Assembly: GCA_013204985.1 (NCBI GenBank)
Contig: JABMLG010000010.1
Span: 124,001 to 188,000, forward strand
Length of the DNA stretch: 64,000 nt
Direction: 5' to 3'
From: Microbacteriaceae bacterium VKM Ac-2855
Lineage (GTDB): Bacteria > Actinomycetota > Actinomycetes > Actinomycetales > Microbacteriaceae
A program made the translations under genes and the position numbers. Below are positions 1-64,000 of the stretch, one piece after another. Below the pieces are notes generated by a model, which saw only the letters and a program-made list of their open reading frames with translations, was not told the origin of the DNA and searched no databases. Within the stretch, counting starts at the first letter, position 1; each line of letters starts with the position of its first letter.

Positions 1-1
1 C

Positions 2-2623
2 GTCAACGGTGTCTCCGGGGTAGCCGAAGCCGCCCCCGCGTTGCGGGACGGCGACACCTACACGATCACGGGTGTGCAGAGCGCTAAGCCGCTCGCAGCC
101 TCGGGTTCCGGCGCTGTGCTCGGGACCGTCGGCAGCGCATCCGCCGCCACGCAGAGTTGGAAGGCAACCCTGGTCGTCGATGAGCCGGGAACGTCCCGTG
201 ACCGCTTCGCGTTGCGCCTTGCCGATGGTCGCGCCCTGGCTTCCAACGGGGGGAGCACGTCGTTCAAGACCCTCTCCGACGCGCAGGCCGCGAGCGACAC
301 CACCGTGCAATGGCTCATCAACACCACCGACGGAAGCACGTTCAACCTCCTCAACGCTTCCCGCGAGGACGTCCTCGATGTCGCCGACGCCCGGACGCAG
401 ACGGGGAGCGCAGTGGGCCTCTGGGGCTCGAACGGAGGCGCGAACCAGCAATGGACCTTGACTGAGCGGCGGCCGCTCGGCGAGTACGCGACCTTCCGCC
501 CCGGCCAGGAATGGCTGGATACCTCCGGCGCCGTCATCCAAGCTCACGGAGGGCAGGTCGTGCCGTCCACCGACAGCCAAGGCCGCGCGGTGTACTACCT
601 GTACGGCGAAGACCGAACGAACGGAACCTTCTCCTCTCCCGGCGTCCACGTATACCGCTCCACCGATCTCTACAACTGGGAGGACCGTGGTGTGGCGCTG
701 CGGTCGCTCTCTTCGCGAGCGCAGTTCGATGAGCCCTACTTCCGTTCGTTGTACGACGGGTACACGAGTGTTCAGAAGGACGCCGTGTACCGCGATCTCG
801 GCACCGTTCCTACCCCGGGTGTCACGCCGCCGATCATCGAGCGGCCCAAGGTGATCTATAACAAGGCGACCGGCAAGTGGGTGATGTGGGCTCACATGGA
901 TGGACCATCCGCAACGTCGACGGCGCAGTACGCCAAAGCGAACGCAGGCGTGGCTATCGCCGACTCGCCGGAGGGCCCCTTCCGATACATCGACAGCTAC
1001 CGCCTCAATTACGCACCCGAGGACGCAGTTCCTGCGAACCGTGCTTTCGGCAATAAAGGCATGGCCCGCGACATGAACCTGTTCGTCGACGATGACGGGT
1101 CCGGTTACATCATCTATTCGAGTGAAGAGAACGCAACGATGTTCATCTCGAAGCTCAACGCGGCCTTCACCGACCTAGCGACTCCCGCGGACCGAGCCGT
1201 GCAGGGTGTCGACTACAACCGGATCTTCGTCAATGAATCCCGCGAGTCGCCAGCCATCTTCAAACACGACGACCGCTACTTCCTCATCACTTCGGGCACG
1301 ACCGGCTGGAACCCGAATCCGTCGAGATGGGCCTCCACTACGGACATTCTCGGCGCGTGGACGCCGGGCGGAGACCCGTTCCCATCCTGGGCCCAAGGCA
1401 ATTCATGGAATTCGCAGCCCTCGTCCGTCGTACCCGTCGACCGAGAAAACGGCGAATACATCTACATGGGCGACCGGTGGAACGGGGGCGACGACCTCCG
1501 CAACGCGCAGATGGTGTGGCTGCCGATCACGATGGGCGAGGGAGGGGACAGCCTCGCGATCGACGTCCGCGACGAATGGAAGCTCGAAGACCTCGGCCAG
1601 AACGCCGTATGGACGGTGACGGGCGTGCCGGCAGCGCTGACGCTCGGGCAGCGATTCGATGTTCCGTCCGTCACCGTTACTCAGAACGGGCGCATCCGGA
1701 CCGAGGCGGTGCAATGGACCCAGAAGGGCTCTTTCGATACTCCTGGGATCGTGCAGCTCACGGGCACCTTGCCGGGCTTCGGTGGTCGCAGCTTCTCACG
1801 TACGGTCGCGGTGGTCCCTGACGGACTGCGCTATGCAGTCAACGCCGGCGGCTTGCGAACCTCTGACTGGACCGCCATGGTCGACGCCGCGAACCGCAAG
1901 GCTCCACTCCTCAACAGCCTTCCCGACCAGGCGCTCCGCGTCGACAGCGGTACCGCGAAGACGTGGGGTTACACGAGCGAGGGCAGCCTCGCCAACGGCA
2001 GCGTTGACGGCAATATGTTCTCCACCCTGCGCTACGCGGTCGGCGGTCGCGACCTCTCATACCGTTTCGGCGGCCTCGAACCTGGTCGCTACACGGTCTA
2101 TGCGGGATACGCAGATCCCTGGGATCAGTGGGACGACAGGGCGGCGCGGGTCACAGTGAACGGGTCCGTCGTAGAGAACGAACACGTCTACGGCAGCGCG
2201 GACGAGACGAAGGCGTACGGCAACGTGACCGTCGGAAGCGATGGGCAGATCACCTTCACACTCGCCAAGACGCGCGCGCCCGACGTTCAGCTGAGCTGGC
2301 TGATGGTCTCCCTCGATGAACGCGCCGCGCCCGCACTGACGGTCCCCGTCGTCGCTGGCACGAAGTGTGTGAATAAGAAGGTGGTGATCTCGGCGCAGGC
2401 GACCAACGCCAATTCGGTCGCTGTGGCGCTGACCTTCAACAGCAGCTTCGGTACAGCAAGCTCTGCATCGGTTGCGCCTGGCAAGTCCGTCAGTCAGGTC
2501 TTCAGTACTCGAGCGGCGAGCGTGCCTGCCGGCACGATCACGGTGCAAGCTCGGGCGACGGTCAACGGAGCACCGGTGACCAGCACCACGACCGCCCCCT
2601 ATCCCGCCGCGACCTGCGGCTGA
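2..2623 (+). CDS. Secreted GH43 glycosidase (exo-beta-1,3-galactanase-like), 5' end outside window
   Basis: The frame is open to the left edge, so the true start and signal peptide lie upstream; the first visible residues (VAEAAPA) look like the end of a signal peptide. In order: a ricin-type beta-trefoil (about nt 50-465, ending with a QQW repeat), a five-bladed GH43 domain (about 480-1560), an Ig-like linker (1605-1825), a galactose-binding-like beta-sandwich (1828-2310) and a C-terminal two-cysteine domain (2366-2620). GH43 features are the AHGG motif of blade 1 and the candidate acid Glu in RESPAIF near nt 1244. AHGG with a following YYLYGE resembles the galactanase subfamily, which lacks the usual aspartate base; subfamily and substrate are inferred. 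It is the first visible gene of the secreted glycan locus. Confidence 0.85.
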   Translation, partial: VNGVSGVAEAAPALRDGDTYTITGVQSAKPLAASGSGAVLGTVGSASAATQSWKATLVVDEPGTSRDRFALRLADGRALASNGGSTSFKTLSDAQAASDTTVQWLINTTDGSTFNLLNASREDVLDVADARTQTGSAVGLWGSNGGANQQWTLTERRPLGEYATFRPGQEWLDTSGAVIQAHGGQVVPSTDSQGRAVYYLYGEDRTNGTFSSPGVHVYRSTDLYNWEDRGVALRSLSSRAQFDEPYFRSLYDGYTSVQKDAVYRDLGTVPTPGVTPPIIERPKVIYNKATGKWVMWAHMDGPSATSTAQYAKANAGVAIADSPEGPFRYIDSYRLNYAPEDAVPANRAFGNKGMARDMNLFVDDDGSGYIIYSSEENATMFISKLNAAFTDLATPADRAVQGVDYNRIFVNESRESPAIFKHDDRYFLITSGTTGWNPNPSRWASTTDILGAWTPGGDPFPSWAQGNSWNSQPSSVVPVDRENGEYIYMGDRWNGGDDLRNAQMVWLPITMGEGGDSLAIDVRDEWKLEDLGQNAVWTVTGVPAALTLGQRFDVPSVTVTQNGRIRTEAVQWTQKGSFDTPGIVQLTGTLPGFGGRSFSRTVAVVPDGLRYAVNAGGLRTSDWTAMVDAANRKAPLLNSLPDQALRVDSGTAKTWGYTSEGSLANGSVDGNMFSTLRYAVGGRDLSYRFGGLEPGRYTVYAGYADPWDQWDDRAARVTVNGSVVENEHVYGSADETKAYGNVTVGSDGQITFTLAKTRAPDVQLSWLMVSLDERAAPALTVPVVAGTKCVNKKVVISAQATNANSVAVALTFNSSFGTASSASVAPGKSVSQVFSTRAASVPAGTITVQARATVNGAPVTSTTTAPYPAATCG

Positions 2624-2624
2624 A

Positions 2625-2642
2625 AGAGGGTTTCGCCCCTCT
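2625..2642 (+). terminator. Hairpin after the GH43 gene
   Basis: AGAGGG and CCCTCT form a 6-bp stem around a 6-nt loop directly after the stop codon. There is no U-tract, so it may be a weak terminator or a 3'-end stabiliser. Confidence 0.4.
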
Positions 2643-2706
2643 CCTGCCTCCAGGCACGCTCAGCGATAAGCACGATTCAGCACACGAAACGACGATGGAG
2701 TCACCA

Positions 2707-5700
2707 ATGACAAGCCTTCGAATGATCGCCGGAGTCGTCGGCGGAGCCCTGCTCTTCGCAGGGCTTCCCGCCACTGCTGCTTCTGCCGCGACGGCGGCGC
2801 CTTCGCCGACGGCGGTGGTCGCTGCCGCGACGGGGCCGGCCGGTCGCGCGGCTCTCGATTTCAACCGCGGATGGAAGTTCGTGCGCCAGAACATTCCCGA
2901 AGCGAAAGCGAAGGAGTTCGACGATTCCGGCTGGGTCGATGTCGCCCTCCCGCATTCATTCGACGCCCCATTCGAAGTCGGCGGAGACGCGGGCGGTGAG
3001 AAGTTCACCGTCGGCGTCGGCTGGTACCGCAAGAGCTTCGATGTCAGCTCCGACTGGGCGGGTAAGCGCCTCGAACTCGACTTCGAGGGCTCCTTCCAAG
3101 TGACTGACATATGGGTGAACGGCCAGCACGTCACGACGCACCGAGGCGGCTTCTCCGGCTTCGCCGTCGACATCTCGGCGTACGTCAGCACCGGCGCCAA
3201 CGAGATTGCGATCAGCGTTGACAACGGTTGGCGTCCCGACCTTGCTCCGCGCGCAGGCGATCACCAGTTCACCGGCGGAATCTACCGCGACGTGACTCTG
3301 AGCGTGACCAACCCCGTGCATGTCGCCTGGTATGGGACTGCCGTCACGACTCCAGCCCTCACGAACCCGGATTGGGACACGAGCGATCCCGCCTACTACC
3401 GCAATATCGACCTCGCCAGCTACCCGTCGCAGGCTCAACTCCAGTCGAATCTTGATGCAAAACGCTCCAATGTTCGAGTGCAGACGGAGGTAGAGAATGA
3501 GGGAGCGACGTCCGCCGAGGTGTCGGCCGTTCACTCCGTGAAGAATGCCGCGGGCACGGTGCTTGCGACCTTCGAATCCGACCGCCGCACGGTTGCGGCG
3601 GGAGCGACCGCGACGATCGACGCATCTTCCGGGACACTCACGGACACGACGGCGATGCTGAAGGACCTCCGGCTCTGGTCTCCGGCCGATCCGACGCTCT
3701 ATACCGTGACCACGTCGGTGGTTGTGGGCGATCAAGTGGTCGATTCCTATGAGAGTTCCTTCGGTTTCCGTAGCGCCCAATTCAAGAAGGACGCGTTCTA
3801 TCTCAATGGAGTGAAGACTCTTCTCTTCGGGGCGAATGCGCACCAGGATCAGGCGGGCTGGGGAAACGCCGTCTCCAACAGCGGTTTTCGCCGCGATGTG
3901 CAGATGATCCGTGAGGCGGGCCTGAACCTCATCCGCGGCTCGCACTACCCGCACGACCCAGCGTATGCGCAAGCCGCCGACGAGTTGGGAGTCATGTACT
4001 GGTCCGAGGGCGTGTTCTGGGGTATGGGTGGCCAGGCGGGCAAAGACGGCAGCGCCATCAACCGGCCCAGCGACTGGCTGCGCGACGCCTACCCCCAAAA
4101 CCCAGCTGATGAAGCAAATTTCGAGAAGAGCACCCAAGATGCCCTCGAGGCCATGATTCGCGTAAATCGCAACCACCCTTCAATCATCAACTGGTCGATG
4201 GGCAACGAGGTCTTCTTCACCGACGATGACACTCAGGACAAAGCGAAGGCCCTTGTCAGTAAATTGCGCGACATTTCTCACCGCCTCGATCCGACCCGCA
4301 AGGCGGGGATGGGTGGGGTGCAGCGAAATGGTTTCGATCAACTCAGTGTCAGTGACATCGCGGGCTATAACGGCGATGGCGGCGACATCGAGAACACCAC
4401 GATGCCGAACATTGTGGCCGAGTACGGTTCCTACACATCCGATCGTCCTGGTTCATATGATCCCCACTACGACTACGTCGCGTCCCCGAACGATTCGCAG
4501 ACTTTCCAACTGGAGAAGAACAGCGCCGGGCTCACACTGTGGGCCGGATTCGATCACGGTTCCGTTGGAGGCGCCGGGCTCGCCCGGATGGGGATGATCG
4601 ACTACAGCCGGATCCCGAAGGACCAGTGGTATTGGTATCGCGCGAACAAGGCGCGGTGGACCGGCTTGACGACTGTGGCCGATCCGGTTCCGGTCGCGCG
4701 GGAATCCTCTACCGCTGGCACAGCAACGGCGATGACTCTCTCACCCTCGAAGTACTCCGGCGCCACGATCACGGACGACGGCAGGACCGACACCCAGCTC
4801 GAGGTCACGCTGCGCAATGCCGCGGGCACGTGGGTGAGTGACACCCGACCGGTGACGCTGAGCGTGACCAGCGGGCCAGGAGTACTTCCCGGCGGCAAGA
4901 CTTACGCTTTCGTTCCCGGTACGAATCTCTTCGATGGCAAGGCCGCGATCGCGTTCCGTTCGTACTTCGCCGGCACGTCGACGATCACCGCGAGCTCACC
5001 GGGGCTCCCCGATGCGACGTTCCAGGTGACGACGACGGACGTCGTCGGAGCCGCCGGTGAGACAGAGCCCGCGAATTTTGCGAACGCGAGTCTGTGGGGC
5101 GCACAAGAGACCGTGATCGCCGCACCCACTCCGTACGGCGACGTCAACAAGGCTCTGTCCCGGCCGTTGACCGCGACCTCCGAGCAGGCTGGCAACGGTC
5201 GAGCTCGTGCCGCGGACGGCAATCCGAGCACCGCTTGGACGGCCGCTGTGGAGGGCCCCGGCCAGAGCATCTCCTCCTTCCTGGAGGTGTCGCAGTACGT
5301 GTACAAGGTTCGCCTCGATTTCGTCGGCTCTGCTCTCCCCTTCACCCTCGAAGCCCAGGCGGCGGACAAGTCGTGGACGACAGTCGCTCGATACACGAGT
5401 GCGACCGTAGCGAGCCGCCCGTTGGAGGAGTCGCTCAACGGCCTCTACGCCGAATCGATCCGCGTCTCGTTCCCTGATCTCTCCGCTCAACAGCGGGCTT
5501 CTCTCGCCGAGTTGCAGGTCTTCGGGCTCGATGCGGCCCAGAGCCCCCAGTACTCGGCCGACGGTGTCTACGTCTCGGACATGCTCGACTACACGAACAA
5601 CGTCACCACGGGATACGGAAGCAAGGTCAAGGACCGCTCTGCTGACGGAAAGCCGATCTCGGTTGGCGGCACGAGTTATGCGAAGGGTGTGGGTCTGCAC

Positions 5701-7227
5701 GCCGACAGTGCGGCCGTTGTCGATCTCTCCGGCAAATTCACGCGTCTCGCGGGTGTGGCCGGCATTGACGACGAGGTCTCCGGTTCGGATGCACTCTTCG
5801 AGATCTATGCCGACGACCGCCTCATTTTCTCTCGCGAACTCTCTGACACGGATGTCGCTCCCTTCGACCTGTCCGTCGATGGCGTCCAGGAGCTGCGTCT
5901 GATCACTGAGCCGAACGGGTCCGACAGCAAGGACCACACTGACTGGGCCGATCTGCGTCTCTTCGGCGCGATCCGCGACATCTCCGGATCCGGAGCGGCG
6001 CTGAACACGACCGTCGCCGGGATGAGCGATCAATTGCGCGCAGGTGACGACTTCCGCGCGTCGGTCACGGTCTCGAACCCGACGACGACGGCGCGGAAGG
6101 TCACCGCGGGAATCGGCATCTACGAGGCCGATGGGACGCTGCTCGAACTGCGCAAGCAGAACCTCGACCTCGCCGGCGGCGCCACCGCGACCACCGACAT
6201 CGTGACCCCGGTCAGCCGATCGATAACCGGTCAGTATGCGACGGTCAGCGTCTGGGATGCCGAGAACCTGGAACGGCTCTCGACGGTCGCTCGCATCAGT
6301 GCGGACCCGGATCGATTGACTTCTTTCCCAGCCGAATCCATCCAGTGGCAGCAGAAGATCGACGGAGAGAACAGCGGGCTCCAGAAGACCGGAATGTGGT
6401 CGAACTACCCGACCAGTGCCGCTTACGCCGGTACGGAGACGTTCACCGACGTCGCCGGCTCGGAGCTGTCGTGGACATTCAGCGGTGAGTACGTGCGCAT
6501 CGGCGCCAAGTTCGACGGCAGCCAATCCGGCTTCGAGGTCTACATCGACGGAACCAAGCAGACCACCGTCTCGACGAGAGTCGCTGACGGCAGCAACTCC
6601 TACCGTGTGGCCTGGAGTTCCTCTGCCCTCAGCGCCGGGCAGCACACCGTGCGTCTCGTGAGTACTGGCAAAGCCGGGATCGACTACCTCGAATCCGGCT
6701 CCAATCCGGCTGTCGCCGCCACCCCGGCTCCGCCGTATCGGGCACTGCTCCAGGTGGTGGCGGGCGTACTGAAGGTCATCGAATCGGGCACGGTCTCGCA
6801 GGCGCAGCCCGCGGCCCGGACCGCGCTCGGCGATGAATTCGACTCCGCCTACTCGATCTATCGAGCACCCGGATCTACCGCATCGGACTACGCCGCGTCC
6901 GCAACGAGGCTCCAGGCTGCGCTTGATCGTCTGAAGTCGGCGACCCTGGCACTTCAGACGACCGTGGCTCCGCGCTGCATCTCGGGTAAGGCCTATCTCG
7001 CGACGACGGTTACGAACGCCGACACGAAGCCCGCCACCGTGTCGATCACGACCGCCTACGGCAACAAGGCCGGAGTCATCATCCAACCCGGCAAGTCGGT
7101 GTCGACGAGCTTCAACAGTCGTTCGGCGAGTATCCCGGCTGGGTCCGTGACGTTCACGGGAGTGGCAGACGGCCTCGAACCTTATTCCGCGACGGTCGCG
7201 TACCCGGCGATCGCCTGCACCAAGTGA
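2707..7227 (+). CDS. Secreted multidomain GH2 beta-galactosidase-type glycosidase, 1506 aa
   Basis: Hydrolyses a terminal beta-glycoside outside the cell, probably beta-galactoside. ATG 2707 is chosen over ATG 2695 because GGAG (2697-2700) sits 6 nt upstream. Signal peptide about residues 1-30. The GH2 sugar-binding jelly roll is about 55-205, the Ig-like domain 230-360 and the TIM barrel 365-660. Acid/base is Glu501 in MGNEV and nucleophile Glu572 in VAEYG; this order and spacing are normal for GH2. Downstream come Ig-like and discoidin-like modules, an NPCBM domain (about 955-1088), a CARDB-like segment, another beta-sandwich (about 1205-1325) and the C-terminal two-cysteine domain (from Cys1424). 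The string of binding modules suggests a branched polysaccharide substrate. GH43 and GH95 neighbours suggest galactan or arabinogalactan; specificity is inferred. Confidence 0.9.
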   Translation: MTSLRMIAGVVGGALLFAGLPATAASAATAAPSPTAVVAAATGPAGRAALDFNRGWKFVRQNIPEAKAKEFDDSGWVDVALPHSFDAPFEVGGDAGGEKFTVGVGWYRKSFDVSSDWAGKRLELDFEGSFQVTDIWVNGQHVTTHRGGFSGFAVDISAYVSTGANEIAISVDNGWRPDLAPRAGDHQFTGGIYRDVTLSVTNPVHVAWYGTAVTTPALTNPDWDTSDPAYYRNIDLASYPSQAQLQSNLDAKRSNVRVQTEVENEGATSAEVSAVHSVKNAAGTVLATFESDRRTVAAGATATIDASSGTLTDTTAMLKDLRLWSPADPTLYTVTTSVVVGDQVVDSYESSFGFRSAQFKKDAFYLNGVKTLLFGANAHQDQAGWGNAVSNSGFRRDVQMIREAGLNLIRGSHYPHDPAYAQAADELGVMYWSEGVFWGMGGQAGKDGSAINRPSDWLRDAYPQNPADEANFEKSTQDALEAMIRVNRNHPSIINWSMGNEVFFTDDDTQDKAKALVSKLRDISHRLDPTRKAGMGGVQRNGFDQLSVSDIAGYNGDGGDIENTTMPNIVAEYGSYTSDRPGSYDPHYDYVASPNDSQTFQLEKNSAGLTLWAGFDHGSVGGAGLARMGMIDYSRIPKDQWYWYRANKARWTGLTTVADPVPVARESSTAGTATAMTLSPSKYSGATITDDGRTDTQLEVTLRNAAGTWVSDTRPVTLSVTSGPGVLPGGKTYAFVPGTNLFDGKAAIAFRSYFAGTSTITASSPGLPDATFQVTTTDVVGAAGETEPANFANASLWGAQETVIAAPTPYGDVNKALSRPLTATSEQAGNGRARAADGNPSTAWTAAVEGPGQSISSFLEVSQYVYKVRLDFVGSALPFTLEAQAADKSWTTVARYTSATVASRPLEESLNGLYAESIRVSFPDLSAQQRASLAELQVFGLDAAQSPQYSADGVYVSDMLDYTNNVTTGYGSKVKDRSADGKPISVGGTSYAKGVGLHADSAAVVDLSGKFTRLAGVAGIDDEVSGSDALFEIYADDRLIFSRELSDTDVAPFDLSVDGVQELRLITEPNGSDSKDHTDWADLRLFGAIRDISGSGAALNTTVAGMSDQLRAGDDFRASVTVSNPTTTARKVTAGIGIYEADGTLLELRKQNLDLAGGATATTDIVTPVSRSITGQYATVSVWDAENLERLSTVARISADPDRLTSFPAESIQWQQKIDGENSGLQKTGMWSNYPTSAAYAGTETFTDVAGSELSWTFSGEYVRIGAKFDGSQSGFEVYIDGTKQTTVSTRVADGSNSYRVAWSSSALSAGQHTVRLVSTGKAGIDYLESGSNPAVAATPAPPYRALLQVVAGVLKVIESGTVSQAQPAARTALGDEFDSAYSIYRAPGSTASDYAASATRLQAALDRLKSATLALQTTVAPRCISGKAYLATTVTNADTKPATVSITTAYGNKAGVIIQPGKSVSTSFNSRSASIPAGSVTFTGVADGLEPYSATVAYPAIACTK

Positions 7228-7262
7228 ACAAACCAACACCCGAACGAGGGCGAGACGAGATC

Positions 7263-8564
7263 ATGATCGACCAGACGGCACGACCGAGGTCCGCGCAACG
7301 GCGGCTTCGCACCTGGTGGGCCATCGGCGCTGCCGTAGCCCTCGTGGCAGCTGTGGTGCCCGCCACTCAAGCGATGGCTGCTGACCCCGGCACCACCTTC
7401 GCGGGCCCGGGCGTCATCGTCGGAGGGACGACGGTGAAGACGACGTTCACCGTGGTCCGTGCACCCGGATCCGCGCTTGGCGAGGTGAGTATCGGTAACG
7501 GCTCAGCCCGGGCCATCGCCGCCTCAGCGGCTGGATCTCTCACGATTCCGGAGTCGGTGACCCACGACGGCCAGCGGTACCGGATCGTTGCGGTGGGCGA
7601 CAAAGCGTTCCGCGGGGCTGTCGCACTCACCTCGACCGGGCTCGCCGAGAACCGGAGCGTCACGGCGATCGGCGACTTCGCGTTCGCCGGCGCGACCGCG
7701 ATCACCGACACCGGCCTCGCCGGGAACGGTGTGGTCAAGGAGGTCGGAACCGGAGCCTTCGCCAGCAATCGCTCCCTGCGGGACGCAGCGCTTCCGCCGA
7801 GCCTCACGGCCGCGCCGTCCGTCCCCTTCACTGCCGCCGCGAACCTCACCAGCATCTACGCGCCTTCGCCGTTCGCAATGAACAAGCGTGTCGGGCTGAC
7901 GACATCACTCCCGGTCTACTACCGCACCGGCGTCAACGGATGGTCGTCGTCGGCAACCTCGTTCGAGGGGCTGTCTCTCTTCGGGCCGAAGCCGAGCGAA
8001 TTGGTTCCGCTTTCAGCGGTGCGCGTCGTCGGCGGCGCTGCCCGTCTCGGAGATGGATCCGGTGATCACCCCTATCGGGCGGCCACAGGACTTTTCGCTG
8101 CGGCGGGTGTCGTTCCCGGCGGCGGGACCGGTTCAGCCGCTCAGCTCGTGACGATCACTGCGACGAATACGGGGACGTTCCCCGGTTGGAAGGCGACTGG
8201 GGTGCAACTTACTCCGGAACAGCTGGCATCGCCGACGGTGACGTTCACAATGCCGCCCGCCGACGTGACCCTCGAGGTCGCGTCGGGGATCACTGTCACA
8301 TCCTCGGCGACGCCGCGCTGCGTGAGCGGCAGCGTCTATCTCGCCATTTCGGTCACGAACACGAGTCCGTTCGCAGTCTCGCTTCAGCTTTCTTCGAGCT
8401 ACGGGAACAAGTCGGTCCCGTCCCTGGGGTCGGGAAAGACGTCATCGAGCACGTTGAACACCCGTAAGACCTCCGTGCCGGCGGGCGCAGTGACGGTTGA
8501 AGCGCGGACGACCGATGGCCGAACATCGACGAGTTCTGCTCCCTACGCAGCCTTCGGATGCTGA
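7263..8564 (+). CDS. Secreted BspA-type leucine-rich-repeat protein, 433 aa
   Basis: ATG 7263 is preferred to GTG 7224 because it places a basic n-region (RRLRTWW) before the hydrophobic stretch ending in ATQAMAADP, a convincing signal peptide. Residues about 100-210 hold repeats of the LRR_5/BspA kind (GDKAF, GDFAFAGA, GTGAFASN), which usually bind surfaces or proteins. Residues about 210-350 hold no recognised motif. The C-terminus from Cys353 is the two-cysteine domain shared with the GH43 and GH2 enzymes. No catalytic motif is seen. It lies between two glycosidases in the same direction and overlaps none of them. The likely role is adhesion or scaffolding on polymer or cell surface, by inference only. 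Confidence 0.75.
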   Translation: MIDQTARPRSAQRRLRTWWAIGAAVALVAAVVPATQAMAADPGTTFAGPGVIVGGTTVKTTFTVVRAPGSALGEVSIGNGSARAIAASAAGSLTIPESVTHDGQRYRIVAVGDKAFRGAVALTSTGLAENRSVTAIGDFAFAGATAITDTGLAGNGVVKEVGTGAFASNRSLRDAALPPSLTAAPSVPFTAAANLTSIYAPSPFAMNKRVGLTTSLPVYYRTGVNGWSSSATSFEGLSLFGPKPSELVPLSAVRVVGGAARLGDGSGDHPYRAATGLFAAAGVVPGGGTGSAAQLVTITATNTGTFPGWKATGVQLTPEQLASPTVTFTMPPADVTLEVASGITVTSSATPRCVSGSVYLAISVTNTSPFAVSLQLSSSYGNKSVPSLGSGKTSSSTLNTRKTSVPAGAVTVEARTTDGRTSTSSAPYAAFGC

Positions 8565-8616
8565 CGTAATGATGCGAAACACACCCCATGACGACGTGGA
8601 CCCGAGGAAGAGACTG

Positions 8617-11600
8617 ATGACGAACCGTTCGAACTCGCGTCCATGGCGGCGGATCCCGATCGCCGTGATCGCTGCTGCTGCCCTCCTGGCGCCCCTCGGC
8701 CTCATCGATTCGCCGGAATCTGCCGGAGCGGCCACCGTTCCGGTCGCCGACCAGGACATGCGGCTCTGGTATGACGAGCCCGCATCAGCCGGCTCCCGGA
8801 TCGATGTCGGTGGCGACTCCTTCGGGAGTACGACGGAGAACCAGATCTGGCAGCAGCGCACCCTCCCGATCGGTAACGGAAACATCGGTGCGACCGTTTA
8901 CGGCGAGATAGGCAAGGAACGCCTCGCCTTCAATGAGAAATCGTTGTGGTCCGGCGGTCCCAGCGCGTCCCGTCCCGGCTACAACGGCGGCAATCTGGAG
9001 GAGAAGGGTCGCGACGGCGCTGCTTTGCGGGAAGTGCAGGACCTCTTTGCGGATGGTCAGACCGCTCAAGCTCAGAGTCTCGCGCAGGACTCGCTCATCG
9101 GAGCTCAGGAGGGTTACGGAGCGTACGAGGGATACGGCGAGATCGGCTTGGACTACGGCTTCGACGCGTCCGGTGTGACGAACTATCGTCGTTCGCTGGA
9201 TCTCGAGACGGCGACCGCTTCCGTCGAGTTCGACAAGGGCGGTGTGCACTACACCCGTGAGTTCTTCGCAAGCTATCCCGACAACGTGATGGTCGCGAAG
9301 TTGACTGCCTCGAAGGCGGGGGCGCTCGACGTCGACGTCTCGCTCGGCTTCCGACTCGGTGGTGCAAGCACGACCGTCTCGGGCGACACCCTCACCGTGT
9401 CGGGAGCACTTGCGGACAACCAGCTCAAGCACACTGCCGTCGTCAAGGCGGTACCGACAGGCGGAACACTGTCCGCAACCGGATCCGCGCTGCGTGTCTC
9501 CGACGCGAACGAGGTCCTGCTCTACATCACGGCTTCGACGGACTATGCAGACGACTACCCCGTGTATCGGACTGGCCAGTCGGCCGAGCAGCTCGCGGCA
9601 GAGGTGCGCGGAAGAGCCGATCTCGCCGCGACCGATGGATACAGCGCTGTGCGGAAGCGGCACCTCGCCGACTACCGCGAGCTCTACGCTCGTGTGCACC
9701 TCCAGCTCGGATCCCAAGTCGCCTCGGACCCGACGGACGAGCTCCTAGCTCGCTACCGGGCATCGACCGCGAGCGCGATCGAGAAGCGAACGCTCGAGGT
9801 GACTCTCTACCAATACGGCCGATACCTCGGGATCGCCTCGTCGCGGCAGGGGACGCTGCCGTCGAATCTGCAGGGGATCTGGGCCGATCGGGTCAGCGGG
9901 AACTCGTCGAGCCCCGTGCCCTGGGGTTCCGATTACCACATGAACGTCAACCTGCAGATGAACTACTGGCCGTCCTACTCGGCGAATCTGCCCGAGACCG
10001 CAACTGCGCTCGTCGACTATGTAGAAGGCCTGCGCGAACCCGGCCGTGTCACCGCCGAGGTGTATGCGGGTGTCACGAGCACGCCGGAGAACCCGGAGAA
10101 CGGCTTCACCGCTCACACCCAGAACACGCCGTTCGGCTGGACGACTCCCGGCTGGCAGTTCACGTGGGGTTGGTCGCCTGCCGCTGTGCCGTGGATTCTT
10201 CAGAACGTCTACGAGTACTACGAGTACACCGGCGACGAAACGTACCTGCGCGACGTGATCTATCCGATGATGAGGGAGGCGACGAAGTATTACGACCAGA
10301 CCTTGGTCGAGGACGCCGCGACCGGTCGACTCATCTCCTCACCCACGTATTCGCCCGAACACGGCCCGATCACCAACGGCAACTTCTACGAGGAGCAGCT
10401 GATCTGGCAGTTGTACAACGACGTCATCGTCGCCGCCCAGACCCTGGACGTCGATGCGCAACTCGTGCAGAAGTGGGAGGCGACGAAGGCTCGACTCGAT
10501 CCCGTTGAAGTAGGAGCCAGCGGCCAGATCAAGGAATGGTATGAGGAGACCACTCTCAACAGCGTTCCGGGGGCGCAGCGCAACCACCGCCACCTCTCGC
10601 AGCTCCTGGGCCTCTTCCCGGGCGACCTCATTTCGGTGGAGACTCCTGAATATCTCGCGGCGGCCGAGGTTTCGCTCAACGATCGTGGCGACGCGGCTAC
10701 CGGCTGGGGCATCGCTCAGCGACTCAACGCTTGGGCGCGGATCGGCGACGGCGACCGGTCGTTGAAGATCATCGAGCAGCTCTTCCGAACCGGGATCTAC
10801 TCGAACCTCTTCGACACCCACCCACCGTTCCAGATCGACGGGAACTTCGGTTACACCTCCGGTGTCAACGAGATGTTGATGCAGAGCAACATGGGTTATG
10901 TCTCAATCCTGCCGGCGCTTCCTTCGGGATGGTCTTCGGGGCAGGTCGACGGGATTCTGGCCCGAGGCGATTTCGAGATCGGGATCGACTGGAACGACTC
11001 CCGTGCCTCGAAGATCTCCGTAACGTCGGGCTCCGGGGGCGATTTCGTCGGGGAATACGCCGGTCTCTCGGGCGCGACGATCATCGATGCGGACGGAGGG
11101 GTGATCCGCCCCACCGTTCTCACGAGCGATCGCGTCTCCTTCCCGACCCGGGCAGGGCACACCTACACGATCTCGGCCCTGCCTGTGGCCGGCAGCTATG
11201 CCACGACACCGAACGACGTCGCGGCCCTGCGCTCGTCCGATACCGCGGTGCACGTGCGCTGGTCCAGCGATTCTCCGGCCGGGACGAGCTACATCGTGGA
11301 GCGTTCCGTAGCGGATGGTGCGTTCACCACTGTCAACGGATCTGTGTCCGGCACGACCTTCACGGACGAATCCGCCGCCCAGAACGCGGGGGTCTACCGC
11401 TACCGTGTCTCGGCAGAACTGGGAGGAGTTTCCTCTCGCCCCTCCGCGCCGGCACAGGTCGTCGACATACGCGGCGCCGGCATCGTCGATGATCGCAGCC
11501 CGCGTATCTCTTATACCGGTGGCTGGGCGAACTGGGAGGACGCGAAGCATCACGACGGGACGATCAAGTACATCGAGTCGACCTCTGGCGGAGAAAGTAT

Positions 11601-12756
11601 CTCGATGGACTTCCTCGGCACCGGTGTCTCCTTCATCTCCCCGACGTACTCGGCCCTGAGCTCTGTCGACTTCTACATCGATGGGGCGAAGGTCTCCAGC
11701 CAGCCGTACAGTCTCTATTCGGCGACCTCGAAGGTCCAGCAGGAGCATCTCATCGCCGACGGCCTGCCACGCGGGGTGCACGACCTGCGAGTGGTGGTCA
11801 CCGGGGATGCGAGCCCGACGGGTGGGCGCAAGATCGAGTTCGACGCTCTGCGGGTCCTCGACGCGGGAATCGTTCCTGTTCAGTCGATCGCCCTCCGCTC
11901 GGAGACCGGCGCGACTGCGATCGGGTCGGCGGGAGGCACCCTCCAACTCGTCGCGCAGGCTGTGCCGGCGAACGCGACGAACTCGAATGTCTCGTGGTCG
12001 GTGAGCGATTCGTCGATCGCCACGGTCGGCACGAACGGGGCGGTTGTCGCGGGATCCAAGAACGGCACGGCCACGGTGACCGCGACCGCAACGGACGGTT
12101 CCGGGGTGAAGAGCACGATCGCGATCCGCGTCTACGGCAATCCGATCGAAGAGGTGACCATCGACGACGCATCCTCGGCGATCACGTACTCTCCGCAATG
12201 GAAAGTCTGGAACCAGGACGCCCGAAACCTCGAGTCGACGCTGCATTACGTCGATGATGCGGTGGGCGCCAAGGCGCAGCACTCGTTCAGCGGTACCGGC
12301 ATCGACGTCTACGGCACGAAGAACAACACGGACGGGGGCCGCGTATTCGGCACTTTCGTCATCTCGGTCGACGGAGTCCCGAGATCGACGGTGAATCTGA
12401 ATGATCTTCCGGACAGCCATCGGCTCCGGCTCGCCTCCATCACCGGACTGAGCAACGGCCCCCATGAGATCGAGATCACCAACGCGCGCGCGGCGGCCGG
12501 AGGACTCAAGGCCGAGCTGGACTACCTGGTGGTCAAGAGTCCGCTCGCAACGGCGGACGAGCGACAGTCACTCCAGGCCCAACTCGAGCGTGCCGAGCGT
12601 CTCGACGAAGCCGACTACGCCGCGCAGGACTGGGCGACGTTCCGGTCCAGCCTGGCAAGTGCCGTGTCCACTATGAACGACGCCGACGCGTCGGAGTCCC
12701 AACTCAGCGGGGCAACGTCCACGCTGTCGGCGGCGATCGACGAACTCGAAACCTAG
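8617..12756 (+). CDS. Secreted GH95 alpha-L-fucosidase/alpha-L-galactosidase-type enzyme, 1379 aa
   Basis: An inverting exoglycosidase that would remove terminal alpha-L-fucose or L-galactose. ATG 8617 has GAGGAAG just upstream and begins an N-terminal signal (RRIPIAVIAAAALLAPLG); earlier in-frame starts would overlap the previous gene. The N-terminal GH95 beta-domain opens with LPIGNGNIGA. The (alpha/alpha)6 barrel carries the family triad: Asn443 and Asn445 in NVNLQMNYW, Glu581 in SPEHGP and Asp741 in QIDGNFG. After the catalytic part (to about residue 860) come a fibronectin-III-like domain, two carbohydrate-binding-like sandwiches around a Big2-type Ig domain, and a FIVAR-like three-helix segment at the end. 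It lacks the two-cysteine C-terminal domain of its neighbours. All catalytic residues are present, so it should be active. Confidence 0.9.
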   Translation: MTNRSNSRPWRRIPIAVIAAAALLAPLGLIDSPESAGAATVPVADQDMRLWYDEPASAGSRIDVGGDSFGSTTENQIWQQRTLPIGNGNIGATVYGEIGKERLAFNEKSLWSGGPSASRPGYNGGNLEEKGRDGAALREVQDLFADGQTAQAQSLAQDSLIGAQEGYGAYEGYGEIGLDYGFDASGVTNYRRSLDLETATASVEFDKGGVHYTREFFASYPDNVMVAKLTASKAGALDVDVSLGFRLGGASTTVSGDTLTVSGALADNQLKHTAVVKAVPTGGTLSATGSALRVSDANEVLLYITASTDYADDYPVYRTGQSAEQLAAEVRGRADLAATDGYSAVRKRHLADYRELYARVHLQLGSQVASDPTDELLARYRASTASAIEKRTLEVTLYQYGRYLGIASSRQGTLPSNLQGIWADRVSGNSSSPVPWGSDYHMNVNLQMNYWPSYSANLPETATALVDYVEGLREPGRVTAEVYAGVTSTPENPENGFTAHTQNTPFGWTTPGWQFTWGWSPAAVPWILQNVYEYYEYTGDETYLRDVIYPMMREATKYYDQTLVEDAATGRLISSPTYSPEHGPITNGNFYEEQLIWQLYNDVIVAAQTLDVDAQLVQKWEATKARLDPVEVGASGQIKEWYEETTLNSVPGAQRNHRHLSQLLGLFPGDLISVETPEYLAAAEVSLNDRGDAATGWGIAQRLNAWARIGDGDRSLKIIEQLFRTGIYSNLFDTHPPFQIDGNFGYTSGVNEMLMQSNMGYVSILPALPSGWSSGQVDGILARGDFEIGIDWNDSRASKISVTSGSGGDFVGEYAGLSGATIIDADGGVIRPTVLTSDRVSFPTRAGHTYTISALPVAGSYATTPNDVAALRSSDTAVHVRWSSDSPAGTSYIVERSVADGAFTTVNGSVSGTTFTDESAAQNAGVYRYRVSAELGGVSSRPSAPAQVVDIRGAGIVDDRSPRISYTGGWANWEDAKHHDGTIKYIESTSGGESISMDFLGTGVSFISPTYSALSSVDFYIDGAKVSSQPYSLYSATSKVQQEHLIADGLPRGVHDLRVVVTGDASPTGGRKIEFDALRVLDAGIVPVQSIALRSETGATAIGSAGGTLQLVAQAVPANATNSNVSWSVSDSSIATVGTNGAVVAGSKNGTATVTATATDGSGVKSTIAIRVYGNPIEEVTIDDASSAITYSPQWKVWNQDARNLESTLHYVDDAVGAKAQHSFSGTGIDVYGTKNNTDGGRVFGTFVISVDGVPRSTVNLNDLPDSHRLRLASITGLSNGPHEIEITNARAAAGGLKAELDYLVVKSPLATADERQSLQAQLERAERLDEADYAAQDWATFRSSLASAVSTMNDADASESQLSGATSTLSAAIDELET

Positions 12757-12841
12757 ACCCAACCCCTCACGTCAACGAACTGCATCGATCGTCGACGAAA
12801 CGAACGGTCAGCGCTTGCTGTCCGAGAAACGGATCACCCTC

Positions 12842-13459
12842 ATGAAGCGAACTACTGCATACCGCGCAACGGCCATCACGGTCGGCTGCCTGCTCCTCGG
12901 AGGTGTCGCCTCTGCCGCATCCGCCGCGGAACCCGTCGGCGACTCGAGCGACGTCGACGTCAATGTCAGCATCTCCGACCTCGTCGCGCCCGGTGTTCTC
13001 GCGATGACTGTCGCGGGAACAAGCACGACATTGACCGAATCCGGATCGGACGCCACCGTTCGACAATTCGTCGGCGACCTCCCCACCGTGACCGTGACCG
13101 ACACCCGTACGGCCGACGAGATTCCGGACGGTGCGTTCTGGTACGTCCTGGGGTCATCCAGCGAATTCGTCGGCGCAGGAACTCAGGACCCGATCAGCCC
13201 GGATCACCTCGGGTGGACTCCGGACGTTGCTGATCCTGACGGTACGGGCGAAGTCGCACCCGGCCCGCAGGTCGACACCGTGCTCGACGGTCCGCCGAAC
13301 AACGTGGGCCTCGTCGATCAGGAGTTGCTCGCTATGTCACTCGACTCCGAATCGGCCATCGGAACATGGGACGCCAACGCGGAACTGTTCCTGAAAGTAC
13401 CTGTGACCACGGCACCTGGGGCCTACAGCTCGATCCTGACCTTGTCGCTCTTCGAGTGA
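12842..13459 (+). CDS. Small secreted WxL-like protein, 205 aa
   Basis: ATG 12842 starts a clear signal peptide (MKRTTAYRATAITVGCLLLG, cleavage near SAASAAEP). The upstream Shine-Dalgarno is poor (GGA at spacing about 8). The mature protein is acidic and beta-rich: an N-terminal strand region (VNVSISDLVAPGVLAMTV), an FWYVLGSS strand, and a last segment TTAPGAYSSILTLSL that matches the final strand pattern of WxL-type cell-wall-binding domains. The canonical WxL tripeptide is not obvious, so this is a remote resemblance. It is last in the rightward glycosidase group and is followed by a bidirectional hairpin. A surface-binding role is inferred; no enzymatic motif is visible. Confidence 0.6.
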   Translation: MKRTTAYRATAITVGCLLLGGVASAASAAEPVGDSSDVDVNVSISDLVAPGVLAMTVAGTSTTLTESGSDATVRQFVGDLPTVTVTDTRTADEIPDGAFWYVLGSSSEFVGAGTQDPISPDHLGWTPDVADPDGTGEVAPGPQVDTVLDGPPNNVGLVDQELLAMSLDSESAIGTWDANAELFLKVPVTTAPGAYSSILTLSLFE

Positions 13460-13465
13460 TGACCG

Positions 13466-13495
13466 GGGCGGCGAGGCATCTCAGCGTCGCCGCCC
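13466..13495. terminator. Bidirectional terminator hairpin
   Basis: A perfect 9-bp inverted repeat (GGGCGGCGA / TCGCCGCCC) with a 12-nt loop sits between the converging ends of the WxL-like gene and the LacI regulator. It can serve both directions; no T-run follows. Confidence 0.6.
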
Positions 13496-13512
13496 TGGAT
13501 CGAGGACCGTCA

Positions 13513-14544
13513 TCATCCTTGTGTCCTGAGGGACGGGGGCTCCGCCGTGCTTTCTCGGATGATCAGTTTCGTGGGCACGAGCTCCGTCGGCGCGATGGGC
13601 TGATGCTCGATCGCCGAGAGGAGGACACGGAGCGACTTCTGGCCTACAAGAGCGAAATCTTGGCGAATGGTCGTCAGTGGCGGCCAGAATGCCGCAGATT
13701 CGGCGAGATCGTCGAAGCCGACCACGCTGATGTCCTCCGGTACCCGACGGCCAGCCGTGTGCAGCGCGTTCAGCACTCCGAGCGCCATCTGGTCGTTCGC
13801 GGCGAAGACTGCGGTGACCTCAGGCTCGACGGCGAGGCGGGCGCCGGCGAGCAGACCGGACGCCGAGGTCCAATCCCCGATGATCACCGGCGGGATTGCG
13901 GCGCGATGCTCCTGAAGGGTCCGCTCCCACGAGAGTCTTCGCCGGTGCGCCGAATACGAGTTCTGTGGCCCAGCCACATGCCACACGGTCTGATGGCCAA
14001 GGGCCAGCAGGTGTTCCGTCGCAAGTCGCGCTCCCTGATTCTGATCCGTGTCGACCACGGGATAATGGAAGCTTGCGTCCGAATCGATGACTACAACGGG
14101 GAGGCCGTCCGGGATGCGGATATCGGAATCCGCGAGCCGGTGAGCCTCGATCACGATGACGATCCCGTCGACGGCCTCTTCATGGAGTCGGGCGAACGCA
14201 CCGGATACAGTCGCACGAGAGGCCGTGGGCAACGGAATGAGGCTGACCGAGTACCCGGCCGCAGCAGCCTCGGTCGCTATTGCGTCGAGTGTACGCATGT
14301 TCCCGTATGACTCCAGCGAGAACATGATCACGCCGATGCTGTGGAATCGGCCGAACTTCAGAGCCCGCGCCGCACCGTTCGGTCGATAGCCCAGAGCGGT
14401 CATCGCTTCGACCACGCGCAAACGCGTCGCTTCTCGCACTGCCCCAGCCCCAGTGGCAACTCGCGAGACGGTCTGGGCGGAGACGCCGGCAGCACGGGCG
14501 ACATCGTTGATGGAGGGATTTCGCTGTCGACGCTCGCCAGTCAT
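13513..14544 (-). CDS. LacI-family transcriptional regulator, 343 aa
   Basis: Start at ATG 14544 (MTGERRQRNPSINDVAR) is chosen because it places the helix-turn-helix at the usual N-terminus; ATGs at 14580 and 14598 would add 12-18 residues. The HTH is about residues 11-30 (NDVARAAGVSAQTVSRV), followed by the hinge (ALGYRPNGAARAL) and a periplasmic-binding-protein-like effector domain (about 65-335) with the family signature DDLAESAAFWPPLTT near the end. It is convergent to the secreted glycosidases and probably represses them in the absence of a released sugar; that target is inferred from position only. Confidence 0.88.
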   Translation of the reverse strand: MTGERRQRNPSINDVARAAGVSAQTVSRVATGAGAVREATRLRVVEAMTALGYRPNGAARALKFGRFHSIGVIMFSLESYGNMRTLDAIATEAAAAGYSVSLIPLPTASRATVSGAFARLHEEAVDGIVIVIEAHRLADSDIRIPDGLPVVVIDSDASFHYPVVDTDQNQGARLATEHLLALGHQTVWHVAGPQNSYSAHRRRLSWERTLQEHRAAIPPVIIGDWTSASGLLAGARLAVEPEVTAVFAANDQMALGVLNALHTAGRRVPEDISVVGFDDLAESAAFWPPLTTIRQDFALVGQKSLRVLLSAIEHQPIAPTELVPTKLIIRESTAEPPSLRTQG

Positions 14545-14899
14545 CTGTGTCCGCCACCGCCCCTCCGCGCGTAACCCCATACGCGGGAACCCCCACATGA
14601 CGACGATACCAACCTCATGTCGATTGCTGGAGGAGGAGAGACTCTGGCCGAGCCTTGCCTCTACCGGCTGCCAGTGTTCTTCGGCGTATCCGTGGGCGGA
14701 GCGAGTCGAAGGACCATCACCGGGACCGCGTCGAGTGGTTCTTCCACGGCGGCGGTTTCGAAGCGGGTGAAGGGTCCAGGAGCGCAGCGACGTATGTGTC
14801 ACCGCGGCTGGTGTGTCGCCAGACGTGCAGCCCGGCCCAATCGACTTCTTCACAGGGGTGAAGAATTTCTTGGACCAGGCCGCACCTCGGACGGGCGTC
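14545..14899. other. Intergenic stretch, 355 nt, no gene seen
   Basis: No reading frame here shows family resemblance or a good ribosome site. ACATGA (14595-14600) and TCATGT (14615-14620) form a perfect 6-bp inverted repeat upstream of the LacI start and could be an autoregulatory site, but this is weak. Confidence 0.4.
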
Positions 14900-15928
14900 T
14901 TACATGCCGTCGGTGAGCATGGCCTGCACGAGCTTCACATGCCGGTCGAAGCTTTGCCCTCCGTACTCACTGTTGTAGTTCAGGCCGTAAGGGTAGATGT
15001 GCACACCGCTGCAGTTGAGCGTCGCCCCAGAGCCGTCCCAGGTCTGCAGCAACGGTTGCGCGGAATCCCAGCCTCCGTATTGACACTTGTTGAAGAACGC
15101 GTTCGACTGACCGACACCGAAGGTGTGCGACATTTCGTGCAGAGCCGTACCTTCTTCCATGTAGGCGCGATTCCAGCCGAAGCGGATGTTGCCGGAGATG
15201 TTCGCGTCAGCCGTCTCGACCCACGGGGCGTAGGAGACGGTCAGATGGCGGTGGATGTTGTCCAGGCGGTTGTAGCGCTCGACAGCGCGATCCATCGCCC
15301 AGGTGATCCTGTCGTAAGCGTCTTGCTCGTCGGCAGACGGGTTCGAGGAACGCTCGAGCGACCAGGTGATCTTCTCCCAGGTTGGATCTGACAGCACCCA
15401 GCGTTGGTTCTTCCCGCCATTACAGGTCCACTGGCCGACGGAGGCGCCATCTGTCTGGTCGTAGGCGGGGATCTCGAGACACAGCTCGTTGTGGCGGTTG
15501 ACGATAGTCGCGCCACCACCGACATCGGTGATCCTCCACTGCTGATTGGTGCTGCCGGAGCAGGTCCACAGGGCAACGGGCGAACCCGCTGTGGTGGCGG
15601 CATTCAGGTTGTCGAGGCACAGCCCGCTGAGGACGTTCTTGATCTCGGCAAAACCCGTGCCGAGGTCGGTGACCGTCCAACGTTGGACGTCGCCCTCTCC
15701 GCAGGTGTATTGCCTGACCTCAGTGCCCGGTAGAGTTCCGGAATCCCAGTTGTCGAGACACATGCTGCTGTGCTGGTTGCGTATCTCTTGGGCGCTGCCG
15801 GTACCGATGGGTGCTGCGACGGCCTGGGCCGGGGTGCCAACCACCAGCGTCGTCAGGCCGACGAACACGGTCGCGGCGAACGCACCGAAGAGTCGGGTAT
15901 TCGTTCTGGACTTCGTTGTCCGGGACAT
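14900..15928 (-). CDS. Secreted ricin-lectin protein with HExxH metalloprotease-like domain, 342 aa
   Basis: Start ATG 15928 follows AAAGG at good spacing. A signal peptide spans about residues 1-37 (cleavage near AQAVAA). Residues about 40-175 form one ricin B beta-trefoil with three QxW repeats (QRWTV, QQWRI, QRWVL), which bind galactose-type sugars in many homologues. Residues about 180-342 contain HEMSHTFGVGQ (His264, Glu265, His268), resembling the metzincin zinc motif but with Gln274 where the third ligand is usually His or Asp. Four cysteines in the C-terminal part may pair. It could be a lectin-targeted zinc peptidase acting on glycoproteins, or a carbohydrate-active protein with a degenerate metal site. 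It is monocistronic with an AT-rich promoter region upstream. Confidence 0.75.
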   Translation of the reverse strand: MSRTTKSRTNTRLFGAFAATVFVGLTTLVVGTPAQAVAAPIGTGSAQEIRNQHSSMCLDNWDSGTLPGTEVRQYTCGEGDVQRWTVTDLGTGFAEIKNVLSGLCLDNLNAATTAGSPVALWTCSGSTNQQWRITDVGGGATIVNRHNELCLEIPAYDQTDGASVGQWTCNGGKNQRWVLSDPTWEKITWSLERSSNPSADEQDAYDRITWAMDRAVERYNRLDNIHRHLTVSYAPWVETADANISGNIRFGWNRAYMEEGTALHEMSHTFGVGQSNAFFNKCQYGGWDSAQPLLQTWDGSGATLNCSGVHIYPYGLNYNSEYGGQSFDRHVKLVQAMLTDGM

Positions 15929-16441
15929 TTATCGCCTTTCATCGTCGTCGAGCGTCCTGATGACACCCGAGCGGTCTAGGGGCCCGATGGCCGGTTCGGC
16001 CGGTCGGGTCGAGGGCCGGAAAGGTTCGTGTTCGTCGCCCAAGGCACGCCGCAAGGGCCGGCCGGTCCCGCATCACTTCCCGGCGTGGCCCGTCACCTCG
16101 ACCGGGTTCGCGCCCCGACGTGATCGGCAAGAATGAAACGCTGGCAGCGTACGGGCGAGCGTGCTCGAACATCAGAATCCTTCCCGGATGGACTTCGAAC
16201 GATTATTGAAAACAACGCAATAACATCCTACGAATCGCTCGTCGAGACGTACTGCCCCTTTAGGGGGTGCGTTCGTGCGAGTCTCATTCTGAGATGATGC
16301 AGACCGCGCGTTTTCGCCGTTCTTCCCACCTCATTCGACAGAACTGTGCCGAACGTTCGGTGCTGCAGGTGCGTTCGAGAACACTATTCTTCAGATGTAT
16401 TTTGGTTCGTCGATCCGAAGAGGTCACGCTCTCCGTCGTTC
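15929..16441. other. Intergenic stretch, 513 nt, promoter region of the ricin/HExxH gene
   Basis: No gene is seen. The only notable part is an AT-rich block around 16195-16240 containing an inverted repeat (listed separately). The remainder, up to the decayed gene at 16442, is without recognisable signals. Confidence 0.4.
16203..16223. promoter_or_regulatory. Inverted repeat, candidate LacI-type operator
   Basis: TTATTG and CAATAA form a perfect inverted repeat with a 9-nt spacer in the most AT-rich part of the gap upstream of the ricin/HExxH gene, about 275 nt from its start. The adjacent LacI regulator is the obvious candidate to bind it, but no second copy was found. Confidence 0.35.
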
Positions 16442-17299
16442 TTACCCGATCGGACCTGGGGCGTGTGTGCTGCCGCCTGAGCCCGATGTCGGCGCGATCA
16501 CACCTCGGCTCGGTCGCCGGCAGGCGATCGCGAGGTACGACGACGTCGTCGTCGATGTGGCGGTTCCTGTCGTGACGGTCGTCGTCACCTGACCGGCGGG
16601 AATCGCGACGATCCTGCTGTTCATCGTTGTCGACACACTGCGGTCAGGGGCCACCTCGGTGAACGATTTCTCTCCGTAGCCCGACTTCACGGTCGCTGCT
16701 ACCGGCGCCGGGCCGTCGTTGCGAAGGGTCGTCACGACATAGGCCTTCCCCGAGATGCAGCGCGACTCGGCGTTCACAGTGACGGCCGGCGCCACGAGTG
16801 GCGATGATGTGATGCGCCAGATCTCATTGACCGCGTCAGTGCAGGTCCAGAGACCGATCCGTGTGCCGCTACTGTTGCCACCGCCCAATCCGTCCAGGCA
16901 GAGGCCGGAGCCGACACCAACGATGTTGCCGTTGCTGATCAATTCCCACTTTTGATCGAACGATCCCGTGCAGGTCTCCCTCGCGGCCGGGGTCTCGAGC
17001 GATCGGCTCCCGCCGGCGGCCGACAGGCACTTACCGAGAACGCGCAGCTCCCGGTCCGTCGTCTACGTGAACTTCTGGTCTGCACCGGAGTCGCAATCGG
17101 CCAGTACCGCGCGAGAATCCGCCCCTCCGAAGCCCAGGCATCGACCGGTTCGTGTCTCCGGGATCGTCGCATCGACGGGTGCAGAGGTTGTCCGCCAGAT
17201 CACTCCGGTCGATGGAGATGACGCTGCACCGGTCGAATCGAGTGTGAAGAGGCGGTACTTGCCCGGGACGGTCGGAACGGCGATGGATTCGGGCGGCAT
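16442..17299 (-). pseudogene. Decayed secreted ricin-lectin protein with two-cysteine C-terminal domain
   Basis: One continuous minus-strand frame from 17299 to 16442 is interrupted by a single TAG at 17063-17065. The residues on both sides belong together: GADQKFT before the stop and TTDRELRVLGKCLSA after it are the standard run of a ricin B repeat, where tyrosine is normal at the stop position. QKF, QKW and EIW mark three repeats. The C-terminus (from the Cys codon at 16759) is the two-cysteine domain of the neighbouring glycosidases, but its usual stop is lost and about 25 foreign residues follow Ile-Ala-Cys. Another TAG (17300-17302) lies directly before the first Met, and no signal peptide or catalytic domain is found upstream. 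It looks like a remnant of a larger secreted enzyme. Confidence 0.75.
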
Positions 17300-17484
17300 C
17301 TACGTTCTCGTGGTCCGAAGGTCCCTCCGTGGCGGTTATGCAATCTCCAGCCGGCCGGAGCGGCCTGACATATTCACCCACGCGAAGAGTGTGGTATTCG
17401 GGTCCCATCGACGCCTCTGCGATCACGCGATTTCGAGGTCGTTCGGCCTGAGGCCTCGGCGGGCGCTGTTTCGCATCAGTCGGC

Positions 17485-18147
17485 CTAGGTGTTGACCAGG
17501 TTTTCGGAGGCGCTGCGCATGTGCGCCATGATCGTTTCGCGGGCGAGCGAGACGTCGCCGCTCTCGATGGCGTCGACGATCTCGCGGTGCCGTTCGATGC
17601 TCATGTTGGTCGTCGCGCGTTCGAAGCCGCCGTACATGATCGACATCCGGATCGATCCCTCCAGTGCCTCCCAGCTGCTGACTAACGTGGCGTTACCGGT
17701 CGCCGCCACGAGTGAGCGATGAAACTCGAGGTCAGCCTCGATGCGGGCCTCGAGTGCGTCGGTCGAAGCGGCGGCCATCGCCGCCAACGCTTCGCGGACG
17801 CGAGTCAGCGATGACTCCCGGTCCTCGCTTTCGACCAGCCTTCGCGCGGCGAGGGATTCCAGGGCTCCGCGCACGTCGAATATGTCGTGGATCTCTTTCG
17901 GCGTCAGCACCCGCACGAGCATGCGCCCCCGGGCGCCGGCCGTGATCAGCCCTTGTTGTTCGAGCTCGCGCATCGCCTCGCGAAGAGTGCCGCGGCTGAT
18001 CCGAAGCCGTTGCGCGAGATCGACCTCGGAGAGGTGGGTGCCGGGAGCGATTTCACCGGAGGTGATGGCTCGGCGCAGCGCATTCAGGGCGAGCTGACGC
18101 AGATTGACGCGCTCGAGACCCGCCAGGGCGGTGGATTCGATGGCCAT
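17485..18147 (-). CDS. GntR-family regulator, FadR/FCD subfamily, 220 aa
   Basis: Start ATG 18147 follows GAGG. The N-terminal winged helix (about 12-78) carries LSEVDLAQRLRISRGTLREA and ends in GRMLVRVLTPKE. The FCD effector domain (about 85-212) has the expected elements: DVRGALESLAA, DLEFHRSLVAATGN and a late HREIVDAI/AHM pair, which supply the metal-binding Asp and His residues of the family. FCD regulators usually sense organic or sugar acids. It is upstream on the same strand side as the transketolase operon and separated from it only by a 76-nt regulatory gap. It probably controls the transketolase, transporter and SDR genes through the sites at 18171 and 21547. Confidence 0.88.
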   Translation of the reverse strand: MAIESTALAGLERVNLRQLALNALRRAITSGEIAPGTHLSEVDLAQRLRISRGTLREAMRELEQQGLITAGARGRMLVRVLTPKEIHDIFDVRGALESLAARRLVESEDRESSLTRVREALAAMAAASTDALEARIEADLEFHRSLVAATGNATLVSSWEALEGSIRMSIMYGGFERATTNMSIERHREIVDAIESGDVSLARETIMAHMRSASENLVNT

Positions 18148-18170
18148 AGGTCCTCGGGGATGGTGGGCGC

Positions 18171-18210
18171 TGTCGACATCAGGTGGTTGACAGTCGCTTG
18201 TAGTCTACGA
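18171..18210. promoter_or_regulatory. Candidate GntR operator region A
   Basis: The gap between the regulator start and the end of the transketolase operon holds TGTCGACA-like and GTTGACAGTCG elements and a perfect GTAG-T-CTAC palindrome (18200-18208). GTTGACAGTCG nearly matches GTTGACTGTCG in region B (21547-21592). Confidence 0.45.
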
Positions 18211-18223
18211 GCGCCCACCACCA

Positions 18224-19225
18224 CTACCCGAGCTCGGCGAGGACCTGTGCGACGATACGGTCGGTGCTGAGTCCGTAGCGATCGTGCAGGGTCGGCAGTG
18301 CGCCGGCGTCCAGAAACGCATCGGGCAGTGCGATGGGGACTATTTTCCGGCCGACACCTCGGCGCGTGAGCGCCGCGGCAACCGTCTCGAAAAGACCGCC
18401 GACAACTGAGTGGTTCTCCAGGGTGAGTGCCAACCGCGGCGTGTCGAGCTCGGCGACCACAGTGTCTGCGTCGAATGGCTTGATGGTGGGGGAGTGCACC
18501 ACGGACACGTCGATCTTGTGTCCAGCGAGCTTGTCGGCGGCTTGGAGAGCCCGCATCGTCATCAGGCCGCTCGAGACGAAGACGACGTCGGACCCGCCGC
18601 GCAGAACCTTCGCCTTGCCCAATTCGAAGGTGTAGTCGTACTCATCGAGCACGGTGGGGACCTTGCCCCGCAGCAGACGGAGGTAGCTGGGGCCAGCCGC
18701 TGCGGCCAGCTGTGGTACGGCCTGCTCGATGTCGACGGAGTCGCATGGGTCGACGATAGTGAGGTTCGGCATGCCCCGGAAGATGGCGATGTCCTCTGTC
18801 GCCTGGTGGCTGGGGCCGTAGCCGGTGGTCAGGCCGGGCAAGCCTCCGACGATGTTGACGTTGAGATTCGGCTCGGCGATGTCCAGACACAGGAAGTCGT
18901 AAGCGCGTCGCGCGGCGAAGACCGAGTATGTCGACGCGAACGGGATGAAGCCGCCTTCCGCAAAGCCGGCGGCGGCACCGAAGAGCACCTGCTCGGCCAT
19001 GCCCATCTGGAAGAACCGGTCTGGGTAGGCCTGCTGGAAGATATGCATGTCGGTGTACTTGCCGAGGTCGGCGGTCAGCCCGACGATGCGCTGGTCGGCT
19101 TCGGCGAGCTTCGCGAGGGCGTGACCGAACGGTGCGGAGGCCGTCTTCTGACCGGGGTCGGCGAACGAGGCGATCATTGCCGACGTCTTGAGCTTCGGTG
19201 GAGCCGGGGTGGTGGTGGTGGTCAT
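18224..19225 (-). CDS. Transketolase, C-terminal subunit, 333 aa
   Basis: Carries the pyrimidine-binding and C-terminal domains of a split transketolase and forms the thiamine-diphosphate enzyme with the preceding gene. ATG 19225 overlaps the stop of the N-terminal subunit as ATGA, which ensures coupled synthesis; an upstream in-frame start at 19276 would lie inside that gene. Visible signatures are GQKTASAPFGHAL, the cofactor-activating Glu in FQMGMAEQ, and YGPSHQATEDIA, which is conserved in transketolase domain 2. Such split pairs occur in catabolic operons acting on sugars, ketose phosphates or sulfosugars as well as in central metabolism. Linkage to a dedicated transporter and FCD regulator argues for a catabolic role; the donor substrate is unknown. 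Confidence 0.88.
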   Translation of the reverse strand: MTTTTTPAPPKLKTSAMIASFADPGQKTASAPFGHALAKLAEADQRIVGLTADLGKYTDMHIFQQAYPDRFFQMGMAEQVLFGAAAGFAEGGFIPFASTYSVFAARRAYDFLCLDIAEPNLNVNIVGGLPGLTTGYGPSHQATEDIAIFRGMPNLTIVDPCDSVDIEQAVPQLAAAAGPSYLRLLRGKVPTVLDEYDYTFELGKAKVLRGGSDVVFVSSGLMTMRALQAADKLAGHKIDVSVVHSPTIKPFDADTVVAELDTPRLALTLENHSVVGGLFETVAAALTRRGVGRKIVPIALPDAFLDAGALPTLHDRYGLSTDRIVAQVLAELG

Positions 19226-20112
19226 GCTGCGTTCCCTTCGCGGGCCGCGCTCAGCTGGTCGCGGCAGATCTGCCATTCGTTCTCATCGATGCGCATGAAG
19301 TGCGCCTTCTCGCGGTTCTCCAGGAGGGGGACGCCTCGGCCCACGCGGGTGTCGCAGAGGATCACTGCCGGTTGTCCGCTCGCCTGCGACCGGCTGGTGG
19401 CCTCCTCGAACGCGGTGAGCAATGCTGCGGTGTCGTTGCCGTCGACGCGCTGGGTGAACCAGCCGAAGGATTCCCACTTCGCGACAAGCGGTTCGGTGCG
19501 CAGCACAGTGTCCGTCTTGCCGTCCGCTTGGAGTGCATTGACGTCGACGGTGGCGATGATGCGGCCCAATCGGTGGTGGTGGGCGGCCATCGCGGCCTCC
19601 CAGGTGGATCCTTCGTCGATCTCGCCGTCGGAGAGGAAGTTGATTACTCGCGCGTCGTTGCCGCGCAAGCGCAGCGCGAGGGCGAGGCCCACCGCGACGC
19701 CGAGTCCGTGGCCGAGCGATCCACCCGAGATCTCCATACCCGGCGTGTAGGTGGACATGCCAGACATCGGGAGGCGGGAGTCGTCGGAGCCGTAGGTGCT
19801 CAGTTCCTCGACCGGAATGATGCCGGCCTCGGCCAGAGCGGCGTAGTGGCCGATCGCGTAGTGGCCGGTGGAGAGCAGGAACCGGTCGCGGCCGTCCCAC
19901 TCATCGTCCTCGGCCCGGTAGCGCAGCTGGTCGGCGTAGACCGTTGCGAGCAGGTCCGCGGCGCCCAGGCCCTGACCGACGTAGCCCTGGCCCTGAACCT
20001 CGCCCATGTCGAGGATGTGATGCCGGATCCGATAGGCGGCGTCGTCGATGCGGCGCACTCGATCGGCCGTGCTGAGCTTCTCGCTCGGTGCGGTGTCGGT
20101 GATGGCGGTCAT
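19222..20112 (-). CDS. Transketolase, N-terminal (thiamine diphosphate) subunit, 296 aa
   Basis: Start ATG 20112 follows AAAGGA at 7-8 nt. The thiamine-diphosphate motif is present as SDGE(I)DEGS...VDVN, with Ser replacing the first Gly of the usual GDGE; the metal-binding Asp and Asn are kept. STGHYAIGHYAAL and GSLGHGLGVAVG are typical of the N-terminal half of transketolase. Its length matches stand-alone N subunits. The stop overlaps the C-subunit ATG. The transporter gene ends 23 nt upstream, so transporter, N subunit and C subunit form one leftward operon. Confidence 0.9.
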   Translation of the reverse strand: MTAITDTAPSEKLSTADRVRRIDDAAYRIRHHILDMGEVQGQGYVGQGLGAADLLATVYADQLRYRAEDDEWDGRDRFLLSTGHYAIGHYAALAEAGIIPVEELSTYGSDDSRLPMSGMSTYTPGMEISGGSLGHGLGVAVGLALALRLRGNDARVINFLSDGEIDEGSTWEAAMAAHHHRLGRIIATVDVNALQADGKTDTVLRTEPLVAKWESFGWFTQRVDGNDTAALLTAFEEATSRSQASGQPAVILCDTRVGRGVPLLENREKAHFMRIDENEWQICRDQLSAAREGNAA

Positions 20113-20135
20113 GGTGGGTCCTTTCAAATCCGGCG

Positions 20136-21473
20136 TCAGACCGACGCGGTCTGCAGGGTCGATGCGGCAGCTTCTGCGCCGAGTCGACGCTCACGCTCGC
20201 CCCAGGTGTCGCGGGTGAGCAGCGCGGCGATCAGGCCGATCGCGCCGTAGACGCTGAAGAGGAGCGCGGGGCCGAGCCAACCCATCCCGAGGAACAGCAG
20301 CGTGGTGATGAATGGGGTGAAGCCGGACACCATGGCCGAGATCTGGTAGGCGAGCGATGCCCCCGAAGAGCGGGTCTGCGCTTGGAATAGCTCGGGGAAC
20401 CAGGCACCCTGCACGCCGGCCAGCGAGTTCTGGCAGACGGCGTAGGACACGGCGAAGGTGATGACGATGAGACCGAAGACGCCGGTGTTCACCATCAGGA
20501 ACATCGGGATGCCGAACAGCACGGCGAAGACCGTGGACCAGATGTACACCGGCCGTCGGCCGACCCGGTCGGTCAACGCGCCCCAGGCGGGAGTGGCGAT
20601 CACCCCGATCGCTGCCGCGATGCACAACGCGGTCAGCGTCTCATCACGCACGGCGAGCTCGGTGGTGTTGAGGTAGCTGATCATGTAAGTGATCGCAACG
20701 GCGTAACCGGCCGTCTCCGCGATCCGCAGGCCGATGCCGCGCACGATGTTGCGCCAATCCTCACGGATCACCTGCGTGATCGGGGACTTCACGATGATGC
20801 CGGCCGTCTTGACGTCTTCGAAGACGGGGGACTCCGGGACCTTCGATCGGATGATCAGCCCGACGATCACAAGGATGATGCTGGCCAGGAACGGCACGCG
20901 CCAGGCCCAGTCACCCGGGAGAACGCCGCTCGAGAGGAAGACGAGATTCGCCAGGAGCAGGCCGACGGGGAATCCGGCTTGCACCAGGCCGGTGAAGAAG
21001 CCCTTGCGGGTCCATGGAGCGTGCTCGTAGGTCATCAGGATCGCGCCGCCCCACTCGGCGCCGAAGGCCAGCCCCTGCACGATCCGTACCACGACCAGCA
21101 GGATCGGGGCCAAGACGCCGACGGTCTCGTAGGTCGGCAGACAGCCGATCAGGAAAGTCGCCAGCCCCATCACGATCAAGGACGCGACAAGGACGGGCTT
21201 GCGTCCGAGCTTGTCTCCGAGGTGCCCGCCGATGATGCCACCGATCGGTCGGGCCGCGAACCCGACGCCGAGGGTGGCGAAGGAGAACAGTGTGCCGGTC
21301 ACAGGATCGGTTCCCGGAAAGAACACGGTTCCGAAGTACAGAGCCGCGGCCGTGCCGAAGCCGATGAAGTCATAGGTCTCGATGACCGCACCGACGCTCG
21401 AGCCGAGCGCGACGCGCTTCACGTCTTTCGTTCCGTGCACCGGGCCGCGCATCTGTAGAGCGTCATTGCTCAT
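20136..21473 (-). CDS. MFS transporter, metabolite:H+ symporter (MHS) type, 445 aa
   Basis: Twelve hydrophobic segments are readable, with the MHS landmarks ALGSSVGAVIETYDFIGFG in helix 1, the loop GHLGDKLGRKP between helices 2 and 3, and GALTDRVGRRPVY between helices 8 and 9. Relatives carry organic acids such as citrate, alpha-ketoglutarate or shikimate with protons, so a sugar acid or keto acid is the likely cargo. Start ATG 21473 follows GGAAGGTG. It is the first gene of the leftward transketolase operon, divergent from the SDR at 21676, with operator region B between them. Confidence 0.87.
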   Translation of the reverse strand: MSNDALQMRGPVHGTKDVKRVALGSSVGAVIETYDFIGFGTAAALYFGTVFFPGTDPVTGTLFSFATLGVGFAARPIGGIIGGHLGDKLGRKPVLVASLIVMGLATFLIGCLPTYETVGVLAPILLVVVRIVQGLAFGAEWGGAILMTYEHAPWTRKGFFTGLVQAGFPVGLLLANLVFLSSGVLPGDWAWRVPFLASIILVIVGLIIRSKVPESPVFEDVKTAGIIVKSPITQVIREDWRNIVRGIGLRIAETAGYAVAITYMISYLNTTELAVRDETLTALCIAAAIGVIATPAWGALTDRVGRRPVYIWSTVFAVLFGIPMFLMVNTGVFGLIVITFAVSYAVCQNSLAGVQGAWFPELFQAQTRSSGASLAYQISAMVSGFTPFITTLLFLGMGWLGPALLFSVYGAIGLIAALLTRDTWGERERRLGAEAAASTLQTASV

Positions 21474-21546
21474 GGAACACCTTCCATCGTCGTTGATCGT
21501 CGCTCATGCGGCGACTGCGCACCAGTGTGCGCCGTCGACTACCGGA

Positions 21547-21592
21547 TGTCAACTACTACGTGTTGACTGTCGACAGTGGCGGGGCGTACGGT
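21547..21592. promoter_or_regulatory. Candidate GntR operator region B and promoter of the SDR
   Basis: GTCAAC (21548-21553) and GTTGAC (21562-21567) form an inverted repeat, overlapped by the perfect 12-bp palindrome ACTGTCGACAGT (21566-21577). TTGACT (21563-21568), 18 nt and TACGGT (21587-21592) make a plausible rightward -35/-10 pair. The overlap suggests repression of the divergent SDR and transporter genes. Confidence 0.5.
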
Positions 21593-21675
21593 GTCGATGT
21601 CGACGCCGACACGGTCGTGGTCGTGGTCGACGATCCTGCTGCCCGTACGGGTGGCGCCGTTACAAGGAGGACCAC

Positions 21676-22446
21676 ATGAGCAGCCGTCGAACCGCGATCG
21701 TCACAGGAGCGACCTCGCCGCAGGGAATCGGGCTGGCTACTGCCCGGCGCTACGCTCGCGACGGGTGGGACGTCGTCATCCTCGACCTCGACGCGACGTC
21801 GGCCACGCAGGTCGCGGCCGCGATCGCCAACGAATACGGCGTTTCGGCTTTCGGAGCGCGGATCGACGTCGCGGATGAAGAATCAGTGACGGCGGCGCAC
21901 ATCGCCGTGGTAGCCGAAGTCGCCGCCGGCCGGCTCGCCGCCATCGGTGCGCTCGCGAACATCGCCGGGATCACTTCTCCGGTGCCCTTCCTCGAGACGA
22001 CACTGGCGCAGTGGAACCTTGTGCTCGCGGTCAATGCAACGGGGACTTACCTCGTCACCAAGGCGTTCCTTCCGGACATGCTTTCGGCGGGCTGGGGTCG
22101 CATCGTGAACATGTCTTCCGTGTCCGCGCAGCGCGGTGGCGGCGTGTTCGGCAAGGTGCCGTACTCGGCGGCCAAGGCTGCTGTCATCGGCTTCACCAAG
22201 GCGCTCGCCCGCGAATTGGGCGACTCCGGAGTGACGATCAACGCAGTCGCTCCCGGTGCCGTAGACACGGCGATCCGCGTCGGATCCACTGCGGAGCAGG
22301 AGCAGGCCATCGTCGACGGGATCCCCCTCGGTCGCACTGCGACGGTCGACGAGGTCGCCGCGGTGATCGCTTTCCTCTCCTCCGACGACGCCGCGTACCT
22401 CACCGGGACGACCGTCGACATCAACGGCGGCAGCCACCTGCACTAG
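21676..22446 (+). CDS. Short-chain dehydrogenase/reductase, 256 aa
   Basis: A classical SDR: nucleotide-binding TGATSPQGIG near the N-terminus, NIAG, catalytic Ser in NMSSVSA and Tyr/Lys in YSAAKAA, and the C-terminal INGGSHLH seen in sugar or polyol dehydrogenases. ATG 21676 has a strong AAGGAGG 5 nt upstream. It oxidises or reduces a secondary alcohol with NAD(P)(H). Divergent transcription from the transporter and transketolase genes suggests it prepares the ketose substrate of the transketolase, for example by oxidising a polyol or sugar acid; this is inferred. Confidence 0.88.
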   Translation: MSSRRTAIVTGATSPQGIGLATARRYARDGWDVVILDLDATSATQVAAAIANEYGVSAFGARIDVADEESVTAAHIAVVAEVAAGRLAAIGALANIAGITSPVPFLETTLAQWNLVLAVNATGTYLVTKAFLPDMLSAGWGRIVNMSSVSAQRGGGVFGKVPYSAAKAAVIGFTKALARELGDSGVTINAVAPGAVDTAIRVGSTAEQEQAIVDGIPLGRTATVDEVAAVIAFLSSDDAAYLTGTTVDINGGSHLH

Positions 22447-23206
22447 CTCGGCTGTCACGTATCTGCTCGCCGGGCCGGCAAGCGGGTCGAGGGCAGTCCA
22501 TCTTGGTCGGATGAGGCCGCGCTCGGTTACGACCGTGGTCCCACGACGCTCGGACGCGTCACATGACGGCTGATGGCCGGTGAGACCGACTCCCCCCAGA
22601 CCTGATCGATTGGTCTGGCCGCGTCGCGGTCCTGGTGCAGCTCCAAGCTGCGTTCCGCCGATGTCGTCGTCATTCCGCGCGTCGCTCAGCGCTCTTTCGG
22701 GCTGATGCCGACGTGGGGCGAGGCCGACACAGGCCCGCTCGTTCTCGTTCTCGTTCTCCTGAGGGTGCAGGAGCGGGAGTGCACCTTGTTGACGATCAGG
22801 CCCGGGGCGGTGCATGGTCGACGCACGCCCGAATTGAGCGCGCGCGGCCAGATGCAACAGAGGGAAAGCGACAAGGCCCCCGCTGTTCTTGCGGGTCACA
22901 GTGACGTCGCCGGAATAAGCCGAGGGCCCGTCGCGCGGGAGCGGCCGCCGGTGACAGAGCCGCTTTGATCGCTCGGCATGGGTGCGCGACGGGCGTCGGG
23001 CTCTGCAACTCCCGCGGCCGCGAGGCCGGGTCAGGCGGGAGGTGGCGCACCTGCGGTCAGGGCGGTGGCAACGGCGACACTGGTCGACGCCGTCACCGGC
23101 GCGCGTTCCGCGCCCACGTGAATCCGTCGGAGTCGGAGAATTGCGGTCGGCCGTATCGCTGAGTCCAACCGCGGAAGCGAAGGGTGCGCGCCGCTAGCGC
23201 GTGAGT
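22447..23206. other. Intergenic stretch, 760 nt, no gene supported
   Basis: The longest apparently non-coding piece in the window. Frames exist in several phases but none shows a protein-family motif or a ribosome site. A short TCTCGT microsatellite lies at about 22738-22762, and CCCGC/GCGGG (22879-22895) gives a small hairpin with a 7-nt loop. It may hold an eroded gene or an undetected small RNA; nothing can be asserted. Confidence 0.4.
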
Positions 23207-23596
23207 TCACCCGTTTGTGGTGCCGGGGTCGTGCACCGACGCGAACTGATCTGCCTGGAAGGGTGGCGCTACGGAGCACAGCACACGCAGAGTGGTTGTG
23301 CCCGTGTTGCGCAGCTGGTGCAGTTCGCCGGGCGCGATGACGACCAGGCTGCCTGGCTGCACGGGCACGGCGACGCCCTCGACGATGACCTCGCCCTGAC
23401 CCTCGTGGACGAAGAAGCTCTCCTCCTGCTCGTCGTGGGTGTGCGGGTTGGACTCCGAACCGGCGGGCACCTCGCTCATTCCGACCCAGAGGAACGTCGC
23501 GGCGGTCGACCATGGGGTATGCAAGTGCTTGATCGTCCGCTCGTAGGGGGCCTCGAAGGAGGTGCCTTCGACGTTGTCGATGTGGGTGTTGTGCAT
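23207..23596 (-). CDS. Single-domain cupin protein, 129 aa
   Basis: A small beta-barrel protein with the two cupin motifs: NPHTHDEQEESFFVHEG (His-x-His, Glu) and PGELHQLRN (final His), giving a complete 3-His/1-Glu metal site. Start ATG 23596 lies 25 nt after the SDR stop, so it is the last gene of the leftward ABC/SMP-30 operon. Single cupins in such operons act as sugar isomerases, lyases or epimerases, or as sensors; which applies is not visible. Confidence 0.8.
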   Translation of the reverse strand: MHNTHIDNVEGTSFEAPYERTIKHLHTPWSTAATFLWVGMSEVPAGSESNPHTHDEQEESFFVHEGQGEVIVEGVAVPVQPGSLVVIAPGELHQLRNTGTTTLRVLCSVAPPFQADQFASVHDPGTTNG

Positions 23597-23621
23597 GGTG
23601 ATTCGCTCTCCAAGGTGGGTG

Positions 23622-24392
23622 TCAGTACATGACGGCGCCGGCGGCGACGTTGAAATCCTGGCCGGTGAGGCTCGCACTGCCGTCGCTGAGCAGAAAGGCG
23701 ACGGTCGCCGACACGTCGGCGTTGGTCACGATTCGGCCCGACGCGGTTCCGGCGACCAGGTTCTCGAGGATCTGGGCTTCGTCGGTTCCGGCAAGTTCGG
23801 ACTGCTTGGCGACCACGGAGTCGAGCCGCTCGCCCTCCAGTAGCCACGGCGAGACGACATTCACAGTCACTCCGCGCCGACCGACCTCGTGCGCGAGCGT
23901 CCGAGCGAGACCGACCACGCCGAGTTTGCTTGCGGCGTACGGTGTCCGCCCCGGCAGCGGACGCTTGCCAGTGACGGAGCCGACCAGGATGATGCGGCCA
24001 GAGCCACGGGCGATGAGCGTCGGGACACTCGCTCGGCAGAGTCGGAAGGCTCCGGTGAGGTTGATGTCGAGGGTTTGCTGCCATTCATCGTCCGAAACGT
24101 GTTCGATCGGCGCGGTCGGCCCGGCGATGCCGGCGTTCGCGATCACACCATGCAGACCACCGGTCAGCTCGTTCGCGGCCGTGACGGCCTCGGCGAGGAC
24201 GAGCGACTGCGTCGCGTCACCAACGACAGGGATGAACGTTCCGCCTACCTCCTCGATCCCTCGTCCGACGGCGGTCAGGTGCTCGAGGTTGCGCCCGAGA
24301 CCGACGACGGGATAGCCGAGCGCTGCGATGTCGCGGGCGAGTGCTGCGCCGAGCCCTCGGCCGGCGCCGGTGATCAGGACGGAGCCGGTCAC
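23622..24392 (-). CDS. Short-chain dehydrogenase/reductase, 256 aa
   Basis: Classical SDR with TGAGRGLG, ANAGIAG, Ser in VGSVTGK and YAASK. GTG start at 24392 overlaps the stop of the hydroxyacyl-CoA-dehydrogenase-type gene (GTGA), so the two are coupled. The C-terminus GQDFNVAAGAVMY departs slightly from the usual DGG. In an operon with an SMP-30 lactonase and a sugar ABC transporter, a sugar 1-dehydrogenase forming the lactone is the simplest idea, but oxidation of another hydroxyl is equally possible. Confidence 0.86.
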   Translation of the reverse strand: MTGSVLITGAGRGLGAALARDIAALGYPVVGLGRNLEHLTAVGRGIEEVGGTFIPVVGDATQSLVLAEAVTAANELTGGLHGVIANAGIAGPTAPIEHVSDDEWQQTLDINLTGAFRLCRASVPTLIARGSGRIILVGSVTGKRPLPGRTPYAASKLGVVGLARTLAHEVGRRGVTVNVVSPWLLEGERLDSVVAKQSELAGTDEAQILENLVAGTASGRIVTNADVSATVAFLLSDGSASLTGQDFNVAAGAVMY

Positions 24393-25369
24393 GCGTTCGT
24401 CCCGCCGACGGCAGCCGGGGCCTCACCGAGGGCGCCCTTCAGTACGGAGAGCTGCTGGTACGCCCTGTTGCGGTAGGTCGCGACGTCTTCTGGATCCGCA
24501 CGGCTGATGGCGGTGAGGCCGCCACCGTGCTTGAGCCCGAGGTGGCCGTCCTCGACCAGGTCGGTCAGGTAGCGCGGAGGGGAGAAGGCGCTTCCCAGCG
24601 ATTTCTCGAGGGTCGCGTAGGTGTCTCGGTAGACGTCGAGACCGGCCATGTCGGCGATGGCCATCGGCCCGAAGACGGCGAGCCGGAAGCCGAAGCTGTT
24701 CGAGACCACGGCGTCGAGCTCGTCGGCGGTGACAAGTCCTTCTTCGACGAGTCGGCTCGACTCGCGGTGCAGCACGTACTGGAGGCGGTTGGCGATGAAC
24801 CCGGGAAGATCGGGGACGGTCACGGGTACCTTACCGATCCCTCGGATCAGCTCCGTTGCACGCGTAACAACGGACTCCGACGTCTCGGGGCCGGGAATGA
24901 TCTCGACGCCGGGGACGAACGGCGCGGGATTCATCCAATGCACCCCGAGGAACCGCTCGGGGTGTACCACTGACCGAGCGAGCTCGTGGATCGGGATGGC
25001 CGAGGTGTTGGAGGCGAGCACCGCGTCGTGCGCCGCCGCCGCGGAGAGCGCGGCGAAGACGGCCGCCTTGATGTCGGGTCGTTCACTGACGACCTCGGAG
25101 ATGTAGCTCACTCCCTCGGCTGCCGCTGCGATCGAGGGCGCGGCGCTCAAGCGTTCGGCGAGGACGTCGGGAGCATCCTCCGGATACAGACCGGCGGCGA
25201 CGAAGAGGCGCGCCTCGGCGATCAGCCGCTCGCGTCCTGCCGTGGCGAGGTCGGCCGTTGCGTCGGCCAGGGCGACGGAGTGGCCGGCGAGAGCGAAAGT
25301 GGCGGCAATTCCGCCGCCCATGTACCCGGCGCCTACAACGGCGACCGGGAGAGCGTTCGTGTTCGTCAT
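24389..25369 (-). CDS. 3-hydroxyacyl-CoA dehydrogenase-family enzyme, 326 aa
   Basis: The N-terminal Rossmann domain has GAGYMGGGIA; the catalytic-region motifs SNTSAIPIHEL and LGVHWMNPAPFVP are typical of the L-3-hydroxyacyl-CoA dehydrogenase and lambda-crystallin/L-gulonate 3-dehydrogenase superfamily, followed by the helical C-terminal domain (PGFIANRLQYVLHRE). It oxidises a 3-hydroxy group with NAD+. In this context the substrate may be a sugar acid or its CoA ester. Start ATG 25369 lies 5 nt after the SMP-30 stop, and its own stop overlaps the SDR start. The family does not tell acid from CoA ester by eye. Confidence 0.85.
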   Translation of the reverse strand: MTNTNALPVAVVGAGYMGGGIAATFALAGHSVALADATADLATAGRERLIAEARLFVAAGLYPEDAPDVLAERLSAAPSIAAAAEGVSYISEVVSERPDIKAAVFAALSAAAAHDAVLASNTSAIPIHELARSVVHPERFLGVHWMNPAPFVPGVEIIPGPETSESVVTRATELIRGIGKVPVTVPDLPGFIANRLQYVLHRESSRLVEEGLVTADELDAVVSNSFGFRLAVFGPMAIADMAGLDVYRDTYATLEKSLGSAFSPPRYLTDLVEDGHLGLKHGGGLTAISRADPEDVATYRNRAYQQLSVLKGALGEAPAAVGGTNA

Positions 25370-25374
25370 GTGAG

Positions 25375-26262
25375 TTAAGCTCCGAATCGGTTTTCGGGGA
25401 GCCCGGCGATGCCGAGTCCCCTGATGGCGAAGAGGCTGCCGGCCTGCACCGGGTCGCCGGGGAATCGCGGGAGCGGCGGTTTCGCCATGCTCGTCACGAA
25501 GAGGGTGTCGAGTTCGCGGCCGCCGAACATGACGCTGGTGACCTTGCTCACGGGCATGTCGATGATGCGGTCAACCGTTCCGTCGGGCGCATACCGGACG
25601 AGCTTGCCGTCGTACACGAGCGCGCTCCAGACGAACCCTTCGGAGTCGACGGTCGCGCCGTCGGCGGCACCACCACCAGTGGTGTCGACGGTCGCGAATG
25701 TGCGCCTCCCGGCCACAGTACCGGAGCGCTGATCGTAGTCGTAGGCCCAGATCTCGCCGGACCAGGTGTCCGCGAAATAGAGGGTCGCGCCGTCGGGCGA
25801 CCAGCAGGGGCCATTCGAGACGATGATCCCGGTGTCGAGCGTCCGCACACGGAAGTCGGTGTCGAGAACGTAGAGGGCGGCTGTTGCGCCGTCCTCCAGG
25901 CGATTCATCGACCCGACCACAAATCGACCGTGCCGGTCGACCTTGCCGTCATTGAGGCGGTTGTCGGGGAGGTCCGGTTCCGGATCGTGGATCAATGTGA
26001 CGTCGCCGGTCGCGAAGTCGAGCGTGTGGAAGCCGTTCTCGAGGGCGACGATCGCGCCTCCCCCGTCGGAGCGCACCGCGAGCGACCCGATCTCACCGGG
26101 AACGTCCCACGCCCTCACCTCGGATCCGTGCTCCGTGCAGCGGTAGACCCGACCACCCTTCGAGTCGACGAAGTACAGGCGATCGGTGTCGACGTCCCAC
26201 AAGGGGCCCTCGCCGAGGGAAGGTTTCACGTCGACGACGATGTCGATGGTCCAGGAGGTCAC
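25375..26262 (-). CDS. SMP-30/gluconolactonase-family lactonase, 295 aa
   Basis: Six-bladed propeller of the SMP-30/LRE family: LGEGPLWD with the metal-ligand Glu, DNRLNDGKVDRHGRFVVGSM with Asn and Asp ligands, and SNGPCWSPDGATLYFADT. It opens sugar lactones to aldonic acids using a divalent metal. The GTG start at 26262 gives the family's usual length; no upstream ATG matches the family. It follows the ABC transporter genes after a stable hairpin and is a paralogue of the protein at 52170-53063. Pairing with an SDR upstream of acid-processing enzymes suggests a sugar to lactone to aldonate sequence. Confidence 0.86.
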   Translation of the reverse strand: MTSWTIDIVVDVKPSLGEGPLWDVDTDRLYFVDSKGGRVYRCTEHGSEVRAWDVPGEIGSLAVRSDGGGAIVALENGFHTLDFATGDVTLIHDPEPDLPDNRLNDGKVDRHGRFVVGSMNRLEDGATAALYVLDTDFRVRTLDTGIIVSNGPCWSPDGATLYFADTWSGEIWAYDYDQRSGTVAGRRTFATVDTTGGGAADGATVDSEGFVWSALVYDGKLVRYAPDGTVDRIIDMPVSKVTSVMFGGRELDTLFVTSMAKPPLPRFPGDPVQAGSLFAIRGLGIAGLPENRFGA

Positions 26263-26311
26263 GGTGGGCCCGCCTTTCGTGGGGGAGAGTCTTTCACTGA
26301 GGTGGGAGGGG

Positions 26312-26341
26312 CCGGTCGGCCGCGCGCAGTCAGCCGACCGG
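26312..26341 (-). terminator. Intercistronic hairpin after the substrate-binding protein gene
   Basis: CCGGTCGGC and GCCGACCGG make a perfect 9-bp stem with a 12-nt loop, 7 nt after the stop of the binding-protein gene and before the SMP-30 gene. No U-tract follows. It may cause partial termination or protect the binding-protein mRNA. Confidence 0.5.
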
Positions 26342-26348
26342 AGTAGTG

Positions 26349-27446
26349 CTACTCCTTGATGGAGAGGAGCGTCTGGAGGTCGATGCCCGGAGTCCACTCG
26401 TCGCTGTACCAGTCGGCGAAGAAGCCGGCCGAGACGTCGCCCTCCGGATAGGTGTTGCAGCCGGCCTGGAGGTCTTCGATGGATCCGGTGGTGCACATTT
26501 TCAGATCCTCCTGGGGAACCCAGTCGAAGCCGATGTCGATGGTCGAGGGGAAGTCCTTCCCGTCGAGGGCCTGAACCGCCATGGCCAGTGCGGCAGCGCC
26601 CTGGTACGGCGGCGAACCGTAGGAGCCGCCCTTCAAACCCTTGTCAAGATACGCAGGGTCTTGCAGGCGCAGACGATACAGATTCTCTGCCTCTGCGATC
26701 ATGGGCACGTAGGGTCGGCCCGCCGCGTCGAATGCGTCCGGTACCGCGACACCGCCGACCTGCGCCCAGACGCCGTCGATGTTGTCGAACGCCGCGAGGA
26801 ATCGACTCATGCATTCACCGGCAGGACCTTGCGCCCAGTCGCCGGCGCACGAGTCGAGAACCGTGATCCCGCGTTTTTCGAAGACGGCCTTCGCTGCCGA
26901 GGTACGATCCTCGTCGACCGAGGTCCCGGCGACACCGGTGATCAGGACGACGTTGCCCGTATTCCCCATCAGATCCGAGAGATACTCGGCAGTGACTTTA
27001 CCCGCCTCCTTCTGATCAAAGGTGACGTTGTGCGCGCACGGTTCGGTCACGGAGGCGTCGTAGGTGAACATCTGGATACCGGCGTCGCAGCCCTGCTTGA
27101 TCACGTTGTTCAACGCGGTTGGCGAGATGGGATAAATGATGATCGCGTCATATTGCTTCGCGATCATCTGCTGGATCTGCGAGATCTGCGCCTGAGCGTC
27201 GGTCCCCGAGACGAAAGTGTCCACTTTGGCGACCTTGTCCTTCAGGGTGTCACTCTTTGCGGCCGCCAACACGAGGTTCTTGGCCTCGCCCTGCCAGTCA
27301 TTGCCCGAGTAGCTCATACTGAGGGCGACCGAGTACCCGTCGGCGCTGCCGCCGGCGGTCGTACCGGAACCGGCGCAGGCCGCGGTGCTCAGCAGGACGC
27401 CGGCTCCGATGACGGCCGCAAAGACCGTCCGTTTCTTGTAGTGCAT
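26349..27446 (-). CDS. Sugar ABC transporter substrate-binding lipoprotein, 365 aa
   Basis: Start ATG 27446 follows AAAGGAG at 6 nt. An N-terminal signal ends in a lipobox-like LLSTAAC, so the mature protein is probably a membrane-anchored lipoprotein. The body is a Peripla_BP_4/ribose-type binding protein (ALSMSYSGNDWQGEAKN at the start of the mature domain, YDAIIIYPISPTALN in the first lobe, GTSVDEDRT, then AALAMAVQALDG). It captures the sugar for the two permeases and ATPase encoded upstream. Cargo cannot be read from the sequence; context points to a monosaccharide fed to the lactonase and dehydrogenases. Confidence 0.88.
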   Translation of the reverse strand: MHYKKRTVFAAVIGAGVLLSTAACAGSGTTAGGSADGYSVALSMSYSGNDWQGEAKNLVLAAAKSDTLKDKVAKVDTFVSGTDAQAQISQIQQMIAKQYDAIIIYPISPTALNNVIKQGCDAGIQMFTYDASVTEPCAHNVTFDQKEAGKVTAEYLSDLMGNTGNVVLITGVAGTSVDEDRTSAAKAVFEKRGITVLDSCAGDWAQGPAGECMSRFLAAFDNIDGVWAQVGGVAVPDAFDAAGRPYVPMIAEAENLYRLRLQDPAYLDKGLKGGSYGSPPYQGAAALAMAVQALDGKDFPSTIDIGFDWVPQEDLKMCTTGSIEDLQAGCNTYPEGDVSAGFFADWYSDEWTPGIDLQTLLSIKE

Positions 27447-27478
27447 TCGTGTCTCCTTTGACAGATCGACGGGCGTCA

Positions 27479-28516
27479 TTACGCCGTCGGGGTCTTGCGG
27501 GTGCGCGGGCGGACGCCGATCTTCGCGACGATGACGGCGACGAGGATGACGACGCCCTGGGTGATGGTGCGAACGGCTTCGGGAAGCTGGAAGGTAGTCA
27601 GGACGGTGATCAGTGCGCTGAGAAGAAGCGCCCCTCCGAGCGTTCCGACGAAGTGACCCCGTCCGCCGGCGAACGACGCTCCTCCGAGAGCGACAACGGC
27701 GACGCTCGTCAGAAGGTATGGCTCACCCATGCCGAGATAGCTCTGCCCGGCGAGCCCGGAGAGCATGATGCCGGCGACCGACGCCGTGACGCCCGAGATG
27801 GCGTAGGCCGAGCCGATGACGAGCTGCGAGTGCACGCCGGCGAGGCGGGAGGCGGTCGGGTTGAGCCCGACGGCCTGTAACTCGCGGCCGAACCGGGTCT
27901 GTCGGTAGATGTAGCTGACGAGGACGGCGAGGACGATCAGTGCCGGGACGACGAGTGGAAGGCTCCCAGCGTCGCCGCGCATGAACGTTGAGACCGATGG
28001 GGGCGGACTTCCGGTGACGAGTCCGCCCGTCCAGCCGAGGGCCCCACCCTCGAGGATCGCCCCGACGGCCAGCGTCATTACGACGGGGTGGATGCCGAAC
28101 CGGGTGACGCCGAGCCCGTTGGCAGCGCCGAGCGCTGCCCCGAGCGCGAGGGCGACGACGAAGGCGAGCAGAGCGTTCGTGTCGTCTCCACGAGAGATGC
28201 TCGCGAAGACAATGGCGGAGGCGCTCATGATCCACGGGACCGAGAGGTCGATCCCACCGACGAAGATGACGGTCCCCTGTCCGAGGCCGGCGACGGCGGT
28301 GACCGCGGCGAGCACGACGATGGTTTGCGCGCTCGACACCTGGGCGAGGTTTGGTCGGACGATCAGGATGAAGACGAAGAGGAGGGCTAGGACGATCCAG
28401 ACGGCTATGACTGGGCCGCGCGCGGCTCCGAGGTCGAGAAGTCCCCTGCGACGAGGGCGTGCCGCCCGGTCCAGGGCGCCGTCGTTCGGTGGCGTTTGAC
28501 GGGCGACGATGCTCAT
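27479..28516 (-). CDS. Sugar ABC transporter permease, 345 aa
   Basis: RbsC-type inner-membrane permease (BPD_transp_2) with 8-10 hydrophobic segments and the family stretches FVGGIDLSVPWIM, NGLGVTRFGIHPVVMTL and ALGGASFAGGRGHFVGTLGG. ATG 28516 overlaps the stop of the preceding permease (ATGA). About 40 extra N-terminal residues, rich in Arg, precede the first membrane segment. It pairs with the next gene upstream to form the membrane channel. Confidence 0.88.
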   Translation of the reverse strand: MSIVARQTPPNDGALDRAARPRRRGLLDLGAARGPVIAVWIVLALLFVFILIVRPNLAQVSSAQTIVVLAAVTAVAGLGQGTVIFVGGIDLSVPWIMSASAIVFASISRGDDTNALLAFVVALALGAALGAANGLGVTRFGIHPVVMTLAVGAILEGGALGWTGGLVTGSPPPSVSTFMRGDAGSLPLVVPALIVLAVLVSYIYRQTRFGRELQAVGLNPTASRLAGVHSQLVIGSAYAISGVTASVAGIMLSGLAGQSYLGMGEPYLLTSVAVVALGGASFAGGRGHFVGTLGGALLLSALITVLTTFQLPEAVRTITQGVVILVAVIVAKIGVRPRTRKTPTA

Positions 28517-29520
28517 TGGAGGACTCCTACACTGAAGGATTCGGTGCGGCGGCGTCTCCGGACCATGCTCGAGAGGGCGGCCTGGGCGCCGAGAGCGACG
28601 AGCAGCAGCAGCCCGCGGGCGATCGTGCTCCAGAAGCTCGCGAAGCCGAGGACGAAGAGGACGTTGATGACGATCGTGACAGCGACGGCTCCGAGTACAG
28701 CGCCGATCACCGAACCCTGCCCGCCACCGAGGCGCAGCCCGCCGACGACGACGGCGGCGAACGCGGCGAGGAGGTATCCGGCTCCGAGCTGGGTGTCGCC
28801 GCCGGAGGTTTGCGAGGTGACCGCGACTCCGGCAAGGCCGTAGAGACCGCCGGCGATGCCGAACGTCGCGACCTTGACAAAACCGACCTTGACGCCGGAG
28901 TTGGCGGCCGCCTCGCGGTCACTACCGACGGCGAGCATCTCGGATCCGAATCGGGAGCGACGAAGCGCGATCCAGCCGACGATGACCAGCAGCAAGACGA
29001 GCAACCCCACGGGGATGCCGACAACGTCGCTGGTGATGAAGGCGAGGGGCGAGAAGCCCTCGACCGGGTCGATGCCTGCCGGCTGCGGCAGCAAAAGAAG
29101 TGCGAGCCCGGTTAGGACGAAGCCTGTCGCAAGCGTTACGACAACGGGCTCGAGGTCGAAGCGGTGCACAATCAGCCCGTTGACCACGCCTGAGAGCACG
29201 CCGACGAGAACGGCGATCACAATCCAGAGGAACTGAGTGCCGAGCGCCCCGCCGTAGTTGACGGTGACGAGGGCGTTGGTTATCGCGATGACACCGGCGG
29301 AGGACATGTCCAGGCCCCCGATCAATACAACGACGGCGAGCCCGGCCGCAGCCAGTGCGAGCGCGAGGCTTGCGTTGATGACGGTGTACTTCAGTTGGGA
29401 GGGGCTCAGTGCCGTCGGCGATGCGGATCCGTAGATCGTCATCAGGAGAAGGACGAACAGGAGCGGGACGGCCAGGCCGCTGTCGACGAGCTTCGCGCCG
29501 ACAGTGCGCACGGCCTTCAC
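28513..29520 (-). CDS. Sugar ABC transporter permease, 335 aa
   Basis: RbsC-type permease with VLIGGLDMSSAGVIAI, NGLIVHRFDLEPVVVTLATG and VGGLRLGGGQGSVIGA. GTG start at 29520 overlaps the ATPase stop as GTGA. It has the usual length and about ten membrane helices. With the downstream permease it probably forms a heterodimeric channel for the monosaccharide delivered by the lipoprotein at 26349-27446. Confidence 0.88.
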   Translation of the reverse strand: MKAVRTVGAKLVDSGLAVPLLFVLLLMTIYGSASPTALSPSQLKYTVINASLALALAAAGLAVVVLIGGLDMSSAGVIAITNALVTVNYGGALGTQFLWIVIAVLVGVLSGVVNGLIVHRFDLEPVVVTLATGFVLTGLALLLLPQPAGIDPVEGFSPLAFITSDVVGIPVGLLVLLLVIVGWIALRRSRFGSEMLAVGSDREAAANSGVKVGFVKVATFGIAGGLYGLAGVAVTSQTSGGDTQLGAGYLLAAFAAVVVGGLRLGGGQGSVIGAVLGAVAVTIVINVLFVLGFASFWSTIARGLLLLVALGAQAALSSMVRRRRRTESFSVGVLQ

Positions 29521-31031
29521 TGGACGACCCCGATCGCGGCGGTCATCAGGCTGGTCTCGTCGAGTTCGGCGCCGTGTCGTTCGGCGACGAGTCGACCTTT
29601 GTAGCAGACCAGAACGCGGTGGCAGACATTGACGAGCTCGGGGATCTCGGTCGAGTACATCAGCACTCCTTTTCCTGACCGGGCGTACCCGGTGATGAGC
29701 TTGTAGATCTCGTGCTTCGTACCGACGTCCACTCCGCGGGTGGGGTCGAAGAGCAGCAGGGCGTCGGTGTCTCCGGCCAGGGCCTTGGCGAAGACCACCT
29801 TCTGCTGATTGCCGCCGGAGAGGGATCGGACCGGATCGTCGATCTTGGCGGGGTCGACTTGGACCGAATGGAGCAGGGTCGAGACGACGGCCTGCTCCGC
29901 CTTGTCGCTCAACCCCAGGGCATTGCCGACACGACGCAGGATCGGCAACGAGACGTTCTTTCGGATGGTGAGGTCGAGGATCGCACCGTGTGTCTTGCGC
30001 TCTGCAGGCACGAGTGCGATCCCGCCCAGTCCTGGTGCGGGACGCAACGCCCGGGCCGGAGAGGTCAACTTCACCCTGCGTCCCATCAGCGTCACCTCGC
30101 CTTTGGTAATCGGTCGGTCACCGGAGAGAGCTTCAAAGATCTCGTTCTGGCCCTGGCCGTCGAGCCCGGCGATGCCGACGATCTCGCCCGCTTTGATCGA
30201 CAGTGAGACGTCGTCGAGCATCCCGCGGGTGCTGATCGAGCGGACGTCCAGGAGCACCTCGGCTTCGGGATCGAGCTCGGGCAAGGGCGGATAAGCCGAT
30301 TCGAGCGAGCGCCCGATCATCTGCTCGATCACCTTCTGCCGATCGAACGAGGCGCGCTGGACGTGATCGACGATCGTGCCGTTGCGCTGCACGTAGACCT
30401 CGTCGCAGAACCGCTCGATCTCGTCCAGCATGTGGGTGATGATGAGGACGGCCGACCCCTCGGCGATGACTGTGCGAATCACCGAATGCAGCCAGGCGAC
30501 ATCGGCCGGCAGCAGTGCGCTGGTGGGTTCGTCGAGCACGAGGACCCGGTGTGGCCGGTTGACCGCGCAGATGATCTCGGCGATCTGCTGGTCGCGGAGA
30601 GAAAGGGTGCTGACCCGGTTCTCGACGGCGATCCGACCGAGACCCCAGTTCGTCGCCACCTCCTGGGCGATCTCGGCGCGGTGCCGCGTGCTGGTGGACC
30701 AGCCGTTGCGGCTCTGCAACTGCACGTTCTCGGCGAGGCTGAGATCGGGGATGAGGCTCAGCTCCTGAAAAACGGTGCTGAGCCCGAGCGCTCGAGCTAC
30801 GTTCGGAGAGTCGATCGAGGTGACCACGCCATCGACGAGGATCTCGCCCTCGTCCGGCCGTACCGCTCCGCACATCGTCTTCACGAGGGTGGACTTGCCC
30901 GCCCCATTCTCGCCAACGAGGCCGTAAACGCGCCCGGGTTGGAGGGCGATCGAGATGCCGCGGAGCGCATGGGTGCGTCCGTACCTCTTGTGCACGTCCC
31001 GCATCTCCAGGAGTGGAGTCGCATCGTTCAT
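29517..31031 (-). CDS. Sugar ABC transporter ATPase, fused double domain, 504 aa
   Basis: Tandem ATPase of the ribose/xylose type. The first half has Walker A GENGAGKST (residues 40-48) and Walker B LVLDEPTSALL but an altered signature LSLRDQQ. The second half has the usual degenerate Walker A (GLDGQGQNE) and an intact LSGGNQQK signature. Start ATG 31031 follows GAGG at 7 nt; in-frame extensions upstream run through the regulatory region. It is the first gene of the leftward operon, which continues through two permeases, the binding protein, SMP-30 lactonase, hydroxyacyl-CoA-dehydrogenase-type enzyme, SDR and cupin. Confidence 0.9.
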   Translation of the reverse strand: MNDATPLLEMRDVHKRYGRTHALRGISIALQPGRVYGLVGENGAGKSTLVKTMCGAVRPDEGEILVDGVVTSIDSPNVARALGLSTVFQELSLIPDLSLAENVQLQSRNGWSTSTRHRAEIAQEVATNWGLGRIAVENRVSTLSLRDQQIAEIICAVNRPHRVLVLDEPTSALLPADVAWLHSVIRTVIAEGSAVLIITHMLDEIERFCDEVYVQRNGTIVDHVQRASFDRQKVIEQMIGRSLESAYPPLPELDPEAEVLLDVRSISTRGMLDDVSLSIKAGEIVGIAGLDGQGQNEIFEALSGDRPITKGEVTLMGRRVKLTSPARALRPAPGLGGIALVPAERKTHGAILDLTIRKNVSLPILRRVGNALGLSDKAEQAVVSTLLHSVQVDPAKIDDPVRSLSGGNQQKVVFAKALAGDTDALLLFDPTRGVDVGTKHEIYKLITGYARSGKGVLMYSTEIPELVNVCHRVLVCYKGRLVAERHGAELDETSLMTAAIGVVQ

Positions 31032-31163
31032 GGCGTGACCTCGGGTCCGATCTCGAGATCGGAGGATCATCGCAGAGGAGCGCTCGGCGCCCCTCTTCCT
31101 GATGCGGTCCTCATCGACCTCTGTCTGTGGGTGGGTGAGTTCACCTTGCGCGCCTCTTGCCGC

Positions 31164-31179
31164 GTTAAGCAACGTTCAG
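31164..31179. promoter_or_regulatory. LacI operator copy 1 (transporter side)
   Basis: Read on the minus strand this is CTGAACGTTGCTTAAC, matching copy 2 at 14 of 16 positions. TTGCTT within it is followed 18 nt later by CAAGGT, a possible -35/-10 pair for the leftward ABC operon. Confidence 0.6.
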
Positions 31180-31223
31180 TAGCCGGCGTCCTGCACATCG
31201 CGAAGATTCCTGATGGGACGCAA

Positions 31224-31239
31224 CTTAACGTTGCTGAAC
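31224..31239. promoter_or_regulatory. LacI operator copy 2 (regulator side)
   Basis: CTTAACGTTGCTGAAC, centred on AACGTT. Copies 1 and 2 face each other in the gap between divergent operons, an arrangement typical of LacI repressor/autorepressor sites. Confidence 0.65.
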
Positions 31240-31260
31240 GATCTTCCGTGACCTTAGCTA
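31231..31260 (+). promoter_or_regulatory. Promoter of the LacI-led rightward operon
   Basis: TTGCTG (31231-31236), an 18-nt spacer and TAGCTA (31255-31260). The -35 element lies inside operator copy 2, so bound repressor would block polymerase. The same geometry occurs at 37479-37508. Confidence 0.5.
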
Positions 31261-31293
31261 GATCCCACATTCACCAACGGAGGTGTGACAGCG

Positions 31294-32352
31294 ATGGTCG
31301 GGATCGACTCGGAAGCCGTAGTGCCCCAGCGTCAGCCCCGGGTTTCGGCGGCCTCGGTCGCTCGGGCCGCCGGCGTCTCGCCGGCGGCGGTCTCGTACGT
31401 CTTCAACGATCGGCCCGGTGTTTCGGCCGAGACTCGAGCGCTTGTGCGTGATGCGGCGAAGTCGCTCGGATTCACCCCTTCCCGCCCGACCGCGCCGGTC
31501 AGAGCCCACATTGTGGGACTCATCCTCTCGAACGTTGCCAACCCCTTCTATCCGGAGTTGTCGGTCGGGTTCTCTGAGGCTGCCCGGAGCCGCGGCTACC
31601 AGGTTTTCCTCTCACACACCGATGACGACCAGGAGTCACTTACGCAGTCCATTGCGGCGATGCTCGACCGCTCGGTAGACGGGATTGCTGTCGCCGTCGC
31701 CCGCTCGGACAATGCCAGCGCGGTCCGCCAGATGCGTCGCGCTCACGTCCCGATGGTCCAGATATCGCGCACTTTCCAGCACGTCGACGCCGACTTCGTC
31801 GGAATCGACGACCGCGGTGCCGCCGTCGCGATGATGAGACACGCGCTCGCGCACCATCGTTGGCCGATTGCAACGGTCATCGGCCCGCGCGCCTCCTCCG
31901 CTTCGGCCGAACGCGAAGCGGGTTTCGTCTCCGCAGCTCGGGACGCCGGGATCGTCATTCCGGGGCCGATGCGGGTGAGCGTGCCCCTGACGCTCCAGGG
32001 CGGTCGCGCGGCGGCCGAGCATCTCTTCTCGCTCCCACAGCCTCCGCGTTTCGTCCTCTGCGGGAGCGACATCCTCGCGTTCGGCGTGATGAGCCACGCA
32101 CTCGAGCTTGGCCTCCGGATTCCGGAGGACGTGGCTCTCTCTGGCTTCGACGGTATCGAAATGGCGAGCACTCCGATGATCGACCTCACCGGGATCGTGC
32201 AGCCCAGACGTGCGATGTCGGCCACCGCTCTCGAACTCCTGGCTGATCGCATCGAGCACGGCCAGCACTCCACCATGCAACGCCACGTCCGACACACCAT
32301 CCGCGTAGGGCGGACTTGCGGCTGCACCTCGAAAGGAAGATCGGACTCATGA
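31294..32352 (+). CDS. LacI-family regulator of the divergent sugar-acid operons, 352 aa
   Basis: ATG 31294 has GGAGG 10 nt upstream; GTG 31285 is too close to it. The HTH is about residues 18-37 (SAASVARAAGVSPAAVSYVF), the hinge SLGFTPSR follows, then a periplasmic-binding-protein-like effector domain (about 70-335) with LSGFDGIEMASTPMIDLT. It is the first gene of the rightward operon, its stop overlapping the SDR start as ATGA, so the regulator is made together with the pathway it is likely to control. Probably binds the three CTTAACGTTGCT-type sites. The effector is presumably the pathway sugar acid. Confidence 0.88.
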   Translation: MVGIDSEAVVPQRQPRVSAASVARAAGVSPAAVSYVFNDRPGVSAETRALVRDAAKSLGFTPSRPTAPVRAHIVGLILSNVANPFYPELSVGFSEAARSRGYQVFLSHTDDDQESLTQSIAAMLDRSVDGIAVAVARSDNASAVRQMRRAHVPMVQISRTFQHVDADFVGIDDRGAAVAMMRHALAHHRWPIATVIGPRASSASAEREAGFVSAARDAGIVIPGPMRVSVPLTLQGGRAAAEHLFSLPQPPRFVLCGSDILAFGVMSHALELGLRIPEDVALSGFDGIEMASTPMIDLTGIVQPRRAMSATALELLADRIEHGQHSTMQRHVRHTIRVGRTCGCTSKGRSDS

Positions 32353-33077
32353 CAACCACTCAGAAGATCGCATTGGTCACTGGAGCCGCTCGCGGGATCG
32401 GGGCCGCAATCGCCGGCGTCCTTGCCGAGCGCGGCTTCCGCGTCGTCCTCGCCGACGTCGACGCCGCACAGGCCTCGGCTACGGCCGCCGCCCTGGGCGA
32501 GGGACACGAAGGAATCGCCCTGAACGTCGCCGACAGCGCGCAGGTCGACGCGGCGGTCGACGGTGTCGTCGAACGGCACGGACAACTGCACGTCGTTGTG
32601 AACAACGCAGGGATCAACCGCGACGCAATGCTGCACAAGATGACCGACCAGCAGTGGGACCAGGTGCTCGCCGTCGACCTTTCCGCAGTCTTCTACGTCA
32701 GCCGCGCAGCCGCGCGGCACATGCGGCAGACCGGCTACGGCCGCATCGTCAACATCTCCTCCGCCTCGTGGGAGGGCAATATCGGTCAGGCGAACTATGC
32801 CGCCGCAAAGGCTGGCGTCCTCGGCTTGACCTTCACGCTGGCGCGGGAGCTTGCGCGGTCTCAGGTGACGGCGAACGCCATCTGCCCCGGCTTCATCGAC
32901 ACCGAAATGACCCGTGGGATCCCGGAGGCGGTCCACGCCGCGCAGATCGCCAAGATCCCGCTCGGTTATGCAGGGGACCCCACCGAGGTGGGCAAGGCCG
33001 TCGCGTTCTTCGCGAGCGACGACGCCTCGTATCTCACCGGTCAGGTGCTCGAAGTGGGCGGCGGGTACCGCATATGA
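32349..33077 (+). CDS. SDR oxidoreductase, FabG/3-hydroxyacyl-CoA type, 242 aa
   Basis: Closest by eye to FabG/PhaB-type enzymes: TGAARGIG, NNAGINRDAMLHKMT, Ser in NISSASW, YAAAKAG and the C-terminal YLTGQVLEVGGGY. These oxidise or reduce the 3-hydroxyl of acyl thioesters. ATG 32349 overlaps the regulator stop (ATGA) and has AAAGGAAG upstream. Lying between the regulator and a CoA-transferase, it fits oxidation of a 3-hydroxyacyl-CoA (or free 3-hydroxy acid) to the 3-keto form, the substrate needed by the thiolase two genes on. Confidence 0.87.
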   Translation: MTTTQKIALVTGAARGIGAAIAGVLAERGFRVVLADVDAAQASATAAALGEGHEGIALNVADSAQVDAAVDGVVERHGQLHVVVNNAGINRDAMLHKMTDQQWDQVLAVDLSAVFYVSRAAARHMRQTGYGRIVNISSASWEGNIGQANYAAAKAGVLGLTFTLARELARSQVTANAICPGFIDTEMTRGIPEAVHAAQIAKIPLGYAGDPTEVGKAVAFFASDDASYLTGQVLEVGGGYRI

Positions 33078-34555
33078 GAATATCGCTCGTAAGTGCGGCC
33101 GACGCGGCCGCGCTGATCGGCGACGGCCGCACCGTCGGTCTCGACGGCTTCACGATGATGGGCGTTGCGGACGAGATCTACGCGGCCATCCAAGCCTCCT
33201 ACTCCGCTACCGGGTCGCCGGCCGACCTTACGATCGTGCATCCGGCCGGGCAGTCCAACCGCGAGGTCGGTCTCGAACGCTTCGCCGAGCCCGGACTCGT
33301 GAAGCGCATCGTCGGATCGCACTGGGGCCTCGCCCCACGGCTAGGCACTCTGATCAACGACGACGGCGTCGAAGGGATTTGCCTGCCACAGGGGCAGCTT
33401 TCCAACCTGCTCCGCGCCATCGCGGCCGGGCGCCCAGGCAATCTCAGCCGCGTTGGGCTCGGCACCTTCGTGGACCCCACCCTGGAGGGAGGCCGAGTCA
33501 ACTCCCGCGCTCGCAACGCCGTCGCCCCGACGGAATACGTCGACCGGCTGAACATCCTCGGCGAGGACTTCCTGCTCTACAAATCCTTCCCGATCGACGT
33601 GGCGATCATCCGGGCCACTCGCGCGGATCGCAGCGGAAACGTGGCTCAAGGTGACGAAGCGGCTGGTCTCGACGCCCTCGCCCTCGCTCAGGCCACCCGC
33701 AACTCTGGTGGGATCGTGCTCTGCCAGGTGAAGGAGATCGTCGAGATCGGCGACATACACGCCCGTGACGTCACCGTTCCGGCGAATCTGATCGACCACG
33801 TCGTCCTCACCACCGACGCCGAGCGGTACCACCGGCAGAGCGACTCGGTGGCCCAAGAGTCCGGTCTCACGAGCGGTGTGATCTCGGCAGAGGCTCTCAC
33901 AGTCGCGCTCGAGGCGAAGCCGATCGATCCGCTTCGGCTCGCCATCGGTCTGCGCGGCGCGGCACTCGTCCGCTCGGGCGACGTGATCAACGTCGGCACA
34001 GGTATTCCGGGCGATACCGTGGGTCCCGCACTCGCCGAGCTCGGGATCCTGCCGTCCGTGACGATGTCGATCGAATCCGGCGTCTACGGAGGAGTGCCGA
34101 TGGGAGGCACCGATTTCGGTGCCTCCCTCCACCCGAGCGCCATCATCGGCCACAGCGCGCAGTTCGACTTCTACACCGGCGGAGGCGTGGACATCGCCTT
34201 CATGGGCGTCGGGCAGGTTGCTCCGCTGGGCGACGTGAACGTCTCCAAGCTTGGCGGACGCCTGATCGGCTGCGGCGGGTTCATCGACATCCTGAGCGGG
34301 GCGCGGCGCATCTGTTTCCTTATGTCCGCGCGCGGCCGGCATCCGAAGTTCGTCGACGTGGTCGACCACTTGACGTTCAACGGGCAGGAAGCGCTCGCAA
34401 ACGGACAGGAGGTCTACCTCGCCACCGAGGACTTCACTCTTGCTCTCACCGAGGCTGGCTGGGTCGTGCACAGCAGCGTCGACTCCGACGCGGTACGAAA
34501 GCTTCTCGCCAACCTTCCAGTCCTCCCGACGCTTGAGCCGAGCACCCGCTCGTGA
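33074..34555 (+). CDS. Acyl-CoA:carboxylate CoA-transferase (YdiF/propionate CoA-transferase type), 493 aa
   Basis: Family I CoA-transferase with both halves in one chain. The N-terminal half opens with DGRTVGLDGF; the C-terminal half carries the catalytic Glu334 in IESGVYGG, at nearly the same position as in E. coli YdiF. It moves CoA from a donor such as acetyl-CoA to a carboxylic acid through a glutamyl-CoA intermediate. ATG 33074 overlaps the SDR stop (ATGA). A CoA-transferase next to a thiolase and a glycerate kinase points to activation of a polyhydroxy acid rather than a fatty acid. Confidence 0.88.
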   Translation: MRISLVSAADAAALIGDGRTVGLDGFTMMGVADEIYAAIQASYSATGSPADLTIVHPAGQSNREVGLERFAEPGLVKRIVGSHWGLAPRLGTLINDDGVEGICLPQGQLSNLLRAIAAGRPGNLSRVGLGTFVDPTLEGGRVNSRARNAVAPTEYVDRLNILGEDFLLYKSFPIDVAIIRATRADRSGNVAQGDEAAGLDALALAQATRNSGGIVLCQVKEIVEIGDIHARDVTVPANLIDHVVLTTDAERYHRQSDSVAQESGLTSGVISAEALTVALEAKPIDPLRLAIGLRGAALVRSGDVINVGTGIPGDTVGPALAELGILPSVTMSIESGVYGGVPMGGTDFGASLHPSAIIGHSAQFDFYTGGGVDIAFMGVGQVAPLGDVNVSKLGGRLIGCGGFIDILSGARRICFLMSARGRHPKFVDVVDHLTFNGQEALANGQEVYLATEDFTLALTEAGWVVHSSVDSDAVRKLLANLPVLPTLEPSTRS

Positions 34556-34595
34556 GTTCCCTCAGCGCTATTCGCCACCAGCCAAGGATCACGCC

Positions 34596-35777
34596 ATGCC
34601 AGTAAATGATCGAGTCGTCATCATCGAAGGAGCCCGCACCGCCGTCGGCTCCTTCGGCGGGGCTTTCGCCTCTGTCCCCGCTTATGAACTCGGTGCTGTC
34701 GCCGTCACCGAGGCGGTGAGACGCGCGGGCCTGGACATCACCGACATCGAGGAGTTCGTCCTCGGCTGCGTCGGCCAGGTCGGCCCCGACGCATTCATCG
34801 CCCGCCGCGTCGCGCTGCAGGCGGGCGCCGATAAGTCATCGACGGCGATGACGGTGAACCGGCTCTGCGGGTCCGGTCTACAGTCGATCGCATCGGCGGC
34901 GCATGAGCTGAGCGACGGCGACGCGTCTCTCGTCGTCGCCGGGGGCGTCGAGAACATGACCCGTCAACCGTTTATGGACTTCGACGCACGCAACGGCTAT
35001 CGGCTCGGCCACCACACCCTTGTCGACGGAACGCTCTCGTTGGTCACTGACCCCTGGGGCGATTACCCGATGGGCCGGACCGCCGAGAACGTCGCTGAGC
35101 GCTTCCGCGTCTCGCGGCAGGAGCAGGACGAGTTCGCGGCCGAGAGCCAGCGACGCGCGGCAGTCGCGCAGGCCGAAGGCCTTGTTGATGCCGAGATCGC
35201 ACCGGTCACGATCAGCAACCGCAAGGGCGATACCGTCGTATCGACCGATGAGCACCCGCGCGCGACCACGCTCGAGAAGCTCGCGGCGCTGCGCCCGGCG
35301 TTCAGTAAGACGGGATCGGTGACGGCCGGGAACTCGTCCGGCATCAACGACGCCGCCGCGGCAGTCGTCCTGGCTCTTGAAAGCACAGCCGATCTGAAAG
35401 GGCTTCCCAAGTTGGGCGAGTTCGTGGCCTTCACCAAGGTCGGCCTCGCGCCGGAGATCATGGGGTACGCCCCCGTGCACGCCATCAGTAAGGTCCTCGA
35501 TAAGGCAGGGCTCACGCTCTCCGACCTCGGCTGGATCGAGCTCAACGAGGCGTTCGCCTCGCAAGCAGTGGCTGTCCAGCGCGACGCCGGACTCGACCCG
35601 GCTCTCGTCAATCCGCTTGGAGGCGCGATCGCCTGGGGCCACCCGGTAGGGGCAACCGGCACGATCCTCACACTGCGCACCCTGTATAACCTGCGCCGCA
35701 CCGGGCGCGAGTTCGGGCTCGTCACGATGTGCATCGGCGGCGGCCAGGCCGTCGCCGCCATCGTACGAGCGTTCTGA
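34596..35777 (+). CDS. Thiolase (acetyl-CoA acetyltransferase family), 393 aa
   Basis: Complete catalytic set: nucleophile Cys91 in NRLCGSGLQ, His349 in WGHPVGATG and Cys379 in CIGGGQ. Length and motifs are those of degradative thiolases, which cleave 3-ketoacyl-CoA with free CoA to acetyl-CoA plus a shortened acyl-CoA. ATG 34596 has AAGGA 7 nt upstream. It follows the CoA-transferase by 40 nt and immediately precedes a glycerate kinase, which suggests that the shortened product is glyceryl-CoA. Confidence 0.9.
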   Translation: MPVNDRVVIIEGARTAVGSFGGAFASVPAYELGAVAVTEAVRRAGLDITDIEEFVLGCVGQVGPDAFIARRVALQAGADKSSTAMTVNRLCGSGLQSIASAAHELSDGDASLVVAGGVENMTRQPFMDFDARNGYRLGHHTLVDGTLSLVTDPWGDYPMGRTAENVAERFRVSRQEQDEFAAESQRRAAVAQAEGLVDAEIAPVTISNRKGDTVVSTDEHPRATTLEKLAALRPAFSKTGSVTAGNSSGINDAAAAVVLALESTADLKGLPKLGEFVAFTKVGLAPEIMGYAPVHAISKVLDKAGLTLSDLGWIELNEAFASQAVAVQRDAGLDPALVNPLGGAIAWGHPVGATGTILTLRTLYNLRRTGREFGLVTMCIGGGQAVAAIVRAF

Positions 35778-35866
35778 CGATGTTCGACCCGCCCGCATCC
35801 GATTCCGACCGGTCCGATTCGGCGGTCTGCGGGTTCTCGCCGTCGTGGGGGGAGGAGCCGTTTCGG

Positions 35867-37036
35867 GTGGTCCTCGCGTTCGACAGCTTCAAGGGTTCGC
35901 TTTCGGCGGCGGACGCGTGTGCTTCCGCCGCCACGGCGATCGCTGCGCGCTTCGGCTCATCCGTCGAGACCACGAGCTCGCCGATGGCCGACGGCGGCGA
36001 GGGCAGCCTCGATCTCCTTGGTCTCGGCGGGCGATCCCGGATCGTCACGCTGATGACGACCGACGCGATCGAGCGCCCACTTCGTGCCGAGTACTTCCTC
36101 GAGGAGGGTAGCGCTACGGCCCACATCGAGGTCGCTCGGATCTGCGGACTGACCCTGGTAGCTGACGTCCCGCTCCGACCTCTCGCGGCGACGACCTACG
36201 GCGTGGGGATCGTCGCGGCGCACGCGCTCGAAGCCGGGGCACGACGGATCGTGCTCTACCTCGGAGGAACCGCCTCGACCGACGCCGGAAAAGGAATGTT
36301 GATGGCGCTTGGCGTGCGGTTCGACGATGCTCACGGTGACACTCTCGCGCCCGGTGGAGGGTCGCTGGTAGCGCTCGCCAGCATCGAGTATTCCGACCTG
36401 CTCCCTGCCGCGCGGGCAGCTCGCTGGACAATGGTCACTGACGTCGACGCGCCTTTGACCGGACCAACCGGTGCCGCACAGTGCTACGCCGCCCAGAAGG
36501 GCGCGAGCGCGACGCAGATCGACGTGCTCGAACGTTCGATCGAGCACGCTGGGGCCGTCGTCGCCCAACAGACGGGGCGACCCGTCGGCGATCGGCCGGG
36601 AACAGGGGCGGCCGGTGGCCTCGCCGCTTTCGCTGACGCGCTGCTGGACGTCGAGTTCGTCCGAGGCAGCGACTTCTTCGCCGAGCTCACCGAGCTACCA
36701 GAGGCGATCGCCCGAGCGGACCTCGTCCTCACGGGCGAGGGCCGGTTCGACGCTCAGTCACTCGACGGCAAGGTCGTCGGTACCGTCGCCGCGCTCGCAC
36801 GCGCCGCGCCGAACGGCCCGCCGGTCGTCGTCCTCGCCGGATCGGTCGATAGAGCCGCTCTTCCTGTCGACTCCGGCGTCGCAGCCGCCTTCTCGCTCGC
36901 CGACGGGCCGGCCTTGCTGGCCGAGCTCACCAGGGATGCCGCGCCGCTGCTCGGGTCCAAGGCCGTCGCCGCGGTCGCGCTCGCGCTCAGCATGAACGAC
37001 CGCTTAGCGGACGCCGCCGTTGCCCTCACGTCATGA
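35867..37036 (+). CDS. Glycerate kinase, type I, 389 aa
   Basis: Phosphorylates glycerate with ATP. Motifs of the GarK/GlxK family: FDSFKGSLSA at the N-terminus, MADGGEGSLD, the glycine-rich LGGTASTDAGKGML and GTGAAGGLA, and LTGEGRFDAQSLDGK. GTG 35867 is preferred because GGAGGAG lies 9 nt upstream and VVLAFDSFKG is where the family normally begins; ATG 35780 would add 29 residues of unlike sequence and has no clear ribosome site. Its stop overlaps the thioesterase start (ATGA). Glycerate kinase in a CoA-transferase/thiolase operon is the strongest clue to the pathway product. Confidence 0.88.
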   Translation: MVLAFDSFKGSLSAADACASAATAIAARFGSSVETTSSPMADGGEGSLDLLGLGGRSRIVTLMTTDAIERPLRAEYFLEEGSATAHIEVARICGLTLVADVPLRPLAATTYGVGIVAAHALEAGARRIVLYLGGTASTDAGKGMLMALGVRFDDAHGDTLAPGGGSLVALASIEYSDLLPAARAARWTMVTDVDAPLTGPTGAAQCYAAQKGASATQIDVLERSIEHAGAVVAQQTGRPVGDRPGTGAAGGLAAFADALLDVEFVRGSDFFAELTELPEAIARADLVLTGEGRFDAQSLDGKVVGTVAALARAAPNGPPVVVLAGSVDRAALPVDSGVAAAFSLADGPALLAELTRDAAPLLGSKAVAAVALALSMNDRLADAAVALTS

Positions 37037-37476
37037 GCGCCGAGATCCGGTTCCACACCCGGAAATGGGTGCGCCCGGAAGATCTGAACGCGAACGGTTC
37101 ACTCTTCGGCGGGAGCCTGCTGCGATGGATCGATGAAGAGGCGACCATCTACGCGATTCTGCAACTGGGCAATCGTAGCGTGGTGACCAAATACATCTCT
37201 GAGATCGACTTCGTCAGTTCGGCGCGACAGGGTGACCTGGTCGAAATGGGGCTCCGAGCCACCGTCTTCGGGCGGACGTCTCTCACGATGCGGGCCGAAG
37301 TCAGAAACATGATCACCGGATCCCTCATCCTTTCGATCGAGAGAATCGTCTTCGTCAACCTCGGCGGCGATGGCCGGCCCGCGCTACACGGGTTCACGGA
37401 CACGACCTTCCACCGCGACCGCTTCGCTGAACCCGCGGAAAGCGCGGCAGTCACCACCCCTCTATCCGCCACTTAA
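37033..37476 (+). CDS. Hotdog-fold acyl-CoA thioesterase, 147 aa
   Basis: YciA/BACH-type single hotdog domain: RPEDLNANGSLFGG (with the NxxGxxxGG element), WIDEEATIYA and VTKYISEIDFVSSARQGD. It hydrolyses acyl-CoA to free acid and CoA. ATG 37033 overlaps the glycerate kinase stop (ATGA), so the two proteins are made together. In this setting hydrolysis of glyceryl-CoA to glycerate, the kinase substrate, is the natural inference. Its stop codon is followed at once by operator copy 3. Confidence 0.85.
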   Translation: MSAEIRFHTRKWVRPEDLNANGSLFGGSLLRWIDEEATIYAILQLGNRSVVTKYISEIDFVSSARQGDLVEMGLRATVFGRTSLTMRAEVRNMITGSLILSIERIVFVNLGGDGRPALHGFTDTTFHRDRFAEPAESAAVTTPLSAT

Positions 37477-37508
37477 CGTTGCTCACGATCAATCGCTGAA
37501 CCTACGAT
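37472..37508 (+). promoter_or_regulatory. LacI operator copy 3 and promoter of the ACS transporter
   Basis: CTTAACGTTGCT (37472-37483) repeats operator copy 2 exactly over 12 bp. TTGCTC (37479-37484), 18 nt and TACGAT (37503-37508) repeat the -35/-10 geometry of 31231-31260. A leader of about 260 nt follows before the transporter ATG, with no gene seen in it. Confidence 0.6.
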
Positions 37509-37769
37509 CTTCGCATAAGCAAAACCCTCAATGGGGAGGTTCAGAACAGCTTTACAACCATCGGCAATAACTTTACTTCTCTTTTCCTCCTCCGGCGTCT
37601 CGCTGGACGCCTTACCGCGATGCCACTGCTCATTCGGGGGCATTTCCGGAGACCGGCTCCGTCTCATCATCGGGTATTTCGCCGTCAACGACGGCGCGGT
37701 ATTGCTCTTACTTCATCGGCGGCGCTCAGAGTTGACCCGTGCTCCGGATCCGCCAGAAAGGAACTCCTT

Positions 37770-39122
37770 ATGGGAATCTTCCACGTCATTACGGGCGCTC
37801 CTCCGCTGTCCGCAACCAATAAACGCATCTTCGTCAGACTCATGCCTTTGCTGATGCTGTGCTATTTCATGTCCTTTCTTGATCGGACAAACATCGGACT
37901 CGCCAAGGAACGGCTCGAAATCGATCTCGGGATCACTGCGGCCGCGTACGGCCTTGGCGCTGGGCTCTTCTTCCTCGCCTATGCGGTCTTCGAGATCCCC
38001 AGCAATCTCATCCTCGCCCGAGTTGGCGCTCGGTGGTGGATCTTCCGGATCATGATCACGTGGGGGCTGCTCTCCGCTGCCATGGCGTTCGTGCAGGGAG
38101 AGACGTCGTTCTACATCATGCGGATCCTTCTCGGCATCGCGGAGGCCGGTCTCTTCCCAGGGATCATGCTCTACATGACCTACTGGTTCCGTACTGACAT
38201 TCGACCGCGCGCGATAGGGATGTTCCTCATCGCGGTCTGCTTCTCGTCGATCGTCGGCGCCCCGCTAGGCGGCGCGCTTCTGCAACTCGACGGAGTCGGA
38301 GGGTTGCACGGCTGGCAATGGATGTTCATCGTTGAAGGTCTGCCCACCGTGATCCTGGCATTCTTCGTGCTGAGGTACCTCCCGGATCGCCCGTCAGCGG
38401 CTCGCTGGCTTACCAGCGCCGAATCGAGTCGCCTTGAGTCGGATCTCGCTGCGGAGCAGAAGGCTGGTGCCGACGCGTCGGGCGTGCACTCGTTCGGAGC
38501 AGCGCTGAAGGATCGGCAGATGTTGCTGGTCATTGCCATCTACTGGTGCCATCAAGTTGCGATCTACTCGCTGATCTATTTTCTCCCCGCGATCATCGGC
38601 CAAGGGATGACGCTGACGCCCCTGCAAGTCGGGCTCCTCACGGCGATCCCCTGGGTCGCCGCCGCCATCGGTGCCCTCGTGGGACCCCCTCGGGCAACGA
38701 CGCCGCGCCGCTCGCGCAATCTGGTATCTCTGGGTCTGGTGGGCATGTTCGCCGGATTTCTCGTTGGCTCACTGGCCGGCCCGATCATCGGACTGATCGG
38801 CTTTTCGTTCGCGGCATTCTTCCTCTTCATCGTGCAGCCGCCACTCTTCACGCTCCCCGCCACGCGGATGGCCGGCGCGGCACTCGCCGGAGGCCTGGGC
38901 CTACTCAACACGATCGGCATCACGGGCGGCTTCGTCGGCCCCTACGCGATGGGGTTGGCCGAGGACGTCACCGGAGTTGCGAAGTCCGGTCTCTGGCTCA
39001 GCATGGTTCTCGTCCTCGTCGGCGCCGTCCTGGCTCGGTTCCTGCGGTTCGGATCTGTGGAGGCTCGAGCGGACTCCTCGACGCATCCCCAGGTGTCGGC
39101 GCCGACCGGATCCCTCTCCTAA
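37770..39122 (+). CDS. MFS transporter, anion:cation symporter (ACS) type, 450 aa
   Basis: Twelve predicted membrane segments with the ACS hallmark FLDRTNIGLAK in helix 1, FEIPSNLILARVGARWWI, and GIAEAGLFPGIMLYMTYWF in helices 4-5. ACS carriers import organic anions such as sugar acids, tartrate or phthalate with protons. ATG 37770 has AAAGGA 7 nt upstream; a start at 37620 would add a basic, non-family leader. It has its own promoter with operator copy 3, so it belongs to the LacI regulon. It probably takes up the aldonate directly, in parallel with the ABC transporter for the parent sugar. Confidence 0.88.
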   Translation: MGIFHVITGAPPLSATNKRIFVRLMPLLMLCYFMSFLDRTNIGLAKERLEIDLGITAAAYGLGAGLFFLAYAVFEIPSNLILARVGARWWIFRIMITWGLLSAAMAFVQGETSFYIMRILLGIAEAGLFPGIMLYMTYWFRTDIRPRAIGMFLIAVCFSSIVGAPLGGALLQLDGVGGLHGWQWMFIVEGLPTVILAFFVLRYLPDRPSAARWLTSAESSRLESDLAAEQKAGADASGVHSFGAALKDRQMLLVIAIYWCHQVAIYSLIYFLPAIIGQGMTLTPLQVGLLTAIPWVAAAIGALVGPPRATTPRRSRNLVSLGLVGMFAGFLVGSLAGPIIGLIGFSFAAFFLFIVQPPLFTLPATRMAGAALAGGLGLLNTIGITGGFVGPYAMGLAEDVTGVAKSGLWLSMVLVLVGAVLARFLRFGSVEARADSSTHPQVSAPTGSLS

Positions 39123-39137
39123 CCCGGAAGGTCCGGG
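39123..39137 (+). terminator. Short hairpin after the ACS transporter
   Basis: CCCGGA and TCCGGG pair around AGG directly after the TAA stop. Small and without a T-run, but well placed to end the rightward unit. Confidence 0.4.
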
Positions 39138-39337
39138 GACGTATCCGACGGCCTGCGTCTCGAAACAATCACCGGGCCTTCGCCGTCGGGGCGTGATCGG
39201 GCGAACGGTCACCGGCGGACGTCACGCGCGAGCCGGGCCGGCCGCCCGGCACGATGTCGGCCTGCGCGACGTCGCCCAGCGCCACGGTCATCGCAAGGTC
39301 CGTGCTCACCGTAGAAGCCCACGGCTAGGGTGAGTGC

Positions 39338-39832
39338 ATGAGTGCTGAAGCTGTGATGCCCAGCGTGCGCGCGGCGGTGAGTGACCCGCGCATTCTGGTC
39401 TTCGGCCGTCTGCTCGGTGCAGCCAACGGCTGGGAGCACCTGCTGGCGAAGGCGCTGACGGAGGAGACCGGTCTCGACCACGGTCTGTTCGAGCTGCTCG
39501 TTGTTGTCGGGCGTGCCGGCGCGGAGGGTGTCGCGGTCCGGGACATCGGACAGGCACGGGTGCTCACCTCCGGCGGAGCGTCGCGGTTGGTTCAACGCGG
39601 CGAGCGGCTGGGTCTCGTCGAGCGCCGGTTCTCCGCTGCCGATGCCCGCGTGCAGCTGGTGCGGCTCACCGCGGGCGGCGAGCAGGCGTTGTTACGAGCC
39701 AGTGCTGTACACGCCGTCAATATCGAGCGGACGATTCTCGCTACCCTTCCGCCGGAGCTTCGAGAGGCGTTCGCGACCGCCGTCGAGGTGCTCAGCAAGG
39801 GTGCCGCGCAGGCGCTCCCGATACTGCCCTGA
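39338..39832 (+). CDS. MarR-family regulator, 164 aa
   Basis: Winged-helix MarR architecture: helices around GLDHGLFELLVVVGRAG, recognition region ARVLTSGGASRLVQRGERLGLV and the wing RFSAADARVQLVRLT, where ADAR replaces the commoner DDRR. ATG 39338 follows AGGGTGAG. It precedes an MBL-fold and a SnoaL gene on the same strand; the 109-nt gap holds an inverted repeat that it probably binds. Inducers of such regulators are often phenolic or lipophilic toxicants. Confidence 0.85.
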   Translation: MSAEAVMPSVRAAVSDPRILVFGRLLGAANGWEHLLAKALTEETGLDHGLFELLVVVGRAGAEGVAVRDIGQARVLTSGGASRLVQRGERLGLVERRFSAADARVQLVRLTAGGEQALLRASAVHAVNIERTILATLPPELREAFATAVEVLSKGAAQALPILP

Positions 39833-39865
39833 CTGTGCGGGCGAGTGACATCGGACGCTCGGGAA

Positions 39866-39883
39866 TAGCTGACTACGCAGCTA
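39866..39883. promoter_or_regulatory. Candidate MarR operator
   Basis: TAGCTG-N6-CAGCTA is a perfect 6-bp-arm inverted repeat of the length typical for MarR dimers, 58 nt before the MBL-fold gene. Confidence 0.5.
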
Positions 39884-39941
39884 AGTTATTGACTGTGCGC
39901 GGCGACCGTCGCCGGGCTCTCCGAGAAAGCGAACTGTCACC

Positions 39942-40748
39942 ATGACCCTCTCCTTCGACGTCTTCGATCTCGACTTCCCTGTCGGATCACCGAACAAGTC
40001 CGCCGTTCTCGTGACCGGGCCGACCGAGGCGCTGCTCGTCGACGCCGGCTTCACCCGCGCCGACGGTCACCGCCTCGTCGCTGCGATCCTCGACTCCGGG
40101 AAAGTCCTCACGACCGTGTTCGTGAGCCACGCCGACCCCGACTTCTACTTCGGTCTCGAGGTCGTCGCCGACGCGTTCCCGGGCGCCGCGATCGTGGCCA
40201 CCCCGATCGTGGTCGACCACATTCGGCACTCATTCGAGGGCAAGCTCAAAGCTTGGGCGGCGCTCGGCGCGAATCTGCCGACACGCCTGGTCGAGATCGC
40301 GCCGCTCGCCTCTGACGCGATCGAGGTCGACGGTGAGTCGCTCGAGCTGCGTGGCGGTTCGGCGGCTCTGCCCGACCGTCACTACCTCTGGTACCCCGCG
40401 CAGCGTGCGATCCTCGGGGGCGTCCTCGTTTTCCAGCAGGAGCACGTCTGGACGGCGGACACCGCGACTGCTGAGCAGCGCTCGGCGTGGGTCGCGCTGC
40501 TCGATCAGATGCTCGGACTGGAGCCCGCGCTCGTCGTCCCGGGCCATCGCCTACCCGGCACCGCCAACGACGCGAGTGCATTGCAGTACACCCGCGGATA
40601 CCTGGTGGAGTTCGAGGACGTGCTCGCAGAGGCCTCGGACGGGGCTGCCGCTACGGCGGTTCTGGCTGAGAAGTACCCCGACTCGGGGATGATGATCGCG
40701 GCCCAGATCGGGCCCAAGGTTGCCAAGGGAGAGATGACATGGGGCTGA
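39942..40748 (+). CDS. MBL-fold protein with altered metal motif, 268 aa
   Basis: Metallo-beta-lactamase fold: LLVDAGF strand, then SHADPDFYFG where HxHxDH is expected. The first His and the Asp at position 5 are kept, but Asp replaces the second His and Phe the last. PDRHYLWYP and VVPGHR supply later conserved elements. The site may bind one metal or a different metal, or the protein may be a non-canonical hydrolase. ATG 39942 has a weak ribosome site (GAGAAAG). It overlaps the SnoaL gene by 10 nt and is downstream of the MarR operator. Confidence 0.75.
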   Translation: MTLSFDVFDLDFPVGSPNKSAVLVTGPTEALLVDAGFTRADGHRLVAAILDSGKVLTTVFVSHADPDFYFGLEVVADAFPGAAIVATPIVVDHIRHSFEGKLKAWAALGANLPTRLVEIAPLASDAIEVDGESLELRGGSAALPDRHYLWYPAQRAILGGVLVFQQEHVWTADTATAEQRSAWVALLDQMLGLEPALVVPGHRLPGTANDASALQYTRGYLVEFEDVLAEASDGAAATAVLAEKYPDSGMMIAAQIGPKVAKGEMTWG

Positions 40749-41167
40749 ATGTGAACCCGAACGAGAACGAAAGTGCGGCGCCGCGCGACGTCGTCCGTCG
40801 TCAGTACCTCGCCTCCGCAGCCGGAGACCTCGACGCGTTGCGCGCGACGATGGCTCCCGATGTGGAGTGGACCGAGATGGCCGGATTCCCGCTCGCGGGC
40901 ACGTATCGCACGCCCGAGGGGGTGACCTCGAATGTCATGGAGATCCTCGGGCGGGATTGGGAGGGCTGGGCCGCGCACGACGACGACTATGTCGTGGAGG
41001 ACGAGAATGTTGTGGTCCTCGCCCGCTATACGGCGACCCATCGCCTGACCGGGAAGGCGCTGAATGTTCGAGTGGCACACCACTTCGTTGTACGCGGTGG
41101 GCTCATCGTGCGCTTCGAGCAATTCGTCGACACGGCACTGGTCGCTGCGGCGGCAACGGCCGACTGA
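40739..41167 (+). CDS. SnoaL/NTF2-like protein, 142 aa
   Basis: A cone-shaped alpha+beta fold typical of SnoaL-like proteins: helix VVRRQYLASAAGDLDALRAT, the strand DVEWTEMAGFPLAGTYRTPEG, and final strands AHHFVVRGGLIVRFEQFVDT. Members are small hydrolases, isomerases or ligand carriers; no specific function can be read. ATG 40739 lies within the end of the MBL gene with GGGAGAG just before it, so the two are translated as a pair. Confidence 0.8.
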   Translation: MGLNVNPNENESAAPRDVVRRQYLASAAGDLDALRATMAPDVEWTEMAGFPLAGTYRTPEGVTSNVMEILGRDWEGWAAHDDDYVVEDENVVVLARYTATHRLTGKALNVRVAHHFVVRGGLIVRFEQFVDTALVAAAATAD

Positions 41168-41224
41168 CGGAGCTGCGTACGACGGTGCGCATCCGACCGC
41201 GACGCATCATGCTGGCGCGATCAA

Positions 41225-41270
41225 ACACCTCCGGCTCGCAGGTTCCGAGGATTCAGCGAGCCGGAGGTGT
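41225..41270. terminator. Strong bidirectional terminator
   Basis: A perfect 15-bp inverted repeat (ACACCTCCGGCTCGC with its complement) and a 16-nt loop between two converging genes. The stem is the longest in the window and ends transcription of the SnoaL and reductase units. Confidence 0.75.
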
Positions 41271-41298
41271 CTTCGCAGCGGGAGCCGGCGGGCTCGGG

Positions 41299-41973
41299 TC
41301 ATGGCTTGATGAGGTCCAGACCCAGGAGCGGCCCGCCGGGGAACGCCGTCAACGGTGCGCCTACGGTCAGGCTGCCCAGATCGATGGGGAAGAGTCCGAG
41401 TCGCGCCTGGAGAGCGGCCACCTCGGCCTTCGCCGCCGTGTCGTCCCCGCTGAGGAACACGACTGATCTTCCGCCGACCCGGCTCGGCTCAGCGAGAACG
41501 GCCGGCTCGATGTGGTTGAAGGTCTTGACGACGCGCGCTCCGGGGGCGAGCTCGCCCACGACCTCGCTCGAGGTCCGCCCGTGGGTGTCCGCGGCCTTCA
41601 GCCCCATGGCTGCCAGCGGGTTGGCGGAGTCCGCCGATTCAGGCGAGTCGGGGGCGAGGAAAATCACCGGATTCGCTGCGTCGATCAATATGCGACCCTC
41701 CCAACCGGAGAGGCGACCGAGCACGCCTTCGACCGCGACCCAGGGGACCGTGAGGATGACGATGTCGGCACGTCCCGCCTGTTCGAGAGTAACCGGGCGA
41801 AGAAACTCGGGTGACTCGGTGGCGAGGTCTGAGAGGGACTCAGGGCCGCGGCTGTTCGCGATCAGGACGGCGATTCCTTTCGCGGCGAGGGCGCGAGCGA
41901 TCGCGCCGCCCATGGCGCCGACGCCGAGGATTCCAATGGATGCTGGGCGCGTTGCGCCCGTTTCGATGCTCAT
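41299..41973 (-). CDS. NAD(P)-binding reductase of the F420-dependent NADP reductase type, 224 aa
   Basis: Rossmann domain GILGVGAMGGAIARAL, then NSRGPESLSDL (phosphate-binding Ser/Arg for NADP), ADIVILTVPW and VVKTFNHIEP, as in the NADPH:F420 oxidoreductase/YpsC-like family. It may move hydride between NADPH and a flavin or F420, or reduce small substrates. ATG 41973 follows GGAG at 5 nt. A perfect palindrome lies 16-27 nt upstream of the start. It is the last gene of a leftward series that includes the luciferase-like monooxygenases. Confidence 0.8.
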   Translation of the reverse strand: MSIETGATRPASIGILGVGAMGGAIARALAAKGIAVLIANSRGPESLSDLATESPEFLRPVTLEQAGRADIVILTVPWVAVEGVLGRLSGWEGRILIDAANPVIFLAPDSPESADSANPLAAMGLKAADTHGRTSSEVVGELAPGARVVKTFNHIEPAVLAEPSRVGGRSVVFLSGDDTAAKAEVAALQARLGLFPIDLGSLTVGAPLTAFPGGPLLGLDLIKP

Positions 41974-41988
41974 GACTACTCCAACTGA

Positions 41989-42000
41989 TTGACGCGTCAA
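41989..42000. promoter_or_regulatory. Palindrome TTGACGCGTCAA, candidate operator
   Basis: Perfect 12-bp palindrome of the form TTGAC-RY-GTCAA, the same form as the palindrome at 45299-45310 before a MarR gene. It sits between the HxlR gene and the reductase start. Confidence 0.5.
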
Positions 42001-42034
42001 TTATTCCGAGCCGACGCGATCCGGTCGCCGTCGA

Positions 42035-42481
42035 TCACTCGTCGAATCGGGCGCGGCTGCGCTCGATCTCGGATCGGTGCTGGATCGTCCATTCGACGAA
42101 CGCCGTGAATGGAACGCCGAACGAGCGGCCGAGTATGGTCAGCTCGTACTCGACCCTCGGCGGGGACTCGGGATAACTGGTGCGCCCGACCAGCCCGTCG
42201 CGCTGCAGGCCCCGGAGCGTGCGGGTCAGCATCCGGTGCGAAATGCCCGGCACCGCCTTCATCAAACGAGTGAACCGGACCGGTCCGTTCTCGAGGGCGC
42301 GAATGACGGGCATCGACCAGCGGTCGCTCGTGAGAGCGAGCACATCGCGGACCAGCTGCTGCGCCCCGGCACCGACGCACCGGCCGCCGAGGCCGTGAGT
42401 GCCGCCAATCGATGGCAACGGCTCGACTGCCGCATCAGTCGCCGAGGCATCGACCCCCACCGCATCAGCGACGTGCGTCAC
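42035..42481 (-). CDS. HxlR-family transcriptional regulator, 148 aa
   Basis: Winged helix of the HxlR type: [41 protein letters not shown] and the wing PPRVEYELT. The N-terminal ~38 residues are variable. GTG start at 42481 overlaps the stop of the preceding reductase as GTGA, so regulator and reductase are coupled. Such regulators respond to quinones, aldehydes or other electrophiles. It probably controls its own operon. Confidence 0.85.
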
Positions 42482-43161
42482 GGGGTGCGCGGCGCGGAGG
42501 CGACCCGCGCGTGTACGGCCCGGATCTCCGCCGCGCTGACGTCGGCCCCGAAGAGGTCGCCCCCGGGCTGCAGGAGCCGCCCCGCGCTCAGCGGCCCCAG
42601 ATCGACCGGGTCGAAGCCGAAGTCGTCGACCACAGCAGCGACCGCGTCCCGGTCGTCGGGATCCTCACCGACGATCGCAATGCCCTTGCGTCCGGGTGCA
42701 CCGCTCGCGCGCGGCTCCTCATCGAGGTCGTGGTAGCCCATGTGGTTGAAGGCCTTGACGACTCGTGATCGATCGAGGAACCGGCTGATGATCTCACTCG
42801 TTGTGATCTCGGGGTCGGTCAAGTCGAGCCGTTCGCCGTCGATCTCCCACCAGTAGTTCATCGTGTCGATGACGAGTTTGCCGGCGAGTGCGTCGGCGGG
42901 GATCGAGCGGTACTTGCCGAGCGGGAGGGCGAGAATCGCGATGTCGGCCTCCTCGGCCGCGACTGTCGCGGTCACCGCTTTCGCGCCGGGGGCGAGGACA
43001 TCGACGGTGAGGGCGATGACGGCAGGGTCGCGGGAGCCGCTGATGAGCACGCGATACCCGGCGGCGAGAGCGAGGCGGGCGAGGACGGTCCCGACTTTCC
43101 CGGCGCCGAGGATCCCGATCGTGGTGGGCTGTTCCGTGGTGGTCCTTCTGGGTTCAATCAT
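42478..43161 (-). CDS. NAD(P)-binding reductase of the F420-dependent NADP reductase type, 227 aa
   Basis: Rossmann motif [24 protein letters not shown] for NADP phosphate, [30 protein letters not shown] and [13 protein letters not shown]. It is a divergent paralogue of 41299-41973. ATG 43161 lies 12 nt after the stop of a luciferase-like monooxygenase, and its stop overlaps the HxlR start. Hydride supply to flavin or F420 for the neighbouring monooxygenases is a reasonable guess. Confidence 0.82.
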
Positions 43162-43173
43162 TTCTGGCTGCTC

Positions 43174-44205
43174 TCAGCGTCCCAGGATGTCGCGGACCAT
43201 GGGGATGACCTCGGCCCCGTAGAGCTGTACCGCGCGCATCCGGTCGCGCATCGGGATCGGGCCGGCGGAGTAGATGAGGTCGAACCGTCCGACGTCGAGC
43301 GCCGAGATCGCGGCTGCGATCCGCCGAGCGACCGTGGGCGGTGAGCCGACGTACATCGATCCGTGCTCGACTTCGTGATCGAACTCCTCCCGGCTTACGG
43401 GCGGCCAGCCGCGGAGGGCGCCGATGCGATCGCGGACGATCTTGTAGCGCGGGAAGAAGATCTCGCGAGCCTGCTCATCGGTGTCGGCGATGAACCCGGG
43501 CGAGTGCATGCCGATCGGGTGGGCTGTGGTCCCGAACTGCTCGGCGGCGCGCCGGTAGAGGTCGGCGTAGGGTACGAACCGCTCGGGACTTCCGCCGATG
43601 ATGGCGAGCATCAAGGGGAATCCGTACTTGGCCGTGCGCACGACCGATTGAGGCGAGCCTCCCACGCCGACCCAGGTAGCCAGATGTCCCGACTCGGTTT
43701 TGGGGAACACGTCCGCATCTCGCAGAGCGGGTCGCGTGGTCCCGCTCCAGGTGACGGGCTTCTCGGTGAGCAGTTCGGCGAAGAGGTCGATCTTCTCCTC
43801 GAAGAGCGTGTCGTAGTCCTTCAAGTCGTAGCCGAACAGCGGGAACGACTCGGTGAACGAGCCCCGGCCGAGGATCACTTCGGCGCGGCCGTTGGACAGA
43901 GCGTCGAGGGTGGCGAAGCGCTGGAACACCCGCACGGGGTCATCCGAGCTGAGCACCGTCACCCCGGAAGCGAGGCGGATCCGCTCGGTCGCGGTGGCGA
44001 TTGCGGCCAGGACGGTCTCGGGAGACGAGATCGCGTACTCGGGCCGGTGGTGCTCGCCGACGGCGAAGACGTCGACGCCGAGTTCGTCCGCGAGGGTTGC
44101 CTCGACGACGACCTGGCGGATCGCCTCAGGATGGCTGGCGAGGACGCCGGGAGATTTCTCGGGGATGTCCCCGAAGGTGTCGAGTCCGAATTCAAGATCA
44201 GGCAT
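43174..44205 (-). CDS. Luciferase-like (LLM class) flavin-dependent oxidoreductase, 343 aa
   Basis: Bacterial-luciferase TIM barrel: GLDTFGD, FAVGEHHRPEYAISSP, IRLASGVTVLSSDDPVRVFQ and GRAEVILGRGSFTESFPLFG, then WVGVGGSPQSVVR. These enzymes use FMNH2 or F420H2. ATG 44205 overlaps the stop of the next LLM gene by 8 nt. About half its residues match that paralogue by eye. The typical lid region is present, and no truncation is seen. Confidence 0.88.
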   Translation of the reverse strand: MPDLEFGLDTFGDIPEKSPGVLASHPEAIRQVVVEATLADELGVDVFAVGEHHRPEYAISSPETVLAAIATATERIRLASGVTVLSSDDPVRVFQRFATLDALSNGRAEVILGRGSFTESFPLFGYDLKDYDTLFEEKIDLFAELLTEKPVTWSGTTRPALRDADVFPKTESGHLATWVGVGGSPQSVVRTAKYGFPLMLAIIGGSPERFVPYADLYRRAAEQFGTTAHPIGMHSPGFIADTDEQAREIFFPRYKIVRDRIGALRGWPPVSREEFDHEVEHGSMYVGSPPTVARRIAAAISALDVGRFDLIYSAGPIPMRDRMRAVQLYGAEVIPMVRDILGR

Positions 44206-45250
44206 GGAGGGTCTCTTTCGTGAGGAGTTCGTTGACGAGGGGAGCGACCTCGCGGCCGAAGAGGTCGATGGTCTGGGCCCGGGCCTCCCGGGGGAGCCCG
44301 ACGAGGTCGTACTTGAGGTCGAAGCGGTCGAGGTGAAGGTCGCTCGCCATCAACGCGATCTTTCGGGCGACGGTCTCAGGTGAGCCGACGAAAAGAGCCC
44401 CGGTGTCGAGTTCGCGGGCGTATCGCTCGCGGGTCGCCGGGTAGAAGCCGCGCTCGCGAGAAATGGTCTCGACGACGGGACGCCACCATTCCCACCACAG
44501 TTCCTGGGCATCGCTGTCTGTTGCGGCGACGAGTCCGAGAGAATGCTGCCCGATGCGCTGCGGCGCATGGCCGAACTGGGCCAGCGCGCGTTCGTACAGC
44601 CGAACGTTGCCGCTGAAGCGCTGCGGCGTTCCACCGATGATCGCCATCATCAACGGCAGGCCGAAACGCGCCGCTCGTACGACAGAGTCGGGGCTGCCGC
44701 CGACGCCGATCCAGGTCGGGATCCCGCCCTTGCGCATCCGTGGGTGCAGCGTCGTGTTGCGCAGAGCGGGCCGAGTCGTCCCGGACCATGTGGTGGGACT
44801 CTCCCGCTGCAGTTGCAGAAACAACTCGAGGTTCTCGTTGAACAGCGTGTCGTACTCGGCGATGTCGTAGCCGAACAGTGCGAAGGATTCGGTGGCCGAG
44901 GCTCGGCCGAGCACGATCTCGGCGCGGCCGTTCGACGCCGCATCGAGGGTCGAGAACTCGTGGAACAGCCGCACTGGATCGTTCGTACTGAGTACCGTCA
45001 CCGCCGTGCCCAGGCGGATGCGCTCGGTCACCCCGGACATGGCCGCGAGGAGGACGGCTGTGGCCGAGTCCACCTGCTGCGGCCGGTAGTGCTCGCCGAC
45101 GCTGAAGATGTCGAGACCGACCTCTTCGGCCAGCTGAACCTCCTCGATCAGAAGGCGGATGGTTGCGGCGTCGCTCAACAACTCTCCGCCCTCACTCGCA
45201 ATGTCGCCGAATGAGTTCAGGCCTAACTCGAGTCGTTGCCGTGTCGTCAT
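44198..45250 (-). CDS. Luciferase-like (LLM class) flavin-dependent oxidoreductase, 350 aa
   Basis: Paralogue of the preceding protein with GLNSFGD, FSVGEHYRPQQV, IRLGTAVTVLSTNDPVRLFH and GRAEIVLGRASATESFALFG. Two tandem LLM proteins may form an alpha/beta heterodimer as in luciferase, or be independent enzymes. ATG 45250 is the first gene of the leftward series and faces a MarR gene across a short gap with two inverted repeats, so MarR control is likely. Confidence 0.88.
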   Translation of the reverse strand: MTTRQRLELGLNSFGDIASEGGELLSDAATIRLLIEEVQLAEEVGLDIFSVGEHYRPQQVDSATAVLLAAMSGVTERIRLGTAVTVLSTNDPVRLFHEFSTLDAASNGRAEIVLGRASATESFALFGYDIAEYDTLFNENLELFLQLQRESPTTWSGTTRPALRNTTLHPRMRKGGIPTWIGVGGSPDSVVRAARFGLPLMMAIIGGTPQRFSGNVRLYERALAQFGHAPQRIGQHSLGLVAATDSDAQELWWEWWRPVVETISRERGFYPATRERYARELDTGALFVGSPETVARKIALMASDLHLDRFDLKYDLVGLPREARAQTIDLFGREVAPLVNELLTKETLHA

Positions 45251-45279
45251 GCCGACCGTCCTCCTAGGGTTGAGCTGTC

Positions 45280-45296
45280 ACCTCGAGAATCGAGGT
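45280..45296. promoter_or_regulatory. Inverted repeat in the LLM/MarR divergent gap
   Basis: ACCTCGA-GAA-TCGAGGT, perfect 7-bp arms, immediately beside the palindrome at 45299. It also contains the GAGG that would serve ATG 45304. Confidence 0.5.
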
Positions 45297-45298
45297 AG

Positions 45299-45310
45299 TT
45301 GACATGTCAA
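45299..45310. promoter_or_regulatory. Palindrome TTGACATGTCAA, candidate MarR operator
   Basis: Perfect 12-bp palindrome covering the ATG at 45304. Its form matches 41989-42000. Its position argues that the true MarR start is the later ATG at 45325. Confidence 0.55.
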
Positions 45311-45324
45311 ACGAAGGGTGGGTA

Positions 45325-45804
45325 ATGAGTATTCCCGACGGCCCTCGACGTCGGCGGTCGCCGACGCGAAGCGAGCTCGACGCCTGGCGGCTGTTCATCG
45401 AGACGTCCGAACAGGTGCGCAACGTGGTCGCGTCGCGGCTCCAGGCCGACTCCGGTCTCTCACAGGGCGACTACGCGATCCTGCTCGCCCTGACCGAGCA
45501 CCCCGAGAGCCGCCTGCGCTCGTCGCAGCTCGCCGAGGACATCGGCTGGGAGCGCAGCCGCCTCTCACACCATCTCGGACGAATGGAGCGGCGCGGGCTC
45601 ATCACTCGGGAGCAGGCCGCCGACGACAGCCGTGGTGCCGAGATCGTTCTCGCCGCGCCGGGTGCCGACAGCTTCCGGGCCGCAACGGCGCCGCACCTGC
45701 GCGCCATCCAGGAGTCGTTCGTCAGCGCGCTTCCGGCCGAGCACCTAGCGGCGGTCCAGGAGGCGATGCTCCTGCTCAAGGCGCACATCGCCGTTGCCGA
45801 CTGA
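45325..45804 (+). CDS. MarR-family regulator, 159 aa
   Basis: Winged helix with LSQGDYAILLALTEHPES, RSSQLAEDIGWERSRLSHHLGRMERRGLI and the wing ADDSRGAEIVLA. ATG 45325 has AAGGG 6 nt upstream and lies after the operator; ATG 45304 would add 7 residues and sits within the palindrome. It diverges from the luciferase-like monooxygenase genes and probably represses both directions. The recognition helix (WERSRLSHHLGRME) is that of a known MarR branch. Confidence 0.86.
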   Translation: MSIPDGPRRRRSPTRSELDAWRLFIETSEQVRNVVASRLQADSGLSQGDYAILLALTEHPESRLRSSQLAEDIGWERSRLSHHLGRMERRGLITREQAADDSRGAEIVLAAPGADSFRAATAPHLRAIQESFVSALPAEHLAAVQEAMLLLKAHIAVAD

Positions 45805-45809
45805 ACGGC

Positions 45810-45837
45810 CCTCGCGGCGCGGCGCCACGCCGCGAGG
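45810..45837. terminator. Bidirectional terminator hairpin
   Basis: CCTCGCGGCG and CGCCGCGAGG form a perfect 10-bp stem with an 8-nt loop between the converging MarR and FMN-reductase genes. Confidence 0.7.
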
Positions 45838-45844
45838 ATCGCTG

Positions 45845-46405
45845 CTACGCCGCGCGGACTGCCTCGAGCGCCTTCGACCACAACACGAGCTGGTCGAGCA
45901 TCGTGTCCACCTGCGGTACCAGGTAGTCGTGCGGGGCGAAGACCGAATAGTTCTCGAACTCGGTTGCGAGCGAGATCGCCACCTGAGCGCGCACCGTCGC
46001 GAGCTGCAGCTCGGAGGCGATGAGGCGAAGGTGCTCTACGGCTCGGGCGCCACCGACTCCGCCGTAGCTGACGAATGCGGCGGCCTTGTTGTTCCACTCG
46101 GTGTAGAGGAAGTCGAGCGCGTTCTTCAGCACGCCCGAGGTGGAATGGTTGTACTCGGGAGTGACGAACACGAATCCGTCGAACTCACTGATCTTCGCCG
46201 ACCACGCCTTTGTGTGCTCGTTCTGATACACGCCGTACGCGGCCGGGCCGGGCTCGTCGAGGTGCGGAAGAGGGAAGTCGACCAGATCGACCAGCTCGAA
46301 CGACGCGTCGTCACGTCGGGAGGCGATCTCCTCGACCCACGCCGCTACTGCGGCTCCGTTGCGGCCGGGGCGGGTGCTCCCGAGAATGATGGCGATCTTC
46401 GTCAT
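45845..46405 (-). CDS. NADPH-dependent FMN reductase-type flavoprotein, 186 aa
   Basis: Flavodoxin-like fold: ILGSTRPGRNG phosphate loop for FMN, TPEYNHSTSGVLKNALDFLY (the family signature) and YGGVGGARAVEHLR. It reduces FMN or quinones with NAD(P)H and could supply FMNH2 to the luciferase-like monooxygenases nearby. ATG 46405 follows GAAAGAG; in-frame sequence further upstream is low-complexity basic and not family-like. Two palindromes lie upstream (46432 and 46508). Confidence 0.87.
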   Translation of the reverse strand: MTKIAIILGSTRPGRNGAAVAAWVEEIASRRDDASFELVDLVDFPLPHLDEPGPAAYGVYQNEHTKAWSAKISEFDGFVFVTPEYNHSTSGVLKNALDFLYTEWNNKAAAFVSYGGVGGARAVEHLRLIASELQLATVRAQVAISLATEFENYSVFAPHDYLVPQVDTMLDQLVLWSKALEAVRAA

Positions 46406-46431
46406 GGGGTATCTCTTTCGTGAGGATGTCA

Positions 46432-46448
46432 GAGTGGACGCTCCACTC
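46432..46448. promoter_or_regulatory. 17-bp inverted repeat, candidate operator
   Basis: GAGTGGA-CGC-TCCACTC, perfect 7-bp arms, 27 nt before the FMN reductase start. Shares the frame GAGTG-N7-CACTC with the repeat at 46508. Confidence 0.55.
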
Positions 46449-46507
46449 GTCCCAAACGGAAAGCGCCCTCGACCGGCTTTTAGTCCCGGAGTGGACCCGG
46501 CACTTCG

Positions 46508-46524
46508 GAGTGCGTGACGCACTC
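46508..46524. promoter_or_regulatory. 17-bp inverted repeat, second candidate operator
   Basis: GAGTGCGT-G-ACGCACTC, perfect 8-bp arms, centred 76 bp from the first copy. The rest of 46406-46709 (304 nt) shows no gene. Confidence 0.55.
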
Positions 46525-46709
46525 TCGTGTCCGTCTTGCGCACCTGCGCGGTTCGCCGCGGAAACTTCGCGTGGGGCTCGACACTCCGGCTCTTAGTGGA
46601 TCCGCTGGAGTCGCTGCCCTGGCGCCGCCGGCGGCTCGTCGACTCCGCGTGAGGGCTGCCGTTCGCGCGCGGTTCCATCCGTCCCTTCCTCACCGGTCGT
46701 GAGGATCAT

Positions 46710-47789
46710 TCAGCGGAACGCGCGGGCGTATTGCGTCGGCACGATGGGTGCGAGGTCGGCACCGAGCTCCCGCGCCATACGCGTGGCGGCGTGCGGGTCC
46801 CGGAGCAGTTCTCTGGCCAGCAGCACGACGTCGGCGTCGCCCGCGGCGATCACGCCCTCGGCCTGCTCCGCTGTCGTGATCAGGCCCACCGCGCCCACCA
46901 GGGCTCCCGTGGCGCGGCGCACTTCCCGCGCGAACGGCACCTGGTAGAGCGGGGCCACCGGGATCCTCGTTCCGCCGACCAGCCCGCCCGTCGAGATATC
47001 GAACAGGTCCGCGCCGGCTTCTCGGGCCCAGGCGGCAACGGTTACCGTCTCCTCGAGCGTCCAGCCACCCTCGGCCCAGTCGGTCGCAGAGAATCTCACA
47101 AGCACGGGCAGTTCGCCGACCTCGGCACGAACGGCCCTCACCACCTCCAACAGTAGGCGCGCGCGGTTCTCCAGCGATCCGCCGTACTCGTCATCGCGGC
47201 GGTTGGACAGCGGCGAGAGGAACTGGTGCAGCAGGTAGCCGTGCGCCGCGTGCACCTCTACGACGTCGAAGCCTGCAGCGACCGCGCGTCGGGCGGAGTC
47301 GCGGAACGCTTGCACGAGATCCGGCAACTCCTGCGCCAGCAGAGCCCGCGGCTCGGTGTAGACGCCGAAGGCTACGGCCGAGGGAGCGACCGTGTCCCAA
47401 CCGCCCTCCTCCGCTGGAACCGTCTCACGGCGGCTCCAGTCGCGGTCCGTCGAGGCCTTGCGGCCGGCGTGCGAGAGCTGAATCCCGGCGAGGGCGCCCT
47501 GTTCGTGTACGAAATCGACGATCGGCGCCCAGGCATCGCGCTGTTCGTCGGTCCACAAGCCCGTGTCCCATGGGCTGATCCGACCCTCCGGGGTGACGGC
47601 GGTCGCCTCGGCGATCACCACCCCCACGCCGCCACGGGCGATCGAGCCGAGGTGCACGAGGTGCCAGGTGGTGGGCACACCGTCGCGCGCCTCGACCGAG
47701 TACTGACACATCGGAGCCGCCTAGAGCCGATTGCGGGCGGTGCGGGAGCGGAGGGTGATGGGCTGGAAGAGCGCAGGAGCAGAGGTCAC
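46710..47789 (-). pseudogene. Old Yellow Enzyme (YqjM-type) broken by an early amber codon
   Basis: From ATG 47711 the frame encodes almost a complete NADH:flavin oxidoreductase: MCQYS with the YqjM-type regulatory Cys, QLSHAGRKA, VEVHAAHGYLLHQFLSPLSN (catalytic HAAH and Tyr region), YGGSLENR and VLLARELLRDP. However the family needs about 25 residues before MCQYS, and these are present in the same frame upstream of a TAG at 47721-47723: ALFQPITLRSRTARNRL, stop, AAPMCQYS. Relatives have a tryptophan at the stop position, so TGG to TAG is the simplest event. The upstream frame could begin at GTG 47789. Internal initiation at 47711 would give a 333-residue protein lacking the first barrel strand and probably poor FMN binding. 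Confidence 0.7.
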
Positions 47790-47833
47790 AACCGAAGCAA
47801 CCGCTACCGGGTGCTGATTCTTCCCGGAGCTGT

Positions 47834-48598
47834 TCACGATGACGCGCGACCTCGTCGTTTCACATTCGGGGCCGACGGCCACTCGAGCGAGGCGAGCCAC
47901 TCGGTGATGACGGCGCGTCCGCGGGCGACCGACGCCGGCCCGTGGGCGGCTGCGTCAGAGCGTATCGTGGTCGGATCCACCCCTGCGGCGGCCAACTCGC
48001 GCGCGTGTCCGACCAGCCACTGTTCGATCCGTGCCGGGTCGGCTTCCAGGTGGAACTGCAATCCGAGCACGGAGTCGCCGATCCGGAACGCCTGATTCGG
48101 GAATCCCGGTGTTTCGGCGAGGCGCTCTGCCCCGATGGGAATCGCGAACTCATCGCCGTGCCAGTGCAAGACAGGGAGCTGATCCAACGGATCCAGGATC
48201 GAGGCTCGGCCCTCCGCCGTCATCGAGAGCGGCCCGTAGCCGATCTCCGTCCGCCCCGTCGCGCGGACGGCCGCGCCGCTGGCGTGCGCGATGAGTTGCG
48301 CTCCGAGGCAGATGCCGAATAGTGGTGTCCCTGCCGCGAGGCGAGCACGGATGGCGACGAGCTCATCCGCCAGGAAGGGGTATCGCTCCGTTTCGTACAC
48401 GCCGATCGGCCCCCCGAGGATGACGACGAGGTCGACCGCCAGGAAGCGCTCGACCGAGAGATGTTCGACGCTCGCGTCGAGGTAGTCGATCAGGTATCCG
48501 GCGTCGCGGAACAACTGGTCCAAGATGCCGAGATCCTCGAACAGTACGTGCCGGACGGCGAGCAGCGTGCGGTCGATCGTCGTGCGGTCGGCATTCAT
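47834..48598 (-). CDS. GMP-synthase-type class I glutamine amidotransferase-like protein, 254 aa
   Basis: Class I GATase domain with the catalytic triad: nucleophile Cys in GICLGAQ, His and Glu in FHLE. VVILGGPIGVYE is the usual oxyanion-strand region. Stand-alone members are often called glutamine amidotransferases; some are gamma-glutamyl hydrolase-like or act on unknown amides. ATG 48598 overlaps the GH2 stop as ATGA, so it closes the glycosidase/ABC operon. Why it is coupled to sugar catabolism is unclear; hydrolysis or transfer of an amide from an amino-sugar or nitrogenous aglycone is only a thought. Confidence 0.82.
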   Translation of the reverse strand: MNADRTTIDRTLLAVRHVLFEDLGILDQLFRDAGYLIDYLDASVEHLSVERFLAVDLVVILGGPIGVYETERYPFLADELVAIRARLAAGTPLFGICLGAQLIAHASGAAVRATGRTEIGYGPLSMTAEGRASILDPLDQLPVLHWHGDEFAIPIGAERLAETPGFPNQAFRIGDSVLGLQFHLEADPARIEQWLVGHARELAAAGVDPTTIRSDAAAHGPASVARGRAVITEWLASLEWPSAPNVKRRGRASS

Positions 48599-50739
48599 GC
48601 GGAGAAGAGCCGGACGCCGAGTTCGTGGCTGATTCGCAACGGGTGGCCGGCGGGATGCGCAGGGTGATCGAAGACGTCGATGTAGCGGTTCGTCGCGACA
48701 GCTCCCGATTGGTCATCGGCGCGCAGGTGGACGTCCATCCCGCCGACAACCTTGTTCAGATGCAGCGGGGCGACGCGAACACCCTCGTTGGCGGGCACCG
48801 TCAGCGTGCGCTCGTCGTCGACAAGGACAAGCCCGGTTGCCCGGTCGACGACGGTCCAGGCGACGGTGACGCCGTCGAGATCGTGCAGGGTATCGTTCAG
48901 CACCCAGACGGCCTCGGTCGTGGTCGCTGTCTGTTCCAGCACCACCGCGACAGGCTGGTTGCTCTCGAGGAGAGCCTCGAATCCAGGCTTGGTGTCTCCC
49001 CACCAGTCGAGGATCCCGTAGAAGGCGTTGGGTGCGAGATCGGTCAGGGTGAATTGCATGTATCCCGAGCACGGGCGGAACTTCTGCACCCGGTAGTGGT
49101 CGATGTAATACTTCAGGAGCCGGTACTGGTAGCGCTGGATTTCGGGGATGAGTGGATCCAGCGTGCGCAGTCTCTCACCCAGCGGTCCCGTCGTGCGCAG
49201 CTTCTCGGCGGTGGGCGGGGCATCCATGCCGAACTCGCTGTTGAACAACTCGCTCACCGCGTCGATGTCGGTGTAGTGGGTGTTCTCGCCGTGCAGAGAC
49301 CCGAGGAAGGTGTGGCTGTCACCGCTGCGAAGGTCACGAGAATCGCCTGACGCCAGGATGGCGGGCCGGCTCGGATCCTTGCGTTGCAGAACCTCGACCA
49401 ACTGCGGTCCGGGGCTCACCGTGGTGAAGTGCTTGTGGAGCTCGAGGTCCATCGCCCCGGGCTCGGAGGCCGGCTCGTTCATGCACGACCACAGCAGAAC
49501 GCACGGCGCGGGCAGCAGTTGCTCGACCGTGTCCGCGAATGTGCGGACGAACCGGTCGTTCCACTCGGTCGACGTCGGATGCATCCAGTTGAAGTCGCTC
49601 TCCTGCATGACACCGATGCCCAGTTCGTCGCAGAGGTCGTAGAACACCAGATTCTCGACGTGCACGTGGATCCGGAGGAGGTTGATGCCGGCTCTTTTGG
49701 CCGCCTCGAGGTCGCGTCGGTATCGTGCCTCGTCGACTCGGGAGAGGTAGGCGTCCGAGAAATAGTTCGATCCACGGACGAAGAGGGTTGCTTCGTTCAG
49801 GACGAGGGCCGTTCGCTGGGTGGTGCGGATCATCTCGATGGATCGGAATCCGGTTCGCACGCTGGCGTGTTCCGCTCCGGCGGCGACGGTGACCGTGTAG
49901 AGCGGCTGCTCGCCACGGTCCCAGGTCTCCCACAACCGCACGCCTGTCAACTCGACCGTGCTGTCGTACTCGCCCATGATGTCGATGGAGACCTCCGCCT
50001 GGATCACTCGGACGCCTTCCGGGTCGTCGATGGCGACCGTGGCTCGATCGGGTATCGGGCCGGCAGAGTCGACCGTGCCCGCCACCCGGACGAATGCCCG
50101 GCGCTCGGCGACGGAAAGCGCGTAAGTGACCGTCGGCTGCCGTACCCGCAGCTCCCGGTGGAACTCGACGGTGACGGCGCCGTAGAGGCCGATCGGATTC
50201 ACGTCACGCTGGATGAAGCCGTCGTCGTGCTCGTAGGTCCCTTTTGCCATGCCGCGCACGACCTGAGCGAACCGGCGGTGGTCGGAGCCGGCCGCGACTT
50301 CCTCGTCCCAGGGCGATGTCACGCGGACGTGCACGACATTGCGTCCGGCGCGGATCGTGCCGGAGACGTCGAACTCGAACGGCAGCGCGTAGCCTTCGTG
50401 ACGGCCCAGTTCCTGCCCGTTGAGCCAGACCGTCGCGAAGAAGTCGGCGTTGGTGAATCGAAGCAGCGTGAGCTCATCCAGCTGCGCCGGGTCGACCTCG
50501 AACTCGTTGCGGTACCACCACGGTGAGCTGTTGAAGGACCGCAGCTCCCGACCGCCGTAGGGCGTCGCGGCGAAGATCAGCTGCAGATGCCGCAACCGAT
50601 CGATCGGGGTCCACTCGGAGAGTTCGGCTCCGAGTGAATCCAATTCGACGGCGTCGCGGTGCAGCCCGAGCCGCTCGCCCGCGTTGTGAACGTCTTGCAA
50701 GACATGCCAGCCGTCGCGAAGCTCAACGGTGCTCATCAT
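48595..50739 (-). CDS. GH2 glycosidase (beta-mannosidase/beta-glucuronidase-like), cytoplasmic, 714 aa
   Basis: Three GH2 domains without a signal peptide: jelly roll (about 1-200, WYRNEFEV and FATVWLNGQELGRHEGY), Ig-like (about 205-325) and TIM barrel (about 330-610) with acid/base Glu422 in MNEPASE and nucleophile Glu502 in NSEFGM. HPTSTEWNDRF resembles beta-mannosidases more than LacZ. A C-terminal Ig-like part follows. It acts inside the cell on imported oligosaccharides or glycosides. ATG 50739 follows GGAG; a second ATG lies one codon later. It starts 33 nt after the GH1 stop in the same operon. Confidence 0.88.
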   Translation of the reverse strand: MMSTVELRDGWHVLQDVHNAGERLGLHRDAVELDSLGAELSEWTPIDRLRHLQLIFAATPYGGRELRSFNSSPWWYRNEFEVDPAQLDELTLLRFTNADFFATVWLNGQELGRHEGYALPFEFDVSGTIRAGRNVVHVRVTSPWDEEVAAGSDHRRFAQVVRGMAKGTYEHDDGFIQRDVNPIGLYGAVTVEFHRELRVRQPTVTYALSVAERRAFVRVAGTVDSAGPIPDRATVAIDDPEGVRVIQAEVSIDIMGEYDSTVELTGVRLWETWDRGEQPLYTVTVAAGAEHASVRTGFRSIEMIRTTQRTALVLNEATLFVRGSNYFSDAYLSRVDEARYRRDLEAAKRAGINLLRIHVHVENLVFYDLCDELGIGVMQESDFNWMHPTSTEWNDRFVRTFADTVEQLLPAPCVLLWSCMNEPASEPGAMDLELHKHFTTVSPGPQLVEVLQRKDPSRPAILASGDSRDLRSGDSHTFLGSLHGENTHYTDIDAVSELFNSEFGMDAPPTAEKLRTTGPLGERLRTLDPLIPEIQRYQYRLLKYYIDHYRVQKFRPCSGYMQFTLTDLAPNAFYGILDWWGDTKPGFEALLESNQPVAVVLEQTATTTEAVWVLNDTLHDLDGVTVAWTVVDRATGLVLVDDERTLTVPANEGVRVAPLHLNKVVGGMDVHLRADDQSGAVATNRYIDVFDHPAHPAGHPLRISHELGVRLFSA

Positions 50740-50772
50740 GGGGATGCTCCTACTCGGTATCGGTCGGTGGCG

Positions 50773-52173
50773 CTACGCGCCCGTGGCTTCCTGCCAGCCG
50801 TCCACAACGCCCCGGAACCAGGCTCCACTGGACTTCACGGTTCGCTGCTGCGTCTCGAAGTCGACGTGCACGAGTCCCCACCGTTTTGTGTAGCCGAGGT
50901 CCCATTCGAAGTGATCGAGGAAGGACCAGTAGAAGTAGCCGTCGATGCGGACTCCGGCCTCGACAGCGGAGGCGAGCGCGTCGAGGTACGCGTCAAGGAA
51001 GGCGATTCTGCCGCCGTCGAGCACCTCGCCGTCGGCCGTGATCTCGTCCGGCATCGAGCACCCGTTCTCGGTGATGACCAGGGGCGGCAACGCGTCGCCG
51101 TAGCGCTGCACCATCTCATCGATGACGAGGCGGAAGCCGGACGGGACGATCGGCCAATCCATGGTGGTGAACTCGACGTCGTCCAAGCGCACGAACTCGA
51201 AAGGCTCGTTCGTCGGGGTCGTCGGCGCTTGGACCAGCTGCGTGTGGTAGTAGGTGAACCCGAGCATGTCGATCGGAGCGCTGATCCGCTCGAGGTCGCC
51301 GTCCTGGATCCAGGAGAACTCGACGCCCGGAAGCCGCTCCAATGCCTCGGGATAGGAACCGAGCAGCACGGCGTCCGGCACCATGTGGTTGCGGACCGCG
51401 TCATAGAGCGCGTTCGCCTCGATGTCCTCGGGGCGATCGGTCGCCGGTCGCGTCGGAGCCGGGTGGTTCGTCAGTCCGATCCGGAGATCGGTGACCGAAC
51501 GCAGGGCGGCGGTGGCCTCGGCGTGGGCGAGCAATTGGTGGTGCACGACCGGAAGCGCCTTCGCTGTCGCGAGGCTGCGTCCGGGGGCGTGCTCGCCGAG
51601 CACGTGGCTGTGACGCGCCATGATGTACGGCTCGACAACGGTGAACCAGTCTTTGACCCGATCGGCCAAGGCTTCGCCCATCACTCGGGCGTATTCGCCG
51701 AAGTAGGCGCTCGTGTCGCGCGAGAGCCAACCGCCCGCCGGCTGCAGGCCGGCCGGAAGATCCCAGTGGAAGAGGGTGGCGACGGGAGTGATATCCGCCG
51801 CGCAGAGCGCGTCGACGATCCGGTCGTAGAAGGCGATGCCTTCGACGTTGTTCGGAGTTCGTCCGTCCGGCGCGATCCGCGGCCAGGCGATCGAGAAGCG
51901 ATAGGAGTTCACGCCGAGTTCCTTGAGGAGGGCGATGTCCTCCTCCCAGCGGCGGAAGTGGTCGGCCGCTGGTTCCGCTGTCGAGCCGTCGACCGTGGCG
52001 CCCGGTCGCGTGAGGAACTCGTCCCAGATGCTCGGTCCACGCCCGCCCGCGCCGAGTGAGCCCTCGACCTGGTAGGCGGCGGTGCCGACGCCCCACTGGA
52101 AGTTCTTCGGGAACCGGGCGCCCAGCGCCGCGGCGGGGGAGAGCGCGTCTTCGCGAGTGATTTCGATGTTCAT
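50773..52173 (-). CDS. GH1 beta-glycosidase with altered acid/base motif, 466 aa
   Basis: Cytoplasmic TIM-barrel beta-glycosidase of GH1: FQWGVGTAAYQVEG at the N-terminus, SYRFSIAWPRI, LFHWDLP, nucleophile Glu369 in ITENG and YFYWSFLDHFEWDLGY at the C-terminus. The acid/base motif normally read T-x-N-E-P is TVVEP here: Glu181 is kept but the preceding Asn is Val180. That Asn usually binds the 2-hydroxyl of the sugar, so this enzyme may act on a sugar lacking or modified at O-2, such as a 2-deoxy or 2-substituted glycoside, or be impaired. ATG 52173 overlaps the SMP-30 stop (ATGA). Confidence 0.9.
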   Translation of the reverse strand: MNIEITREDALSPAAALGARFPKNFQWGVGTAAYQVEGSLGAGGRGPSIWDEFLTRPGATVDGSTAEPAADHFRRWEEDIALLKELGVNSYRFSIAWPRIAPDGRTPNNVEGIAFYDRIVDALCAADITPVATLFHWDLPAGLQPAGGWLSRDTSAYFGEYARVMGEALADRVKDWFTVVEPYIMARHSHVLGEHAPGRSLATAKALPVVHHQLLAHAEATAALRSVTDLRIGLTNHPAPTRPATDRPEDIEANALYDAVRNHMVPDAVLLGSYPEALERLPGVEFSWIQDGDLERISAPIDMLGFTYYHTQLVQAPTTPTNEPFEFVRLDDVEFTTMDWPIVPSGFRLVIDEMVQRYGDALPPLVITENGCSMPDEITADGEVLDGGRIAFLDAYLDALASAVEAGVRIDGYFYWSFLDHFEWDLGYTKRWGLVHVDFETQQRTVKSSGAWFRGVVDGWQEATGA

Positions 52174-53063
52174 CTGATCTCCGGGTTGGTAACGAGGTGG
52201 TTGCGGAAGGACTGGGCGATCGGCGCTTCGGCGATGCCCTGGGCGTCGACGTCGAGCAGCAGCACGAGGCCGGCGAGCTCGCCGTCGTCGGGCTCCAGGG
52301 AGGCGGAGGTCACCACGAGGGTTCTCAAGTCTGCGCCGGCGAAGGCGAGGCTGGTCGGCTTTCTGATCGGGAGTTCGATGTCACGATCGATCTCTCCGTT
52401 CGGGCGGTAACGCACCAAACGGCCGCCGTTCCAGCGGGCCGACCAGATGCACCCGTCCGTGTCGACGGTCAGGCCGTCGGGAAAACCGTCGGCATCGTCA
52501 ACGACGAACGGTCGCGGATGAAGGGGAACCCCCGCGGATTCGTCGTAGTCGTAGGTCCAAATGGTCCGCGCCGGCGAATCGGTGAAGAACATCCGCGTGC
52601 CGTCCGGCGACCAGCCGAGGCCGTTCGCGACGGTCACGCGATCGTCCGTGACGAAGACGGTGCCGTCCTCGTTCCAGCGGTGCAAGCGCCCGGCGGGTTC
52701 CGACTCCGCGCGGTGCATGCTGCCGAACCAGAGTCGGCCCGCCCGGTCGGTCTTGCCCTCGTTCAGCCTGATCGTGACGGGGTCGATCACTCCGGTCCAG
52801 CGCTCGGAACGCACGCCGTCGTCGGTCAGCTCTACCAATCCGTCGGCCAGGCCGACGAGAGTTCCGCCGTCCGCCAGAGGCAGGGCGAACGCGACCTCGC
52901 TCTCGAATGTCGTCGCCGGGTGTTCCGCGCCCCCGAGCGTCGAGCGTCGAGTTCGACCGTCGAGGATGTCGACCCACCAGAGTTCGTCGGCGTCTGCGTT
53001 CCACCAGGGGCTCTCACCGAGACGGTCCCGACGGGACCTCGTCAGGACCTCGACCGCGGTCAT
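52170..53063 (-). CDS. SMP-30/gluconolactonase-family lactonase, 297 aa
   Basis: Beta-propeller lactonase with LGESPWWNADADELWWVD (Glu ligand), RLNEGKTDRAGRLWFGSM, VANGLGWSPDGTRMFFTDS and DADGFPDGLTVDTDG. It opens sugar lactones. ATG 53063 overlaps the permease stop and its stop overlaps the GH1 start, both as ATGA. It is the second such enzyme in the window and clearly divergent from 25375-26262, implying a different lactone. No sugar dehydrogenase is seen in this operon, so the lactone is either imported or made elsewhere. Confidence 0.87.
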   Translation of the reverse strand: MTAVEVLTRSRRDRLGESPWWNADADELWWVDILDGRTRRSTLGGAEHPATTFESEVAFALPLADGGTLVGLADGLVELTDDGVRSERWTGVIDPVTIRLNEGKTDRAGRLWFGSMHRAESEPAGRLHRWNEDGTVFVTDDRVTVANGLGWSPDGTRMFFTDSPARTIWTYDYDESAGVPLHPRPFVVDDADGFPDGLTVDTDGCIWSARWNGGRLVRYRPNGEIDRDIELPIRKPTSLAFAGADLRTLVVTSASLEPDDGELAGLVLLLDVDAQGIAEAPIAQSFRNHLVTNPEIR

Positions 53064-54040
53064 CGGCTCGCCGCCGTGCGGAATCCGCGGGTGAACACGA
53101 TGGTCATGATCAGGATGACGGCCCCGTAGGTGATGTTCTGCCCCGCCTGCGGGATCCCGATGACCCGCAACAGACTCTGCAGAAGCACCGTGATCAGTAC
53201 TCCGGCGATGGTACCGATGTAGGAGCCGCGGCCGCCGAAGATGCTGGCGCCACCGAGGACCACGGCCGCGACCGTCGCCAGTTGATAGGTGGTTCCCGAG
53301 TTGAGGTAGCTCGCACCGGTGTATCCGGTGAGCAGGAAACCGGTCAGTCCGGCCAACAGGCCGGAGATCGTGTAAAGCACGATCGTTACGGACGAAACGT
53401 TGATTCCGGCGAACCGGCTCGCTTGGCGATTCAGTCCGACGGCGTAGACGTAGTGACCGAGGACCGTGCGTCGCAGCATCAGCACCGCCGCGGCGGCGAG
53501 GAGCACCCAGAGGACGAAGATGCCGGTGAACAGTCCACCGAAGCGTTCCGTGACGAAGGACGCGAGGCCGGGCGCGACGGTGCCGCGCGGGGCGCCCGAG
53601 GTGAAGAGGTAGCCCGCTCCGAGCACGATGGTCATCGTGGCCAGGGTCGCGACAAGGTCAGGTACCCGCAGCTTCGCGATCACGAAGCCGTTGATCAGAC
53701 CGACTGCGCCGCCTGTGAGCAGGCTCAAGAGCAACGCATAACCGATGTTGACGTCGGCCGCGTTCAGGACGCTGCCCGTCACGAGGTTCGTCAGTGTGAT
53801 CACGGCGCCCACGGAGAGGTCGATCCCCGCGATCAGGATGACGAGCGTCTGCCCGATCGCGACGATCCCCAACAAGCTCGCAAGCTGGAGCAGTGAGCTG
53901 ATCTGCTCCGGGGCGCCGTACCCCGGCGCGATCAGAACTGTCGCGAGGTAGAGCGCAATCAGTGCCGCATACGGAAGTACAGATTTCAGCACGTCCACCC
54001 GGAGGGCGGGCGCCGGGAGGCGGGTGGTCTGCGTGCTCAT
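53060..54040 (-). CDS. Sugar ABC transporter permease, 326 aa
   Basis: RbsC-type permease with about ten membrane helices and LIAGIDLSVGAVITL, NGFVIAKLRVPDLVATLATM and VLGGASIFGGRGSYIGT. ATG 54040 overlaps the stop of the next permease (ATGA). Longer in-frame extension upstream runs antisense-like through the neighbouring permease and is not coding. Second channel subunit of the second ABC system. Confidence 0.9.
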   Translation of the reverse strand: MSTQTTRLPAPALRVDVLKSVLPYAALIALYLATVLIAPGYGAPEQISSLLQLASLLGIVAIGQTLVILIAGIDLSVGAVITLTNLVTGSVLNAADVNIGYALLLSLLTGGAVGLINGFVIAKLRVPDLVATLATMTIVLGAGYLFTSGAPRGTVAPGLASFVTERFGGLFTGIFVLWVLLAAAAVLMLRRTVLGHYVYAVGLNRQASRFAGINVSSVTIVLYTISGLLAGLTGFLLTGYTGASYLNSGTTYQLATVAAVVLGGASIFGGRGSYIGTIAGVLITVLLQSLLRVIGIPQAGQNITYGAVILIMTIVFTRGFRTAASR

Positions 54041-55002
54041 GCGCGCTTCCTTTCGAGGATCTTCCGAACGGCGCCGAGGCCGAGCGGGATCGAGAGCGCG
54101 AGCAGGAGCAGCACTCCGGTGGCGACGTACTGCCAGTAGGTGTTGATGCCCATCGTGAACAGAAGGTTGTTCAAGAAGCTGAGGATGAGGGCGCCCGCGA
54201 CGGCACCCACCACGGTGCCGCGGCCCCCGCTCAGGGCGACTCCGCCGACCGCGGCGCCGGCCACGGCGGTCAACGTGTAGGACGCACCGATATTCGCATC
54301 GCCCGAGCCGGCGTTCATGGTCAGGATGACGCCGCCGAGCGCGGAGAAAAGCGCCGACAGGACGTAGGCCCAGGTCAGCGTCGAGCGCACATCGACTCCC
54401 GCGGTGAACGCCGCGCCTTCGTCGTTGCCGACCGCATACAGAGCCGTTCCGTACCGGCTGCGCTTGAGCGGCCACCACAGGACGACGGGAATCAGAATCA
54501 ACAGCAGCACGACGAGCGGAATCGGTCCGACCAGCAGCAGCGGGATCCCGCTGAACCAGTCGGGGGCACTGCCTCCGGGAACGGGCGCGATGTAGAGCGA
54601 CACGCCGAACAGCACGGAAGACGTTCCCAGGGTCACGATCAGCGGCGAGAGTCGCACGACGGAGATGAGGATGCCGTTCAGGGCGCCCGCGAGCCCGGCC
54701 GCGATGAACGCGACCAGGATCCACAGTCCGATCTGACCGGTCGCCTCGCTGCCTTTCGCAACGATCACGTTGGCCAGGGTGAGGATCGCGCCCACGGAGA
54801 GGTCGACGCCTCGAGAGATCAGGACGATCGCCACGCCGATCGTCACGCAGACGATGGGCAGCTTCTGACCGATCGAGTTCGTCACGGAGAGCAGCGTCAG
54901 TTGCGGCACCAAGGACGCCCATGCGATGACGGTGATCGCCAGCGCGGCGTAGGCGATGAGGACCGCCGGCTCGCGACGGGCGAAGGTCAGGGGGGTGATC
55001 AT
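54037..55002 (-). CDS. Sugar ABC transporter permease, 321 aa
   Basis: RbsC-type permease with LISRGVDLSVGAILTL, NGILISVVRLSPLIVTLGTS and VGGVALSGGRGTVVGAVAGA. ATG 55002 overlaps the ATPase stop (ATGA). It ends in a basic tail (KILERKRA). With the following permease it forms the membrane part of the second ABC system. Confidence 0.9.
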   Translation of the reverse strand: MITPLTFARREPAVLIAYAALAITVIAWASLVPQLTLLSVTNSIGQKLPIVCVTIGVAIVLISRGVDLSVGAILTLANVIVAKGSEATGQIGLWILVAFIAAGLAGALNGILISVVRLSPLIVTLGTSSVLFGVSLYIAPVPGGSAPDWFSGIPLLLVGPIPLVVLLLILIPVVLWWPLKRSRYGTALYAVGNDEGAAFTAGVDVRSTLTWAYVLSALFSALGGVILTMNAGSGDANIGASYTLTAVAGAAVGGVALSGGRGTVVGAVAGALILSFLNNLLFTMGINTYWQYVATGVLLLLALSIPLGLGAVRKILERKRA

Positions 55003-56549
55003 GCTGCACTCCTTGCTGCGCCCGAGAACGAGGCGGCCGTGATGGATTCCTCGCTGAGCTCAGCGTGGGGGATCTCGGCAACGATCTGCCCGCTCGCGAC
55101 GACGAGGACGCGGTCGCACAGTCCCATGATCTCCGTCGTGTCGGTCGAAAGCAGCAGGATGCATTTGCCCTCGTCCGCGAGGGACCGGATGAACTTGTAC
55201 AACTCGGCCTTGGTTCCGATATCGATGCCGCGGGTCGGATCGGCGAAGATGTACACGTCCGGATCGACGATGGACGCCTTGCCGATGACGATCTTCTGCT
55301 GATTGCCGCCGGAGAGCAGCCGTGCCTCGATGGCCGGATCATGCGGACGGATCTCCATCCGCATCATCGCCCCCGAAACCTGCGACCGTAGCGCGCCGTC
55401 GCGCACGAAGCCGAAGGTCGCGAAGCGATGGAGCATGGGCAGTACGAGGTTCTGCGCGATGGAGAGATCCAACACGAGGCCGTGGCGCTTCCGGTCCTCC
55501 GGTACGAGCCAGATCCCCGCGCCCAGCGCCTTTCGCGCGGTGGCGAACGGCCCGCGTGCTTCGCCGACGGACACGGAACCACGTGCTCGCCGGACGCCGG
55601 CGACGGCTTCGAGGATCTCTGTCTGCCCTTGACCCGCGAGACCGGCGAACCCGACGATCTCGCCGGGGCGGACATCGAACGACACCGCGGCATCGCGTGC
55701 ACCGGCGACGACGAGATTCGAGACCCGGAGGTGCGCCGGACCCTTCTCGGTCTGCTGCGGCTCGGTCTGCTCCGGACGTGGCGGGAACAGCGTCTCGATG
55801 CGGCGCCCGACCATCAGTCGAACGAGTTCATCCGGCTCCGTCTCGGCGGCTCGTCGTTCCGCCACCGACACGCCGTCCTTCAGAACGAGGAACCGATCGC
55901 AGACCCGGAACATCTCCACCATCCGGTGGGTGATGAAAACGATCGCCGTCCCCGCGTCCCGCAGTCTCAGGATGAGGCCGAGCAGGCGCTCGACCTCGAC
56001 GTCCTTGAGGCCGGAGGTGGGTTCGTCCAGAATCAGCACCTTCGGACGGTCAACGAGGGCTCGAGCGATCTCGACCAATTGTCGGTCCGCGAACTCGAGA
56101 TCGCGAACGAGGGTGCGCAGCGGGATGTCGGAGCCGACCAGGGTCAGCGCGGCGGAGGCGAGACGGTCACGCTCGCGCGCATTCACCAGCCCCGCCGTTC
56201 GAGGAGCGCCGACCGGGATGATGTTGTCGGCCACATCCAGGTGCTCGAAGAGAGCCAGTTCCTGGGCGACGGCGGCGATGCCCGCGATCCGTGCCTTTCG
56301 TGGGTGCAGATCCTGCTGGAGCCTTCCCTCGTAGAGGACTTCGCCGGCATCCGGAACGTAGATCCCGGAGAGGATCTTGAGCAGCGTTGATTTGCCGGCG
56401 CCGTTCTCTCCTGCAATGCCCAGCACGGTGCCGGGGAGGATGGCCAGGTCTACTCCTTTGAGTGCGTGGACACCGCCGAAGCTCTTGCGGACACCGCGAA
56501 GCTCGACAACGAACCGATCAGCGGTAACGCTTTGCTGCTGCGCTCTCAT
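54999..56549 (-). CDS. Sugar ABC transporter ATPase, fused double domain, 516 aa
   Basis: First half: Walker A GENGAGKST, altered signature LEFADRQ, Walker B LILDEPTSGL and switch FITHRM. Second half: degenerate Walker A (GLAGQGQTE), signature LSGGNQQK and FADPTRGIDIGTK. This is the layout of ribose/xylose-type ATPases. ATG 56549 overlaps the stop of the binding-protein gene (ATGA). A Glu/Pro/Gln-rich linker (about residues 255-270) joins the halves. Confidence 0.9.
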   Translation of the reverse strand: MRAQQQSVTADRFVVELRGVRKSFGGVHALKGVDLAILPGTVLGIAGENGAGKSTLLKILSGIYVPDAGEVLYEGRLQQDLHPRKARIAGIAAVAQELALFEHLDVADNIIPVGAPRTAGLVNARERDRLASAALTLVGSDIPLRTLVRDLEFADRQLVEIARALVDRPKVLILDEPTSGLKDVEVERLLGLILRLRDAGTAIVFITHRMVEMFRVCDRFLVLKDGVSVAERRAAETEPDELVRLMVGRRIETLFPPRPEQTEPQQTEKGPAHLRVSNLVVAGARDAAVSFDVRPGEIVGFAGLAGQGQTEILEAVAGVRRARGSVSVGEARGPFATARKALGAGIWLVPEDRKRHGLVLDLSIAQNLVLPMLHRFATFGFVRDGALRSQVSGAMMRMEIRPHDPAIEARLLSGGNQQKIVIGKASIVDPDVYIFADPTRGIDIGTKAELYKFIRSLADEGKCILLLSTDTTEIMGLCDRVLVVASGQIVAEIPHAELSEESITAASFSGAARSAA

Positions 56550-57634
56550 CGGTTGAAGTAGGCGGTCAGCTGGTCATCTGTCATCTTCGTCGGCACCCAG
56601 AAGTCATCGGGCAGGTCGGTCCGCACGTAATCCTCCAGATTGTCCTGAGTGATCACGGGCAGATCCATCACGACTTTCTGACCCGGGTCCTCGCCGCGGA
56701 TGGCGCGAAGGGCGACATCGAGGGCATCGACGGAGATCGACGGCGATTGCGATGGCGCGATCGATTCCCACCCGACCGAGTCCTTCAGCTCCTTCCATTT
56801 CTTGAGGAAGCCGTTGTAGCCCTCTCCGGGGATCGGAATCAGGTCCATACCCCGTTGCTCCAGCACATTGATCGCGCCGAGGCTCATGCTGCCGCCCTGT
56901 GAGAAGATTCCGGCGACGTCCGGGTTGGCCGTCAGGAGATCGGACGCAGCGGACTGCCCCTTCGCACGGTCCCAGTCTCCGGCCGTACCACCGACGATCT
57001 CGATGCCGGCGGCGTCGAGTGCCGCCGTCCCCGCCGCGAGGCGCAGCTCGCTCGTCGGGTTGCCGGCGATGCCGTCGAGGGTGAACACTCCGTCCCCTGC
57101 CTGGAGCTTGCTCGCCAGCCAGTCGCCGCTGATCTTCCCGAACTCCGACTGGTCGGGGTTGACCGTGATGTTGTGCGGGCTGGACGCGGTGCCGTCGAAC
57201 GAGACCACCAGCACACCCTGCTGCCAGGCGCGCTGGATGGAGGCATTCAGCGCGGTCTCGCTGCCGGCGTCGATCAGAAGAACGTCGACGCCCTGCGAGA
57301 GCAGATCGTTGATGTCCGAGATCTGCTTGTCGATGCTGTTGTTGGCATCAGTGACGATCAGGCGTTCGAAGTCTTCGGGCGCACGATCGACGGCGCCCTG
57401 CAACTCATAGACCATCTGTGTGCGCCAGGCGTCTCCGCCGAACGAGTTCGCGAGGCCGACGACCAATGCGTCGTCCTTCGTCGGTACGAGGTACTCGGAG
57501 TCCACGGAGGACGCGGCGCCGGCGGCGCTGCTGCAGCCCGAGAGAACAACGGCCGCGGCAGCGAAAGCCGCCGCGCCGGCGAGGATGCGAGCAATCGGGC
57601 GCACACGGGCGCCCGGATGGATGGATCGGAACAT
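56546..57634 (-). CDS. Sugar ABC transporter substrate-binding lipoprotein, 362 aa
   Basis: Signal peptide with lipobox LSGC, then a ribose-type periplasmic-binding-protein domain: LVVGLANSFGGDAWRTQM, QGVDVLLIDAGSETALN, FDGTASSPHNITVNPDQ and IFSQGGSMSLGAINVLEQ. ATG 57634 follows AGGAG. Here the binding protein is the first of the ABC genes rather than the last, unlike the system at 26349-31031. It recruits the sugar for the second transporter. Confidence 0.88.
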   Translation of the reverse strand: MFRSIHPGARVRPIARILAGAAAFAAAAVVLSGCSSAAGAASSVDSEYLVPTKDDALVVGLANSFGGDAWRTQMVYELQGAVDRAPEDFERLIVTDANNSIDKQISDINDLLSQGVDVLLIDAGSETALNASIQRAWQQGVLVVSFDGTASSPHNITVNPDQSEFGKISGDWLASKLQAGDGVFTLDGIAGNPTSELRLAAGTAALDAAGIEIVGGTAGDWDRAKGQSAASDLLTANPDVAGIFSQGGSMSLGAINVLEQRGMDLIPIPGEGYNGFLKKWKELKDSVGWESIAPSQSPSISVDALDVALRAIRGEDPGQKVVMDLPVITQDNLEDYVRTDLPDDFWVPTKMTDDQLTAYFNR

Positions 57635-57765
57635 GTCTCAATCTCCTGGGGAAGTTGTGGTTCGAGCGGTGAGGAAGGGGGAGGGGAACGGTTTCGGGCG
57701 CGCCGGAACGGGCGACCTCGAGCAGGGGCCGGTGCGCGCGGTTCGACGGACCGAGGGTGTGTTGC

Positions 57766-58659
57766 CTAGAGGGTGGCGAAGTCCTGTCGGAGCATCGTGG
57801 CCAGCTCGGCCGCCGCTGCGTCGTCCAGAGGCAAAAGCGGCAGGCGCGGGTCGCCGGCCGGGCGGTTCTGCAAGGCCAACCCAGTCTTGATCGCCCCGGG
57901 CAGACCCTGGGCGACGATGAACTGCAGGAACGGCTTGAGATGCTCGTACAAGACGGTCGCTGCCTCCCAATCGCCCTCGCGCGTGGCGCGGTAAAGCGCC
58001 GTCACGGGCCCGGGCAGCAGGCACGGAGCGGCGGTGCACCAACCGGTTGCGCCGGCCCGGAAGGCGTCGAGCACCAGTGGGTTGCTGCCGTTGTAGAAGG
58101 GCAGCGCACCACCCGAGAGTCGGGTGATCTCGGTCATCCGGGTGATGTCGCCCGTGGACTCCTTGACCAACTTCACGTTCTCGATGGTCTCGAACATCTC
58201 GACGAGCAGCTCCGGCATCAGGTCGATGCCGGCGGTGGCGGGGTTGTTGTAGACCATGATCGGCGAGTCGATGGCGTCCGAGACGGTGCGGTAGTGCCGC
58301 AGAATCTCACGATTTTTGAGCGGCCAGTATGAGATCGGCAGGATCATTACGGCGTCCGCTCCGGCCGCATCGGCGTAAACGGCGCGCTCGACGGTGCTCG
58401 CCGTCGTCAGGTCGGAAGCGCCCACAACGACAGGAACCCGACCGGCGACGGAATCGAGGGTGGTGTCGACGACCTTCTTCCACTCGTCGAGGCTGAGGTA
58501 GGCGGATTCTCCGGTGCTGCCCAGGGGAGCGATGGCATCCGCGCCATCGTCGATGAGCGTGTGGATCAGCGCGGAAAGACGATCGATGTCGATTCCCTCC
58601 TCGGTGAACGGGGTCACCGGGTACGCGATGATGCCCTTGATCGGCTTCGGATTGCTCAC
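57766..58659 (-). CDS. DapA/NanA-superfamily aldolase or dehydratase, 297 aa
   Basis: Class I aldolase TIM barrel with PLGSTGESAYLS, MVYNNPATAG (catalytic Tyr) and Schiff-base Lys166 in LVKESTGD. Members act on 2-keto-3-deoxy sugar acids, N-acetylneuraminate, dihydrodipicolinate and related substrates. Placement before a sugar ABC operon with lactonase and glycosidases favours a 2-keto-3-deoxy acid or similar over lysine synthesis. The GTG start at 58659 has AAGGAG 7 nt upstream and gives the family length. It is the first gene of the long leftward series, 131 nt before the binding-protein gene, and diverges from the XRE-cupin regulator. Confidence 0.87.
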   Translation of the reverse strand: MSNPKPIKGIIAYPVTPFTEEGIDIDRLSALIHTLIDDGADAIAPLGSTGESAYLSLDEWKKVVDTTLDSVAGRVPVVVGASDLTTASTVERAVYADAAGADAVMILPISYWPLKNREILRHYRTVSDAIDSPIMVYNNPATAGIDLMPELLVEMFETIENVKLVKESTGDITRMTEITRLSGGALPFYNGSNPLVLDAFRAGATGWCTAAPCLLPGPVTALYRATREGDWEAATVLYEHLKPFLQFIVAQGLPGAIKTGLALQNRPAGDPRLPLLPLDDAAAAELATMLRQDFATL

Positions 58660-58745
58660 AGCTGGCTCCTTCGGACGGTGGTTACTGGGTGGTTCAGGGG
58701 GCGTCGTCTGGCAGGATCGGCCCGACACGTGGACGCTACTACAAT

Positions 58746-58791
58746 TGTTGACAACAGAATTTGCCCATAGACAAAGCTTCACGGGCGTGAA
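58746..58791. promoter_or_regulatory. Divergent regulatory region with three inverted repeats
   Basis: Within 46 nt between the aldolase and regulator genes: TGTTGACAACA (58746-58756), near-palindrome TTTGCCCATAGACAAA (58760-58775) and perfect TTCACG-GG-CGTGAA (58778-58791). The middle one recurs at 59430-59445 on the far side of the regulator gene. Confidence 0.6.
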
Positions 58792-58830
58792 ACACGATCG
58801 AAACAAACCGACTCGACGCAGATTGGCGCG

Positions 58831-59412
58831 ATGCACATGACGGACGTCACGGACAAAGACCGGCAGATCGCGATGGCGATGCGCGCAGCGCGAATCGCGC
58901 GCGGCCTCACGCTCACGCAGGTCTCCGAGCACTCAGGCGTTTCCGTCGCCCACCTCTCGCGGATCGAGAACGCTGAGCGGATGCCGACGGTCCGGGTGCT
59001 CCTGCAGCTCGCTCGCTCCTACGACACCTCGCTTTCCGATCTTGTCGGCGAGGGAGGTAGCGATAGTGACGTGTACGTCTCCCGCGCCAGTGCTCGTCGG
59101 GGTGTCGGCTTTCCGGAGGCGTCGGTCACTCCGCTGTCGAACCCGCGCTCGTCGCTCCTCCAGGCGTTCGAACTCTCCCTCGAGCCGGGTCGGCAGGGAG
59201 AGTCCACCGTGCATCCGGGCGAGGAGTGGATCAGGGTCCAGCGCGGCCGAATCGAACTCGTCGTCGCCGGCACCGCCACAGATCTCGGCATCGGCGATGT
59301 CGCACAGTTCGCGGCGAATCTGCCCCATCACCTGAGTAATCACACGAGCGAACACGCCGAAGCGCTCATTTTCTCGTCGATCGGACGCCTGACGGCCGCC
59401 ACGGAGCATTGA
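58831..59412 (+). CDS. XRE-cupin transcriptional regulator, 193 aa
   Basis: N-terminal XRE helix-turn-helix (about residues 12-68: MRAARIARGLTLTQVSEHSGVSVAHLSRIENAE in outline) and a C-terminal cupin sensor (about 115-188: HPGEEWIRVQRGRIELV then LPHHLSNHT). This architecture senses small metabolites and represses or activates catabolic operons. Two ATGs (58831, 58837) are possible; neither has a strong ribosome site. The gene is flanked by two copies of a 16-bp near-palindrome, one in front of it and the aldolase operon and one in front of the MOSC operon, so it probably controls both sides and itself. Confidence 0.87.
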   Translation: MHMTDVTDKDRQIAMAMRAARIARGLTLTQVSEHSGVSVAHLSRIENAERMPTVRVLLQLARSYDTSLSDLVGEGGSDSDVYVSRASARRGVGFPEASVTPLSNPRSSLLQAFELSLEPGRQGESTVHPGEEWIRVQRGRIELVVAGTATDLGIGDVAQFAANLPHHLSNHTSEHAEALIFSSIGRLTAATEH

Positions 59413-59429
59413 TATCGCGCCATCCACGA

Positions 59430-59445
59430 TTTGCCTATAGACAAA
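59430..59445. promoter_or_regulatory. 16-bp near-palindrome, second copy
   Basis: TTTGCCTATAGACAAA, symmetric at 14 of 16 positions and identical to the copy at 58760 except for one base. It lies 41 nt before the MOSC gene. A further TTTGCC half-site follows 5 nt later. Confidence 0.6.
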
Positions 59446-59486
59446 CTTCTTTGCCATCATGGTCGGACTCTCTTGGAAGGTGAGTA

Positions 59487-59975
59487 ATGACCCCAGGCAC
59501 AGGCCACTTCGTCGGCGAGATCGTCGGGCTGTACACGTGCGCCATCGCCGGCGAAGAGATGCAGTCTCGCGAGATGCTCATGCTCTTGGCCGGCAAAGGC
59601 GTCGAAGGCGACCGCTATCTCACGGGTACCGGCCACTACTCGAAACGTCCGCACGCCGACCGACAGGTGACACTGATCGAATCGGAGGTCCTTGACGCCC
59701 TGCAGCGAGACCAAGGTCTGATCCTGCCGCCGGAAGAAACACGGCGAAACGTCGTCACTCGAGGCGTCCCGCTCGCTCATCTCGTCGGCCGGCGGTTCAG
59801 GCTGGGTGGGGTGGTGTTATTCGGCGGTCGACTGAACATCCCGTGCAAGTACCTCGAGGACATCAATGACCGGCCCGGTGTTTTCAACGCGTTGGTCAAT
59901 CGCTCGGGCCTCAATGCGCAGATCATCGAGGGCGGCCCGCTGCACCTCGGCGACAGGATCGAGCCGATCGGGTGA
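59487..59975 (+). CDS. MOSC-domain protein, 162 aa
   Basis: Small MOSC domain: GKGVEGDRYLTGTGHYS, RQVTLIESEVLDAL, RRNVVTRGVPLAHLVG and the conserved molybdenum-cofactor-ligating Cys in NIPCKYLED. Stand-alone MOSC proteins of the YiiM/YuaD group, working with a flavin/iron-sulfur reductase, can reduce N-hydroxylated compounds. The next gene, overlapping by GTGA, encodes just such a reductase; in other bacteria the two domains are fused. ATG 59487 follows GGAAGGTGAG. Substrate unknown. Confidence 0.85.
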   Translation: MTPGTGHFVGEIVGLYTCAIAGEEMQSREMLMLLAGKGVEGDRYLTGTGHYSKRPHADRQVTLIESEVLDALQRDQGLILPPEETRRNVVTRGVPLAHLVGRRFRLGGVVLFGGRLNIPCKYLEDINDRPGVFNALVNRSGLNAQIIEGGPLHLGDRIEPIG

Positions 59976-60922
59976 CCAAGAAACTCTTGATCGCTTCGCA
60001 CATCGAACGAATCGAAGAACTCTCCGACCGGGTGCGGCGCTTCACCGTTCGCCCTGCCCATCGGCCCCGGTTTCCCGAGACCATTGCGGGATCGCACGTC
60101 CTTGTTCGCCACAAGTCCGGGGTTCTGCGCAGCTACTCTCTCTGTGGTCCGAGTGATGACCGCGGCCGGTATCAGTTCGCCGTCCAGCGCGACGACGACG
60201 GGCGCGGAGGCTCATTGGCTTTCCATCAGGACAGCGACGAAGGTGACCCCATCCACGTCTCCTACCCGACCCCTTCCCTGCCTCTCTCCGACGACGCGAG
60301 GAAGCACGTCTTCCTCGCCGGCGGCATCGGAGTAACGCCGTTCGTAGCGCTCGCGCTGGCCGCGGCGGACCGTGGCGAACCGGCAACGGTGCACTACGCC
60401 GTCCGGAATGCCGAGGATGCGGCATTCTCATCGACGCTCGGTGCCGTGCCGGGCTTGGATCTGCGGGTCTACACCTCCGCGACCGGTACTCGGGTTGATG
60501 TCGACTCGATCGTTTCCTCTCTTTCCCCCGACGCACACCTGTACGTGTGCGGCCCGCAGCGCCTGCTCGACGCCGTTTCGGCTGCCAGCGCGGAATACGG
60601 AACCACGGATCGGGTGCACCTCGAATCGTTCGGCGGACTCGACCTGAGCGAGGCCCATTCCGGTGAGCCGTTCCGGGTTCATCTTTCGCTCAGCAAGCGC
60701 GATGTCGAGGTGTCCAGTTCGCAGAGCCTGCTGCAGGCCCTGCACTCCGCCGATCTCGATGTCGACTCGTCCTGCGAAGGTGGTGTCTGTGGTGCCTGCC
60801 GCGTGACTCTGCTGGGCGGCGAGGCGATACACCGTGACATCTGCCTCAGCGCCCGCGAGCGTGAGCAGAACATCATCACGTGCGTTTCCCGCGGTGTCGG
60901 CACACTCACCCTGCACCTGTGA
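59972..60922 (+). CDS. Phthalate-dioxygenase-reductase-type flavin/[2Fe-2S] oxidoreductase, 316 aa
   Basis: FMN/FAD domain with RSYSLCG, NAD(P) domain with FLAGGIGVTPFVAL and YVCGPQRLL, and a C-terminal plant-type ferredoxin domain with cysteines in CEGGVCGACR plus a later Cys in DICLSARE. Electrons flow NAD(P)H to flavin to [2Fe-2S] to a partner. GTG 59972 overlaps the MOSC stop (GTGA), giving tight coupling, so the MOSC protein is the likely acceptor. No oxygenase component is present nearby, which argues against a Rieske dioxygenase system. Confidence 0.88.
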   Translation: MTKKLLIASHIERIEELSDRVRRFTVRPAHRPRFPETIAGSHVLVRHKSGVLRSYSLCGPSDDRGRYQFAVQRDDDGRGGSLAFHQDSDEGDPIHVSYPTPSLPLSDDARKHVFLAGGIGVTPFVALALAAADRGEPATVHYAVRNAEDAAFSSTLGAVPGLDLRVYTSATGTRVDVDSIVSSLSPDAHLYVCGPQRLLDAVSAASAEYGTTDRVHLESFGGLDLSEAHSGEPFRVHLSLSKRDVEVSSSQSLLQALHSADLDVDSSCEGGVCGACRVTLLGGEAIHRDICLSAREREQNIITCVSRGVGTLTLHL

Positions 60923-60984
60923 CCCCCACCTCTGTGACCCCCGCACCGCTGACCTCGCTGCTGCGCCCCATGAAAGGACATCCG

Positions 60985-61338
60985 ATGCCCACCACCCCGA
61001 CGCTCAGTCCGTCCCGTACCGCCGGAGGTCTCGTTTTCTCATCCGGCTGCCTTCCCCGCGACGCCGACTCCGGCTTGATCGTCGGCGGCGGGATCCGCGA
61101 GCAGACCCGAGTGACGCTGCAGAACGTCTCACGGATCCTCGCCGCCGAAGAATTGTCACTCGCCGACGTCGTGCGGGTGGGGGTCTATCTCGCGGACATC
61201 GATCGGGACTTCGACGAGTTCAACGTCGTGTACGGCGAGTACTTCTCCCGCCCTTTCCCGGCACGGACTACGGTCGGCGCCCGGCTGCGTGGCGCGCTGG
61301 TGGAGATCGATGTCGTCGCCTTCGTGCCGCAGGCGTGA
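60985..61338 (+). CDS. RidA-family protein, 117 aa
   Basis: RidA/YjgF/UK114 fold: GLVFSSGCLPRDADSG, EQTRVTLQNVSRILAAE, VVRVGVYLADI, the imine-binding Arg in PARTTVGA and the final VEIDVVA. RidA proteins hydrolyse reactive enamines and imines. ATG 60985 has AAAGGA 7 nt upstream. It sits in the MOSC/reductase operon, which fits a pathway that forms an imine or amine intermediate. Length is typical. Confidence 0.87.
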   Translation: MPTTPTLSPSRTAGGLVFSSGCLPRDADSGLIVGGGIREQTRVTLQNVSRILAAEELSLADVVRVGVYLADIDRDFDEFNVVYGEYFSRPFPARTTVGARLRGALVEIDVVAFVPQA

Positions 61339-61384
61339 CCGCCTCCGCGCGAACACAGCCGCGCTCCGACAACGCTGTTCGTCC

Positions 61385-62200
61385 ATGACCGACCGACGAC
61401 TCATCTTCATCGACGTCGACGGGACCCTCATCGACTCACACCACCGCCTGGCGCCGGGCGCGCGCGACGCTGTGCGCGCGGCTCGATCAAGGGGGCACCT
61501 CGTCTTCCTGGCAACGGGGCGCTCCGTTTCGGAGATTCCGGAAGAGGTCACGGAGATCGGTTTCGATGGAGTCGTGTCCGCCGGCGGAGGCTTCGCCGAA
61601 TGGGGGGACACGCTCGTTGCCGAGCATCTGATCGCGCCGAAAGAGGTGCAAGACATCATCGACGTTCTGGACGCTCACGGGTGCGGATACCGCCTGCAGG
61701 GACGTCTTGCGATCCAGACGAGTCGAGGTCTCGCGGAGGTGCTCGCGTCTGTGCCGAACGGTATCGGTGCTATCGCTCCCGGAGCCTGGAACGAGATCGA
61801 GCGGACCGAACAGATCGATGTCAGTGCGGTCGCGAAGGTCTTGTTTCTGGGATCCGTGCCTGGCGTCTTCGGCGCCGTGAAGCGCGTGCTCGGCGAGAGG
61901 TTCCACCTCATCACCGGTTCCATCCCAGCACTCACGGGCCAGAGCGGAGAGATCACGGCGCGTGGCGTCACCAAGGCCACGGCGGTCGTCGATCTTGCGG
62001 AACGTCTCGGCATCGATCTCGGCAGGGTCGTGGCCATCGGTGACAGCGCCAATGATGTGGAGATGTTCGACGTCGCGGGGACCGCGATCGCCATGACGGA
62101 TGCGCCGGCGGAGGTGCGCGCCCGGGCGGACACCGTAACCGAATCCGTCGCTGTGGGCGGCGTCGCGAACGCCCTCGTGCGGCTTGGGGTCCTGGAATGA
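61385..62200 (+). CDS. HAD-family hydrolase, Cof type (IIB), 271 aa
   Basis: Motif I DVDGTLIDSHHRL, motif II ATGR, the IIB cap domain (about 90-190), and motif IV GDSANDVEMFDVAGTAIAM. Cof-type enzymes dephosphorylate sugar phosphates or cofactors such as flavin phosphates. ATG 61385 lacks a clear ribosome site. The stop overlaps the following kinase start as ATGA, so phosphatase and kinase are translated together, an unusual pairing that might interconvert sugar and sugar phosphate. Confidence 0.87.
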   Translation: MTDRRLIFIDVDGTLIDSHHRLAPGARDAVRAARSRGHLVFLATGRSVSEIPEEVTEIGFDGVVSAGGGFAEWGDTLVAEHLIAPKEVQDIIDVLDAHGCGYRLQGRLAIQTSRGLAEVLASVPNGIGAIAPGAWNEIERTEQIDVSAVAKVLFLGSVPGVFGAVKRVLGERFHLITGSIPALTGQSGEITARGVTKATAVVDLAERLGIDLGRVVAIGDSANDVEMFDVAGTAIAMTDAPAEVRARADTVTESVAVGGVANALVRLGVLE

Positions 62201-62709
62201 CGTCCGTAGTCGTGATGGGAGTCACCGGGTCGGGGAAGTCGACCATCGCAGTCCACCTGGCCGCTGCGCTGGGTTACGTCTTCCTGGACGCCGACTCGCT
62301 CCATCCCCGGACGAGCATCGCGAAAATGGCAGCCGGAATCCCCCTCAACGACGACGATCGTTACCCCTGGCTCGACGTCGTCGGACGAGCTGTCGTCGTT
62401 CGGCCGACGGTCGTCGCCTGTTCTGCGCTGCGCTTCGACTATCGCGAACGGCTCCGCGACGCATCACCCGGTCTGAGGTTCGTCTACCTGGTCGCGACGA
62501 AATCGATACTCGCCCAGCGGATGCGGTCGCGGGAGCACTTCATGCCGGCGTCGCTGCTGGATTCGCAGCTTGAGACCCTCGAGGAACCGCGGCCGTCGGA
62601 ACTGGCGATCCGAGTCGACAGCACGTTGAGCCCGCAGACCATCGTCGATCATGTCCTGGAGGCGCTCCGATCTCGCGACGAGAAGCCGAGCCACGACGGT
62701 CGTTGCTAG
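62197..62709 (+). CDS. Gluconokinase-like carbohydrate kinase, 170 aa
   Basis: P-loop GVTGSGKST, then FLDADSLHP, IAKMAAGIPLNDDDRYPWL (the gluconokinase substrate region), CSALRFDYRERLR and a lid with MRSREHFMPASLLDSQLETLEEP. All are hallmarks of the GntK type, which phosphorylates gluconate; other aldonates are possible. The lid sequence is preserved. ATG 62197 overlaps the HAD stop. The position in an operon next to lactonase and aldolase genes fits aldonate use. A segment between WLDVVG and the Cys is shorter than usual. Confidence 0.86.
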   Translation: MTSVVVMGVTGSGKSTIAVHLAAALGYVFLDADSLHPRTSIAKMAAGIPLNDDDRYPWLDVVGRAVVVRPTVVACSALRFDYRERLRDASPGLRFVYLVATKSILAQRMRSREHFMPASLLDSQLETLEEPRPSELAIRVDSTLSPQTIVDHVLEALRSRDEKPSHDGRC

Positions 62710-62762
62710 CGGCGAGCAACAACACCCACAATGCCGATACAAGAGAACAACGGAGAACGGAC

Positions 62763-63614
62763 ATGATGACGAGAACAGCAACGCAGGGCGTGCACAGTTG
62801 GTCGCTGCAGAAGACCCTCGGCGGCTTCGTCGCGCCCGACAGCTTCCCGTGGGGCGGAATGGCCGCTTCAGCCGGACAGGGGGGCCTCGCGCTCCTCGAG
62901 GTTCCTGGAGAACTCCGGGCCCACGGGTTCGACAGCGCTCAGATCTGTCACTTCCAGCTCCCCAGCCGCGAGAGCGGCTATCTCCACGAGCTGAGCTCCG
63001 CTTTCGCCGAGGCCGAGGTCACCCTCGAGACCTTTCTCATCGACGCCGGCGACCTCACCCACCCAGACACCGCAGATGCGCAGGAGAGCTGGATCAGTGG
63101 CTGGATCGACGAGGCGGAGATCCTCGGCGCAACGCGCACCCGTGTCATCGCCGGTCAGCAAGAAACATCGGCCGATCGCCTCCGGGAGAGCGCCAGGCGC
63201 CTCACTCGCCTAGCGCGGCAGCACAGCGGGATGCGCATCGTCACCGAGAACTGGCTGGACCTGCTCTCCGGCCCGGAAGCTGTCCTCGCTCTCTTCGCCG
63301 AACTCGGCGACACCGTCGGCCTCCTGATCGATCTGGCGAACTGGACCGGCCCCACGAAGTACCACGACCTCGCGGCCATCGCCCCCCTCGCCGAGACCTG
63401 TCACGCCAAAGCCCACGCGATCGACGGCGGGGCGACCATCGACGCGAACGACTTCCGTCGCTCGCTCGAGATCCTCCGCGACGCCGACTTCGCAGGATGC
63501 TGTGCACTCGTATTCGACGGCCCGGAACGAGACGCGTGGGAGGGCCTCGCTGACGAGAGCGCCGTACTCGCGTCGGTGTTCGCGAGCGTCTCACCAAGTC
63601 GCTCAGCGGTCTGA
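62763..63614 (+). CDS. Xylose-isomerase-like TIM-barrel protein, 283 aa
   Basis: AP-endonuclease-2/xylose-isomerase-like TIM barrel: TQGVHSWSLQKTLGGF, TLETFLIDAGD, GWIDEAEILGATRTRVIAG, VTENWLDL (metal-ligand Glu), LLIDLANWTGP (Asp) and CHAKAHAIDGG (His). These are placed as in sugar epimerases, isomerases and inosose dehydratase relatives, with a divalent metal at the barrel mouth. ATG 62763 has GGAG 7-8 nt upstream. Last gene of the rightward operon. Isomerase or epimerase activity is inferred; the substrate is unknown. Confidence 0.82.
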   Translation: MMTRTATQGVHSWSLQKTLGGFVAPDSFPWGGMAASAGQGGLALLEVPGELRAHGFDSAQICHFQLPSRESGYLHELSSAFAEAEVTLETFLIDAGDLTHPDTADAQESWISGWIDEAEILGATRTRVIAGQQETSADRLRESARRLTRLARQHSGMRIVTENWLDLLSGPEAVLALFAELGDTVGLLIDLANWTGPTKYHDLAAIAPLAETCHAKAHAIDGGATIDANDFRRSLEILRDADFAGCCALVFDGPERDAWEGLADESAVLASVFASVSPSRSAV

Positions 63615-64000
63615 GCTGTGCCTTAGACCTGATCCTGACCCGCTTGAGCATTGCCCTGAGGCGGCGCTGCGCATCGACCATGCGGGTTTGTGGGGGCTGT
63701 CTGGTTGGGGATGTGTCAGAAAGTGCAGCTGGATCGCTGCCGACTCGCCGATTCGGAGCGTGGGAGGCGATCAGACTTCATTGCCTGACAAGCCGATCCC
63801 TGCCCGGCGTCGGACCGGGGCCCACAGATGCACGCGGCGGCAGTCCGCCTCGATCTGATCGGCTGTCCAGTGGTATCGCGGACCGCCAGTCCCCACCACG
63901 AGCCGGTCACCGATCGCCTCGCATCAGGGAACTACGGTGTGATCGTGACGGAGGACCGATCGGAGTGCGAGCGGCTCTCGGCGTGCAACCGCTCGGTCAG
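63615..64000. other. Right-edge stretch, 386 nt, no gene supported
   Basis: No frame with a convincing start and family motif. On the minus strand a frame ending near 63780 reads GTGGPRYHWTADQIEAD and looks protein-like but is short, has a stop close upstream and is unrecognised; a second minus frame reaches the right edge and ends near 63932 (HAESRSHSDRSSVTITP), possibly the tail of a gene lying beyond the window. Confidence 0.35.

Follow-up and report, generated by a model that had tools for sequence, protein, structure and literature searches.

Which compound is degraded by a cluster of Microbacteriaceae bacterium VKM Ac-2855 that combines CoA enzymes with a glycerate kinase and a sugar-acid carrier? 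The cluster lies within a stretch of 64,000 nucleotides which was analysed as a whole and is called the window here. A preliminary description had listed genes for a LacI regulator, an SDR, a CoA-transferase, a thiolase, a glycerate kinase, a thioesterase and an ACS carrier and had proposed an acyl-CoA route for 2-deoxyaldonates. Open reading frames and profiles place all of these genes where they had been reported. A residue check confirmed the catalytic residues which had been named for the CoA-transferase and the thiolase. The sequences leave no doubt about the folds of the cluster proteins (Table 1). The feature as first delimited was, however, too narrow: a divergent operon (31034-23207) with an ABC importer, a lactonase, a 3-hydroxyacyl-CoA dehydrogenase family protein (HAD), a second SDR (SDR2) and a cupin belongs to it. 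The whole probably is a divergon under LacI control which serves the degradation of a five-carbon 2-deoxyaldonate. The simplest choice of substrate is 2-deoxy-D-ribonate with its lactone, perhaps also deoxyribose; we infer the steps, the regulation and the substrate alike.

Table 1. Genes and operator-like sites of the cluster (positions in the window)
Feature	Position	Strand	Basis
Cupin-domain protein, last in divergent operon	23207..23602	-	Pfam Cupin_2 3.9e-17; 76% in Leucobacter
Second SDR (SDR2)	23622..24392	-	SDR by NCBIfam; 58% in Leucobacter
3-Hydroxyacyl-CoA dehydrogenase family protein (HAD)	24389..25369	-	NCBIfam, PDB; 50% in Leucobacter
SMP-30 family lactonase, probable deoxyribonolactonase (GTG start picked by eye)	25375..26262	-	60% to Klebsiella cluster lactonase
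ABC importer substrate-binding protein (Rbs/Xyl type)	26349..27479	-	NCBIfam; 77% in Leucobacter
ABC importer permease 1	27479..28516	-	68% in Leucobacter
ABC importer permease 2	28513..29520	-	64% in Leucobacter
ABC importer ATPase, two-domain sugar type	29517..31034	-	NCBIfam; 65% in Leucobacter
Operator-like site, one mismatch (TGAACGTTGCT)	31168..31178	- (ABC operon strand)	Motif scan
Operator-like site TTAACGTTGCT before LacI	31225..31235	+	Motif scan
LacI-family regulator	31285..32352	+	Pfam LacI and Peripla_BP; 63% in Leucobacter
FabG-type SDR, probable 3-hydroxyacyl-CoA (deoxyribonyl-CoA) dehydrogenase	32349..33077	+	54% to Klebsiella cluster SDR
Single-chain family I CoA-transferase, Glu334	33074..34555	+	Pfam CoA_trans; PDB YdiF
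Degradative (BktB-like) thiolase, Cys91/His349/Cys379	34596..35777	+	NCBIfam, Pfam; 48% to Klebsiella cluster thiolase
Glycerate kinase (GK-II, PF02595)	35780..37036	+	TIGR00045 308 bits, cut-off 168
Hotdog (4HBT) acyl-CoA thioesterase, Asp34	37033..37476	+	Pfam 4HBT; PDB acyl-CoA hydrolases
Operator-like site TTAACGTTGCT before carrier gene	37473..37483	+	Motif scan
MFS anion:cation symporter (ACS) carrier, probable deoxyribonate importer	37770..39122	+	53% to Klebsiella cluster MFS1

The genes from LacI to the thioesterase are closely coupled. ATGA overlaps join LacI and SDR (at 32349), SDR and CoA-transferase (at 33074), and glycerate kinase and thioesterase (at 37033); gaps of 40 bp and 2 bp separate the thiolase from the CoA-transferase and the kinase, respectively. 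The carrier gene starts 293 bp after the thioesterase and is preceded by an operator-like site. A single operator-like motif precedes all three gene groups and joins them. Leucobacter, Microbacterium and Nocardia also carry the motif in front of LacI (with one change in Nocardia); a search of the Jiangella locus (L051) and the Chloroflexi loci (L043-L047) did not find it. Rarity by count had to be dismissed as an argument: a scan of the genome that tolerates one mismatch gives 8 sites, the reversed control pattern 11. Weight attaches only to the two exact sites, both of which are within the cluster: in the 4.7 Mb genome the exact CTTAACGTTGCT occurs solely at the carrier site and at 31224.

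The neighbourhood is conserved. Leucobacter keeps both operon halves, Microbacterium and Nocardia keep the order LacI-SDR-CoA-transferase-thiolase. The related genomes were surveyed through 78 loci, picked by CoA-transferase similarity, mutually related and in 17 cases shorter than 15 kb, and through 10 controls chosen by hand from hits without this neighbourhood. SDR, thiolase and kinase occur together in 26 of the 78 loci and in none of the 10 controls. The Chloroflexi loci had no thiolase or kinase; most of them end soon after the CoA-transferase, and in the two which extend further (L044, L047) neither was seen.

From these genes a route can be proposed. The ABC system would import the sugar or the lactone, the ACS carrier the acid. 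SDR2, a suggested sugar C1-dehydrogenase with an SDR in a similar place in three Rhizobiales clusters, may oxidise the sugar at C1, and the SMP-30 lactonase would open the lactone. The acid would receive CoA through the CoA-transferase, with acetyl-CoA or glyceryl-CoA as donor; C3 oxidation would fall to the FabG-type SDR, and the thiolase would release acetyl-CoA and glyceryl-CoA. When glyceryl-CoA is the CoA donor, the CoA-transferase would free glycerate at no cost in ATP; a recruited thioesterase would be a further source of glycerate in this strain. Finally, the glycerate kinase would feed glycerate into glycolysis.

Is a five-carbon 2-deoxyaldonate a justified choice? A glycerate kinase implies a three-carbon acid as product. 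Besides the cluster kinase the genome has a second PF02595 gene. The kinase neighbourhood is not a stand-alone proof, and as such was rejected: a glycerate kinase is found in 27 of 78 loci against 2 of 10 controls (Fisher p 0.49). This absence of enrichment for the kinase alone suits a pathway for 3-hydroxybutyrate/acetoacetate or short-chain fatty acids which the kinase adjoins by chance. CoA-transferase, SDR and thiolase are the very set such a pathway requires, and the best models, BktB for the thiolase and FabG for the SDR (NCBIfam, 306 bits, cut-off 296), fit it too. Nevertheless, we consider it very improbable. Against it speak a lactonase, a sugar ABC importer and a sugar-acid carrier linked by one motif, and the joint recurrence of SDR, thiolase and kinase. 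Further, the 3-hydroxybutyrate dehydrogenase model NF009093 scores 189 bits on the SDR, below its cut-off of 258, and in the PDB this SDR is nearest to that of a deoxyribonate cluster.

The deoxyribonate cluster BWI76_RS23695-RS23730 of Klebsiella michiganensis M5al has been fitness-tested (Price et al., 2019, PMC6365646); our comparisons were made via a K. pneumoniae cluster of the same gene order (L035). The best two PDB matches of the window's SDR are both entries of the Klebsiella cluster SDR. An SDR of the acyl-CoA deoxyribonate route thereby carries the PDB label of a fatty-acid 3-oxoacyl-ACP reductase. A literature search on FabG2 listed only a structure paper for a Paraburkholderia SDR. 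Thirty other matches to the Klebsiella SDR from the genome of VKM Ac-2855 have 28-43% identity. A signature comparison of 63 'cluster' rows with 37 others showed N90, H96, W141, C179 and G237 to be shared by the window's SDR and cluster-type SDRs, a partly circular result as the cluster group was in part set by at least 50% identity (L035, L075, L089 and L090 merged into one row). The thiolase is less telling, its identity to the Klebsiella thiolase being little above the genus background of 44% (15 genus genomes). With lactonase, SDR and carrier matching Klebsiella at 53-60%, the substrate class and the order of activation, C3 oxidation, thiolysis and kinase reaction put forward in the preliminary description gain support.

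Independent support for the substrate class comes from lactonases and carriers beside genes for a beta-keto acid cleavage enzyme (BKACE), which belongs to the other deoxyribonate route. An oxidative deoxyribonate route with BKACE is described for Pseudomonas simiae, Paraburkholderia bryophila and Burkholderia phytofirmans (PMC6365646). The window's SMP-30 lactonase is 70-72% identical to the lactonases of three Rhizobiales BKACE clusters, and the lactonases with at least 60% identity in the plasmid collection adjoin a BKACE gene in 3 of 3 cases; a second SMP-30 gene in the window has 38% identity to the Klebsiella lactonase. Carriers that are 58 and 55% identical to the one in the window stand no more than 1 kb from a BKACE gene, in Burkholderia and Caballeronia; among the best five carriers, the two which were opened both adjoin such a gene. 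Kin of lactonase and carrier without BKACE or the present gene set also exist, in opened regions of Pseudomonas oryzihabitans, Acinetobacter baumannii (L161), Rhodococcus (carrier) and Kozakia (lactonase). BKACE (PF05853) gave no match in the genome of VKM Ac-2855 and, at the thresholds used, none in the window or in the 78 loci. This rules out a BKACE route in the host genome and leaves the thiolase as the only clustered cleavage enzyme. Taken together, sequence kinship makes the substrate reading well supported.

The epimer is a separate matter. HAD and SDR dehydrogenase families have opposite expected stereochemistry, and both are present in the window. The substrate might thus be another 3-hydroxy acid, namely a 2-deoxypentonate of another configuration (2-deoxyxylonate), or else several epimers might be mixed, with HAD and SDR each serving one C3 epimer. 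HAD-family genes occur in 25 of the 78 loci and are also present in Bacillota clusters, and HAD and SDR stand together in Rhizobiales clusters. The Klebsiella cluster, however, handles deoxyribonate with an SDR-type dehydrogenase alone, and we regard this reading as unlikely. In the main reading HAD is suggested to be a C3 dehydrogenase which may act either on the opposite C3 epimer or on the free acid.

How is the acid activated? In the alignment with YdiF, Glu334 of the CoA-transferase falls on the motif Glu. The enzyme is 71% identical to that of Leucobacter, 70% to that of Microbacterium and 41% to that of Klebsiella; nine control transferases are no less similar to the latter (42-46%). 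In a FastTree phylogeny whose root is not fixed (midpoint root for drawing only), the window clade, the clade of the nine controls and that of Klebsiella and Bacillota join at a single point. Orthology to the Klebsiella enzyme is therefore neither established nor excluded, the window's enzyme falling into a separate clade. The tree came with warnings of long branches and of uneven letter composition, the latter also for the window row, and leaves out L075, L089 and L090, near-copies of the Klebsiella cluster. The CoA-transferase was searched in a sample of the genus genomes, the thiolase in all 15. The Klebsiella CoA-synthetase had no match among the window ORFs, and thus one CoA-transferase must activate the acid. 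At the thresholds of the survey the actinobacterial loci have one CoA-transferase and no CoA-synthetase; L057, with two transferases and a 25% synthetase-like match, and L094, where the cut edge holds part of a transferase and a synthetase is present, blur this exclusion.

Support is weaker for a release of glycerate by the thioesterase. In PMC9007349 the conversion of glyceryl-CoA to glycerate is listed as due to an 'unknown glyceryl-CoA hydrolase'. The window's thioesterase is a candidate for this enzyme. The preliminary description had cited its ATGA overlap with the kinase as support, which is weak by itself, being one of three such overlaps. No thioesterase match was found in the orthologous loci of Leucobacter and Microbacterium, the contig of the latter stopping 3.7 kb past the kinase. 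A similar thioesterase occurs in 2 of 78 related loci, once on the opposite strand. The family-wide gene of which it is a copy occurs in 82 of 398 genomes of the family, that of VKM Ac-2855 included. Of 29 examined loci (from 87 places, with flanks of at most about 1.5 kb) none has a glycerate kinase beside it, four have the transaldolase and one has deoC. A conserved pathway part it is not, and a PADLOC search gave no match. A general acyl-CoA housekeeping enzyme may thus have landed in the operon, with the CoA-transferase alone freeing glycerate by cycling CoA from glyceryl-CoA to fresh deoxyribonate, as the single transferase of the actinobacterial loci would allow. We rate this as a serious possibility, if somewhat short of an even chance, since the thioesterase does end the coupled operon in overlap with the kinase, and in two Rhizobiales clusters a glycerate kinase of unrelated type has a different hydrolase, of the HIBCH family, directly behind it. 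The Rhizobiales pairs render a glyceryl-CoA hydrolysis step more credible. Tentatively, and as a proposal which may well fail, we envisage a complete LacI-regulated actinobacterial route which leads from a 2-deoxypentose or its lactone via CoA thioesters to acetyl-CoA and glycerate, in which one CoA-transferase activates the acid without ATP and a hotdog copy of the family-wide gene was recruited as glyceryl-CoA hydrolase, Rhizobiales having independently adopted HIBCH next to a glycerate kinase of another type. Candidates for the conversion of glyceryl-CoA are the hotdog thioesterase, the HIBCH family and a CoA-transferase with glyceryl-CoA as donor. An actinobacterial version with a thioesterase, held to be undescribed at the outset, was not among the matches listed from open-licence papers.

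How does the cluster compare with known systems? Two bacterial routes for deoxyribonate, a waste and DNA-damage product, are described in PMC6365646, both proposed to end in glyceryl-CoA; that of Klebsiella is proposed to run from deoxyribonyl-CoA via ketodeoxyribonyl-CoA to glyceryl-CoA. Window and Klebsiella cluster share lactonase (60%), FabG-type dehydrogenase (54%), MFS carrier (53%), thiolase (48%), CoA-transferase (41%) and glycerate kinase (35%). The Klebsiella CoA-synthetase has no counterpart in the window, and the second Klebsiella MFS reaches only 23% identity there, to a gene at 20136-21473; the sugar ABC importer, HAD, SDR2, cupin, thioesterase and LacI regulator set the window's cluster apart from that of Klebsiella. 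The CoA-transferase resembles YdiF (PDB 2ahu) in sequence family and in the Glu of the ETG/ESG motif. The BKACE route has in common with the window a lactonase, MFS carriers, C3 oxidation, glycerate kinase and glyceryl-CoA as product, yet in the window cleavage is proposed to be by thiolase on a CoA thioester. The Rhizobiales clusters (L153-L155, ABC-SDR-HAD-BKACE-lactonase) share the Rbs-type ABC importer, SDR, HAD and the closely similar lactonase, and two of the three have a glycerate kinase and a CoA-thioester hydrolase; they use BKACE instead of CoA-transferase and thiolase, their HAD is only about 30% identical to the window's, and neither their kinase (MOFRL type) nor their hydrolase (HIBCH family) belongs to the family seen in the window. 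The cluster of VKM Ac-2855 is probably a cousin of the Klebsiella pathway, and would extend the acyl-CoA route of deoxyribonate to the Actinomycetota.

All seven genes of the preliminary description are present, with coordinates and residues confirmed. From the LacI-type regulator through the FabG-type SDR, CoA-transferase, thiolase and glycerate kinase to the thioesterase they are closely packed, with three ATGA overlaps and gaps of 40 and 2 bp. The ACS-family carrier starts 293 bp past the thioesterase and is preceded by an operator-like site. A divergent half, absent from that description, encodes an ABC importer, an SMP-30 lactonase, a dehydrogenase of the 3-hydroxyacyl-CoA-dehydrogenase family (HAD), a second SDR (SDR2) and a cupin. 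The window has two further gene sets. The adjacent one, perhaps another sugar-acid system, comprises a transketolase-like gene pair (named by eye), an MFS carrier, an opposite-strand SDR and a GntR-type regulator; in the other, an SMP-30 protein that is 38% identical to the Klebsiella lactonase accompanies a second ABC importer of Rbs-like type.

Coordinates of features in the window and in compared loci (L numbers)
Feature	Location	Positions	Strand
LacI-to-carrier cluster	window	31285..39122	+
FabG-type SDR	window	32349..33077	+
Divergent operon	window	31034-23207	-
ABC importer	window	31034-26349	-
GntR-type regulator	window	17485-18147	
Adjacent transketolase-like set	window	18224-22446	
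Rbs-like ABC importer and SMP-30 protein	window	52170-57634	
Klebsiella cluster SDR	L035	11596-12330	
Cluster copy with ISKpn1	L036	12589-13952	
LacI, CoA-transferase, thiolase (Jiangella asiatica)	L051	8191-12682	
Metallo-beta-lactamase-fold protein	L060	12403-13167	
Metallo-beta-lactamase-fold protein	L058	7102-7860	
Metallo-beta-lactamase-fold protein	L099	7160-7951	
Metallo-beta-lactamase-fold protein	L109	5643-6443	
Thioesterase, then deoC (G592)	L025	8839-10063	
Kinase, then hydrolase (Rhizobium and Agrobacterium)	L154	17487-19857	
Kinase, then hydrolase (Rhizobium and Agrobacterium)	L155	13392-15784	

The operator-like sequence TTAACGTTGCT may be the target of the LacI-type regulator. 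Exact CTTAACGTTGCT occurs only twice in the entire 4.7 Mb genome, preceding LacI and preceding the carrier; a copy with one mismatch lies on the strand of the ABC operon, within the gap that also holds the LacI-side exact site. Allowing at most one mismatch, the 11-base core has three sites in the window against 0.16 expected, a number reached by one of 100 shuffles. The core also precedes LacI in Leucobacter and Microbacterium and, in a form with a single change, in Nocardia; a search of L051 and L043-L047 did not find it.

How widely is this arrangement shared? A scan of named genomes by CoA-transferase (80 best matches listed) yielded 78 distinct loci, and neighbours within 10 kb were counted against 10 control loci picked for absence of the cluster neighbourhood. 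Among these best matches an SDR at >=50% identity accompanies the CoA-transferase in 66/78 loci, a thiolase in 65, a CoA-synthetase in 43, an HAD in 25, a second CoA-transferase in 11 and a thioesterase-like protein in 2, each against 0/10 controls; glycerate kinase is a neighbour in 27/78 against 2/10, and SDR, thiolase and kinase occur jointly in 26/78 against 0/10. Leucobacter celer has both halves, with the order of lactonase, SDR2, cupin and HAD slightly different. The Nocardia amamiensis locus is devoid of glycerate kinase. Microbacterium ureisolvens carries LacI-SDR-CoA-transferase-thiolase-kinase. Among 15 genomes of the genus the operon thiolase is present only in the window's own (next best 44%); this confinement suggests that the cluster was probably gained as an accessory element.

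In the Jiangella asiatica locus, which has no glycerate kinase, LacI, a CoA-transferase (54%) and a thiolase (59%) adjoin two amidohydrolases and an ABC protein that binds sugar; this locus possibly runs the same chemistry on another acid. Four Bacillota clusters contain a metallo-beta-lactamase-fold protein which may replace the SMP-30 lactonase. L055 has a TRAP-type substrate-binding gene, and LarA racemase genes are found in L053, L056, L057 and L110.

A CoA-synthetase is present in 0/11 loci with a second CoA-transferase and in 43/67 of the others (Fisher p 5e-5 at the thresholds of the neighbour count, kinship of loci ignored), as if the two replaced each other; L057 and L094 blur this exclusion. 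At the same thresholds the window cluster has neither and, therefore, by its gene content, the single CoA-transferase must perform the activation. The unrooted CoA-transferase tree places the window protein in a clade of 14 rows with those of Leucobacter, Microbacterium, Nocardia, Jiangella and Chloroflexi. Two other clades, one of 12 rows that includes the 9 controls and one of 70 rows from Klebsiella and Bacillota, join it at a single point; assembly of the pathway from separate CoA-transferase lineages is possible.

From gene content and kinship, which are observed, we infer every reaction of the following route. Sugar, lactone or acid would be taken up, SDR2 would oxidise C1 when the sugar is the substrate, and the lactone ring would be opened. 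After CoA transfer to the acid, the FabG-type SDR would oxidise C3, and thiolysis would give acetyl-CoA and glyceryl-CoA, from which glycerate would be released and then phosphorylated. In 2-deoxy-D-ribonate the hydroxyl at C3 is in the D arrangement, which FabG-type enzymes take; HAD-type enzymes take the L arrangement. For this reason the HAD may act either on the threo epimer or on the free acid.

Another deoxyribonate route is marked by a beta-keto acid cleavage enzyme (BKACE, PF05853). None was found in a search of the whole genome of the strain, and none was seen across the 78 CoA-transferase loci. Lactonases at least 60% identical to that of the window are found in 3/372 plasmid-collection records (70-72%; Phyllobacterium, Rhizobium, Agrobacterium), and all three adjoin BKACE, preceded by an ABC importer, SDR and HAD. 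Both carrier relatives inspected out of the five best records, in Burkholderia cenocepacia (58%) and Caballeronia NK8 (55%), are preceded on their own strand by a BKACE gene at a distance of at most 1 kb. Neither gene table nor comparison revealed BKACE in four further regions, which encode a 54% lactonase and a 52% carrier in Pseudomonas oryzihabitans, a 59% lactonase adjoining an MFS2-like gene in Acinetobacter baumannii (L161), a 52% carrier on a Rhodococcus plasmid and a 54% lactonase in Kozakia. Hence BKACE occurs in 5 of 9 inspected lactonase or carrier regions, those of the closest relatives.

The GapMind authors (PMC9007349) enter the glyceryl-CoA hydrolase of deoxyribonate oxidation as an unknown enzyme, and none is named for this route among the open-licence literature matches listed. 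The window cluster offers a testable answer to this gap. By its position the thioesterase, proposed earlier for this step, is a candidate to which we give an even chance; its link to the route is circumstantial. In its favour are that position and the kinase-hydrolase pairs of Rhizobiales, but the Leucobacter and Microbacterium loci have no match and the gene is a copy of one found across the family (82/398 genomes, own included). A second copy in the same genome, on contig 25, is 74% identical. Six of seven other copies inspected in the genus come after a transaldolase gene; the seventh, in genome G592, is 79% identical and followed by deoC.

In the Rhizobium and Agrobacterium BKACE clusters the gene after a MOFRL-type glycerate kinase encodes a member of the 3-hydroxyisobutyryl-CoA hydrolase family, with 445 and 426 bits against a cut-off of 274. 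These two hydrolases share 68% identity; 169 plasmid records have a match, and the remaining 167 stay below 60%. The Phyllobacterium region has neither kinase nor hydrolase. The Rhizobiales hydrolase is a second, independent candidate; on few cases, the pairing of hydrolases from two unrelated families with glycerate kinases that are likewise unrelated fits a true glyceryl-CoA hydrolysis step.

The closest known system is that of Klebsiella michiganensis, whose cluster is important on deoxyribonate by mutant fitness and comprises CoA-synthetase, CoA-transferase, hydroxyacyl-CoA dehydrogenase, thiolase, MFS, lactonase, MFS and glycerate kinase, according to Price et al. (2019, PMC6365646). K. 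pneumoniae CP125156 has the same gene kinds in the order of the K. michiganensis locus tags; the mapping rests on gene order and did not use the K. michiganensis sequence. A further copy, on the K. pneumoniae plasmid pJNQH373-1 (IncFIB/IncHI1B), has ISKpn1 between thiolase and carrier. Against the K. pneumoniae cluster the window proteins show 54% identity for SDR, 41% for CoA-transferase, 48% for thiolase, 53% for MFS1, 35% for glycerate kinase and 60% for lactonase. Within its own genome the window SDR has 30 further matches at 28-43%. Its best two solved structures, 6t6n and 7tzp, are both nearly identical to the Klebsiella cluster SDR; their PDB name, 3-oxoacyl-ACP reductase, may be misleading. 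As the preliminary description supposed, no such actinobacterial cluster appears among the open-licence literature matches listed. The acyl-CoA route for deoxyribonate itself is known; new is a variant which combines ordinary enzymes in an informative way.
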